Shown here piece after piece: positions 1 to 64,000 of a DNA stretch of 64,000 nucleotides (position 1 is its first letter; every line of letters begins with the position of its first letter). A model generated the notes under the pieces. The model had not been told where the DNA came from, ran no database searches, and was given only the letters and a program-made list of their open reading frames with translations. A program made the translations under genes and the position numbers. The DNA lies in assembly GCF_964355755.1 (NCBI RefSeq), contig NC_092680.1, forward strand, positions 313,001 through 377,000, given 5' to 3'. Source of the DNA: Antedon mediterranea (lineage: Eukaryota > Echinodermata > Crinoidea > Comatulida > Antedonidae).

Positions 1-2320
1 GTAGGGACCATGGAGGGTCTAATCCGAATTCCCTCAGTTTGAGGACAAATATAAATACCAAATTTCTCCATGAATTTACCGATACCAATTCTTCTCTCAA
101 CAGTAAAATCAAATCAGTGTAACTAACCACCCATATACACGTTTCATCCTCACATCAGCAGAAACTTAGCAAAGAGAAAGAGATTCAAAATAGTTGTGAC
201 TTCGCGAGTGGTGTGATGGAAAGTATGATTGTAAGGCTTCAGGCTAGTGCATTCTATTTTGTTGGTTTACCGCTTACCATTACCGCTCATCTATGTAAAT
301 TGGCCTTAAATCTCATAAGAGATATGAGTTTGAAAGCATGTCATCATGTGATTGTCGAGTCATGTGCTTTTTGTTGGATGTGTGTTAAAATAAATAATGC
401 AACAAAATGTAATAATCAACTGTAGCACAATTAGTTCTCTGCCATTACTTCAACAGTCACAAACAGGAAACAGTTGTCAAAGCCTGAATGCACACAATAA
501 TGTTAGAACACTATCATACTCAGTTTTGACCAGTCAGGTTTATTCCGGATTTTATTCCCATTCATCATGATGGCATGTTGTGAAATCATGAATAAAAACT
601 TTGAGTGGTGGAAAGAATAATAGCAACAAAAAAAAGATTTTTACAAGTTTCAATCAAATAAGGATTATCCACAAGTCAACTCAAATACATTTGTTGATAT
701 TAAATCCTAGAAACTTGTGGGGGTGTGTGGGGGAGATTAATTAATTGCTATCATTATTATTAGTAGTGACAACTTACTTAACCTTTTATAAATCCTACAA
801 ACAAAAAATATAGCTTATTGAAAATGAAAATTAAGAAAAAATGTTAAAAAATTAATGAAGTGAGAACACTAAAGATACAGTAAATCCACAAAAAGAAAGA
901 ATAAAAAATCAAGAAAAAAAGAGTTTCCAGAAGAAAATAAATTTAAAGAAAAAACTGAATCTAAATTGAAAATATTGAAATACAAGCAATAATTAAACAA
1001 TATGAGTATGCCAATAAGAAGAAGATCTGTAGCTCAGTTGGGTGTCAATTTGTGCATCAAACAGTGGCTGGTGAATCTGTAGATGGTTTAAAATCTTCCT
1101 AGAATATAAACAACGAGCAGAATACATTTTTCATGTGTTGATAACAACAAAGTACACTGTACCTGCACAAGGAGCTAATTGCCTTTTAGTCTATGAAAAA
1201 TTCATACATTTTCAATTGATAGGTTTGGATTCGTTATGTATCAAGATTACCTACTCAAAATAAAAGAGTCTCCCTCCCTTGAGGTATATATAATTGGGCT
1301 ACAAGAGTCTCCCTCCCTTGAGGTATATATAATTGGGCTACAAGAGTCTCCCTCCCTGGTACATATAATTGGGCTACAAGAGTCTCCCTCCCTTGAGGTA
1401 CATATAATTGGGCTACTTTCATTAAATTCTAAATATTTATAAAATTAGAGTTATTAACACATACTGTAAATGCTTTATATAACTGATGCCCTTACCTACA
1501 CAAATATTATTTTGTTATATTTTGCGTTCAATGACATTCACAAGATGAGAGATAACACATGGTTTATAAAGTCTCTACAACATTCCTAATGATTTTTACT
1601 GAATTAAAAACTGATTTAATTATCAATCTAAGTTACTTTTAAAGTCTGAATATGTTTTAGAATTTTTAGTAAAAGGATTTAATAATTATATGTAGTTCTA
1701 GAATGTTAGTAAGTGCAATTCTTCTATGTTAATATCCTTTTATGTACAGTGTGTTAGTGTCACTTTTTTGGATTTATTTCTGTCTAGCTGTTATGGTAAT
1801 AGTTTGTAACATCCAATTTTATACATGATAGTTTTTTTAATATACTAATTGCATTAAAGAATATTTGAAAGATGTTGTTTTTTGGTTTTTATCTTTAATT
1901 TCAACTCTTGTACTGTAGGGCCTATACTAAACTAAATATTGTATTGTTATGTGGTCGAACCTTTTCTACAAAAATCTATTCCAAAAGAGAGAAGCAATCA
2001 GTTTTGGTTCGGAAAGTTGGCATGACTGGTGCTACAGTGTTGGGTGGTAACGATATACTACACACTTTCAGAGGGCCTATATATGTCAGAGTCTGGGAAA
2101 GACTGTGGGGCCTGTATATAATACTGAGCCAGGATAAATAGAGATTTATTTTATAATATCTCTTTTTATTTTCACAGAAACAGTAAATCATAACAATATC
2201 ATTAACTACAACTAGACATTTATTTATTTAAGTTATGATTTTTTATTTTACATCGTCATACATAAACTTCCTAAAGATCGTCAAAAGTGTGCTTAATTTG
2301 TTTCCAATTGATGTACTTAC
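1..2320. other. NCX intron or flank, no exon recognised
   Basis: AT-rich sequence lying 3' of the last visible NCX exon. I looked for the next Calx-beta exon (it must begin with one base completing a codon) and found none. Short open frames at 213-425 and 1908-2141 resemble no family I know and lack splice context. The only ordered structure is a 39-bp minisatellite at 1265-1415. Confidence 0.5.
1265..1415. repeat. 39-bp minisatellite, 4 copies
   Basis: Unit begins agagtctccctcccttgagg and ends in aattgggctaca. The third copy is 6 bp short. The unit length is a multiple of 3, so it creates an open frame repeating LQESPSLEVYIIG that should not be read as a gene. Confidence 0.9.
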
Positions 2321-5300
2321 GGCGGCTTCCGATGAAAAAGTATGTCAATATCAAGTTTGCCCGCACTCTCCAGGACAGAATAGCTTTGTGACGCAAATGT
2401 AAATTTTCCAACTAAGCTGGAAGCTGAAACAAACAAATGAAATATAAATAGAAAAATATAACTAATAATATTATGTGCATAATAATGATGATGAAGATGA
2501 TATTTCTATTTATAGACTTGTATTACCGTTTTAACATTTTACGCTCTGTATTTTCCTGCTATGTTTTTTTTTAATGAATATAATAATAATGAAATAACTT
2601 TTTTTAGGTTTACAGCTCAGCTACTGTACAGTATGTATATATTTATATATTTTTATATTTATACATTAATTGTATGTTGTTGTTATGTTGTTAACGTTTT
2701 CCGTCTTCCGACATTACGCTTTCCACAATTTGTTTCCATTTTTTTCTGTTTATGGCAGGATGGTTTGATTAATTGTATAATGTAATAATAATTAAACTAG
2801 CCACATTGTTCAGATCCAATATTTTAATTTATTAGTGTGTAAATTATATATGTTTTTTAATAATATGAATATTTATAAGAAATAATATTTGACTATTACA
2901 CATGCTTTTATTAGTATAATGGAATATAAGGCTTTTAGATCTCTAATTAGTGTGAAATCTATATATAAATTCAACAACATACTGTGAAGATATATTCTCT
3001 GTAGAGTATCGTATCTAAGTAATTTAGTATATTGAGTTGAATTGAAAAAAGGCTTGTATTCAGCAAATACTAATTTAACCTTGTACACCAAAGCAACTAC
3101 AACCCGATGCAAATTACACTGTAAAATAGATCATGTAATCACTAATTTATCTATTAATGTACCACAAAGAAGGTATGTAAGTCTCATTGTGGACTTATGT
3201 ATTTCATTCACACAAGTTGATTGTATAAAGCAGAGATCAATTTACTATATACTGTATATGAGATATATACCATAAATGCTCCAGGGTTTTGTTTTAGGAG
3301 TTTATTTGAGTTTAATCTTTTGGGTATATTATGGTAACACATGAAATCAAATAAATTCAAATCTTATAAACATGCTTGGTCAATTCTTGGTAGATCATAA
3401 GTCAAGGAATTCTACTACAAATAGAAATTTCTTACAATACATTGCATGTAGTATATTTATTCAAGGAAAATATTAATTTATTTGGGTGGGGCATTCATTT
3501 ACAATCAATGTTCAATGGGGGCGCTTATTCGAGAAGGAGTTTATTCAAAGTGTGGCGTTTATTACAATATGGTAAATATGTATATCAAACACAACAGGGT
3601 TTTTATTATACTTACTTAGACTTTCTAATCTTTACAGATTTTATTTTTGTTTTGTCTTTAATATTAACTAACACTAACCTTCGTAGTCCTTGATTGACAC
3701 CGAAGTGTTTAAGGTGACTAAATATTTTGAAACCAAACTAAATGCCATACCTGGAGGGAATTCAGTCTGGCAGCGACTCTGTATATTCTGAACCTTTTCC
3801 ACCAATGCCAGCATTCGAGGGGGACCGGTTGGACGGACGAGAGAACGCTTACCACCAAGTAAGGAACGTACTGCTGCATGTCGGAATCTATGCAATAGTA
3901 ATAGTCAATTAACAAAAAATCTACAATAAATATAAAATTCAGATGGTTTTTAAATAGCTTCGGCATAAATCTGGCAATTTTAGAATTACATGCTACATGT
4001 GCACCTGGCTGTGTACAACAGACTATAACTGTCATCTATAGGGCTTAGCTCTTATTCTTCTATGCCTGAGATACTATTTAGGCTAGATACAAATTAGGTG
4101 GCTAAAATCAGTACTGAAAGTATGCAAACTTTCAATACCATTGAGTAATTTTTCTAGATTTTTTATTTGATTTTCCGAATTTTGCCCTTATGTCTATTTT
4201 TACATACATATATAAAAAAACATATCATAAATTTAGGTATTTTCATACTTTTTGAACAATTGCTTGTTAATAATCTTAAGACATCAAAGAGCATACACTC
4301 CATTCTAAGTTTGAATTGACTTACTTCGCTCTAGCAAATGTTGTGCGGCCATCATCTGCTTTCAGTAAACGGCAGTCTTCGTCGCCCAATTCAACATCTC
4401 TCGTCATTCTTAAAGAGAACAATTTGATTATATATACTTAAAAATTTGATGTTGGCTTCATAAGCAAGGTTACAATGTAACTTAATTTGCATAATAAGTT
4501 TATGTAAATTAATATGCCGGTAACTTTATTTGCATAACAGGTTTATGCAAATTATAATGAACACATGAACAGTGATTATCAAATCCCAACCTTATAATTA
4601 TGTCAAAATTAAATTAATTATCAATGTACATGGCTACTATCCTTAAGCCATTACTCTATGCTATAATTAAAGGAAATCAAATTGATTACAGCAAAGTATG
4701 TGTCAAGGAATAACATTATAATTTAACTGTTGGGTTGAACGTTCTGAGACAACAAATATTTTTTTGTTGAATATGCCATTTTAAATGTCACATAATAGTT
4801 ATTCACTTCAACCAAAAATTGGATCGAGAAAAATCTATGGAAGTGATTACTTTATTAAAACTGCGAAATGGCCAATTCAAAGTTCTTAATTTTTCATGTT
4901 TTTTTTTTGTGATAATGCATTTACTTTATTTCAGAGTTGGCCTCACAAACGTGTAGAATTGCGATTGCCTAAAGGAAGGTATTACAACAACAGATCTATC
5001 ATGTAATTGTTTTCTAATAGCCAGATTACTTACAACTCATTGTTCTTATCTTCAGTAGTTGCTTTCACATTTAATTGACTGAAATTAAAATGAGAAAAAC
5101 GGCAACATTATTTTACAGTATCAATATACTGTAAACTAGAAGAATACATTATCATGTTTGAGACCGCAGACAAAATTTAAAGACAAACAATTTGACGTTT
5201 ACTGTATTTAGTAAAATAAACACTTTGAATAAATTACCTCTCAAATAAACTATAGAGCATCATTTTTAATAAATGCATTTAAGCGCCATGCCACTGTATC

Positions 5301-8300
5301 ATCTGCACTTTACCGAGCATTTTGGTACAATTTGTACTGTATCTTCTTGATATTTTGAATAACTGTATTTAAGCGCCATGCCACAATATGATCTACAGGT
5401 CACCGAGCATTTTGGTACTATTTGTACTGTATCTTTTTGATATTTTGAATAACTGTATTTAAGCGCCATGCCACGATATGATCTACAGGTTTACCGAGCA
5501 TTTTGGTACAATTTGTACCTGTATCTTCTTGATATTTATTGTGTTTTTCTTAACTAGCAGGTATTTATTTTATTGTATATGTTACCATACACCCCAAAAA
5601 CTCCCTTGAATAAATGCCTTCCTCGAATAAACCCCTCACCTAACAACTCTGCCGAACAATAAAATAAATTATTATTATTTGTATTTTTCTGAATCTGTAA
5701 CATTTTTTCAATTCAATACCAATTACAAAAAGTGCTCCTTTAAACTTGGTCACTTTGATAGCGACGACGACGACGATGATGATGTTTGATTTAAAAATAT
5801 ATCAAACATAAATATTATGAATTTACACATGTATAGAAATATTTTTAGTCATTACATTTGATTGTAAAAATGTCAGATAACTATAAACTACATTTATGTT
5901 GTATTAGGGATGCTAAATAAGCTACAATACAGAAATAACATTTGAGTATACACTCTGAGTGGCATTGAGAGTAAATTGAAAAATATTTAAATCCAATGAA
6001 GGATATGTTTTAAGCTCGGTCCACAACACGAATGTGATGAGTGGACACGATGACATCATATCACTCCCATATATGGACACGATGACATCATATCATTCCC
6101 ATATATGGACATGATGATGAACATATCAATCCCATATATGGACATGATGACATCATAACATTTCCATATATGGACACGATGATATCATATCATTCCCATA
6201 TATGGACATGATGACATCATATCACTCCTCATAGTTTGTCAAATCACACTTGTTTCAAAATTCAATTTGATCAATGATAAGTCCACCAATAAGTTGCTGT
6301 AGGCAGTGGGCTAACTTTATGTTTGATTAATCAAAACAGAAATGATCAGGACTTTTGTGATCTGAAGAGACAATAAAGTTGATCCAATGAGCCCACATTT
6401 CCCTCAAATTCAAAGTTTTTAATTTTAAGAAAATAGCAACAAACATGGGCTTACAACTGAAGTATTGACGAAAAATGTTAAACATAATATTTATGATAAA
6501 CAATCATTAAAACAAAGTCACCTTTACAAATATTCTACTAATGACTTGCATCATTAAACCTAAATACTATCAAATTAAAAATTGTGATTACACTCTGAGT
6601 CCACTAAGCTGTGTCAGTCAATTAAAATTACCATAAAAGCAAAATTGATTAAGGATGACTACAAAGTTACAAGACAATTACTTAATGTAAGCCAACAGTA
6701 TCAGGCTGAAAAATTATAGTGTTTTCTCCATGGTAATACTAATCTTAGCCAGAGGTGTTTATGGCTATATTTAGACCAATACTTGTACAATAGAATGTAT
6801 AGTGCAAATGTCCTAACCAGAAGACAGACCTAAAGATATGGAGTCTCCAGGGACTTATGTACCATGTAGGCTGTTCAACAGTTTTGTAATTATCAATATC
6901 CAATTGATCACGACATAATCATCCCAATAACAAATGGCGATAAAATCAGATAAGAATAATAATTTTAATATATCTAAATTCTATAAAATTATAGATTCTA
7001 TAGAAATTCTATAAAATTATAGATTCTAAAGAAAATAAGAAACATTTTATAGACACTAAATAAATTCTATAGAAATTAAAATATATTTCAATAGAAGTGT
7101 TCTATACAATATCATAGAGCTCTATTAAATGTTCTATACAATTCTATAGAAATGTTTGTAAGGGTGTGCTCAATGTAAATGAATAACATGGCTCAATTTG
7201 TCCAGTGAAATTAGTGATAAGCAGAAAAATTATAAACATTTACAAGTTATTCTACTTTGAAAATGAGCTTTTTGTTTTATTTCATGTGTATATTTACATA
7301 TGTGCTTGTTTCACAATTGTTATACAATCTTCATGAGAAATAATTTTTGGTATGAGTTTTGGTATGAGTTTTGGTATGAGTTTTGGTATGAGTTTTGGTA
7401 TGAGTTTTTCCTGTCTGTAAACTAAAATAATTATAGTACTAAATATTATCTAATTAATTATTTGTAATGTCTTAGTTTGTAGAACACAATACAATAGTTA
7501 CTATAATTAGACACATTACACAATACAATAGTTACTATAATTAGACACATTACACAATACAATAGTTACTATAATTAGACACATTACACAATACAATAGT
7601 TACTATAATTAGACACATTACACAATACAATAGTTACTATAATTAGACACATGTAGTAATCAGAAGACAAGTACCTTTGTGCTTTCTCTGCTTCCAAATG
7701 TGACAGAGAAGGCGATATGCCATGAATCACACTCTTCTTAGGTCCACCATTTATAACACGTACATTCTATATTATAAAGAAAGAAAGATTAAAAGAACAT
7801 AAAGAAAACAAATTGGCTCTTGCATCTCCCAATAACTAAATAGGCATATCATAGAGATAGTGAATTATAATACTGTATCAGGCCTATCAAAGCTATTGGT
7901 GTAGTGAAGCCAGAGAGGCTACATCTTTAGTCATCTTTTGGTCCAATAATGTACTCTCACTTTTACAGAGCTTATTTTTAAAGGAGCTTTTTACCATTTT
8001 TCCTCCTGGACAATGTTGAGGTTTGAAATACTCAATTTAATTTAGTCCATAAACGTACTCTCACTTTTACAGGGCTTATTTTTAAAAGGGCGTGTTTTCC
8101 ATGTTTCCTCTTGGAGGTTTGAAATACTTAATTTGGTTATCACTTGAGTCCTAGTACTAGTAGTGTCTACTGCTTTGTAATTGTAAACAACAGAAGAAAT
8201 TTGCATGGAAAAAAATAAATTTGTAATTAAATGTCTATGTATTGTACTAGTATGAAGACAATACTATTACTATAGTATGTTGAATCTTCACATTAGACAT

Positions 8301-9111
8301 TTTGTAATATAGTGTTGTGTTGTTGAGGTACTGACTTGTAATGAAGACTCTTACTCGCTTAACTGTCGTAACACATATATTGTTTATTCAGTATAATATT
8401 TGATACGTGCGATAATAATGATACAGCTAACTAACTAAGGATAAGGAACGGAGGATCAGTGATGCTGTCGGTGAGATGTGAAGTGTGTAGGTCTGCTTCT
8501 GTAGAAGTGGCTGTAAGGTGTGTGCTCCGTGAGGTGGCTGTAAGGTGTAGATGTTCTTCTGAAGAAGTGGCTGTGAGGTGTGTCTGGGCTCTTCTGAAAC
8601 TTGGGGGTATATTGGCTTCGGTTCATTTGCATATGTTACTACGTCATCTGTGAGGGTAACGATTACTACTACTATTACTACTACTACTACTACTACTATT
8701 ACTACTACTATTACTACCACTACTACTACCACTACCACTACTACTACTACTACTACTACTATTACTACTACCACTACTATTACTACTACTATTACTACTA
8801 CTATTACTACTACTACTACTACTACTACTACCACTACCACTACTACTACCACTACTACCACTACTATTACTACTACTACTACTACTACTACCACTACTAC
8901 TACTACTACTACTACCACCACTACTACTACTACCACTACCACTACTATTACTACTACTACTACTACTACTATTACTACTACTACTACTACTACTACTACC
9001 ACTACCACTACTACTACCACTACTACCACTACTATTACTACTACTACTACTACTACTACTACCACTACTACTACTACTACTACTACCACCACTACTACTA
9101 CTACCACTACC

Positions 9112-9160
<49 letters not shown>

Positions 9161-12100
9161 TTACTATTACTACTACTGTAGTGGTTACTACTACTACTAT
9201 TACTACTATTACTACTATTACTACTACTATTACTACTATTACTACTACTATTACTACTATTACTACTATTACTACTATTACTACTACTACTATTACTACT
9301 ACTATTACTACTACTATTACTACTATTACTACTACCACTACTATTACTACTACTATTACTACTACTACCACTACCACTACTATTACTACTACTACTACTA
9401 CTACTATTACTATTACTACTACTGTAGTGGTTACTACTACTACTATTACTACTATTACTACTATTACTACTATTACTACTACTATTACTACTACTATTAC
9501 TACTATTACTACTATTACTACTATTACTACTACTATAACTACTATTACTACTATTACTACTACTATAACTACTATTACTACTATTACTACTATTACTACT
9601 ATTACTAATACTACTACTACTACTACTACTCAGGGGCGCAGCCAGCAAAGAATTAAAGGGGGGGTCAACCAATATGTGAGTATTTTGCGAGCGAAGCGAG
9701 CAACCATGGGCTGGGGGCCAGGGGGCCGCCAAGGGCCCCCGGTTGGGGTCCAGGGGGGCGAAGCCCCCTGGAAGCTTTGGCGGTCTAGGGCAATCTAGAT
9801 CATTTGAATCGGTTTACGCACACACAAATATGACAATGTTAACACTAATAAACTGAAACAAAGAAAACAAAAAACAACTCTCATTTTCATTACAGAACAT
9901 TTTTATATTCCAGGCTGCCACAGACAAACACTTTTTTTCTTGCTTGTTTGTTGATTTGTTTAGAGAGGCTGTAAACTCAGAGGAGGAATTATTTGAATTC
10001 CTCCCTTTTCACCAATACAAAAGTTGCATGAAATGAACGTAGAGATGCAAAAGTTTGAAAAAAGAAATTAGAATGATAGCATGGAGGGAGTGATATTATT
10101 AAATGAGAACCGTAAGGTTAGAGTTCATACACTGTGCAAGTCCAAGAAGCTATCTTGGCTCCGTGTGTATGTGAGACGCTTATCATACCCAGTACATACA
10201 ATATTTTGTTTAAAAATATACCTATTTTGTTCGAATGTATAGTATAGGTGATAGCTTATACATAATTGTAATAACTAACTTCTAAATTATTATCATACAT
10301 TTTACGTTAGTTACTATAACGGCGCTCTTGACATCGCGTGATGCATCTTTAAACATAAGTTTGGAACATTCTTCTTGGCTTGGAGACAGAATTCGCGAAT
10401 GACATTCTCTGTATTAATGTTCATGTTAAAGTGTATTTTCATGAGGCACAGTCCCGAAAGCTGCTCATAAGACATGTGATTTCCCAAACAGGTTTTCGTT
10501 CTCCATAAAGTCGAAAAACTCCACTCAGCTTCAGCAGACGTTACGGGCATAGGCCTACGCGATTAGAAGAAGTGCACGCACATTCGGGAACACATTTGGA
10601 TCCGCTAATTTTACACAGTCGCTTCCATCACTGAAGCTCGGAATGAAGATGTTCGTGTCTTGGCAGATCATCGTACCAAATTCAAGTTCCTTGAAAACTT
10701 CTTCAACATTACACTTCACTATAGACTCGGGTGCTACGCCAAATATTTTAAAGCATGGCCTGTCATCGGCAGAAAAACGGGTTTTTAACTCGGTTTGTAA
10801 TCAAGAAGTTGATTTGGTAATACTGCTCGGTAGTAATCTTCCACAGTATCTCCAGAATGATTTGATCTGTATTGTTGTCTCATGTTTTTATTTATTTTTT
10901 CTAAAAAAAAGGGGGGTCAGGACCCCCGTGACCCCCCCACTGGCTGCGCCCCTGCTACTGTAGTGGTTACTACTACTACTATTACTACTATTACTACTAT
11001 TACTACTATTACTACTACTATTACTACTATTACTACTATTACTACTATTACTACTACTGTAGTGGTTACTTTGAAATTGATTGTAGAATTGTTACTGAAT
11101 ATTAAAACATTCTGGTTACTAACCGTAATTTGATCATTTTTCAACATTCATTAAAATAAATGTGATGTATAATTTTTTTATTTTATATACAAATAATTGT
11201 AAAACTTTTAAATATTGTATGTATTTTTATTTATTTTTAAAAAATTGTATTTATCTGCACTGTTCTAAAAGTAGAATTCCATCTCTCTATCACTCATGTT
11301 AAATAGGCCAAATTATTTGTGAATCTTCAAAATGCACTAATATGGGTGAATGGATTTTATATTAACATACGCATTACGGATGAAAATGTAACAGTCATCC
11401 AACCCAAAAAAAAATATGAGGATATGTCCTATATCAGAAAGGAATTAATTTTTGGAAAAGAGACAGAATAAATTTCTTCAATTCCAAAACCTCATCATAA
11501 TGATTAAAATTATCAAGAATTTACTGTATATAGGTGGTCGTGTAAACACGGTTTATTAAACCAATTTGATAAATAAATGAGTTTACAATGTACCGTGCAT
11601 GTGGTCTATAGAAAGCAAATAACCCCATCGAAAAAAAATTGAAACTTAACAAAAAGGTTAGCAAAACAAAAGACTATAGCCTATATATGCATAGTCCTTA
11701 ACTTAACAAAAAGGTTAGCCACAAAACACTATAGCCTATATATGCATAGTCTTTAACTTAACAAAAAGGTTAGCCACAAAACACTATAGCCTATATATGC
11801 ATAGTCCTTAACTTAACAAAAAGGTTAGCCACAAAACACTATAGCCTATAATATGCATAGTCCTTAACTTAACAAAAAGGTTAGCCACAAAACACTATAG
11901 CCTATAATATGCATAGTCCTTAACTTAACAAAAAGGTTTAGCCACAAAACACTATAGCCTATAATATGCATAGTCCTTAACTTAACAAAAAGGTTAGCCA
12001 CAAAAGACTATAGCCTATATATGCATAGTCCTTAACTTAACAAAAAGGTTAGCCACAAAACACTATAGCCTATATATGCATAGTCCTTCGTGAGGACTGT

Positions 12101-15100
12101 AAACGATGATCGGCAACAGTGAAATAAATAATACATAAACAGTGACATATAATTTATTAAATTATAATAAAACATCTTTCATTCTCAGTGTCAAATAAAT
12201 TTATTACATTAAACGAGACTTTCCATTTCGTCAGATTAGGAATATAGCTTTTGTTCTGCAATTCTAACCATACTGAATCTCCTTATATGGATTCTTATAA
12301 TAGCGTACTCTCCTCATTATCCAATCTCAGATTTCTTTTTTTCAAACAAATTTTCCCAATAATATTTATTTCAATGAAATGAAGGTTACAACTATTTATA
12401 TACTGAAGACTAAATAAAATAAATGTTCCCCAATGGTATCATTTATTTGGTAATGCGCATTTCACAGTTAAACTATTGTGACTGTCAAGTCCTCTTTTTC
12501 TTTTCATTCTTCTTTCTTTCTACAATTTTTTCTACCTAAAAGTGATATCTAATGGTGATAATTAGGACGCTCAAATGGACGTTCAGCTCATAAACATTCA
12601 TTATTTGTATATTAGTTGGGCCAACATTTGGTTCACATGTTGGCCACAATTTGAGACACTGTTGTGCTTGAACAACTTAAAAATCATTGCTACTAAATCA
12701 TCATTAATATTAAAGCTAAACCATAGAAAATATCTCAATGGGTAAACTAAGGAAACATGTTATTTTATTTATGTCGTGAGGTAATTTTGTACCTTCACAC
12801 AGTTTAAGAGAGTTCAAGAGAGGCTTATGATTATCAATTGAAAGAATTATGTGGCACAACCAATTCCCATCTTGAAAATAAAAAGGTAACAAAAGCCAAC
12901 TGAATCATAAGATAGACTTTATGTTTGTGAATAATATTTACTCAAACTCTCATTATCTCCAAAAATGATAATTTACATGTTGTTTGATTATCCACATTGT
13001 CCTTATAAAACACGAGGAGCATCAAGAATTACGTCACGTAACCTTAAATGTTTCCATGCGACAGATCACTTGGTAATTTTCATGTCAATTTAAGAAGCTG
13101 TTTTAATTTAAAAGACGTGCTTAATCTAGGAAGATGTATGATCTAATAAAACCACAGAAAATGTGTTTCCTAGTCTGGCATGTATGGCCATTGGCTCCAC
13201 AATGTCTTGCAATAGTTAGTGGAGGAAAGTTCATTAACTAAAACACACACACAGACAAAACAATCCACCTTGTGCTCATCGATATGTTGATTTAATAAAC
13301 TGAAATGAGTGGCTGGAAGAGCAAACGTAAATTTGAATATTTGTTAATACGTAATTAAATAAAGAAGTCCTTGGTTTTCTAAATGATGTTTTTAATTTTA
13401 AAAATAAAGATAAATGTATATATTATTATAAGCATGATATTAACAAATATATTATATATTATATTTATAATTATTATTATTATTAGTATGTTAATATTAT
13501 AATAATTTCTAACACTGATGTAGGTAGGCTAACTCTGAAAATAATTATTAAGGCTGCAACACACAAGGACGATAACAAATTGACAATAAATAGATAAACA
13601 CACTTTTGTGTTCATAAAACAAAAGAAATTAGAAAAGTTTTATAATTGAAATAAAAAATTGCTACCTTCTCGATTGGTTTAGGCCTTAGCCTAGCATCTT
13701 ATTCAGAAATTGGATTGCTACCTTCTCGATTGGTTTAGGCCTTAGCCTAGCATCTTATTCAGAAATTGGATTGCTACCTTCTCGATTGGTTTAGGCCTTA
13801 GCCTAGCATCTTATTCAAGAATTAAAATTCAAAGAAAGATGAAACATTCTATTTTCAATTGGCCTCACCTTTCATCTTTCACCTCTTGAAATTATTTGTA
13901 CCATTGGACTCATAAACATTCCTTATTATTAATATAAGCTAACTTTGTAAATTGTCTATCCTTATGACAATCAATATCGCATGCTGAAATAGATGTTTGA
14001 ATATTCAGGCACTATGGGGCTACATTTATGACTTGTCATAGGATGACCATGCACAGTGTTGTAAATAATAATAATTCATTTACTATATATTATTATTAAT
14101 AATTTTGTTTGTTCCTCTAGGATGTTCAAAAAGTACTACTAACTCAATGGCTAAGCATACATTCACTGATGCGCCTACTGTACTAGTGAGTAGCTGCTAG
14201 CCTAGTCGGTAGCTTAGCCTAGCAGTAGTCTAGCTAGGCCTGGGCTGGCTAGGCGCGCCTACAACCCCCGGTCTAGCCTAGGCTAGCCTAGTTAGTATCT
14301 AGCCAAGCCTAGTAGACCACACTACCGGAAATCTGGTAAGCCTAATTATGTCTAAGGGCCTTAGCTAGTTTCACACAAACCATTACCATTGAATAGGCCT
14401 AAATTCATGATACAAACAGGCTTTTATTTTATCACCGAAAACTATGCGAAAACTTTTTAGGGAATTCCCCCAACTCTTAATACAGCCCGCCCTCATCGTT
14501 CCTAATTTAGAAAACTTTTTGAAGAATGTAAAGTACAGTACATGCTTAAAAAATAGTACACTCAAAACCATTTTATTGTAATTGTTTTGTACGGTAACAT
14601 AAATCCTTTTTATAGCCTAAACAATGTTTGTGAAACATTCATTTTCCCCAACTTTGACAAGACGAATTGTACACTGTAATAACCAACTATCTCCAGATCA
14701 TTATAACCATGCCACCGAGAATGTTAACAATTTACTATGAAATAGTTTTCAATCATAATCTCACTTCACATTGTTTCTCTTTGAAATGTTACAGGTGTAA
14801 AAAATTAAAAGTACAGATACAATGGTTACAGAGGCCTCTTTGTCAGACTTGCTTGTGGAGTATCCAAGAGGACAACAACCACCAAGTACCACTAAGTACC
14901 AAGTAGCAAGTAAGTACTTACGTGTTGACTGCTGCTGGTATCCTGAACACCAACCGCACCACGTTTACTGCACCACCAGCCATTATCTTGTGCATACGCT
15001 GACAGAACCAAGACGGGAAAGAAACCTAATGTTACCCAGGCTTCCCAAAGATCAATTATTCCTGGAGTAATCAACATTAAAACAACTAACATCCAAATAT

Positions 15101-15674
15101 ATGCAAAAATCGACCAAACTGCCGTTAGCATAAACACACCAAAGTCATTGATTCGCTTCGTCTGCGGCGACGGCACACTGGCCACGCACACGGCTGTGAT
15201 CATAAGCAGGTTGAACGCCGCACTGCCGATAATTGTATAAGTTCCAAGACTATCTTTCTTTTCAAGTACAGTTAATGTACTCACAGTTTCAACAACTGCA
15301 AGTAAAATTTCAGGTGCACTGCTCCCCAGTGCCATAAGTGTCAGGTTCGCTACTGTCTCGTTCCAAACTAATACTTCTCTTTCCGTTCGTGCGTTTTTAT
15401 CAGCGTCCCATTTCACAACTGTTTTCTTTTTACTTGTTATTACCTCTATACTGCACATAAACACATCGCTTATTATAGCTATGCCTATGAAGATATATAC
15501 CATGGCAAGGATGTATAGAAATCCCCGTATTCCTTCCGACCAGAGGTTTTCGGCGGGAAGTAGCAGCCAACTGGTGCATGGTTCAATGTCTGCATTATCA
15601 AGAATTTCTATCACATAACCACGTGAATAATTTGTATAATGCCAAACCATTGTCGTTAGCTCATCGGCCTCACC
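2321..15674 (-). CDS. SLC8: Na+/Ca2+ exchanger (SLC8/NCX family), 5' half, partial at left edge
   Basis: Plasma-membrane antiporter that exports Ca2+ against Na+ entry. Six coding exons on the minus strand, in order: 14922-15674, 7675-7766, 5034-5078, 4325-4408, 3751-3887, 2321-2423. All have AG acceptors and GT donors, and junction phases match throughout (0, 2, 2, 2, 1, then 2 at the edge). Exon 1 (251 codons) encodes an extracellular stretch, five hydrophobic segments and the alpha-1 repeat with [21 protein letters not shown]-type sequence (GSSAPEILL near 15320), the ion-binding signature. Exons 2-5 encode the start of the cytosolic loop, including a conserved FRHAAVR..GGKRS segment; exon 6 begins the first Calx-beta Ca2+-sensor domain ([15 protein letters not shown]). 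The second Calx-beta domain and alpha-2 repeat must lie left of the window. The true 5' end is uncertain: a good acceptor (tttcag) precedes 15674, so a signal-peptide exon probably lies upstream; otherwise an in-frame ATG at 15725 could start it. The loop after TM5 looks shorter than in vertebrate NCX1. Confidence 0.9.
5268..5540. repeat. 90-bp tandem repeat, 3 copies, in NCX intron
   Basis: Copies start with tttaagcgccatgccac near 5277, 5367 and 5457 and contain ccgagcattttggtac. They diverge by a few substitutions. Lies between NCX exons 5034-5078 and 7675-7766. Confidence 0.85.
6012..6258. mobile_element. MITE of the 'aaagctctgtctacac' family, internally expanded
   Basis: Starts aagctcggtccacaac, then has about six 32-33-bp copies of ggacacgatgacatcatatcat..cccatata and ends with a tttgtcaaatcacacttg motif seen in the other family members at 18461, 19756 and elsewhere. 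The outer repeat is degraded. The internal tandem expansion is particular to this copy. Confidence 0.55.
6960..7152. repeat. Degenerate AT-rich repeat (attctataaaattatagattct)
   Basis: Many overlapping short palindromic words based on ttctatagaa and aaattataga. No gene seen. Confidence 0.5.
7346..7408. repeat. 12-bp tandem repeat (ttttggtatgag), 5 copies
   Basis: Near-perfect tandem units in an NCX intron. Confidence 0.9.
7485..7652. repeat. 34-bp tandem repeat, 5 copies
   Basis: Unit cacaatacaatagttactataattagacacatta, virtually identical between copies. It ends about 20 bp before the splice donor of NCX exon 7675-7766. Confidence 0.9.
8653..9630. repeat. Very long ACT/ATT trinucleotide microsatellite
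   Basis: About 980 bp made almost only of act, att and acc triplets. Higher-order structure is visible: the interrupting motif actactgtagtggttact occurs near 9174 and 9419 with similar right-hand flanks. All long open frames here (poly-Thr, poly-Val, poly-Tyr, poly-Ser) are artefacts of the triplet period. The array is cut on its right side by the hAT element at 9631. Confidence 0.97.
9631..10954. mobile_element. hAT-family DNA transposon relic, nonautonomous
   Basis: A perfect 15-bp terminal inverted repeat, caggggcgcagccag at 9631 and ctggctgcgcccctg ending at 10954, encloses 1324 bp. GC-rich subterminal tracts (ggggggtcaacc / gtgacccccc) extend the symmetry. The interior carries a decayed hAT transposase dimerisation domain on the minus strand. 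Most of the transposase is missing. ACT-array sequence lies on both sides, so the element inserted into the microsatellite; a clean 8-bp target duplication is hard to see against that background. Confidence 0.85.
10314..10550 (-). pseudogene. hAT transposase C-terminal dimerisation domain, broken
   Basis: The frame contains [14 protein letters not shown] followed by a [22 protein letters not shown]-like stretch, the typical hAT dimerisation signature (PxTSAxAERSFS..LK..LR..M...RL..L). Open codons continue to a stop, but the upstream 10560-10900 region on the same strand is interrupted by stops and frameshifts, and no zinc-finger or DDE catalytic portion is seen. This is a dead remnant inside the 9631-10954 element. 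Confidence 0.8.
10955..11068. repeat. Right-hand portion of the ACT microsatellite
   Basis: Continues the ACT/ATT array on the far side of the hAT element. It begins and ends with the actgtagtggttact motif. Confidence 0.9.
11640..12090. repeat. ~55-bp minisatellite, 8 copies
   Basis: Unit cttaacaaaaaggttagccacaaaacactatagcctatatatgcatagtc, with small indels between copies. Contains a tatgcata palindrome in every unit. Located in the large NCX intron. Confidence 0.93.
13660..13816. repeat. 57-bp tandem repeat, 3 copies
   Basis: Unit ttgctaccttctcgattggtttaggccttagcctagcatcttattcagaaattgga, copies nearly identical. Confidence 0.92.
14180..14320. repeat. CTAG/AGCCTAG-rich low-complexity tract
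   Basis: Dense, irregular repetition of tagctagcctag and its complement, so the tract can pair with itself extensively. GC content is well above the surroundings. No gene. Confidence 0.6.
14922..15674 (-). CDS. SLC8: NCX exon with TM1-TM5 and alpha-1 repeat
   Basis: Largest NCX exon here. Hydrophobic segments in order: [17 protein letters not shown], the alpha-1 helix around [55 protein letters not shown] and [15 protein letters not shown]. The donor is gtaagt after codon CAC, phase 0, matching the phase-0 exon at 7766. The open frame continues upstream to about 15812, but without an ATG there. Confidence 0.9.
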
Positions 15675-16460
15675 CTGAAAGTAAATGTATACATCATTAA
15701 TTTTATTGAACTTGCTTGGACCCATGCAAAACACTGTGACCTCCTCTGTCGTCACATAAAAGATTAATAAATGAACAATTATTATTTTAAACCGTAAAAT
15801 GTATAATTGCAATTTATGTAAACGTCCCTGATTATCCCCAATACCAGTTTTAATGTTAAATATTAATGTTTAATGCTAATTTTCAATGTTAATTTGAATG
15901 TTAATCCTAATCACGCGCGAAATGCTGCTACGCACGCCCGTACGCACGTCGCATCATGTTCGTGTTGTGTCAACGCTTGCAACCAATTATGATTCTTCGT
16001 TGACAATTTATTACGAACAACATAGACAAAATTCGTTCCTAAAACAAAGCGACTATGATTCTTAATAATGCTATTGGTCTATATATCCTATATTTAGTTG
16101 CATCTTTGTATTTAGCCGCAATAATCAATGAATCTACAATCATATAATAAATTAAATTTTATTTTATCGTTTCTAAATTAGCATCTTAACAATCGGCTTA
16201 TATCTATATGTTTTATGATCCATTTTGATTAGCATTGCCCAGCAACGGTTACCATGGTAATCATTCTTTAAAGTCGTGTTTTACAATACCCTTTAACAAC
16301 TTGGTTCATACTAATCTTATTATAATTTTAGTAAGAAAAAAAAGTTTGTTATTGTAAACGTCAGTAGGTAAAAATGGCACTGTGAAAGATATTTAATTTC
16401 GTTTTTAAAGCTGTTTCAATTTTTCGATAAAATAAATTTTACAGAATAACGCATACAAAA
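15675..16460. promoter_or_regulatory. Upstream region of NCX, possible 5' exon or promoter
   Basis: Region just upstream of the first recognised NCX exon. 15910-15980 is locally CpG-rich (cacgcgcgaaatgctgctacgcacg...) in an AT-rich setting, which could mark a promoter. No signal-peptide exon or TATA box could be assigned. Confidence 0.25.
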
Positions 16461-16470
16461 AGTGACGATC

Positions 16471-16718
16471 CCACTACATGTTATTCGACATGGTATTACT
16501 TACCACACTTACTTACTTATTTACCGTTTACACTACATGTTATTCGACATGGTATTACTTACCACACTTACTTACTTATTTACCGTTTACACTACATGTT
16601 ATTCGACATGGTATTACTTACTACACTTACTTACTTATTTACCGTTTACACTACATGTTATTCGACATGGTATTACTTACCACACTAACCACACTTACTT
16701 ACTTATTTACCGTTTACA
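16471..16718. repeat. 59-bp tandem repeat, 4 copies
   Basis: Copies begin cactacatgttattcgacat at about 16472, 16531, 16590 and 16649. The last has a 10-bp insertion (accacactaa). The period is not a multiple of 3, so open frames across it are fortuitous. Confidence 0.93.
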
Positions 16719-18460
16719 CATACCTTATAGTTTTTAATGTATATAGGCCTAAGTAAGTAACATGTAAAGAATTGATTTTTCCTACATTTTTTCCAAAACA
16801 CATTTAAACAACGTTAATTTAATAAAAACAAATATTAAATTATTCAAAATAAAACATTAAATATTAAATTATCTTGGACTTTAGCTAGATGTAAATACTT
16901 GTCTCTCATAAACCTCTTGTTACGAACATTGAAATGGCTTTCTCATGTACTGTGATTTTAAATAACATTATCCATTGAACATTCTGTTGACCTAGAAGCC
17001 AAACTAATAGTAACGTGTAATCAATGTATTTCAAATACAATACTCCTCAATTAACGTATTCTGTAAAATCATTTTAGGTAATCATAATCATATCATCATT
17101 CTGACAGTAAACTCATCACGGGTTCTGACGACTTCCTCTGTTCATAAATAACACTCAATGACAAGAAGTTTTTTAATCTCATAGGCCTAACATTTTGTTC
17201 CTAGATTTGTCTTAAGCTTTTTATAAGTGATGACAAGAAAAACACTAACATTACATCACCTCATATCAATCACACGTATTTAGTAAATATGGTTAAATGT
17301 CACAATAAGTTATTAACATTTTAGTGTGATTTGTGTTCTAATAATAGGATCAAAGGAAAATAAGATAATAATAATAATGTCAACACACCCAAACAATAAG
17401 CACGAAGCTAAAAAGTAAAATGTCGATATAAAGTTTGCGGTACACCACGACATTATATCAACATTTCGCCATGCAAACCTTTAAAAAATATGTGTAAAAT
17501 GTCATCATAATAAAACATTGTGTGGTTAATTTTTTTTAACGGATTAAAATGTGCTTTTATTGTTGCTTTTTCTTTTATATTTATGTTCATTTTTGTAAAT
17601 GTTGTTGCTTAACCGCACCTTGATGTTAAGGTGAATGTTAATACATTTTGTGAAACGTGCTTCTTATATATTGACTTGTTTATACAATATATAATGACAT
17701 ACTGTCTGGTTTTGTCGTCCGTTGCGAATGTATTTTTAATCCATGTTTTTCACACAGCCTCTCATTTTACACAGTTTCTATTTTGTATACAAAATCTGTT
17801 CACACGCTGCCAACACCTACACATATTATGATACGTTCATTTACGGCTTGTATGTCGTCAAGTGATTGTAAGGTTGCCGCTGCCGCCATGCTTTTGATAT
17901 ATTGTTTATGATGTTTTCGGAATATTGATTTGCATAATGGTATTCACGTACTCATTCGTTAGTTTGATAACAGCATTAGTAGTTGCATTTCCAATATGCC
18001 ACTGCATACTTAATTACCGTACACTCGTCTTCAATCCACAAATCGTGTTTAAAATAAAGTTAATGTTTCAAGTTTTAATGTTCATCATGTATAATAATTA
18101 TTAAATACTGTGTTAACAACCTGTATTGATTGTCTGAAATTACAAAATGTGAAAACAGTTTTACGCACACAAAAGAGGAAAAGCAATGTGTTGAAACACA
18201 TGAATATATGTTAAAATGCAGGTGTATTGCAATCATGTATTGAAATTTAAATAATTCTTTTAGTATTCTAAATTATATATTACATCAATATTTTCTAGGA
18301 CTAACATTTTCAACTATTTGTTATCCTACGTTGTTAATGGAATGCTAGTACTTCCCGATTTCTATCCACATTACATTACAAGAGGAAGAAAGATTCTCGT
18401 GCATTTCTTTTGGATCCAAGAGGAGAATCATACGCTATATGATAGCATCATTCCACCATT

Positions 18461-18602
18461 AAAGCGTCTCTATATACATTGTCAAACTTTATGTGACAAA
18501 TAAATGTGATGTGTCCATGATGATGATGTCATATCACTATAACTATATATGGACACATCACACTTGTTTTGTCAAAATAGATAGTGTAGACACATAGCTT
18601 TT
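18461..18602. mobile_element. MITE, 'aaagctctgtctacactatcaaac' family
   Basis: Inverted ends aaagcgtctctatatacattgtcaaac and gatagtgtagacacatagcttt flank the shared core (gtgacaaataaatgtgatgtg, catgatgatgatgtcatatcac, ggacacatcacactt). Same core as the copies at 18680, 19756, 30881, 31983, 45728 and 58284. Confidence 0.8.
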
Positions 18603-18679
18603 AACACATTCTTACTCATACAATGTTTGGTGAAGGAAGGGGTTAATGGTTAAAAGCAACCAAACACAATATAGTTTCT

Positions 18680-18843
18680 AAAGCTCTTTTTACATTATCA
18701 AAGAGTATGTGGCAAAAAAATGTGATGTGCCCATATATTGACATGATGATGTCATATCACTACCATATTTGAGGATATCACTACCATATTTGGGCACATC
18801 ACACTTTTTTTTTCGAACTACATTGATAATGTAGACAGAGCTT
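18680..18843. mobile_element. MITE, same family
   Basis: Left end aaagctctttttacattatcaaa and right end attgataatgtagacagagctt are inverted repeats. The core has gtgatgtgcccatat and tttgggcacatcacact, itself an inner inverted repeat. Confidence 0.85.
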
Positions 18844-19695
18844 CAAAAGCATGTAAATTGATTGTTATAAAGTCAATGGTGTTGTATCGAGTTAGTCGCA
18901 AAATATTGCTTATCCGAAAGACACCGGTATACACGTCTAATTTAATCTTTTTGCTCGTCTCGTATCTCAAAGTTACTAATCTGAATGCATCATCATTAAT
19001 GGAACTGTCGCTGTCACACTAAACCGAATAAGTCAAGTTGCTCCTTTTCATTTTTAAATAATTACATCAATCTTCTCTTCTTTGACCTATGACCCCTTTC
19101 ATTAATCTATTTGATTTACGTTCTACCTTTGGCTCTGCTTGTGATATTCACTCGAAAGTGTTTTCTATACATACAAAAAATAAAACACATTCAAATACAT
19201 ACAAAATGTACTGAGCTATGTTACGCGAAACATACGAGCATTAATGCTAAAATAGCTAACTTGCGCTTTCTTAAAAAGCAAAAGAATTATGAGTTTGACT
19301 TACTATATACTAATAAAACCATTTTAAAGCATTTACTCTGCTAAAAAACCTAAGAAGGTAACAACTTACAGTCAAAAGAATGAATTAACACATAATACAA
19401 GGATTCTGCTTGTGCATTTAGTATAAAAACGAGTGTGTAGACGCTGAACAAAATCAGAGAATTACATATCATCAGCAAACGAAATCAATGATCACCAACA
19501 AATAATAGTTTACTTAGTTCAATGATATTGATGTATATCAGTAAAAACGGCCTGGTTGTGTGAGCAACGCTTTCTCTTTACTAATTATTCAACAAATTAT
19601 GATTTCACTTCACTATATATTTGTCAATTCAGATCATCAATCAAACCATATATAAATAGAACACAAAACATGAGTAAAATGACATTTTAGGCAAT

Positions 19696-19720
19696 GACAT
19701 GACATGACATGACATGACAT
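19696..19720. repeat. (GACAT)5 microsatellite
   Basis: Five perfect pentamer units, bracketed by two copies of gacattttaggcaatg. Confidence 0.85.
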
Positions 19721-19755
19721 TTTAGGCAATGTCAAATATATTTTACATTATAACT

Positions 19756-19918
19756 AAAGCTCTGGCTACACTATCAAACGTATGTGACAAAAAAAATGTG
19801 ATGAACTCATAATGCACATGATGATGTGATATCACTACCATAGTTGAGCACATTACTACCATATTTGGACTATCACACTTGTTTTGTCAAACTAGTTTGA
19901 TAGTGTAGACAGAGCTTT
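19756..19918. mobile_element. MITE, same family
   Basis: aaagctctggctacactatcaaac at the left is the reverse complement, with few changes, of the right end (gtttgatagtgtagacagagcttt). Confidence 0.87.
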
Positions 19919-20685
19919 ACTGTAATCTCGTACCCGTAGATTGTTCATCTTCTTATAGTGTAAAATGACTCTTATTTTACTTAATAACGTGTGACGTGTA
20001 ATACTGTAACGTTTGACTACAAATCGAATTATGATATTTTAATACCTGTTTCAGTTATCTAAAAGTTACATACAAATCAAATTAGACATGGACTGATGCC
20101 ATTGCTTGATTGGGATTATTTTACAGTTCAAAATCCTATCACGTCTGAATGGATCGAGAGAAAGCAATTAAAAGCATTGAGAAGCATGGAAACACCTTCA
20201 AACATAATGTCGTTACTTATAATTTAGTTCTAATAACATCTTCCTTCTTGCTTATTTGTCTTAATTTTTTGTATTATGTTCTCTTCTTCTGACTTATTCT
20301 TTAATTCCACTTTTGCTGAACTATCTTTAAATTCTTATAGTATTATTTTTCTTCCTAATTTTAACTTTTCTTATTAATTAAACTCTTTTTTTCTGTTTCT
20401 TACTTAGGCCTATTCATCTTCTTGTTACGATGCTCATCCTAATAGAATGCATAGTAATGCTATTTAGCAATTATTCGTTGAGTAATAGCCGTAACTGTTA
20501 AATCACCAATTAACATAACCACCAAAATGTAGGCATAACATTTCGTATAACAGATTCAATGGCCGCTTTGCATCAATCAGAATGACCTTTAACCTTTTAG
20601 TCCTCACAATGTGTTTTACTAAGTCTTTATTTCTATTCAGAACATTTTGTTATTTGATACAATGATTGGCATACTTGGTAATACA

Positions 20686-20815
20686 GGGCCGTACGTAGGA
20701 TTTGGGCTGGGGCGAATTTATCTAATTGGGACCAATTTCACAATACTGAGTAATTTGCAAGAGAAGAAAGCAACCATGGGCTGGGGTGCCGCCAAGAGCC
20801 GCCAATCTTTTATTA
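20686..20815. mobile_element. hAT-like terminal fragment, degraded
   Basis: acagggccgtacgtaggattt.. followed by gagaagaaagcaaccatgggctgggg parallels the left end of the 9631 hAT element (gagcgaagcgagcaaccatgggctgggg). No matching right end was found. Confidence 0.5.
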
Positions 20816-20889
20816 ATTCCAATTGGTTTACCATTACGGGGCTCATAAATACAGCACATTTCTTTTAAGTTTAAAAATTCTGAATTAAA

Positions 20890-21010
20890 ATTAAGGTTAA
20901 TAAATAAGATAAAAAATGGCCGGTGGTGGCAATTGACCGGGTGGCAAAAGGCCTAAGGTGGCAATGGACCAGGTGGAAAAAGACTAGGTGGCTAAAGGCC
21001 AGGCGGCAAC
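20890..21010. repeat. Degenerate ggtggcaa-type tandem repeat
   Basis: About six loose units of roughly 20 bp based on ggtggcaaaaggcc..agg. G-rich on the plus strand. Confidence 0.55.
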
Positions 21011-21029
21011 GGGCCTAGACCCATTGATA

Positions 21030-21110
21030 TGACATCATCTTGTCCATCCATCATGGGCATATCATTTTTTTTTTGTTTCACATAAAGTTTGATAGTGTAG
21101 ACAGAGCTTT
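21030..21110. mobile_element. MITE, same family, right half only
   Basis: Retains tatgacatcatcttgtcc, the cacataaagtttgatagtgtagacagagcttt end and nothing of the left end. Confidence 0.7.
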
Positions 21111-22489
21111 AGATTGATTTTTCATCAATATAATGCGCATCTTATCTGAAAATGTGACTATAATAAAGAAAAAACATCGTCTGTTAACTATAGGCCTAAT
21201 GAATACATAAACCACAATCTCTAGCGGGGTAATCACGGCCTTTGAAAATCATTAGGAAGTATAGCAGTCAAATATAAATTATGCAATGAAGTGGTAGCTC
21301 TTTTTAATTTCCTAGAAACACCCGTAGGAGCAATATTAAATAATAAACAATATTAATTGTTACATAGAAACAAATTAAAATACGCCAAGGCAATAATTGC
21401 CTAACCACGAACTTGTATATATTCATACGCCAAACAAGTAAAATTCGCGACGTTAGAAACAATATTTTATTAGATAAAATATCAACCATAATTATTAGTT
21501 TATCCAATTATGATGGCGAATTTGGCTCATTAAAAACCTCGTAATCACATAATGTTCAATGATGCATTATTTCACGCAAACAATAACACATTTTGGAACT
21601 TGACCAGAGAGTTGTTAACAATTGTTGAGTATCGCAAGAGAGAAAATCTGGTTTGTTACATCTTAATATTAACTTATTATACATTCCAATAATGATCAAT
21701 TTATGCCTATACCTGAGCGTTAAGAAATGTACCGTAATAATTCGTATTCTTTCAAGTAAAATTTTAACTACGGTAATACCTGTAGGGGCCTATACAGTAT
21801 TATATACAGCATTATTAGATCTATTATAATGAGTTGTATATGACTGGAACCCTCTATCGCAAGAATAACTAATGGGACAAATAAGCTAAGCCTCTAAGTC
21901 CTAAAAAGTTCAATGAAAATCAAGGTAACATTACGTTCCATTGTTTATTATACGAAGACTTACATGACTACATGAATTACAAACTCTGTAGTGCGATGTG
22001 AAGGAATAGCGTAAACAAACGTATACATACCGACTACACAGACAAAATATATCTGAAAGATTTCTGTGGTCTTGAAATCAATTGAACATACTAATTTAAC
22101 TCAAAATAAACGATATCTTTTATGCGATATTTTTTATTGTGTTCATAAGTCATTATTAATTATTATATTTTTTCAGTACTGTATATATACCGTACACCGT
22201 ATAATGTTTACAGTAAAGACAAATTAGTCTCAATATTATGCAATGAGGTGATGTTGCTCTTTTAATTTTAAATAAAGTTAGCGATTCTAATATAATTATG
22301 CCTACATTACAATTTAAACACATTCAGATGATCGTAAATATACTGCAAAAATGAGTTTAACCACATAATATAGGAGCGGAAAGGAAACATCAAACATTAC
22401 GGTTTCTTAGAAGAATACATAATTCTAAAATTAACATCCAGTAAACAGAATGACGGATGGAGTGCGATAGTCTGCAGAATCAGACGGTT

Positions 22490-22902
22490 TTGTAAACATG
22501 GTTTAATAACCCAATCTGTTATTCTGGTTGGTGGTCGTGGTACACCAAGGTTTATTAAACCAATTTGTTATTTTGGTTGGTGGTCGTGGTACATAATGGT
22601 TAATTAAACCTATTTGTTATTTTGGTCGGTGATCGTTGTGGTACACCATATTTTATTAAACCAATTTGTTATTTTGGTTGGTGGTCGTGGTACACCATGG
22701 TTTATAAAACCAATTTGTTATTTTAGTTGGTGGTCGCGGTACACAATGGTTTATTAAACCTATTTGTTATTTTGGTTGGTGGCCCTGTTACACAATGGTT
22801 TATTAAACCAATTGTTATTTTGGTTGTTGGTGGTCGTGGTGGTACACCATGTTTTATTAAACAAATTTGTAATTTTGGTTGGTGGTCGTGGTACACTGTG
22901 CC
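22490..22902. repeat. ~48-52-bp minisatellite, about 8 copies
   Basis: Unit ggtttattaaaccaatttgttattttggttggtggtcgtggtacaccat, with substitutions and small indels. ggtttattaaacc is a 13-bp palindrome-like core. A lone related copy sits in the NCX intron near 11533. The open frames on both strands here are repeat artefacts. Confidence 0.92.
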
Positions 22903-25123
22903 CTGGAGGAAATTCCGCCATTGGTACACAATGACTGAATTACTAATAAAGTGTGACTAAGGTACGGGCGTGTTTGGAAGTTATGGTATATAAATACATG
23001 AGTTTATAATAATGTGATAATTGTGGTGCTCTTGGATATACACTGTATGGTAATGTTTGTGAGATTTGTTAGAAGACCATGTGACGATGATCCCGTCTCT
23101 AATGTTTATGTTTGTTCTTAAATTAAAACATAGATAGATAGACGTTTCAGATAATTCATATTCCATATAATTATAAAACCAAATCCCGGACTTGAAAACA
23201 TGTATTCAATAATGTTATACATTGAAATTGTACTTTGCAACAGACAAACATAACTCTACACTTTATAACAGACCATTATCAGTACACAAAACCTACCTAT
23301 TTTAAGACATAGTTCGATACGGTACGCAACTCAATATCAGTTGTATTCAAAGCACGTTATACAATAAATCGATACAGCTGCTGCTGCCTTGAAAAAGTCA
23401 GCTCTCTACCACACTAGTAATTCCACACATATTATCCTGGTTGAATTTTGTTTAAAGTACACATAGACAAGTTTTATCGTCGAACTTTTTGATTTGTAGA
23501 TGGCGGTTTACAGGTGTAAATCATCAACCCCTATCGTTCAGTGTTTTGTCTTGAGTTTAATTCAAATAAATATAAATAAGACCAAGACCTCTCTTGAGCA
23601 TTGTTCTTAACTGCAATTTTAAGATGCTAACTTGTCTTCCTAGCTCATATAAACGACTTGAAGACCAACGTTGTAAGACAATGCACTAATAGTGTACATT
23701 GATCTGGTACATGTCTATCAATGATGATTTAAAGAAGCCTGTCTACTAACACTTTGTATTGGAGCTGTCACTAAGAGCCATGACGTCACGACCAATACAA
23801 TAACGATAGTTTTTGTTTCATTTCGTGCGTTTAAATAATAGAATCGATGAAGCGTAGCGAATCTTCGATTATAAATTATTCATAAACCGCACTCTTGCAC
23901 ATAATCATCATAATTTCTTACATTTATCTTAATTGGTTTATTGAGGAAATGTTCTGAGTCTGCGCATTAACCACTGACTGGAAAACGATCGTCAGCCGAT
24001 GTTGTTCTGAGTACTAGGCCAAGTGGGTACTTTAAGAACTGGGACATACGTTAATTTGTTTTCATTTCCCCAGGGATTACAGAAGTACCTACCCTTTAAA
24101 CATGATCTTTATTGAATGATGTTTTAATATAGTACGTCTACTTTGTTTGAGAAGAAACGGTATGTTTACGGTCTGTGTATGCCTACGGTATTAACATTAG
24201 GCCTATGTTTGGAGCAAATGTGATTATCTTGTACTACTAGTGACGACACATAATTTCTAACATAACATTAAATTCTATATCAATTTAGAAATAATGATGA
24301 TCATTGTCAAGTGTATAGACAAATATAAGAAAACTAATGAAAAAGGGAGGTAATACGGAATTCAAGTAAAAATTTACTGATGAATTGTAACGACATTTAG
24401 AATTAATAAAAATGTGTTAAATTATATGATTTTATGTAATTACATGAGATAATATGAATGTGAATAAAAGTGGTGTTTGCGCCATAAAAAGAGAAAACAA
24501 AATTTGAAATAGATGACATTACTTCATAATCTAAATATAATTTAAATCTGTTGCAATAAAAATATAAAGTTTTACAATGACTTAAGTAGGCCTAAACAAA
24601 AAATCATATAGCATTATGAATATTCAACAGATAATGATAATGTTATGAGAAGCGTAATGTAAACAGAACTTAACATTATGTATATATCTAAGTACATTGC
24701 TTAATAACATTAATTCCATGTGACGTCTAAAAGTATAAAACTCAAACGAGTAAGTAACAGTTTGTTGAGGTATTTTAAAGCCTCCTCCATTAAAAGTATC
24801 AAAAGACATTACTGCAGAAAAGTAGCGGGAAAAGCAGACAAGTTATGGATGAAATAAGCTTCTAAGTAGGACAACCCTCTGACAACTGACGGCATCATTT
24901 CACAATAGAGACAGTAGGCTTACTTAGAATGTGCTTATTATGTTGGGTGCTATGCTATTGAAATCTAGGTAAACAGTTGTTTTCGCATAATGTTTTTTCA
25001 GTACTCTTGGGTGGGCTTCTTTTTCCACATGGATTTTTTTTCGAGATTACTTTTGCAAACTAAAAGAGGGGAGCTGCTAGGTTTCCACCCCAAAAATGTT
25101 TTATTTACATGATTTAATAAATT

Positions 25124-25232
25124 TAACAATGCGTGGTGCGTTGACTGCGAATGACTAACAATGTACCATCTTCCCCATTACAAATGCACAAACTCATTTG
25201 CATGACAACGCACAGCATACCAAACTGTTTAA
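25124..25232. repeat. Dispersed ~108-bp repeat, copy 1
   Basis: taacaatgcgtggtgcgttgactgcgaatgacta..actcatttgcatgacaacgcac..accaaactgtt; matches the 25968 copy at most positions. Confidence 0.7.
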
Positions 25233-25967
25233 AATAGAGCTGCAAGGTCCCCGGAAATGACATCTATTATTTTGAAACAAATGTATAAGAGTCTTCAGTA
25301 CCCCACCATGGTTGGGGCTGAGCGAAGATAATTTTGAAAAATAGAGCTGGTAGGTTTCCGCCCGAAAAAATGGTACTTTACATGATTTGAAATTATTTGA
25401 AACAAACTTTTTAAGACTCACCAGGACAATAGAGCTTGTCCACGGAAGGTACACCTATTCATTGAAACATAATTAAATATTAAGTCTCCAGAGTACTAGC
25501 CATCCGTGGTTGAGGCAGAGCTCAGAATGAACATAGAGCTAAGTCCCCAGAATTGCACTTATACTTATTATTATACATAATCACCTATGATAATTATGAT
25601 AATGTATGTCTACAACTATCCAGATCGACTTTACAATGTTAGGTGGGATTTTCTACTTAACAAACTCGACTTCGTAAATGTCTAAGGCCTAGCCCGGCGG
25701 CGGAATTTATCTAAGTTTCGAAGTTGGTCTACACATTGGCATCTTTGCAAATGTTCTATATTTGATCTTATTTCACTCCCCTTAACCCCATACAAAAACC
25801 ATCGGAGACAAACTATCTGTTTAAAGAATGTTTATTCTGGGACGGTGCGGCCATTCACACCAACTATTATAAACGTTTATTCATAACATATTATAATACA
25901 ATATCTTGCATGGATCGGATATTTTGCTAGCAATGTAGGTAGTAACATTGATTAATAAAAGCAAACT

Positions 25968-26076
25968 TTAACAATGTGGTATGTTGATCGCGAAAGACTA
26001 AACAATACTGTCTTTCCCACTACACCTGTATAAACTCATTTGCATAACAACGCACGGCATATCAAACCGTTCCGTA
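25968..26076. repeat. Dispersed ~108-bp repeat, copy 2
   Basis: taacaatgtggtatgttgatcgcgaaagacta..actcatttgcataacaacgcac..atcaaaccgtt, a diverged direct duplicate of 25124-25232. Confidence 0.7.
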
Positions 26077-26189
26077 TAGTACACCTGCAATGAAATATTC
26101 CATCCTACTATTAATTTCTTTTAAAATTGAGGGCGCCAAACATAACATTTACGAGATCTAATACAGGTTGAAAAAATTTTTTTTTTTAA

Positions 26190-26405
26190 AGATGTTAAAT
26201 GTGCTCTCCCTGCCTCAGCACTAAGGCCCTGCCACAGCCTTTTGGGGTCGTTTCCAGCACATCACCAGATGCATTGATGTTATCGCCTCATGATGTGTGG
26301 TGGAAAGGGGGACGTATGATCTGTGAACCCCAAACACAGTGGCTCGCATAGCCTTAACTCTATTCCACCGACCAGCAACACGACGCTCAGGCGACTGAGC
26401 TAACT
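26190..26405 (-). mobile_element. tRNA-derived SINE-like sequence
   Basis: On the minus strand, gttagctcagtcgcctgagcg (near 26400) resembles a pol III A box, and ggggttcacagatc further on resembles a degraded B box. GC content is above the surroundings. No matching copy elsewhere in the window, so this is tentative. Confidence 0.45.
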
Positions 26406-26464
26406 GATCATTTTAGTTTTAACAAGGTTAATAAGATATTTATGATGTAATGATGCTTTGCGTA

Positions 26465-26640
26465 AGACACGTATAAATAGACTATTATCTGTTCAGCTGT
26501 TCAGTCATGTACGTTGTGGCTTAACGGGTAATGCTCGGCGTTGAGTGCTCTCAACTCTACTAGATTGGGGTTCGGTTCGAACCTCGGATATGTTATTTTT
26601 GTTCATGGAAAATGAATTTTTTATTTTGAAAGAGAGATAT
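26465..26640 (+). mobile_element. tRNA-derived SINE, copy 1
   Basis: A-box-like gtggcttaacgggtaatg and B-box ggttcgaacctcgg are 60-65 bp apart, as in a tRNA gene; the B box is enlarged by a 5-bp ggttc duplication. The block from gtataaatagactattatc to ttgttcatggaaaatga recurs at 26798. No convincing cloverleaf acceptor stem, so not called as a tRNA gene. Confidence 0.65.
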
Positions 26641-26797
26641 TTAGAGGGTTAAAATGTCAGTATACAAAAAAATGTTAATTATATATATATATATATTAAA
26701 TATTCTTCCTTAAATTGAGAACATTTGAATTAGGTCCTCTACGACCTACACCATGATTTTATTGTTATTAACGAATTGTGACGTAATACAATTTGAC

Positions 26798-26962
26798 GTA
26801 TAAATAGACTATTATCAGCTGTTCAGTCATGTACGTTGTGGCTTAACGGGTAATGCGAGTCGGCTTTGAATGCTCTCAACTCTACTAGATTGGGGTTCGA
26901 ACCTCGGATATGTTATTTTTGTTCATGGAAAATGACTTTTTTTTTATTTTGAAAGAGAGATA
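26798..26962 (+). mobile_element. tRNA-derived SINE, copy 2
   Basis: Near-identical copy of 26465-26640 (gtataaatagactattatcagctgttcagtc ... gttcgaacctcggatatg...). Differs by small indels, including the absence of the extra ggttc in the B box. Confidence 0.65.
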
Positions 26963-27771
26963 TTATATATATTGTCATTAACGAATTGTGACGTAATACA
27001 ATTTGACCATTCGGAGAGCATTTAGTCCCTTCATCATAAACATTTATTTTTTTATTATGTTAAATTTATTTTACTTTATTCCGGTATAAAAAGTGGACCT
27101 AAAGGCAAAGAAATGTCAATATAACAAAATATTAACATGCAACTTTACCAGACAACTAGGGCAATACAGCGGTACCTATATTAAAATGGATTTTGAAAAT
27201 AAATCTTGAGGCTCTTGATTTTAAGCAATTGTACTAAAACAAACAATAAGTATCAGATGATACTAGTTTATATAAAAAATACAGAGCCGTGACTATGTGC
27301 ACAAATAATAGATATAGCGCCCTCAATAAATAGTAATATCTCGATTTTGTTACCATGGTAGTCAAGTATACATTACAAATTGGATCTTTTAAGTACGGAC
27401 GGTACGTCGTACAATCTAAGACAATACATTACTTGCCGGGTTAGTAGTCACTGTCAGTTTTATACAGGCAGTCGTGAACTAAAGTCAGAGAAGTGTGCTA
27501 GAGGACAGACGTTAAGGTAGGTACGTACTTAGTTCTTACTTACATTAACGTAATATAACATTAACAATCAAACACTAAATCTAATGTAACATTAGGGTTA
27601 GGGTAGGGGCGTGTTAGTTGGTTAGGGGAGCAGGGGTCAAAACATAAATATTGACTTGAGTACTTTGGCTTGTCGTCTGTCGCCATTTGCTCCGCTTGCA
27701 AACTTTACGAACAGAGCCTTCCAATTCCAGGGAATAAATAAACAACAGTAATTGTTATGTTTCTTAAACAG

Positions 27772-31782
<4,011 letters not shown>

Positions 31783-31982
31783 TTTCACCTTTCACCTAGT
31801 TACCTGATACAGTACACTTGACTGCACAATGTTGAAATACTGCGATAGTAAACACAAAACGGCGGTATGAGCTGGTTGCTATGTACTGTACACTAGGTTG
31901 CTAGGTTTGGCACTATCATTTTGGCCACAGGACCCTTTCAGATACTACTAAAACAGAAAATGTGTTTTGTCAGAAAGTGGCT

Positions 31983-32120
31983 AAAGCTCTGTCTACACTA
32001 TCAAACTAGCTTGACAAATATGTGATATGCTAAAATATGTTAGTGATGACATCATCATGTCCATATATGGGCACATCACATTTGTTTTCACATAAAGTTT
32101 GATAGTATACACAGACCTTT
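31983..32120. mobile_element. MITE, same family
   Basis: aaagctctgtctacactatcaaac at left; agtttgatagtatacacagaccttt at right; internal catcatgtccatatatgggcacatcac. Confidence 0.87.
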
Positions 32121-32643
32121 ATAAGCATTGCACCAGAAAATACACAACGTTTTGTTGTCATGGGATCAAAGAAGATAGTCTTTTTACTTAAAGTCAAATT
32201 GTTCTATTTTTAGTGGCAATGAATCCATTTTTTTCTCTTTTATGAATGTTTCACTAGATAGTACTATGTTCACTATTTCAATACATCCTTTAATGTTGTT
32301 AAATTGCAAATTATAATTATTATTATATAGATTTATTCACATTTTGAAGTATATTTTTGTTAGAAGTGCAATACAATTTTAGAAAATATGGCATGACGTG
32401 TGTGCGTGTTTTTTTTTCTAAGAAAAAAATAATACAACAAATTAGTTTTTTCTTACGGCAATCAATACACAATTTGCAGGTTGTGACAAGATTATGACAT
32501 GATACATTCATAAAATTGTTATGAAACTACGGAAACAAATGATTGGAATTCTTATTATTACCCTTGTTAGTATTACAATACAAAACTTGCAAATCTATAA
32601 TTATATACATTTTAAATTGACTGCTTACTCATTTACGAATGAA

Positions 32644-32793
32644 TTAGTTGATGGGAGTACTATTTGTACAGTTAGTTGATGGGAGTACTATTTGTACAGT
32701 TAGTTGATGGGAGTACTATTTGTACAGTTAGTTGATGGGAGTACTATTTGTACAGTTAGTTGATGGGAGTACTATTTGTACAGTTAGTTGATG
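32644..32793. repeat. 28-bp tandem repeat, 5-6 copies
   Basis: Unit ttagttgatgggagtactatttgtacag, copies identical; the last is truncated. Confidence 0.93.
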
Positions 32794-33684
32794 GTAAATG
32801 TGATCAATATATACCGCTTTCACATTGCAAAAACCGGGGTATCAACACCGACGTTTTGATTGGTGTGAACTAAAAAATCAAACTACCTTGGAATTAAATA
32901 CACCAGAGTTGAAGAGCTGAATGCAATGCGCCCTTCAAAGTACAGAAACACACTGGGTATGCCATATAGAATAGTTATAATAACAGACTTGCAACAGATT
33001 AACATTGAGAATACAGTTTATTAACATTAACACAATCTAACAATGAAAAACAATGAATTTACATTTGTCCAACATATCAGCAGGCTTGTAGGCCCAATTG
33101 CTCAAAGCGCAACAAAGTCTAAAGATGTGCAAAGACTGAGTGAATATAGACGTCCACAAGACCAGTAAGTTTATACACCAATGTGAAATATGTTTTGCAA
33201 ATAGTAGGTCTAAAACACGACTACTAGCCCCAATGCAACATGTAGCTTAGGAGTGCTAAACCAGGGGCTTTTCCCCTTTTCATTTTACGCCACTATTCTT
33301 AGTGTATTAACAGTTGTATCCTCAGTTTAATAATGAAGTTAAATAATACAATATAATAAATACTAGTTCAGTAAACTTTAACCTTTGAATTAGAATTTTT
33401 GCATGGTTCTTATTTACAGCCAGTCGAATCAATAATAAACAATGGTAATCAAAAACGTTTGCATTACACAGCAAAAGCCAAGCAAGAAATGATACGGTTA
33501 CATTATAATAACACAGTTCATGCAATCAATAGCTAAATTATTATAAACGTTTTTGTGAGGAATGTTAGGGTATCTCTTTCAAACTGGGAAGGAAATTTCT
33601 ACTGCTATATATTACATTACATTATGATTACTGAATCTCTGGGCATCACTAATTGACATCACATTAAATAGTTATCTAGGTCAT

Positions 33685-33862
33685 AGACTATGCATTATAC
33701 ACCTAGTTGTAGTTACTTCGTCCCTACATGGTAACTTGATGCCAGGATGGGAACAAACTACCCCCACCCTAGATAATGCATTATACACCTAGTTGTAGTT
33801 ACTTCGTCCCTACATGCTAACTTGATGCCAGGATGGGAACAAACTACCTCCACCCTAGATAA
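33685..33862. repeat. 87-bp direct repeat, 2 copies
   Basis: Unit from atgcattatacacctagttg to gggaacaaactacc, almost identical copies. Confidence 0.88.
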
Positions 33863-34599
33863 TACAGGTCTAAATGCAGTGACATCTTACATTCTATCAA
33901 CATTACATGCCAATGTTACATATCTATCCTAAATGAGATGGAAAATTAGATGAGGTGGTAGATATTTATTATAGCAGAAAAAAAAACATGATATATTATT
34001 TATTTAATTCATACTAGTCTGTAATGATATAGAATATACAATTGATACTGTGTTCCCATTCATACTTACACCATTACAATATACAATTATTATGGCTAAT
34101 ACATTCTTATTTTACTGCTGTATTTTAAACATTAAAACCATATCTTTATAAAATGAGTAAATACAAACTTCAACACCAGGAATACACCAAATTTAAACTA
34201 AAATGTTTTATCAAACATCGATTGTGACACGAATGGGCTTTAAATTATGCAAAAATTAACTTCACATAATTAATAATTGTAGCAAAACTGTCAAGGTAAA
34301 TATAAATTTGTTAAAAAGAATCAAAATTCACCAGTTTGAAAGAGATAATAAAATTCACGCTTTTTTTAAAAAACAAAATGCTGATTGCCAGTGACCAATT
34401 ATGAAATAGCTGACACAAAACTGAATACTGTATTTCCTTTTTTCACAAAAGATGATACTTCGCTTTCATTCTTGGGAGAAATGTTACCTAAATGTTTAAC
34501 ACCACAACACATTTTATGTACAGATGTCGGAAGAGTGAGGTTTTAACTATAAACTATATGTTTACGAGTTTTACTTATAAATGAATGAAATTTGAATCA

Positions 34600-34737
34600 A
34601 TGCAATGTAACTAGTAATCTCTTACAGTACATATGGATATATTAATGCAATGTAACTAGTAATCTCTTACAGTACATATGGATATATTAATGCAATGTAA
34701 CTAGTAATCTCTTACAGTACATATGGATATATTAATA
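34600..34737. repeat. 45-bp tandem repeat, 3 copies
   Basis: Unit atgcaatgtaactagtaatctcttacagtacatatggatatatta, perfect copies. Confidence 0.92.
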
Positions 34738-36295
34738 CCATTAAATATAGTTATACTATACACAACTCATAAACAGAAATGCAATAATTTAAACAACGAA
34801 TAATCAACATATATAGTTACACATGATCTTTTATATATTTATTAGTAGGTTTATATTTCTTATACTATCAATGGCAATAAATGCCAAATGTAGGTACATC
34901 ACTATAAAAACAAGAAAGCAACACATTCCCATAATAGAATCAACCAATCATTGCATTTGATTGGCAAGTTGCAAACTTGGGACTAGTGAATTAAACTATA
35001 TTTTTGGGATTTTGTACGATAATAATAAATCATAATAATGCATATTTCTGTCCGATTATTTGTATTCCATATGATTAAAACAGTTTCAAATATGTACATT
35101 ATGTGAGAAAAATCACAATAATACAGAATATATAAATATACATATATATAATATATAAATGATTATCCTACAGAGAACCCATTGGATTAGTTCAACAAAA
35201 AGTGACAAATTTGGTAGTTTATCAAGTCGAGTCTGAGTACTAATTTTAAAACAATTATAAAACTATCAGAATCAGTAGTAACTACTAAGAAATAGCAGTA
35301 CATATATTGATCAAATAATTGCATTATAAAAAAAAATTATACTAATACTAAAGGCATGTATTAGCTAAAGTATATTTATTTAAAAAAAGTTGTTTGTGGT
35401 TTTTTTAAATTCAGTTTAGATGACTAGATGCCCACTTGAGAACAAACCTTGTACTAAAGTATAAGGCATCTCAGAAGGGACAGGCATCTCAGAAGGGACA
35501 GATATCTCAAGAATTGTTAGGAATATATTGCCTGAAACATAAAAACAACTTTAAAAAATTAAATCGGTCAAAACAGAAATCACCCAAATTTATTCTTTGG
35601 AATATCAGAATCATTTGGAATCTATATCTATTTGCTTTAATTAACAATATCTGATTATTTTCACTAATCCATAACTGCTAATAATATATTATATTTACAA
35701 TTCAGATATTTTGTATATAGTTGCTATGGAAGAGTTCAATTAAATTATCTTCCATTTTTCAATCAGTTCAAAACCCTATCTTTCAGAAACAAAATCTATT
35801 AGCATTATATGCTAAAATGCCATCAGTGTAAACAGGGCCTTAATTTTATCATATGTATTCACATGACGTATCAAATCAAGAACCTTGCTAGCTACAGGGC
35901 TATTAAATGCTCAAATTAATGTTACAATTTTTAGTATGCTACAAAATAAATTGTTTCAATTAAATTGTATCTCTTATTTATTGTGTTATTTCCATTTTCT
36001 TTACCAATTTGTAATTTTTCCCCTCTAGATTATGTGATGAATGAATATAAATTGTAATAACTGATTAACTATTATAGTAACCATGCCATTCCACTACATA
36101 ATTGATCATTGTTGACTAACTAAGGGAATGACTTTCTAACCACCACCACCACCTAAAAGGTAAAACTATTTTATATACTTTCCACACCATCCAGTGTTCA
36201 ACAACATACACAACTTCATCTTATAGGTAGTATATCTCAAAAACCTCTAAACAGTAACATTATTTAAATAATTTAAAACTCTTTCTTCTTATTCA

Positions 36296-36475
36296 TTACA
36301 TTTGGTTATTGCCGGCGCTGGCACCACTGAACATTCCAGAAGCCATACCACTTGCAGCTCCTTTAGCTGCTTCCTTGGTTGCGGTTTGAACGCCTGGGTT
36401 GGTCACGACACCTCGGGCGAACTCTTCTTGTGCTTTCTGGAAACTTGCACCGGTACTTCGGTACAAGGAGTGTAC
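36296..36475 (-). CDS. SCAMP: SCAMP last coding exon (cytosolic C-tail)
   Basis: Starts in phase 0 after cacag and encodes [20 protein letters not shown], then an Ala/Gly-rich tail ending GNNQM and TAA. The Y-R-(S/T)-T-G-A-S-F motif is a SCAMP hallmark. Any of the four upstream TM4 exons joins to it in frame. Confidence 0.93.
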
Positions 36476-39400
36476 CTGTGAATGGTCATTGAAAGAAATG
36501 TTATCAAAATATACTTTATTATTTCACAAAAAATATGATACTAAAAATTTGGTTCATACATTTTTTTTCTGTTTTTTTGCTCATTTTAAAATATAAATAT
36601 TTTTCTGTTAAAAAATGTTTTGTTCATGAGAATACTGCAACAATTTAAGGTAAATTTATTAAAATATCTATTTATCTTTTGCTTACATGCATTAATAGAG
36701 AATACTATTAAATGCACAATGAATTGATACAGTTTATCAATATTAATATACAGTGATATGAATGGTATGTTTTGGTGTTTTGTTATTGGATGAAAATTAA
36801 ACATGATTATAAAAGAAAATATGCAAATAAATTATTATTATAAGATTATTGTAAGCAAATATATGTTATTCAATTATTTAAATAATTGTATATAAAATAA
36901 AATATTGATAATTATATATTACATAATATGTATATATAATGTATTATTATACATTACATAATGTTATTTATAATGTATTATTTAAAATTGTAATTCAACA
37001 GATTATAAACAAAAAAGTAAAATTATTTTAAACATTTTGTTAAATTAAGTTAGAAAATAATGAGTTAAGAAATAAGCTTGTTTTTTGCAAAGCTTTTTAT
37101 CCAAAATATTGAATTAAATTTAAAATTCCACCACCATAAGAAAATTTAAGAAAACAAATCAACATACACATACAAACAAATCAGCACGTTCATAAGTTAT
37201 TTACCCGGGTTGACTTCATGAACGAATCATCGCTAACTTTGCTGGGTAGATCAGCAACTTACCCGGGTAGATCAGCAACTTACCCGGGTAGATCAGCAAC
37301 TTACTCGGGTAGATCACCAACTTACCCGGGTAGATCAGCAACTTACCCGGGTAGATCAGCAACTTACCCAGGTAGATCAGCAACTTACCCGGGTAGATCT
37401 CCAACTTACCCGGGTAGATCTCCAACTTACCCGGGTAGATCTCCAACTTACCCGGGTAGATCATTAACTTACCCGGGTAGATAACCAACTTACCTGGGTA
37501 GATAACCAACTTACCTGGGTAGATCACAGAATTACCTAGGTAGATCTCCAACTTACCCGGGTAGATCTCCAACTTACCCGGGTAGATCACCAACTTACCC
37601 GGGTAAATAACTAAGCATGAACGTGCCCATAGTACAGAGCACACATTATTTACAATACACAATCTGTAATTACACTGTATAAACACACATACAAATTACA
37701 AATACTATCACTACAGATCTCAGACACTAAACTGTTCTTACATTAAATACTCACTTCGTTCAATTTAAAAAAAAATCTAATAACAAGCAATTGCATTTTT
37801 ATTGCGATATTATTTTTATATTTTCCTAATTATTCATTTATTTATGAATTTTGTGGCAGAAGAAAATTATATTATATTTTGAATTTTAAATTGATTTATT
37901 TTGTTGTTATTTTTATTTATTATTTAATCAATCAATTTATTAAAAATTCGCATTAATTTGAATTCATTTAAATACAAACTTGTATCAATATTTATTTTTG
38001 TTGAAATGTTTAAGTTTAATTTCAAATTTTAAATAAGAGAATTAACTATATATCATCTGTATATACCAATTTGTTTTAGGATATTTAACTAGTTGTTGGA
38101 GACTTTCACTTTACCAATGCAATCTTTTGGTCATTTCCATACCTTTTTTAGAAATAATAGATTTAATGTAGCTAGTACAGTGAACAGGATTGCAACTATC
38201 ATCATGATTAAACCAGTGGATATGCGTTGAGCGTTGGACATGTCACCATCGGTGAACACTTCAATGGACACGATCCAACCGCTAATGACATTATACAGTG
38301 ACAGTACACACAATGAGTAGAAGATGAAGGGATGGAGGTAGTGAATATATGAAAAGAAAGCAGTAACATTAATAAAAGCAAAACGAAACAAAAAAGTGTT
38401 ACTAAAATGTTGTCATGATAACATATGATTTTTCTTGCTTTAAAAGCTCTTTTAAACTAAAATGTTTGACAAAACTAATAAATGTTATTTTATGTTATAT
38501 ACAGTTAACTCTTTTGTCCACCATATACAGCAGATTCTATAAGATGATGCTAAACTGAATATTATAAATTTTGGGAAAACGTGGAACGTTTTACAATTTT
38601 TTAAGTAGTTTATATCAGCTTCTGCTTTTACAGATTTTTTCGAGAGAAAGTGTTTAAGGTGATGTCATGAATAATATTGCCACACTACTACTTTTAAAAT
38701 TTAAAAAATTAGATGTTACCATGATCAACACTACTATAATACCTTTGTGCAATATTAAGCAAACTAAAAGAACTATATACAACTGTTAGAAGTTGTTAAA
38801 TAACATATTATTGGGACTGGGTTGCGTTTATACCTTCTTGATGAATAAAAGATTTAATGTAGCCAATGCGCTGAACAGTATAGCGACTGTCATCATGATA
38901 AAACCAACTGACAGACGTGAGCCTTTGCTAGATTCACTGTCCGTTAAAACTTTGATTGTTACTATCCAGCCACTAATATACATGATAAAAATTGTAAAAA
39001 AAAAACATTAAATATATTGGGTGTTTTAATTTTAAATTAAAAAAACAAACAAACAATAATGTATAGAAAAATTCATTTGATTTTGTTATCATGATGACCA
39101 AACCTGAAAATATGAAACGTAAATATTTTGGAACATAGCGTTTCATACGTATACTTGAGCTTGTTAACATCTATTAAAGTAAAGGTTCTCAAGTAATAGC
39201 CGATATAGAGACATAACGCTGTAAACATGGCGGCACAACAGATTGTTTTGCTTCTAATCAAATTCATCTTTCATTAAATAACAGACAATTTATGAATGAA
39301 AGTTAACAAATTTCTGAAATATAGTCAACTTGTCAAAAAAATTAATTAACAAAGCAAAAAAAAAATTTATTTGGTTTCTGTAAATCCCATTATATTCAGT

Positions 39401-42400
39401 TGGCAATGTATTTAAGCTAGGCTAAAAAAATGCAAGTTTAAACAACAAGATACAGTACAACAAAGTTTAGAAAAAACCATTGTACTTTTATTTACCCGTG
39501 TCTTAAATTATTATCATTTGACCTTAATACTAAGTTTTTTAAATAAATATTTTTAAGCATTAGTAGGTCCTTTCCTTTGCTGCTTAATTTTACTAACTGT
39601 AATATGTCATAACTGGATTTATAACTGCAGTTATGACAATTTTATAACATAATTGCCTTTAATATGCGTTGTTAAAGAGCAGCACGCACGCAAAACCTGA
39701 TTAATATTTTTCAGATGATTTCAAAATTAGTAAACATTCACCTACATGTAAAGTAATTTTTATTTTATTTTTTTATTAGCAAAAGAAAATAAGAGTGTTT
39801 TATTAAATACCTTCCTAATATAAAATAGTTTTAATATGGATAATGCAGTGAATAAAATGGCTACACACATCATCCACAAACCAACAAACGTTTGTCCACC
39901 TGATGAACTATTTGTCAACACATTCAGAGCTACAAACCAGCCACTGTCAAAGTTCAAAAACATTTTTTTAATAAAAATAACAAAATACTAAATTAATATA
40001 AAACTAAATGGAGGAATGACATTTGTAAAACCTAATTAAATCATTATTATTATTATTCTACTTCTTGAGGGCATGGTTCATAGATTATACAATTTATGGA
40101 GAGGGGTAGTCAATGCATTTTCTACTTTTTGAGTTATATCTCGCTCTCTGAGAGAGGCTACTGTTGGTTTATCCAGGTAAGCTAGACACAAAATAGTCAA
40201 TATTATTGGTTGAAAGATCATCACATGACCAAGTGTAGATTTATTAATTTCAAAGTTGGGCGCGTTGGACTAAATAGTGAATTTAGACTAGAATAGGAAA
40301 AGTATATTTATATAATAACAGTTCATCTAGTGATAAGAAAATGACCGATAAAAAATGAAAGCCAAAAAAATAAATAAATTATGGTAATACAGTTAAAGTC
40401 CAGAAAAATAAAAGATGATTGAAGTCAGCAAACTTCACTATGTTAACCTATATTTTCTTTGTGTAATTGTCTTATTTATGTATTGTCCTGTCATTGTCAT
40501 GTTTATATTGTCATTGTTCGTTTTATATGTATAAGTTTATTGCCTTAAAAACGCATTTTGAATTTTTCTCTCAATTTTTTGCATTATTTTATCTATTTAT
40601 CTCACCTTATATTCTTATGCAATTTGGAAATATATTGAAATGAACTATTTGGTATGTACACAGTTAAATTATATGAAACTCTGTGCTAGACGATGATTTA
40701 TTTTGACCTATAGATGATTTATTTTGTAAGAGGATTTATAAAAAAAATGTACTGAACATTAACGGATCGAATGAATGTTTAATACTCGCAGAAAATGCTT
40801 TATGAAATGTGTATGTTCAATTGTAAAAAGGAAAAAAATGAATATTTTATGGTGACTTAACAAAGGGCAACATCGACAGATAATGGTATGCATGGTTGCA
40901 CAATTAGAAGAAAATGCTTGTGTATATGTTGATAATTAGCTGGTGTTTGCTGTATTTGGAACAAAAGCTGACACTATGATGATAAACACTGATGGTTTAT
41001 TAAGATGACTTAGATCACCTTTTTGAGATACATAGCATCCAGTGTAGCCAGCAAGGACCAAACACCACCCATAAATAACATCAAACCGCCAACAACTTTT
41101 GCTCCAACACCGTCTTCTTTTACTACACGAATACCATTGATAAACCCGCTGCCAGAGTTAGAATATTGTATCAAAATATATTTGCATGATTCAATAAACA
41201 TAAAGGTAAAAGCACTATTGAGCGTTCAATAGTGCGTACTATTGCAAGCCATGTGACCAACAATAATCTAATTAAATGTCAGGAATTTATATAGGTGTTA
41301 TATAAAAGGTAATGTTGTATAAAAATATAAAAGATATTTGCATGATTCAAGATAACACCATCAATGCGATAAACTACTTGTTTTTTACCAGAACCAGTGT
41401 CACTGAGACTTAATTAAGTCTCTGGTGAAATTCATAAGAGATTTTGTAGGTACTAAATAATAATTGTTTGACACAAGAAAATGATGATACTGTAGGACCA
41501 ACAATTTGAAATGTTTGACAATAAAAAAAATAAATATAAAAAGGTCTAAATATTTGAGAGAAAATAATCAATGAAAAAATCAGAAATTTAGTAAGAATAC
41601 TTATGAGGAGCTACTGTGTGGAAAAAATGTAGTAAAATATATTTGACTCTGTAATAAAGTAAAAATATTAGGATACTTTAAATGCATAAGATATTTCAAA
41701 TACATATACCGTATTTATTTGAATAAACCCCCCGGGTTTCATTGGCTATTTGAAGGGGGAGTTTATTGCAAACGATGTTCTATGAAGGGCATTTTTTCGA
41801 GGAAAGTGTTTTTTTCAAATAAATACAGTATATAAACATTAACATTAACAACATGAAATAAAGATGTCATCACATATTTTATCAACAAACTAGACATTGC
41901 TGAATGAAATGTATCAATGTTGATATGGAACAACGCTGTGAATTCTCTGGAGTTGTATCAAAGAACTTATAACACAAGAATCTCCTGTTCTTCAATTTGC
42001 ATTCAAAACACAGTATCGGAAGTACAGGGTTAAAAGGTCAAACTGGGCGACGCCATTTCACAGCATGGAGCAGCGCCCCCTCCAAACTAGGAAGTTAATT
42101 ACTCTACCCCCCTAGAGTATTAGCAGATCCCCTCTATGATTTTGACTTTCTAATTTGATGCGGGCGCCCTACTCCTCAGTCAATTACTCTATCCCCCCTA
42201 GAGCATTAGCAGATCCCCTCTATGATTTTGACTTTCTAATTTGATGCGGGCGCCCTACTCCATGGCTCACAATGGCGGCACCCATAGCTCTATTCTATCC
42301 CACAATGCCTTTCGAAATTGTTACGCGCTTCGGACGAACAGGAGATTCTTGTGTTATAAGTTCTTTGGTTGTATGTAGATATTGCTTTATAATATTTAAA

Positions 42401-45400
42401 TAGTAAGCCTGTTGATTGGTCAAATATAAGCAATAAATAAACAAATCACTAAAACTTGTCATAAAATGATTTGACACATTACTATGTATCAGAAGTAAAA
42501 TGAGATACGTACCACGTGCCCCAACCATCTAATCCAATGGCCTGTACAACATTAGCACAAAATTGGCAGAAAAATACAAAGAAAAACATAAAGAAATTGA
42601 ACGAACTGTCACTCCTATAGAAAAAAAAAGACAAAATAAACATTAGAAATAAAAACCAACCATTAATAATAAATATATTAATATTAATAATACATACATA
42701 TATTACATTAATTAAATATTTTTCTATAACTTATCAAACTAGCATGAAACTTCTATCCAACTAAATTTAAAGTAAATATTTTTAAAAGTTGAAAGCATGG
42801 TAATTTGTTTTTTTTTAAATGTTCTTAGGCTAAATGTGGTAAAATTATGTAGAAATTTAAGTCTAATTCCGATTTTAAAACATGAATAAGTTTTCTCTAC
42901 ATTGGAATTAAAGTCTTAATATTGATTAAGATTCAAGTAATTGTATTGGTACACTTTAAAATGGAAATTCGGTCTGCTTTGCATAATTAAGACAATAAAA
43001 CAACAAAGAAAAATACATCAAATTGCAAAAGGCAAAGTTCATTTGTTGAACTTATGTCCTTTTTTAAGTTTAAAAAAAATATAATTTGTATAGCGCCTTT
43101 CCAAATTGATCAAGGTGCTTCACATTCTAATGCATAGGAAACAAGCAAGTTTTAAGGCCTTTCTTAAATAGATCTATCGATTTTAGTTCCCTTAATTCTA
43201 TTGACAGAGGGTTCCAGAAACTTGCTCTAAATTTGGAGAAAGCAATGTCCCCTGAGACACGCCTTTCAAGGTGGTCCTCTAACCTGGTTGGATCATTTTC
43301 CGACCTGAGACCACGCCTCCCACAATTATAGAGGTTAATCCTAAAGATAACCTGGTGCTCGGTTCAATTATTAAATCCAATAACACCGCCAACTTTTTTC
43401 TTTTTATTTTCTTAAGAAGATCATATGCATTTCAAAGTATAGTATTTTGATTCACTAATTTATGATGCAAGCTAATTTTAATCTTAAATTTTTAAAAGTA
43501 TTATTTTTATTTTATGAGAAAAATATTAATTTGGATGAAAATGATGAAATGATGCTTTACCTGAAGGCCTTGTACATAGGTCGATACCAACAAACGAATG
43601 AGCATGGACTGAACGCTACAAACCAGACTATTGCAAGACCAAATGTTGTCGCTTTACCTCCATCTGTTTTTGAAAATAGGTACGCCATGGCGCCGATCAA
43701 ATTCAAGAATAGGACTAATACATAAACTGAAATGAAATTCACGATATGAAATGCATTTAAAAATGGTATTATAAGCAAATGTGAATGGTATCACAATTAT
43801 GACGCGAAAAACTATGATAAAAAATGGTAGATGGCTTGATGAAGAAAGAAACAAACCATGACGTGTCGCTGCCTGCTCACCTAAAAGCTTTATACAAAGG
43901 CCTAAACCAACACACATAAGAACATGGATTAAAAAGTACACAGAAAAATACAGCCAGGCCAAAACATCGTCCACTATGACTGACTCCTGTACTGATGTAA
44001 CCAATAGATATCAGCACATTTATAAATAACAACACACCATAACCTGAAAGACGTCAATCATTTTATAATATACATACTTTATTTATTTATTAAGGTGAAA
44101 TCTACAAATTTTTCCCAACAGCCAGGTGCGGATCCAAGTGGAGCCCAGTCGGCCAGAGCCCCCCTAAATTTCACAAATTGTAATGCAAAGATAGGAAATC
44201 AAGCTCAGCCCTTCATTTCACCATTTTAGGCCCTGGGCCCCTCCTATTTCAAAATTCTGGATCCACCACTGACAGCAGAAATGAATCCTGCTAGAGAAGA
44301 GCAATACTAGAAATTCTAAAAATTAAATTAGTACCTGATTCAGAACGGCAGCACAAACAAACAATGAAAACAATGGCAAACGTGTTTGGGCTTTCTTTCA
44401 ATTAAATTTGCTAGACTGGATAGCTACCTAATAATTATTCATGAGGCTTTTTAATTTGCTTGTGGAATTCCTAAACACGTTCAAGTATAGGCTGTTTTCT
44501 AAACATGTTTTTGCCGTTGGGAATAATTTGTAGATCATGTCTAAATGAGAAAATGTTAAAGAATTTATTTACGTACCATTAGTGGCTAATTATTATTATA
44601 ACACACCTGATCACATGATATTCAATAAATATTCTATTGAACTCTAAATTACGTCAGAGTGCAATGTAACTACTTATATGTGACTACTGCAATTTTGTTT
44701 TGTGCATTCATTTTTGATATACCACATATGCAACATAAGGTTGGTGTTGACTGTAGTAGTGTTGTCGATGATATCGGAGGCCTGTATTTTCGAATAAGTA
44801 AATATATAATTCACGCAATTCATGAAATTATTTGTACCATTGCACTCATAAACATTTATTATTATGAGCTAGACCATATTGAATGTTTTAAACATTAAAT
44901 GTAACTTACACATCCACAAATAATATCCAGTTTTCACTGTACGCTGAAAGTCCAAAGGAATGTCTACTGAAAAATCTTGATAAAAGCAAGGCTGGATGTG
45001 TAACCATGACGGCAAAGGAGGCCAGTTGTTTTGTCGTGCTAAAAAATAAAGTATTTAATTAAGTATTATTATGAATGAAGGATGAGGTCTACAAGGAGTC
45101 AAAGAAAGATGTTCCTCCTCAATAACAACTCTTTTAAAGTAGTTGATTCTTTCATGTACACAAATGTTTAGAGATAAGGCAAAGATTTATTAATATCAAG
45201 AAATAATGCATAACAGGCCAGATGAGCAATGTGTGTCCAGTGGCAATATTCAACATTCAAGCGAAACATTTCTCCTAAATAAAAACGTATAAATAAACCT
45301 TGAATAATACAAAAAGAGATTTAGACTCAAACGTAAAACTAATACCATAAGATTAGCAGAGAATGTTAAATTCTCCTATCACGCTAAATGAGACTGTATA

Positions 45401-48400
45401 GTTTTAATGGTTCTAACTTACTATTATATTGAGCATTATTAATTTGTTGTTCTCTTCTTTGTAGTTCGGCTGCTTTGCGTTCTAATTCTTCTTGTCGTCG
45501 TATTAAGTCTTCATGTCCAGCTTGCACTGCCTATACAGTAGGGCAAACAAATAAAACACAAATTACATGGGTCAGACCAGGTCATATTTAGTGGGATGCC
45601 AAAGGTAAATAAAACACAAATTACATGGGTGAGACCAGGTCATACTTAGTGGGATGCCAAAGGTAAATAATCTATTCCTTTTTGTCCTATTCTTTACATG
45701 TACATTCTCAGCCAGGGAATGTGTATTAAGCTCTGCCTACACTATCAAACTAGTTTGACAAAAAAGTGTGATGTGCCCAAATATAGTAGTGATATGATAT
45801 CATCATGTCATATATGGGTACATCACATTTTGTTGTCACATAAATTTTGACTGTAAACAAAGCTTTACATTACAGATATTATTTGACACGCAAGAAATTA
45901 GAGTGAACAATATAGAAGCAACTTACTGGTTGTGCAGCTGATTGTGTGTAAGCAGGTGGTGGTCCTGTGGGTGGTAACACTGCAGGTTGGGGTTCAGACT
46001 TTGTAGGAGGTGCTGTCTGTCTATATGGTTGCTGTACATTAAAAAACAAAAAAGGAAAGTAAATCATTTAAATTATCTCATCATCTTATATTGTAGCTAG
46101 GGAAGTCAATGAAACATGCTTAAGCACAATGAAACATGCTTAAGCACAATGAAACATGCTTAAGCACAATGAAACATGCTTAAGCACAATGACTTCAATG
46201 GAAGGGCAACCTGCCTCCTTTGCTATGTAAATTATCTTTACTTTACTAATTTGCTGATTCACGAAGCAATCAAGACACAATTATTAAATAAACACATTGG
46301 TTTTCTTGAATCGTAACATTTCTTTAAAGATATGGATTCTTATGTCTTATACTGTACAGTAGGATAAATTTAACAAATGACCTCTCCTTTTAAATCTTAT
46401 TAAATGTAGATTACAAATATTAATACACAAATATTTTTTTATATGTTTTTTTTGGCTTTATTTGTGACGCAGAGCCTTATGTGTAGTGTTGTGAAGTCAA
46501 AAACAAAAATGCATAGGGTTTTAGCATTTGTACAATATAAGGAATACAAAATTATATACAGTACTGTACAGTATTTTTTAATTTTTTTTATTTTATTTTG
46601 ATATTTTGTATATGTTTTTCATATTTTTCTAATAATAATAATAATAATATGTGCACATACAGATTGTTTATTTGAATCTTCAAAAGGGTTATATTCTTCA
46701 AGACCTCTATGGCTGTTACTAGTTGCTTGTTGAACTGACTGATCCTGCAAGACAAATATAATCAGCAAGTTTAAAAATAATGCTTCCTGTTTCCTTACAC
46801 AAGTGTAGTGTACATTATGTTGAAGAGGATCCAGGAATTATGAATGAAGGATGTGGTAAAAACAATATATTTGTGCGAGAGGCACCACCTTCCCCAACCC
46901 CTGCTGGATCCGTTCCTGTGGATTGATGTTCATCTAGACCACCATGCTTATTTGTGCGAGGGGCACCACCTTCCCCAACCTTTGCTGGATCCGTTCCTGT
47001 TGATTGATGTTCATCTAGACCAGCATGCTTATTTGTGCAGTACACAGTACATAGCATTTTTTTACTTTTTATTCATGTATACAAAAAATTAATTTAAATA
47101 CAATGTATATTTGGCATCTGAAAAAACTGTAAATTGCACTTTAAACTGTAAAGACGACAGACTGACTGTAATGCATAGATACAGGATAAGAAACATTATA
47201 TACATCTGCATCAGATATGATTCAGAGTGCTTAAATTGTAAGGGTTATCCGTCGCCGTTATTACGTTGCTGACGACGGATGAAAGCTGTTCATCGGCTTT
47301 TATCAAACCTCTTGGGATGTAAACATAATGAAGATAGTTTGCCGGAAAATGAATTAGCTACTTTTTTACAAATGTCATGCTAGTATTATATTTTAACACA
47401 TTGAGGCATGTTAAACATAACTGTATACAATTATTGTGTAAATACTGTACTGTGTACTACAGTACAGTTGGATTAGAAGATGTTGTGACATCTTTAGTGC
47501 ATAGGAAAATCTACCCAATGAGTTCAATAAAACAAGAACCAAAAAGCTCACAAATTTTGTATAATAAATCGTAAAAAAAATTTTAAATTTTGATTTTTTT
47601 ATTCTTTCTTTAGCCTCTCTGGATTATTAAGTGTTTCTTCAAATAAGCATGCGTTTATATTATATATATTGATAAGAAAGCACATACCATTGAACAGCCA
47701 GTACAGTGAAATCCACAATTAGAATGCTATAAGCCTTTTAGATAATACTTAACAGATACATATGCAACACACGGTCCTGCATCTATACTATTAAAAGTGT
47801 CACTAATGTAAAGAACGAATCCTGAATCATTGACGCTTTTCCAAAATACTGTTTAGCCTAATAATCTCATTGGCTTTTAATTCTGAACTTTACCTCCTAT
47901 TTGATTAACTCCCACACCATATGGCTGTTGTATGGCTATGATAACAGCCGGAAAACCTATTCAATTTTGTAACAGAAAAACAAATACTTCATGTGTATAG
48001 TAAACATATAGCATCAAGTTATCACCCAAAAGTTTGATTTTGAGTTAATATGAGTGTGACTGTTTTTTGTATTGGTTTGGTGATAGAGGAGCACTTGTGA
48101 GTCCATGGAGACTTTACAACTAAGGTATGAGTAAATATCAAATTGCAATATTCCATTGTGAATGATGGGTACATGTACTCATAGAATGCCATAGTGAACA
48201 TTATCTGTGGTTATTAGAAATTATATGTTCATTAAATACAGTTGTAGCTAGTAGGTACAATTATATTTTATTATTTCATTTAGCAAACAATTTGCAAAGT
48301 TTTTAAAAGTCAAATAGTTTTAGTTTCTTTACCTCAATCAACAATTTTCAGTTGTTGTCTAACAACTTAGTCTGTTTGGTCAAAGCAGCATGACTAGAGA

Positions 48401-51400
48401 ACAACTTCCAAATGTTCATGCTTTATTTTGCCCAATCTGGTCTTATTGACAATTGTTCTGAAGGGTCTCATTTCTGATCTTGTATCCTACTTAAATCTGT
48501 TGTTCAATACATGCCTATACTGTACATAAATAGTCAGCTTTCGGGACAGTAAGTAAGCGAAAGGTGCTTTATACAAAAAGATTAAACTGTGCATGCGTAT
48601 AAGTCCATACTCCGTTCCGTTCATTATTGCGACTGTATTTGGTCAATTTAACATTCGTCGTTCCGTGGTCTAGGCCTACAGTAGATATACCATCGTCGCT
48701 TGTGCAAAACGCATTTAATAACATGACAAAAAACACTTTATACAAGTGTCATGCTCTGCTCTACTGTCCCGATGCGAAAGCTGACTATTTACTTCTTGGT
48801 TTTTTTGGGTACATGTCTGCTATTTATTTTTATTTTTCTTTCTCTACATTTTATATACTGTATATATATATTGCAGGCATTAATAACTAAAAGATAAACA
48901 TTGGTTGCAGATAATAGGTAATCCCATAATTACCATTGTCTGCTGGACCACAAATACAAACATATTTACTACAGTAAACACTCAATCCTTCTTTAGCTTG
49001 CACAAAGCAATGAATCTAAATATGAGAAATTGCACAGCTTGCATGCCACCTACTAATAATCAATGTTGCTTTGAATAGACAATTGGACTTGAATATACAG
49101 GTACGATTCAGCCATAAATTAATGTTCATAAACAATGGCAATATTTATCATATTAAAAAAGTCTACAATTTTCAGTATTGTACAACATATAAAACTGTAA
49201 GTTTATAAATAATACAAATAGTGAGATGACTACGTACAATACTAGCATTTAATGACATTTTATGTTATATCCATGGTGGCCTTTACAATACTAGCATTTA
49301 ATGACATTTTATGTTATATCCATGGTGGCCTTTACAAATGGCCATCCAACATAGAACACACACTACACAAGAACTACACTTAACAGATACATTTAGATGT
49401 AGTAAGTATATGCTAATAAATTAGATTTCTTGTAAGAAGATATTAAATAAACCAGATCTGAATAAACGCAAAGTATGTTTAATGTTTTTCTATAATAATA
49501 CGTTTTATTAACTGTAGGTCATTGTACAGAGTTGAATTCAAAAACAGCTGAAAAATGCATACTTTACCTGTACTACAAAAATAATTATGTAATAAAATCA
49601 ATAAAAATTCATAATTTTTACCTTTTCTGGATTAAAATCCATTTTTGTTTATTAAATGATAATGAAAATACCAGTAAAATGTAGGCTTAGGATCAAAGCA
49701 GAGTCTATTACATAGCCGTACAGTGTAGTCAGTAATAATTATTGATATTGTTATTATCGCAGTAGATAGAAGTCACATGGTAATATGCAAATTACTGTCA
49801 TGTGACATTCAACCTTCATCAGTTGTCACAGAATTTTAAATATTGAAAAAACTGCATTATTTTATTATAATTTAATATTTATTATTTATTAAAAGTATTT
49901 AAAAATTGTATTATAATCATTACAGAGTATAAATAACCAGTTTTATGCAAAATAATAATCAATATTGTTGTTAATTAGTTATGAGTAGTAGAGCAACGTT
50001 TTGTATTGTGTAAGTTTGTAACCTACCAGTATAATGTAAAAAAATGGAAATTAAATTTCATTATGATGCACAGCCGGTGTAAATACAGTACAAGCAAATA
50101 ATACCCAGTAACACAAAACCAGTGCATACAATGTAAAGAAGAGCATAGCTAACAACCAACTATTACACAATTCAGATAATAATATACTGATTGACTGGGT
50201 GTAAAGAAGAGCATAGCTAACAACCAACTATTACACAATTCAGTTAATAATATACTGATTGACTGGGTGTAAAGAAGAGCATAGCTAACAACCAACTATT
50301 ACACAATTCAGTTAATAATATACTGATTGGGTGTACAGTTGTTGTATATATATTTTCTTATTTTACTGTTTAAATAATGAACATGTTTAATACAGAAAGA
50401 ATTCTTGACTTTGCTAACAGTAGTGGTGGCGTGTCGTCATCACAGAATGGACAATACGAGAAGTTAAACCAAAATGGTGGTGATGAGGAGCCAATCAACA
50501 AGTCGCCAACAAGGATGCAATGGCTACAAACAAAGGTTGGAAACATCTCAACTAAAGTAAGGAATGTACCATCGAGAATTGATGCTATCATGCACAAGGT
50601 AATTGATTTCATCATCTAAATCATTATGGCAATTTAGTACCATATATCCTCGGGTACAATCCCACTTCGGGTTTAATCCTACCTCCTACTTTATGTCTGA
50701 TTTCCCAAACAGGCATATCCCGGGTATAATCCCAGTATTGTTTTTGGTCTGGATGTAGCCACTTCAGATAAGTTTTTCTTATAATTTTTTCCTGAACCAG
50801 GGTTTCCCCGGGCATAGTAAGTCCCACACCCCAAAGTCGGCCCAATTTTGGGTGATGAGATTATATCAGAGGATATACACGGTATTTAATAATCTAACTT
50901 TGTGTAATAGGCTTTACTTAACTGTACAGTAGGCCTATCCTGTAGTACAGATTATATTCTGACAGGCTAACATCAGCGGCATAATGGCTATAAGCGCTCA
51001 CTGGCTAAACACAGGGGCCAAGACAATGAGTGGCCCTAACTTTGGAGGGCTCCTTAGAAGTGCTAAACACAGGGCCTCTTTTGTACCAGCAATTCCTTGA
51101 TCTAGGCAAAATTGTCTAGCGCCTAACTGTGACGGTATAATTTAAATTACAGTAGGACAATCCTTGTTACTGATCTATATATATAAATTTATGTAAGGTA
51201 AAATTTCAGTAAATAATTAATCTTTAATAATATAGAGAGTTGGTACATACCTTTGGTATTGATTTTAACACACCTAAATGAAATCCAGTATTATTGATAT
51301 AATTAAGTTGAGTTAACTATTGGTTATTGATGATTAAAACAAATTTAGGATACAGTAAACCATAAACTATTTGCCAAAATACCTGCACACTGTCCACTGG

Positions 51401-54400
51401 TGGTGAATGCTGAAACATACCTTCACACAATACCTGTAATGTATGGATGTTTGATTCCTATCTCTACCCTACGCTCGCGCTAAGGTCAAATTTTTGTTCG
51501 CCAAAATGGCGAAAGGTTTTGAAAAACATTAGCCAAATTGAAAATCCTTTAGTCAAATTTAAAAAAACCATAAAAATTCGAAAAAATGTTTATTAAATAA
51601 ATAATGCATGTATTTTTTTTAAATTTTATTTCTTTTACATTTATATTATTATTAGGTATCCCAATGAACCTGATTTTCGTTACCGTGATTTTAACACGTT
51701 CGTGAAATTTCAAAAAGTGACGTGTCTTTGAAGTTAAAAATATACTATTCCTTATGTACCCATGAGAATAAAAATTATATGCCTGGAAAGATCTTGTTTA
51801 AGGGATTATTTTTATATATTTATAATCTATGTTTATTAAATATTTTAATAGAAAACGCGAGTTAAAAATGAGGTACAAAAGCCGGCGAGCCGAAATCTGC
51901 GCGCTAAAAATAACTTTGGAAAACACCTACCCATTTTCGCACCCGATCGCACGAGGTCCATAATAGGTGGTGGAGTAATTTTTGTTGCATGTTATCAGGC
52001 TTTATATACTCTTTATTTTGATATGTAAATCGGTTATTATTATTATGTACATCCGCCTCAAATGTAAATTTTAACGATAACAATTGAATTTTTGAGTCTT
52101 TCTCATTATCAAAATCTGGCTAATTTAGTATTGAATTTAAGCTAATTTATATTTCTGTTTGATAAAACACATCGTTTTATTTGACTTTGCGTGGACCTCC
52201 TGAAAAAAATAATCCCTACCATAAATATCAGTGTTTACCATTTTCCTTACGGGGGATTCAGTTCTCCGCTTATTACTAAATTACCGTCGCCCAGGCAATG
52301 TGCATGGTATGCATATGTATTAGCGCGTTAATTAATGATTGGATAACCCCCGCAGTGGACTGTTCCATTTTCTGAACTAGTCTTCGCCGCACACGAGGCA
52401 TGTCGAAAAATGTCGCCTCTCATCATGGAATACTGTATTTGCTTCTAAATTTCAATTTTACCGATTTATTAAGTGGAATATTTATCAATCTATTATATAA
52501 AACAAGAAATGTACCGCAGAAATTTAAGAAGCTTTGAATTTGCTACGCAGCGGCCGTAACCCATTCTATGTAGGCGGCCGAAACGCGCTTTGGCCAGGGT
52601 TGCCGTTGCAGTATACGCCGTTTCTTAGCTATTCAATTTAAAGCGCAACTTTCGGTTAGAATAATCGAAAGGGAAATAAAATTAAACATGTTAACATTAT
52701 ACTATTGAGGTAATTACTTTGTTAAATTTAAAATTCCCCTTTTTAAATAACAGAACAGCCTCGTTTACGGAAGTATTCGTCCACATGTTTCTGTTTACAT
52801 TTTCTTCTCGAAGTTCATTTTCTACGTCGAAGAATAGGGACTTCCCCTTTTATTCGCTCATCATCACGTCGACGACGGCCGGCCACGAACCAATCACATT
52901 AACTGTGTGTCATTAAAACGTCATCGAGGCACGCTCTGCGCATGTTTAAACAGCGATCGTGACGTCGTCACATAAAATGCTGTGGTGGTAAAAAGTGTAC
53001 ACCCGAGTCAGAAAGTACCGAAGTGTGGCGAATTCTCGCTCCCATAAGAATTCACGCCGACCAGGCTAGGCCTAGGCTTGGAAATGTATTTTCGCCAATT
53101 TGGCGAACGAGGCAATAATTATTTTCGCCAAATGGAGACTCCAGTCGCCATTGGCGAATTGGCGAGCGGTTAGCGCGAGCGTAGCTACCTACAGTACATA
53201 GTTATTATTGCTGAAAATGTGGTAAACAGTTTGAATACTTCATAATGAAAAAAAAACTATTTGTATAGTTAGAATGTTTAATCAAATGCAGTGCTGGTGG
53301 TGAATATTCTACAATCTTTATTTATTTTTTACAAACTTCAATTCTCAAACCAGTACAGTACTTAACAGAACAGAAATTCAATAATGTTCAAAGATCTGTG
53401 ACTGCAGTTGGTAAACAAATGTTGCTCAACCATTTTAATAGCTATACTTTTCAGGGATTTTAATCTATGATCAATCACTGAAATACATAAAATTGTGCAT
53501 AAGTCACGTTGCGCAACTCGGATGTCATTCAAAAATAGGAGGTGCACAAATTCATAAATGTTGTATGTAGACAAAGTTACAATATTTTCTGTTAAGACGT
53601 TCTAGAAACGTGATGTACAAAAAAGGAAGAAAGAAGGATAATAATAAATATAGAAAAAAAAAAGATCCACACAGTACAATAACAAGGAGTTACAGTATAC
53701 GCATATTGCAGATAACTAATAATACAGAAAAAAAAATAAAGATAATGCACACAGTACAATAACAAGGAGTTACAGTATACGCATATTGCAGATAACTAAT
53801 AATACAGAAAAAAAAATAAAGATAATGCACACAGTACAATAACAAGGAGTTACAGTATACGCATATTGCAGATAACTAATAATTTACAGAAAAAAAAATA
53901 AAGATGATGCACAAGCACAAAAAAAAATAACTAAAAAAACAATGCTCAGGAATGTACTTAAAATCAAATGATAAAATCAAATACTGTTATTTCACTTTGA
54001 GGAAAATCATTGTTTTCCTACAAATTGAATAAAACTACAGTATCAAGATATAAAAGACTTTTAAGACTATTAATGTATGATACAATATCAAACAATGAGC
54101 TATTATAATTGTCATCAAATCATTTACAACAAATGAAACTTTATAATTAAAGTGATGAGTGGAGGTCATCTTTTGATATGCAAGTAAGTTTGCTTATTGC
54201 TGCAACTTCTGCTTTATTCAATTAAATCATTCATTTACTTCCTGGTAATAGTTTTATCTAACTAAAATAATCACTGTCTAATTCAATGAATAACCACCTA
54301 AAAGTGTAGGAGGTGGTTAGAAACTACATGAGATTTTAACTTTAAAATTGGATTTTATTTTACCCTCAGCTAGCAGAACACATTAACTCCTTCCTTATTA

Positions 54401-56307
54401 ATATTATACACACTCATAATAAAGACTACCAGAGGAATACGCTAAAGGCAAATTTACACAGACGAGTGGTAACGGTATCCATAGCTAGTCCCACGTACAA
54501 TCTGTATCTGTCCTGAGCAAAACCACCCGTCCGCTTCATGTTGTGTGTAAATGGTCATAACATAGATTCTATATTTTTACTATTGTTACGGCTCGTATGT
54601 GTAAATTGGTCATTCTTCATTATACTATCAATTACATACTCAGAAATGATATTTCATCCAAACATCTTACTGTTACAGAAAGAAAATACTGCAAATTTTC
54701 CTACAAGCTTTTCTAGTTGCTCGAGTAGTTCCAAATTACAGCCAATGCAAAGCGTTGGTGATGACAACACCACATGGAAAATCACCTCCGTCCAATAGTA
54801 AACAAGTAACTACTGTACAGTACCTGCCTCAACCCAAATGTTTTAAATTATTTTTTCCGTTATCAAATCTGGCTTATTAAGTATTTTATTAAAGGCAGTT
54901 TATACAGTATTTTTGTTCTATAAACTGCATTATTTTATTTGGTTTTGCGTTAACCTCATGCGAAGAGAGAAGATCAGCTACTGTATTATTTTATTTGGTT
55001 TTGCGTTAACCTCATGCGAAGAGAGAAGATCAGCTACTGTATTATTTTATTTGGTTTTGCGTTAACCTCATGCGAAGAGAGAAGATCAGCTACTGTATTA
55101 TTTTATTTGGTTTTGCGTTAACCTCATGCGAAGAGAAAAGATCAGCTACTGTATTATTTTATTTGGTTTTGCGTTAACCTCATGCGAAGAGAAAAGATCA
55201 GCTACTGTATTATTTTATTTGGTTTTGCGTTAACCTCATGCGAAGAGAAAAGATCAGCTACTGTATTATTTTATTTGGTTTTGCGTTAACCTCATGCGAA
55301 GAGAAAAGATCAGCTACTGTATTATTTTATTTGGTTTTGCGTTAACCTCATGCGAAGAGAAAAGATCAGCTACTGTATTATTATTTCCACCGAAAATATC
55401 TGTGTTTACCATTATTTTTAAAGGGAAATTGATATTATAATGTTAACATTATACCATTGAGGTACTTTAAAACAAATTTTTTTGTCGTCAACAGCTGGTA
55501 CAAATGCACAAAATGGACACATATCGAAGAATGATATCACTACAGTAGCTTAAATTCTTATTGTTAGATGTTAACAAATCAGTTAAATGCTAAAAAAGGT
55601 TTTATAAAAGGATACTTACGAAAGATATTAATGAGAAAAAAACACAATAGCACACTGTTTTAAATACATTTTTTATTTTTTCAGATTTACAATTTTTAAC
55701 ATTTAGAAAAAAATATTGATGACAGAAATAACCAGTCCTGGGCATACATATGTACACATTATTCAATAAAATAATTTTAATACATAACAGAACATAATAT
55801 ATTATTTATATTCTATGCAGCATGCAATTCAAAACATTAAACAATCATTCAAAAGGGTTTCGAGGAGCCACTAACTGACTAAAGAGAGCTAAACCGATTA
55901 TGCAATATTGGTAATCAAACTAATTTTTAAGTTGAGAAACATAGTTTTGTATTGTATTTTTTGCTACACAATTTTCAAAATGTGTAGCAATAAGGTTGTT
56001 TTGTATAGCTCTTTTCTATGCTACACTGGTGAAAATGTTCCCTGACTGAACTGTCATAAACAATCGTAATACAGTAACCACTGTTTATCAATCAGGATGC
56101 CGTTCATCACAGAAACACGTATGTGAGTGAGTGGGTAGGCATGCCTGCGAACCTAACCTAGCTAGCTAGCTACACACAGACTCAGTCAGTACATACAGTA
56201 GGCCTAGGAAATTGGCATGATTAAACCATCAAATAAAACCAATACTTTACCTGAAACGGATTAGATTCTTGTGGGTCAGCAAATGGATTACTATCAAAGT
56301 CAGCCAT
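36296..56307 (-). CDS. SCAMP: Secretory carrier-associated membrane protein (SCAMP)
   Basis: Four-pass membrane protein of recycling and secretory vesicles. Minus-strand exons: 56251-56307 ([15 protein letters not shown]...NPFQ), 51383-51409 (27-nt, tentative), 46661-46744 (YNPFEDS), 45927-46031 (proline-rich), 45422-45530 (coiled coil, [17 protein letters not shown]), 44910-45038 ([16 protein letters not shown], start of TM1), one of 43881-44043 or 43561-43726 (TM1-TM2, E peptide), 42513-42614 ([10 protein letters not shown]3), one of 41019-41148, 39811-39943, 38834-38972 or 38143-38281 (GW.., TM4), and 36296-36475 ([19 protein letters not shown], stop). Junction phases agree at every step. 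The product is about 365 residues, against roughly 340 for vertebrate SCAMP1. NPF motifs bind EH-domain endocytic proteins and the E peptide acts in exocytosis in mammalian SCAMP2 (family knowledge). The tandem alternative exons are the striking feature. Confidence 0.95.
37235..37612. repeat. 21-bp minisatellite, about 18 copies, in last SCAMP intron
   Basis: Unit acttacccgggtagatcagca with variants atctcca, ataacca and atcacca. Every unit carries a CCCGGG-type palindrome and an 'acttac' word that on the minus strand reads gtaagt, a perfect splice-donor consensus. The 21-bp period produces open frames on both strands (IYPGKL and TYPGRSA repeats), judged artefacts. Confidence 0.95.
38143..38281 (-). 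CDS. SCAMP: SCAMP alternative TM4 exon, version 4 (3'-most)
   Basis: 139 bp, acceptor cattag, donor gtatgg; one leading base, then 46 codons. Encodes [12 protein letters not shown].. followed by [20 protein letters not shown] and LFLKK. Homologous to the 38834, 39811 and 41019 exons, and to the segment between TM3 and the C-tail of vertebrate SCAMPs (GWI....IMM..AALFT). Confidence 0.9.
38834..38972 (-). CDS. SCAMP: SCAMP alternative TM4 exon, version 3
   Basis: 139 bp, acceptor tattag, donor gtataa. Encodes [12 protein letters not shown].. then [20 protein letters not shown] and LFIKK. Closest relative is the 38143 version, with which it shares length and most TM4 residues, indicating a recent duplication. 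Confidence 0.9.
39811..39943 (-). CDS. SCAMP: SCAMP alternative TM4 exon, version 2
   Basis: 133 bp, acceptor gacag, donor gtattt. Encodes [16 protein letters not shown].. then [20 protein letters not shown] and FYIRK. Same leading phase (one base) and end phase (0) as the other versions. Confidence 0.9.
41019..41148 (-). CDS. SCAMP: SCAMP alternative TM4 exon, version 1 (5'-most, most divergent)
   Basis: 130 bp, acceptor ctggcag, donor gtgatc. Encodes [13 protein letters not shown].. then [20 protein letters not shown] and AMYLKK. Lacks the Trp of the GW motif and the IMM..AILF core of the other three, but keeps phase, position and the LLATL..LKK end. Confidence 0.85.
41704..41836. mobile_element. 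Short TIR element (ataccgtatttatttgaa ends)
   Basis: Left atataccgtatttatttgaataaac and right ttcaaataaatacagtatat are inverted repeats around ~90 bp. Related pieces (gaataaacccc, cgaataaac) occur near 3420-3590 and 5580-5640 without clear ends. Confidence 0.7.
41959..42367. mobile_element. MITE with perfect 32-bp TIRs and 7-bp target duplication
   Basis: Left end caaagaacttataacacaag (41959) continues to 41990 and is matched base for base, inverted, by 42336-42367. Directly flanking both ends is gttgtat (41952-41958, 42368-42374). The interior has an 84-bp GC-rich direct duplication at 42098-42262. Perfect TIRs and target site suggest recent insertion. It lies between the TM3 exon and the first alternative TM4 exon of SCAMP. 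Confidence 0.93.
42513..42614 (-). CDS. SCAMP: SCAMP constitutive TM3 exon
   Basis: 102 bp; acceptor ctatag, donor gtacgt. Encodes [19 protein letters not shown] then [11 protein letters not shown]. Ends with two bases (TG) that combine with the first base (C or T) of any TM4 version to give Cys, as in the NWGNCGW-type junction of vertebrate SCAMP1. Confidence 0.92.
43078..43335 (-). mobile_element. Non-LTR retrotransposon (LINE) 3' end with reverse-transcriptase tail
   Basis: On the minus strand an open frame ending at the TAG at 43127-43129 reads [18 protein letters not shown], then [20 protein letters not shown], then [17 protein letters not shown]. This matches the typical C-terminal end of LINE ORF2 proteins (F..R....WN.LP..LR...S...FK..L). 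It is followed by a short 3' UTR ending in ggcgctatacaaattatattttttt, a common LINE/SINE tail. 5'-truncated, so inactive. In the SCAMP intron between the TM3 exon and the E-peptide exons. Confidence 0.8.
43561..43726 (-). CDS. SCAMP: SCAMP alternative TM1-TM2/E-peptide exon, version B
   Basis: 166 bp, acceptor tttcag, donor gtaaag; two leading bases, 54 codons, two trailing bases. Encodes [35 protein letters not shown] and the E peptide [11 protein letters not shown]. This version is closer to the vertebrate sequence ([14 protein letters not shown]). Confidence 0.92.
43881..44043 (-). CDS. SCAMP: SCAMP alternative TM1-TM2/E-peptide exon, version A
   Basis: 163 bp, acceptor tttcag, donor gtgagc; same phases as 43561-43726. 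Encodes [40 protein letters not shown] and the E peptide [11 protein letters not shown]. No stop or frameshift across 53 codons, and strong conservation around [11 protein letters not shown] argues that it is functional. Confidence 0.9.
44123..44271. mobile_element. Short TIR element in SCAMP intron
   Basis: Left caggtgcggatcca and right tggatccaccactg are imperfect inverted repeats, with acagc on both flanks. 149 bp, internally rich in ggcccc. Confidence 0.6.
44910..45038 (-). CDS. SCAMP: SCAMP constitutive exon before TM1
   Basis: 129 bp. Encodes [18 protein letters not shown], then [20 protein letters not shown] and M. This is the conserved amphipathic region that precedes TM1 in SCAMPs. 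Ends with one base, T, compatible with both downstream alternatives (Phe with version B, Cys with version A). Confidence 0.92.
45422..45530 (-). CDS. SCAMP: SCAMP coiled-coil exon
   Basis: 109 bp, phase 0 start. Encodes [20 protein letters not shown] then [16 protein letters not shown], the N-terminal coiled coil of SCAMPs. Confidence 0.92.
45549..45664. repeat. 58-bp direct repeat, 2 copies
   Basis: Unit aaataaaacacaaattacatgggt(c/g)agaccaggtcatatttagtgggatgccaaaggt. Confidence 0.88.
45728..45866. mobile_element. MITE, 'aaagctctgtctacac' family
   Basis: Left aagctctgcctacactatcaaac; right end decayed (ttttgactgtaaacaaagcttt). Ends 61 bp before the 3' end of SCAMP exon 45927-46031. Confidence 0.8.
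45927..46031 (-). CDS. SCAMP: SCAMP proline-rich exon
   Basis: 105 bp, phase 0 at both ends, acceptor gtacag, donor gtaagt. Encodes [20 protein letters not shown] then [15 protein letters not shown]. The PPPAY stretch could bind WW domains. Confidence 0.9.
46109..46190. repeat. 20-bp tandem repeat (tgaaacatgcttaagcacaa), 4 copies
   Basis: Perfect units in a SCAMP intron; each contains the palindrome gcttaagc. Confidence 0.92.
46661..46744 (-). CDS. SCAMP: SCAMP exon with central NPF motif
   Basis: 84 bp, phase 0 at both ends, acceptor ttgcag, donor gtatgt. Encodes [20 protein letters not shown] then [10 protein letters not shown]-(D/E)-E-Y-N-P-F is shared with vertebrate SCAMPs. Confidence 0.9.
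46866..47035. repeat. 81-bp direct repeat, 2 copies
   Basis: Unit atttgtgcgaggggcaccaccttccccaacc..gatgttcatctagaccagcatgctt. Open frames on both strands repeat with the unit (81 is a multiple of 3) and are judged spurious. Confidence 0.88.
48527..48791. mobile_element. TIR element, about 265 bp
   Basis: aatagtcagctttcgggacagta at left; tactgtcccgatgcgaaagctgacta at right, an inverted repeat with a small indel. GC-richer than the surroundings. Confidence 0.75.
49237..49336. repeat. 48-bp direct repeat, 2 copies
   Basis: Unit acaatactagcatttaatgacattttatgttatatccatggtggcctt, perfect. Confidence 0.9.
49622..49642 (-). CDS. SCAMP: Candidate alternative first exon of SCAMP (MDFNPEK)
   Basis: An ATG followed by seven codons encodes MDFNPEK and ends at a donor gtaaaa, phase 0, so it would splice in frame to the NPF exon at 46744. 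It resembles the canonical start (MADFDSNPF) and would make a protein without the first NPF repeats. No promoter evidence, and a 21-nt match could be chance. Confidence 0.35.
50132..50338. repeat. 69-bp tandem repeat, 3 copies
   Basis: Unit gtaaagaagagcatagctaacaaccaactattacacaattcag.taataatatactgattgactggGT. Ends about 40 bp before the ATG at 50377. Confidence 0.9.
50377..50598 (+). CDS. Orphan coding exon, antisense within SCAMP intron
   Basis: ATG then 74 codons ([18 protein letters not shown]..., ...[24 protein letters not shown]) ending at a donor gtaatt in phase 0. Composition is hydrophilic and balanced, unlike the low-complexity frames around it. I do not recognise the family. The next plus-strand acceptor I can fit in phase 0 is tttttatag at 56777, directly before the AP3B start codon; joining there keeps the AP3B frame (adding DYDD before its ATG). 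So it may be an alternative 5' exon of AP3B, or the first exon of an unrelated nested gene whose other exons I could not find. Confidence 0.45.
50638..50884. mobile_element. TIR element, 247 bp
   Basis: Left taccatatatcctcgggt and right cagaggatatacacggta are inverted repeats. The interior has repeated cgggtataatccc words. The minus-strand frame across it is an artefact. Confidence 0.75.
50969..51140 (+). repeat. Dispersed repeat, family also at 31327
   Basis: catcagcggcataatggctataagcgctcactggctaaacacaggggcc, equivalent to the reverse complement of the 31327 copy. Confidence 0.6.
51383..51409 (-). CDS. SCAMP: Candidate 27-nt SCAMP microexon
   Basis: catt..gcag between tttcag and gtattt encodes HSPPVDSVQ, phase 0 at both ends, between exon 56251-56307 and exon 46661-46744. 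Both inclusion and skipping keep the frame, so it may be optional. Confidence 0.5.
51466..53190. mobile_element. Nonautonomous TIR element, about 1.7 kb
   Basis: A perfect 15-bp inverted repeat, ctacgctcgcgctaa (51469-51483) and ttagcgcgagcgtag (53170-53184), with subterminal gcgaa/ttcgcc palindromes (ttcgccaaaatggcgaa left; ttcgccaatttggcgaa right). The interior is unusually GC-rich at 52540-53040 and has no transposase frame. Interior pieces recur at 54855-55470. Confidence 0.75.
53660..53910. repeat. ~79-bp tandem repeat, 3 copies
   Basis: Unit cacacagtacaataacaaggagttacagtatacgcatattgcagataactaataatacagaaaaaaaaataaagataatg. Confidence 0.9.
54444..54556. mobile_element. Possible short TIR element
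   Basis: gcaaatttacacagacgagtgg and ccacccgtccgcttcatgttgtgtgtaaatgg are partial inverted repeats. Confidence 0.35.
54855..55470. repeat. 57-bp minisatellite (about 8 copies) inside a relative of the 51466 element
   Basis: Unit ctgtattattttatttggttttgcgttaacctcatgcgaagagaaaagatcagcta, 54930-55385. The flanks (tatcaaatctggcttatt..; aatatctgtgtttaccatt; ttaacattataccattgaggta) match 52100-52240 and 52690-52715 of the 1.7-kb element, so the array grew inside a copy of that family. Confidence 0.8.
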
Positions 56308-56777
56308 GGCTTAAAATAGTTGATTTGAAGATGTTTTCTGATCAGAAATCAAAGATTTTACCTAAATGTTCGTTGATGATGGCATAAACCACAAACTGAG
56401 TTTGCGTAATGACCGCCGATAATGACCCACACGTGAGAATTATGTCATTATAAGTAATAAATCGGTTTTCAATATTCTTTATTAAGAACATTTTAAGTCA
56501 GTTTGAAAATAATATACAAATCAAATAAATATAAAAATATGATTCTAACACTATAAATGTTTTTTTAGTAAGAGTTTGTATCCAGTAAATATAATACTAT
56601 TTTTACCTAAACGGTGAAAGGTCATACTGAATGACATAGGGAGGCCTAAGCTAGATAAAAGAACACAGAATTCCCGTGAAATTGGTAAGGCACTCCCAAA
56701 TTTGTATTAAGAGATGGTTAGAATTAATAATTTTGTGTGCGATTAATTAAATATGATAATATAATTCGTTTTTATAG
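56308..56777. promoter_or_regulatory. Bidirectional promoter region between SCAMP and AP3B
   Basis: The two start codons (56307 minus, 56790 plus) are 482 bp apart, head to head. An E-box cacgtg lies at about 56431. A donor-like ttg|gtaagg at 56684-56685 and an acceptor tttttatag at 56777 suggest a short noncoding AP3B first exon ending near 56684 with a 93-bp intron. No TATA box is clear. Confidence 0.5.
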
Positions 56778-56789
56778 GACTACGACGAC

Positions 56790-59700
56790 ATGACGTCCAG
56801 TAGTAGTATGGTGTCTTACGCCAACGAACGTCCACATCACTTGGTGGGCGGTAACAGTAGTGGCGGTGGTGGTGGTGGAGGTTCGACAGGTGATGCGGAT
56901 GAGGCTAGCGATCCAGCTCGTGGAGGCTTCTTTGCAGCAGATTATAAAAAGTATAATAATATCACCATGATCGATTGTATTTTGTTACCTTGGATATTTA
57001 ATTTTATGTTGATTAATTTTCATAATTTATATTAATAATACTAAACTAAATAATTAATATTTTGTTATTAATAAATAAAAGATCAGTCAGAATAAAGAAT
57101 GAGAACGCATCATTAATTATTCATCATGTTTCGTCCCAATTTAGGCCAATAACAAATTCTTGTTTATGGGGTTGGGTGCGTGGGTTGGGATGCATTGTCA
57201 TAATAGGAAATGTAAAGCCATCAGCAACCACCTCAAACTTGATATGTATATGTGTAATTAACCGTAAAAATAAGGCATTAGAGACGCATGATAATGATTG
57301 CAATATTTATTTTTTTTAGCCAGTTTTTTTTTTCTATAAAAAGATCTCAATTAATATCAAATTTAGTAATTCTATTTTATTGTAAGATGTTTTCTTATAT
57401 CACATATTTTTTGTTTTTGTTCAGTAATGTTGGTTTTGGACCAATAAAACAAAATAAATAACAATATTATGTTTTTCTAATTGTTAGTTTAATTGTTATT
57501 TTTAGACATGAAGATCTTAAGTCAATGCTTGATAGTAACAAAGATGGGTTAAAGCTGGAAGCAATGAAACGTATCATTGGAGTAAGTACTAACAAAACGT
57601 TAGTTATACTGCATGTTTGCTTTCATCATTCCTCATATTATTTTTTTATTGAGTAATAATAATTAATTTGAACATACTTTTGTAACAGTGGCACACTTCG
57701 ATATGAAGGTTCATTGTACAATCAAAACCACATTACAATGCTAACTATAAAATGTACAACAATAATAATAAAAATGTAATAATAATAATGAAAACCAAAC
57801 AGTACCCCCCCCCCCCCCGATATTTATCGATATTTACCCACCCCCTCCCTCCCAGTATTGTTTGAGATAGAGTGGTCAATTAGGTCAAAAGTCATGTATG
57901 AATGGCTTTACACTCTACCAGCTATTCAAGTATCAACTTATTCCACCATATCAAAATAATAATATAATAATGTATAATAACAAAGGTTGGTGAGGGTGAC
58001 CATCACTACTACTGTAGGATTTTATCAGAAAATATTGAGCCATTTTTATTACATAATAATATTGTTTAAAGGTTTGCATAGTGAATAAACACTATCAATG
58101 AAGTATAAGAAATAGTTAAATTGTATTCTTTACATTAAAATAACAAATTGACAAGTCCTTTTCAAATGATACAGACACTCAGCATTGTGTCATCAGTATT
58201 GTATGCTAAAACACCCTAACTCTATCAGTGTGAACAGGGCTTTAATGCTATTATACTAATTGAATAGTAGGGCCTTTACCCTTAAGCTAGAAGATTATGT
58301 GACAAAAAAGTGTGATGTGCCCATATGGTAGTGATGTGCCCAAGTTTGTTTAGTGATATGACACTATCATGTCCATATATGGGCATATAATCTTTTTGTC
58401 AAATGATCTTGATAGTGTAGACAGAGCTTAATACCAATTGAAGAGTATATTGTTAGATATAATCAATATCTTTCAGATAATGTACAGAGCTATTCAATTA
58501 CATGGTTGATTGAATCTGTGCAGATGTAGGTTTACATACACTGAGTTGCACTGTGAATAGAATTAAAACTACTTTGATTTAATTTATAATAATACTGTAT
58601 TGGATTGTTCCACAGTGTAATAGTAGCAGTAACCTCATTAGCATAAACTGCCAGGTTAATTAGCATAATCCATAGCTTTAATTTAACACTAAACTTGCTT
58701 TTTGCCTTTAATTATAATGATAACATTAATCTATATTATTTTTTGCACTGAAGCTCTGCAATATTTTGTGACTGTTTTATTTGTCATTTTGATTTAGCTT
58801 TTTGCTTATTTTATTTGTATTTTCATTGAGATCCAGCCACTGATATATTAACATTAAATCATAACATCAATTGTTGGGTTTTTTTCAGATGATTGCTAAA
58901 GGCAAAGATGCATCTGATTTATTCGCTGCAGTTGTAAAAAATGTTGTCTCTAAAAATATTGAGGTAAAAGTAACCATAATAATAAATTTGTGTTTTTCAT
59001 ACTGTAAAGGCAAAAATGTTCGCACCTCCGTCATTTTCCTTATGCGTATGTAGAATGTAAAAATAATTTGATCTTTATTTAATCTTTTTTCAGATTAAAA
59101 AGTTGGTTTATGTTTATCTTGTACGTTATGCTGAAGAACAGCAGGACCTTGCTCTGCTATCAATTAGTACATTCCAAAAAGCACTCAAGGTAATTCGATC
59201 ATTTTTCTACCAAATATAAAGTTAAAACCTCCTGATAAGCATGTTTTCTTGTGACAATTATCCTTAGCAATAGGTCTAAAATAGAATAATAATGAAAATT
59301 AATGTAAGTGAGAAAATAACCTGCAATTGCTCACAGGTGTGGACGACAATCAGGATAATAACTATAAAATTTTAGGCGCTATCGTGCGGACAAACAAAGA
59401 AAGTACTTGTTTGTAATATTAATTGCTATCCACAATACAATACATTATGATTTGAAATTACCAAAATCATACAGAAACTAAATAATTATAACTGTATACT
59501 TTCTGTGTATATACAGGATCCAAACCAGTTTATTCGAGCATCAGCTCTACGAGTTTTGTCTTCGATTCGAGTAACCATCATCATTCCAATCATGATGCTT
59601 GCGTTAAAAGACAGCGTGACAGACATGTCGCCATATGTGAGAAAGACGGCCGCGCATGCCATCCCGAAAATGTACAGCCTGGATCCAGAACAAAGAGATC

Positions 59701-62700
59701 AACTCATAGAAGTTATTGAAAAACTACTCTCAGATAAAACAACAGTAAGCATTTTTTCTTAATTTTTTATTTACTATACAAATAAATAATACTAAACTTG
59801 ATCTGCATATATATTTCAAGAACTCATTTATTTTTGTAGTGATTATGTTTTATTTTAAAAAAATATATAATGTTGATATGTATAATCAAATAAATACCCC
59901 CTAGAACAAATATAAAACAATTAATATCAAGAAGTTCAATTTTTGGAATTAATGAGGATCGTAGTGTTAAATCAATTAATCATAAATATTTCACCTCTCT
60001 GACACAATTGTTTACTTTTATCAGTTGGTAGCTGGAAGTGTTGTGATGGCTTTTGAAGAGGTTTGTCCTGAAAGAATCGACCTAGTTCACAAGAATTTTC
60101 GCAAACTCTGCAATTTGTTGATCGATGTGGAAGAGTGGGGACAGATTTCAATCATCAATATGTTGACACGTTATGCCCGCACCCAATTTCTAGATCCAAA
60201 CAAAGCTGTAAGTATGGGTTTTTTTTATTAATAATTAGTAAACACATTTTTTAGCTAATTTTCTTTTTTATGATGAAAATTTTTTTTTTTTTTTTTATTA
60301 AACAAATTTGTACAAATATCATAGTAGTTTTGCAGAAAGATGAAATAAGCAAGTTACCTCACTACTGAGCTACCATGTCACTACTACATGTTTGATCCAA
60401 AACATGACTGGGGTAATAATGTGCAGCGCATTGAGAGCTTGGTTATATACGCTATATAAGAATGGACTATTATTATTATTATTAGTAATACATTTTTCCT
60501 AACTCCAACCTCTTTAAGGATTACATTCAAGAAGAAAATGAAAAATCATTTTATGGATCTGAAGATGATGAAAAAAAGGAGGATGAAGGCGAAGAAGAAG
60601 GAGAAAAGAAAATACCATATGTAATGGATGCTGATCATAGACTGTTGCTAAGGAGTGCCAAGCCATTGCTACAAAGCAGAAACTCAGCTGTAAGTTATTA
60701 GGGAGCGTTACTTTGCACCAACCGCCGACCATCCCCTGCCTAGGTAAGGTCAATCGGCCAATTGTCAAATGAGACTGCCCAAAATGGCCGCTTTTTCCTG
60801 ATCAAATTTTGTGCAACCCTTCCATTTTATGTTTTTGATACACCAATGAATAACTGCCAAGTTTTAGAATGTTATCACAATTTTCCTCAAATAAGCATCT
60901 TGACAGGCCTACTTCTTTTGTATAATAAACAAGATGACTATTACGGTTAGCTCAGGTTAGCTCAGTCGACTGCTTTTATCCCATAAGGACAGTGATATCA
61001 AGTTTCTTATTAGTGAGATTAGAAACCTGATATCACTGTTCTTAGAGGTAAAAGTATTGGGTGGAATAGTTCCTCCTGCAAAATGTTATTTAATTTGTAT
61101 TCTTTTAACAGGTTGTAATGGCTGTAGCTCAACTGTACCATCACATCGCTCCTAAGAGTGAAGTTGGCATAGTAGCCAAGGCCCTTGTCCGACTCCTTCG
61201 TGGTCACCGGTAAGCCATTCAGTGTTTGAAATACTCTACCTTTTATCATGTTATTCTTCTGTTCTATTCACATTGGTATACTAAATTTTAAACATTTGTT
61301 TTTATAGTGAAGTGCAATCTATCGTTTTAAGCAACATTGCCACGCTCAGTGCTAAACGCAGAGGAATGTTCGAGCCGTATCTGAAAAGTTTTTTTGTGCG
61401 CTCAAATGACCCAACTCATATTAGGCTTCTGAAGCTGGAGATATTGACCAACATTGCTGGTGAGACCAGTATTTCCACTATACTTAGAGAATTCCAGGTT
61501 AGTTTATGTCATCATTCAGCACATATGAATACTATTAAGCAGGGCAGATCCAGCATTATAGATTAGGGAGGCTAAATATTTCATAAATGATAAAAACGAT
61601 CTGTCAGGTTGCAGAAAAATAAAAAAGACATGGCTGTTAAATTTTAGAACCTGTTTAGCTTCTGCCCAAACCATAGATAGATATAGAGATGAAAATCTAG
61701 GAAGTACAAATATGGTACAAAAATGTAAACATTATATACACTAATAGTATTATATTAAGTGTAAAAATAGTTATAGAGATACAAATCTAGAAAATTATAA
61801 ACATTATATACACTAATAGTAATATAGTAATCATTGTATAAATAGACCTTAGTGTAACCAAAAACTACTATTGAATTCTATATACTGATACTTGCACACA
61901 TTACACTAAACAAAATGATACAATTATCTTCTTCAAATATAATTAAATTATATTTGATACTTTTACAATGCACAGGTCTTCCAAATAGTAATGTTATTGA
62001 TTTATTACAGACTTATGTAACCAGCTCAGATCGTGATTTTGTGGCATCTACCATTCAAGCTATAGGCAGATGTGCGAGCAACATTAGTGAGGTCACAGAT
62101 TCATGCATGAATGGTCTGATGGGATTAATGTCAAACAGAGATGGTAAGAAAGCTATAAAAAAAAAATAAAAAACGATATAGAATTAACATAATTAAAAAA
62201 TATTTAAATTGATGTATTAGAGTAAACAATTTTTTCAGATAAAAGGTGATGAAAGAAACTGGACCAAATAAAGTGTAGCTCTTGACATTTGGTGTAGGGA
62301 CTATTGGTTAAAACCCATCACATGACGTGTCGATCACTTTGTTACATTCGATGTTTTGATTTTCTCACCAGTAGAGTAGTGCTCAAATGTTGTCACAGCT
62401 GAGTATTGCAAGGCGTGTTGTCTTTTAAATTTCACTTAAAATTACCTTTTGCAGAGGCTGTAGTAGCTGAGAGTGTTGTTGTGATTCGTAAACTGTTACA
62501 AATGAATCCAACAGAACATAAGGAGATTATCAGACACATGGCAAAACTTGCTGATGCAATTACAGTAAGACTTTTATTCACCTATCTACATGATTTTTAA
62601 TTTGTTTAACTTGCCTAAATAATGTGTATATTCTCTCTAAAGCTCTGTCTACACTATCAAACTTTATGTGACAAACAAATTTGATGTGCCCATATATGGT

Positions 62701-63778
62701 ATATTTGTTCTATTATGTTATAGAAAATAGTCTCAAACATTTTGTAAATACAGTAAAACCCCTCCTTTGGGACACGCCTATTAAGGGAGACACACCTATT
62801 CAGGGAGACACACCTATTCAGGGAGACACACCTATTCAGAGAGACACACCTATTCAGAGAGACACACCTATTAAGGGAGACACACCTATTAAGGGAGACA
62901 CACCTATTCAGGCAGACACACCTATTCAGGGAGACACACCTATTCAGGGAGACACACCTATTCAGGGAGACACACCTATTCAGGGAGACACACCTATTAA
63001 GGGAGACACCCCTATTAAGGGAGACACACCTATTAAGGGAGACACACCAATTCATGGAGACACACCAATTCATGGAGACACACCTATTCATGGAGACACC
63101 CCTATTAAGGGAGACACACCTATTAAGGGAGACACACCTATTAAGGGAGACACACGTATTCAGGGAGACACGCCTATTAACGGGAGACACGCCTATTAAC
63201 GGGAGACACGCCTATTAACGGGAGACACGCCTATTAAGGGAGACACGCCTATTAAGGGAGACACACCTATTAAGGGAGACACACCCATTAAGGGAGACAC
63301 ACCCATTAAGGGAGACACCCCTATTAAGGGAGACACCCCTATTAACGGGAGACACACCTATTAAGGGAGACACACCTATTCAGGGAGACACACCTATTAA
63401 GGGAGACACACCTATTAAGGGGACAATTTGTTGAGTGCCAAAGGTGTCCCATTAATACTGTAGTTTAAAACCAATTTAATTAACCAATCTCAGGCTTTCC
63501 CCAAAGTTTTCATTTTATTAGCTGGTGTTCTTTAAACATGGAAGATTCATAGATAGATTCGAAATTGGGTCAGAGTTCATTTATCTTGTATATTTGACTA
63601 GATTCCTATGGCAAGAGCTAGCATCCTGTGGCTTATTGGAGAATATTCAGAACATGTACCTAAGATAGCACCAGATGTCCTACGCAAGATGGCTAAGAAT
63701 TTTATCAACGAAGAAGACATAGTGAAGCTGCAAGTGTTGAATCTAGGAGCTAAACTTTATCTTACCAACTCAAAACAG
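56790..63778 (+). CDS. AP3B: AP-3 adaptor complex subunit beta, N-terminal part, partial at right edge
   Basis: Large subunit of AP-3, which sorts cargo from endosomes/Golgi to lysosome-related organelles. Exons: 56790-56950, 57506-57581, 58889-58963, 59094-59189, 59517-59744, 60025-60207, 60519-60689, 61112-61209, 61308-61497, 62011-62143, 62455-62564, 63602-63778; all GT-AG and in phase. The product starts with a Ser/Gly-rich leader (GGGGGGGS), then the adaptin N-terminal repeat trunk: [111 protein letters not shown]. These match AP3B1/AP3B2 closely through the trunk (about 530 residues here). Exon 60519-60689 encodes an acidic Glu/Asp/Lys stretch, also present in vertebrate AP3B at that place. 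Hinge and ear domains lie beyond the window. Single-copy versus AP3B1/2 assignment cannot be made. Confidence 0.96.
57805..57820. repeat. Poly-C tract in AP3B intron 2
   Basis: A run of about 14 C, followed by ccaccccctccctccc. Confidence 0.8.
58284..58429. mobile_element. MITE, 'aaagctctgtctacac' family
   Basis: Left end truncated (aagctagaagattatgtgac); right end cttgatagtgtagacagagctta intact; core gtgatgtgcccatat and catgtccatatatgggc present. Confidence 0.8.
60320..60490 (+). mobile_element. Possible SINE/LINE tail
   Basis: Ends ..gtgcagcgcattgagagcttggttatatacgctatataagaatgg followed by (att)n. This is the GCGCTATATAA-type 3' tail common to invertebrate SINEs and LINEs. The 5' boundary is unclear. 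Confidence 0.45.
62639..62705. mobile_element. MITE, same family, left half only
   Basis: aaagctctgtctacactatcaaactttatgtgac..gatgtgcccatatatgg, then the match stops; no right end. Confidence 0.75.
62749..63467. repeat. 18-bp minisatellite (about 36 copies) within a TIR element
   Basis: Unit ggagacacacctatt(a/c)agg repeated from about 62770 to 63420 with single-base variants and some 19-bp units (taacggg). Bounded by tacagtaaaacccctcctttgggacac on the left and ccaaaggtgtcccattaatactgta on the right, an inverted repeat (tacagta/tactgta; gggacac/gtgtccc). The 18-bp period gives long open frames (GDTPIQ.. and NRCVSL.. repeats) on both strands, not genes. Lies in the AP3B intron before the last exon. 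Confidence 0.9.
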
Positions 63779-64000
63779 GTAAGATGTGACACTCAATAGA
63801 ATTGATCACAATTCTAGGTTCTTTCTAAAATTGATCCATATAGGTCAAAAAATGTTCTTGCTTATACTTGTAGTACACTTAATGTAAAAAACAAGAACAC
63901 AGTAAAGTAGTACAGTATATCTTTTAATGTTCATTTTATTTAGTATTATTATATAATAACGTAGATAAACACAACAATAAAGAATTACAATGATTTAGAT

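What the first reader, a model, noticed from the sequence alone, without database searches (positions are those of the whole stretch)
38143..41148. Tandem array of four alternative TM4 exons in one SCAMP gene
Seen: four exon-like units on the minus strand (139, 139, 133, 130 bp), each with AG/GT borders, one leading base and a phase-0 end, encoding homologous versions of the 3/4 loop and TM4. Each joins correctly to the TM3 exon (42513) and the C-tail exon (36475). All lengths are 1 mod 3, so using none or two breaks the frame; exactly one must be chosen. I know of no described SCAMP with such an array. Inference: mutually exclusive splicing tunes the fourth membrane span of a vesicle protein.
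Basis: partly seen in the sequence, partly recalled or inferred. Interest (0 to 1): 0.92.

Follow-up and report, generated by a model that had tools for sequence, protein, structure and literature searches.

The report
Feather-star SCAMP gene, two swappable-exon arrays
The one SCAMP (vesicle membrane protein) gene found in this feather star carries four interchangeable exons for its fourth membrane helix and two for its first two helices, a system whose counterparts appear in annotated isoforms of sea urchins, lancelets, molluscs and scorpions but which our paper searches did not find described.

Summary
Observation confirmed: four homologous TM4 exons at the stated coordinates (130, 133, 139, 139 bp), all 1 mod 3, with AG/GT borders and matching phases. 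The window is from the feather star Antedon mediterranea: the model E1-E5, E6b, E7, U4, E9 equals its NCBI isoform X1 letter for letter. So 2 x 4 = 8 full-length proteins are possible; the 28 tested combinations with none or several members of an array truncate. All eight score 198-222 bits to Pfam SCAMP (172 without TM4). No second SCAMP gene was found in the 354-Mb genome. NCBI isoform pairs in seven other species of four phyla differ only in the TM4 segment; three animals swap only the E6 segment, two oysters only TM3. TM4 exons fall roughly into a non-W type (U1) and a W type (U2-U4). Mutually exclusive splicing is well supported. Antedon RNA reads, the mechanism of choice and the functional effect were not tested. 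Whether the two TM4 types arose once, before the protostome-deuterostome split, is undecided.

The parts
56251..56307 (-). Exon 1, start codon, [19 protein letters not shown] (NPF motifs)
   Evidence: tblastn of the N-terminus of P0001; GT donor, phase 0
46661..46744 (-). Exon 2
   Evidence: AG/GT borders, phases fit
45927..46031 (-). Exon 3, proline-rich part
45422..45530 (-). Exon 4, charged helix of the N-terminal tail
44910..45038 (-). Exon 5, NNWPPLP motif to the start of TM1
43881..44043 (-). Exon 6a (163 bp, 1 mod 3): alternative rest of TM1, 1/2 loop, TM2 and E peptide ([11 protein letters not shown])
   Evidence: tblastn with E6b, 45% identity, E 4e-13; frame and borders
43561..43726 (-). 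Exon 6b (166 bp, 1 mod 3): rest of TM1, 1/2 loop, TM2 and E peptide ([11 protein letters not shown]); used in NCBI isoform X1
   Evidence: identical to P0001
42513..42614 (-). Exon 7: TM3; no second copy seen in the window
   Evidence: tblastn over the window
41019..41148 (-). TM4 exon U1 (130 bp), non-W type (CGFINGI...)
   Evidence: groups with non-W exons of six other deuterostomes (95/86), a long-branched nemertean row also inside
39811..39943 (-). TM4 exon U2 (133 bp), W type
   Evidence: crinoid W clade 97/95
38834..38972 (-). TM4 exon U3 (139 bp), W type
   Evidence: crinoid W clade 97/95
38143..38281 (-). TM4 exon U4 (139 bp), W type; used in NCBI isoform X1
   Evidence: identical to P0001; the only TM4 exon with G at donor +5 (read)
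36299..36475 (-). Last coding exon, cytosolic C-tail; the stop codon follows
37244..37605 (.). 21-bp x 17.2 minisatellite in the U4-E9 intron; 16 matches (up to 2 mismatches) to a 14-base core carrying a donor-like GTAAGT in the transcribed direction (possible decoy donors)
   Evidence: role not tested

Best explanation
This is a single SCAMP gene of the feather star Antedon mediterranea with two arrays of mutually exclusive exons. The first array (2 members) supplies most of TM1's hydrophobic stretch, the luminal 1/2 loop, TM2 and the E peptide. The second (4 members) supplies the luminal 3/4 loop and TM4. One member of each is spliced in, so up to eight proteins share cytosolic tails and TM3 but differ in three membrane helices and both luminal loops. 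Shown: anatomy, frames, homology, one complete annotated isoform, and the same swaps in annotated isoforms of other animals. Inferred: (a) exactly one member is used in each mRNA; wrong combinations shift the frame or meet a stop and should be removed by nonsense-mediated decay; (b) choice is regulated, since U1-U3 have weaker-looking donors (no G at +5) than U4; (c) the swaps change lateral contacts in the membrane (cargo, lipid or partner SCAMPs) while the tails stay constant; this single gene may do by splicing part of what five SCAMP genes do in mammals. Likelihood, my judgement: mutually exclusive use about 0.9; contact tuning about 0.5.
For: Model equals P0001 (A. mediterranea isoform X1) letter for letter, and 28 of 28 none-or-several combinations truncate. 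All eight E5-E9 chains match Pfam SCAMP over the whole profile at 198-222 bits, against 172 without TM4. Differences between copies are enriched at third codon positions: U3/U4 26 of 44 (p 0.0004), U2/U3 27 of 53 (p 0.006), E6a/E6b 33 of 71 (p 0.015), U1/U4 32 of 70 (p 0.021), U2/U4 25 of 53 (p 0.025); U1/U2 and U1/U3 not significant (p 0.15 each); the comparisons share copies and are uncorrected. Isoform pairs of one species with 100% (rounded) identity outside the named segment: TM4 only, 5 of 33 pairs (Diadema, Apostichopus, Branchiostoma floridae, Octopus, Saccostrea echinata) and 2 of 7 (Centruroides vittatus, Limulus); E6 only, 3 of 33 (Apostichopus, B. belcheri, B. floridae); TM3 only, 2 of 33 (S. 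echinata, Ostrea edulis); two segments at once, 3 of 33. No second SCAMP gene.
Against: No RNA reads could be examined; only one of the four members of the NCBI cluster P0001 could be read. No Antedon isoform with E6a plus a non-U4 exon is among the 120 proteins listed. NCBI isoforms are partly predictions. Three predictions hold several TM4 segments in one protein: Nucella and Mya and Nymphon; I read them as gene-model errors, but taken literally they contradict exclusivity. No convincing docking/selector RNA structure was found. Of 33 + 7 isoform pairs, 25 do not show a clean segment swap: N-terminal or C-terminal differences, paralogues, different species, or no difference in these segments. 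The introns between the copies (154-1075 bp) give no obvious steric reason for exclusivity.
Confidence: 0.87

Rival explanations
1. Only U4 and E6b are used; the other copies are unexpressed duplicates that still look intact.
For: The only Antedon isoform I could read is E6b + U4. U1-U3 have weaker-looking donors.
Against: Six of six alternative units keep frame, phase and splice borders. Copies differ mostly at third codon positions in five of seven comparisons. U1 groups with exons that are present in NCBI isoforms of urchins, lancelet and sea cucumber, 95/86 in a 61-row tree, though the group splits in the 76-row tree.
Confidence: 0.07
2. The copies are alternative but not exclusive, for example combined in a longer protein or used as poison exons that lower expression through frameshift and decay.
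For: Predictions with several TM4 segments in Nucella and Mya and Nymphon; none-or-several use truncates, as a decay switch would.
Against: Each copy encodes a full 3/4 loop and TM4 with a SCAMP-like score, which a poison exon does not need. Of 56 proteins held only on short contigs, 0 contain two TM4 segments. Two TM4 spans would put the C-tail on the other side of the membrane (inference).
Confidence: 0.05
3. The arrays arose independently in each lineage, so the likeness between phyla is convergence rather than an inherited switch.
For: In the 61-row tree mollusc non-W exons lie among mollusc W exons; keeping all mollusc or all chelicerate exons together is not rejected (AU p 0.36 and 0.29). 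The E6 tree is largely unresolved, with lineage-specific pairs in lancelets and sea cucumbers.
Against: One origin of the non-W type is not rejected either (p 0.17, 0.23, 0.37). Same segment borders in the isoform pairs, and the same non-W-then-W order in Antedon and the two fused predictions in which it can be read, Nucella and Mya. A purely crinoid origin of U1 is close to rejection (p 0.056).
Confidence: 0.42

Closest known systems
Muscle myosin heavy chain mutually exclusive exon clusters (PMC3912159, passages read, several of them from the abstract)
   Same: Arthropods have one gene with exon clusters; a cluster is dated there to the bilaterian ancestor; clusters were lost in vertebrates and nematodes, and some lineages have many genes instead.
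   Different: Motor-domain segments rather than membrane helices; studied with gene structures of 116 animals, whereas here only protein isoforms and one genome were available.
Mutually exclusive exons as defined for prediction (Pillmann et al. 2011, PMC3228551, abstract read)
   Same: Neighbouring exons of similar length, same reading frame, conserved splice sites and homologous sequence; met by both arrays.
   Different: Exclusive use in transcripts not observed here; the words SCAMP and secretory carrier do not occur in that paper's main text.
Vertebrate SCAMP genes
   Same: Same four-helix core, NPF tail and E peptide; TM4 is of the W type in 39 of 39 named vertebrate proteins among the hits (36 sorted by script, 3 read by eye). 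By name these are SCAMP1-3 or unnumbered; no SCAMP4 or 5 was among them.
   Different: Diversity comes from separate genes; mammals have five, Drosophila one (PMC4235465, passages read).
Synaptogyrin, a tetraspan vesicle protein (8a6m; PMC10352133, passages read)

Membership tests
SCAMP family (PF04144) | Match to the SCAMP domain over its full length | tested here: met
   8 of 8 isoforms 198-222 bits, profile 1-172 of 172, cut-off 27
SCAMP family (PF04144) | E peptide between TM2 and TM3 with conserved C and W (PMC8721997, passages) | tested here: met
   [11 protein letters not shown] in E6b, [11 protein letters not shown] in E6a
SCAMP family (PF04144) | NPF motifs in the cytosolic N-terminal tail | tested here: met
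   SNPFADP, SNPF and YNPFED in exons 1 and 2
SCAMP family (PF04144) | Four membrane helices | tested here: met
   Predicted model of P0001: helices 147-178, 186-218, 221-243 and a long one from 267 (mean pLDDT 69.5, blocks of residues 151-300 at 80-97); prediction only
Mutually exclusive exon cluster | Adjacent homologous exons of similar length, same phase, conserved splice sites | tested here: met
   Lengths 130-139 and 163/166, same phases, AG/GT
Mutually exclusive exon cluster | Exactly one member in each mature transcript | tested here: inconclusive
   One Antedon isoform seen; isoform swaps in other species; three predictions with several TM4 segments against; no reads
Docking-selector RNA structure control (as in Dscam) | One docking site complementary to a selector near every member | tested here: inconclusive
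   Best of four scans reached by 8 of 60 shuffles, the others by 44, 58 and 60 of 60; TM4 array only; no second crinoid genome to test conservation

The most novel reading that the evidence does not exclude
SCAMP carried a two-way TM4 switch (non-W and W exon) in the common ancestor of protostomes and deuterostomes. It is still in use in echinoderms, lancelets, molluscs and chelicerates, expanded to four members in crinoids, joined by TM1-2 arrays in deuterostomes and a TM3 array in oysters, and reduced to the W exon in vertebrates, where gene duplication took over the diversity.
Probability: 0.48. Interest if true: 0.74.

Novelty: new member of a known kind. Interest (0 to 1): 0.62.

Why it matters
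Most SCAMP functions known to me are assigned to the cytosolic tails and the E peptide; what the membrane helices and luminal loops do is hardly known. A natural set of swaps that leaves the cytosolic tails untouched is a ready-made tool for that question. It also gives a testable case of splicing variety in one gene standing where vertebrates have several genes.

Tried and rejected
Exon 1 was first set at 49642. It is wrong: the real one is at 56307-56251. The proteins and the query bear the wrong first seven residues, as do the eight reference isoforms aligned; the segment counts there do not use exon 1.

A second SCAMP gene was sought: the only hit off this locus (C4, E 0.02) lies in a stretch with a run of phenylalanines and was dismissed. 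One search's family search found only this gene. These searches scored 11 and 10 candidates.

An acidic residue in TM4 as a mark of the non-W type was tried. mis-sorted rows because of an alignment shift; one search corrected it (46 of 95 non-W against 7 of 89 W distinct segments; 16 rows unclassified). It is a tendency, not a mark, and related rows inflate it.

The RNA docking search by duplex energies timed out; a simpler helix scan showed nothing convincing.

No solved SCAMP structure by sequence. Foldseek gave no match at E 0.001 or better; VIA-align rows are in the range of generic helical bundles.

The E6 tree is largely unresolved. TM4 trees have only 44-45 columns; five long or unsure rows were dropped before (P0019, P0061, P0155b, P0095, P0021); one of them, P0061, is the Octopus W exon of a clean pair, and P0019 is a sea-cucumber non-W exon that did not join the others. 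Short chelicerate exons without W were labelled W type by eye before the tree. In one search the deuterostome non-W exons no longer form one group.

Nymphon was first counted as a third fused prediction with non-W before W; on rereading its second segment lacks its start and shows no W, so its type cannot be read.

Paper searches aimed at SCAMP with mutually exclusive or duplicated exons: 20 of 306 listed; 0; 20 of 112; 1; 20 of 62; 0; none of the listed titles and abstract starts describes such exons (open-access PMC only).
Full report
What is there. The minus strand of the window holds one complete SCAMP gene, from the start codon at 56307 to the stop just below 36299. The spliced model E1-E5, E6b, E7, U4, E9 is identical to P0001, annotated by NCBI as SCAMP1-like isoform X1 of Antedon mediterranea, which names the organism. 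In the window's genome (354 Mb, 18 contigs) a Pfam SCAMP search found this gene only. A protein search found this gene plus one weak, low-complexity hit.

The TM4 array. They encode the 3/4 loop and TM4. U3 and U4 are 64-65% identical, U2 43-52% to them by tblastn; U1 shares 24-36% with the others in global alignment. Every unit raises the Pfam score over a TM4-deleted control: by 41.5 (U1), 42.4 (U2), 44.6 (U3) and 49.7 bits (U4) on the E6b background.

A second array. E6a (44043-43881) and E6b (43726-43561) encode alternative versions of most of TM1's hydrophobic stretch, the luminal loop, TM2 and the E peptide, 45% identical, both 1 mod 3. A predicted model of P0001 puts the helices at 147-178, 186-218, 221-243 and from 267 on. 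By exon lengths E6b covers residues 162-217 and U4 251-297. The two arrays thus replace about half of the TM1 helix (the greater part of its hydrophobic stretch), TM2, TM4 and both luminal loops, and leave TM3 and the cytosolic tails constant. No further copies of these exons were found in the window by tblastn.

Why exactly one. In one search, 4 choices for E6 (a, b, both, none) were combined with 8 choices for TM4 (none, U1, U4, and five sets of two to four units). Only the 4 combinations with one E6 and one TM4 exon gave the full protein; the other 28 were truncated. U2 and U3 as single choices were built (with the wrong exon 1) and, and stay open to the C-terminus. Steric closeness is unlikely to be the reason, since the introns between copies are 154-1075 bp. 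Donors: U1 GTGATC, U2 GTATTT and U3 GTATAA lack G at +5, U4 GTATGG has it; this fits U4 as default, by inference. No convincing docking-selector pairing was found.

Are the extra copies maintained? Differences between copies are enriched at third codon positions in five of seven comparisons, as expected if both encode useful protein; U1/U2 and U1/U3 are not significant. U1 falls with non-W TM4 exons of brittle star, starfish, two urchins, sea cucumber and lancelet at 95/86 in the 61-row tree; a long-branched nemertean row (Lineus) is in the same group, and another sea-cucumber non-W exon (P0019) is not. In the 76-row tree this group splits.

Other animals. Three protein searches, each listing the best 120 of over 2,000 hits, gave 223 different proteins. 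I compared 33 pairs in 19 groups and 7 in 5 groups. Pairs with 100% (rounded) identity outside the swapped segment: TM4 alone in Diadema antillarum, Apostichopus japonicus, Branchiostoma floridae, Octopus bimaculoides, Saccostrea echinata, Centruroides vittatus and Limulus polyphemus (15-38% identity within the segment); E6 alone in Apostichopus, B. belcheri and B. floridae; TM3 alone in S. echinata and Ostrea edulis; and 3 pairs with two segments changed. The remaining 25 of the 40 pairs are not clean swaps: N-terminal variants, paralogues, one pair from two Lytechinus species, near misses such as Procambarus (C-tail 88%), or no difference in these segments. In lancelet and sea cucumber the same E6 occurs with different TM4 exons and the reverse, so the two choices can be combined. 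Three gene predictions hold several TM4 segments in a row. In Nucella (P0069) and Mya (P0155) the non-W one comes first and W ones follow, as in Antedon; in Nymphon (P0172) the second segment lacks its start and its type cannot be read. Of 56 proteins known only from short contigs (up to 4.7 kb), which I take to be transcripts, 22 have W and 34 another residue at the marking position, none has two TM4 segments.

Age. A single origin of all non-W exons is not rejected (p 0.17, 0.23 and 0.37). Nor is keeping all mollusc or all chelicerate exons together (p 0.36, 0.29). With 44-45 columns the tree cannot decide. All 39 named vertebrate proteins that I picked from the list have W (three of them read by eye); no SCAMP4 or 5 was among them.

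What it probably does. SCAMP tails and the E peptide carry known functions (PMC8721997, PMC10316736 and PMC4235465, passages read). The arrays keep the tails and vary the membrane and luminal parts (and in E6 also a few residues of the E peptide), so I infer that they tune which membrane partners or lipids the protein meets. This is not tested. The comparison with muscle myosin (PMC3912159, passages) suggests that one gene with exon arrays and several genes without them are alternative routes to the same variety.

Literature. Searches listed no paper whose title or abstract start describes such exons in SCAMP; three of them list only the best 20. Of listed papers holding both SCAMP or SCAMP1 and the phrase on mutually exclusive exons, one is a C9orf72 transcriptome paper (listing only) and one a splicing review that names SCAMP1 only in a reference title (passages). 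Subscription papers were not searched, and NCBI's automatic isoforms already contain the raw facts.

Noticed in passing
window 37244-37605: A 21-bp minisatellite (17 copies) in the intron just after the TM4 array. Sixteen matches (up to 2 mismatches) to its ACCCGGGTAAGTTG core carry a donor-like GTAAGT in the transcribed direction, stronger-looking than the donors of the TM4 exons. In the whole genome the 19-base unit with up to one mismatch gave 13 matches here and 1 elsewhere (that search skips very common words). Possibly a decoy-donor array.
   Followed up: partly
window 41960-42365 (about): The E7-U1 intron holds a stretch with inverted ends (agaatctcctgttc / gaacaggagattct) and an 86-bp tandem duplication inside, like a small transposon insertion.
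   Followed up: no
window 56307-56790: SCAMP starts about 480 bp from, and head to head with, an ORF that may open an adaptin gene on the + strand (Adaptin_N matches in four ORFs between 59505 and 63796; by my reading an AP-3 beta subunit): possibly a shared promoter of two trafficking genes.
   Followed up: partly
P0057, P0113, P0114, P0115, P0122-P0127, P0129, P0133: Oysters show two versions of the TM3 segment as well (endings such as TGYT and TDFT), 62-69% identical, so in predicted isoforms every SCAMP membrane helix is exchangeable in some animal.
   Followed up: partly
window 8427-9798: Long simple-repeat stretch open in several frames (poly-T, poly-S, poly-V, poly-Y readings); hardly a gene.
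   Followed up: no
window 27820-31782 and 14895-15812: ORFs with repeated C2HC zinc fingers on + (zf-C2HC_2, six stretches in 27820-29316) and a sodium/calcium exchanger match on -.
   Followed up: partly
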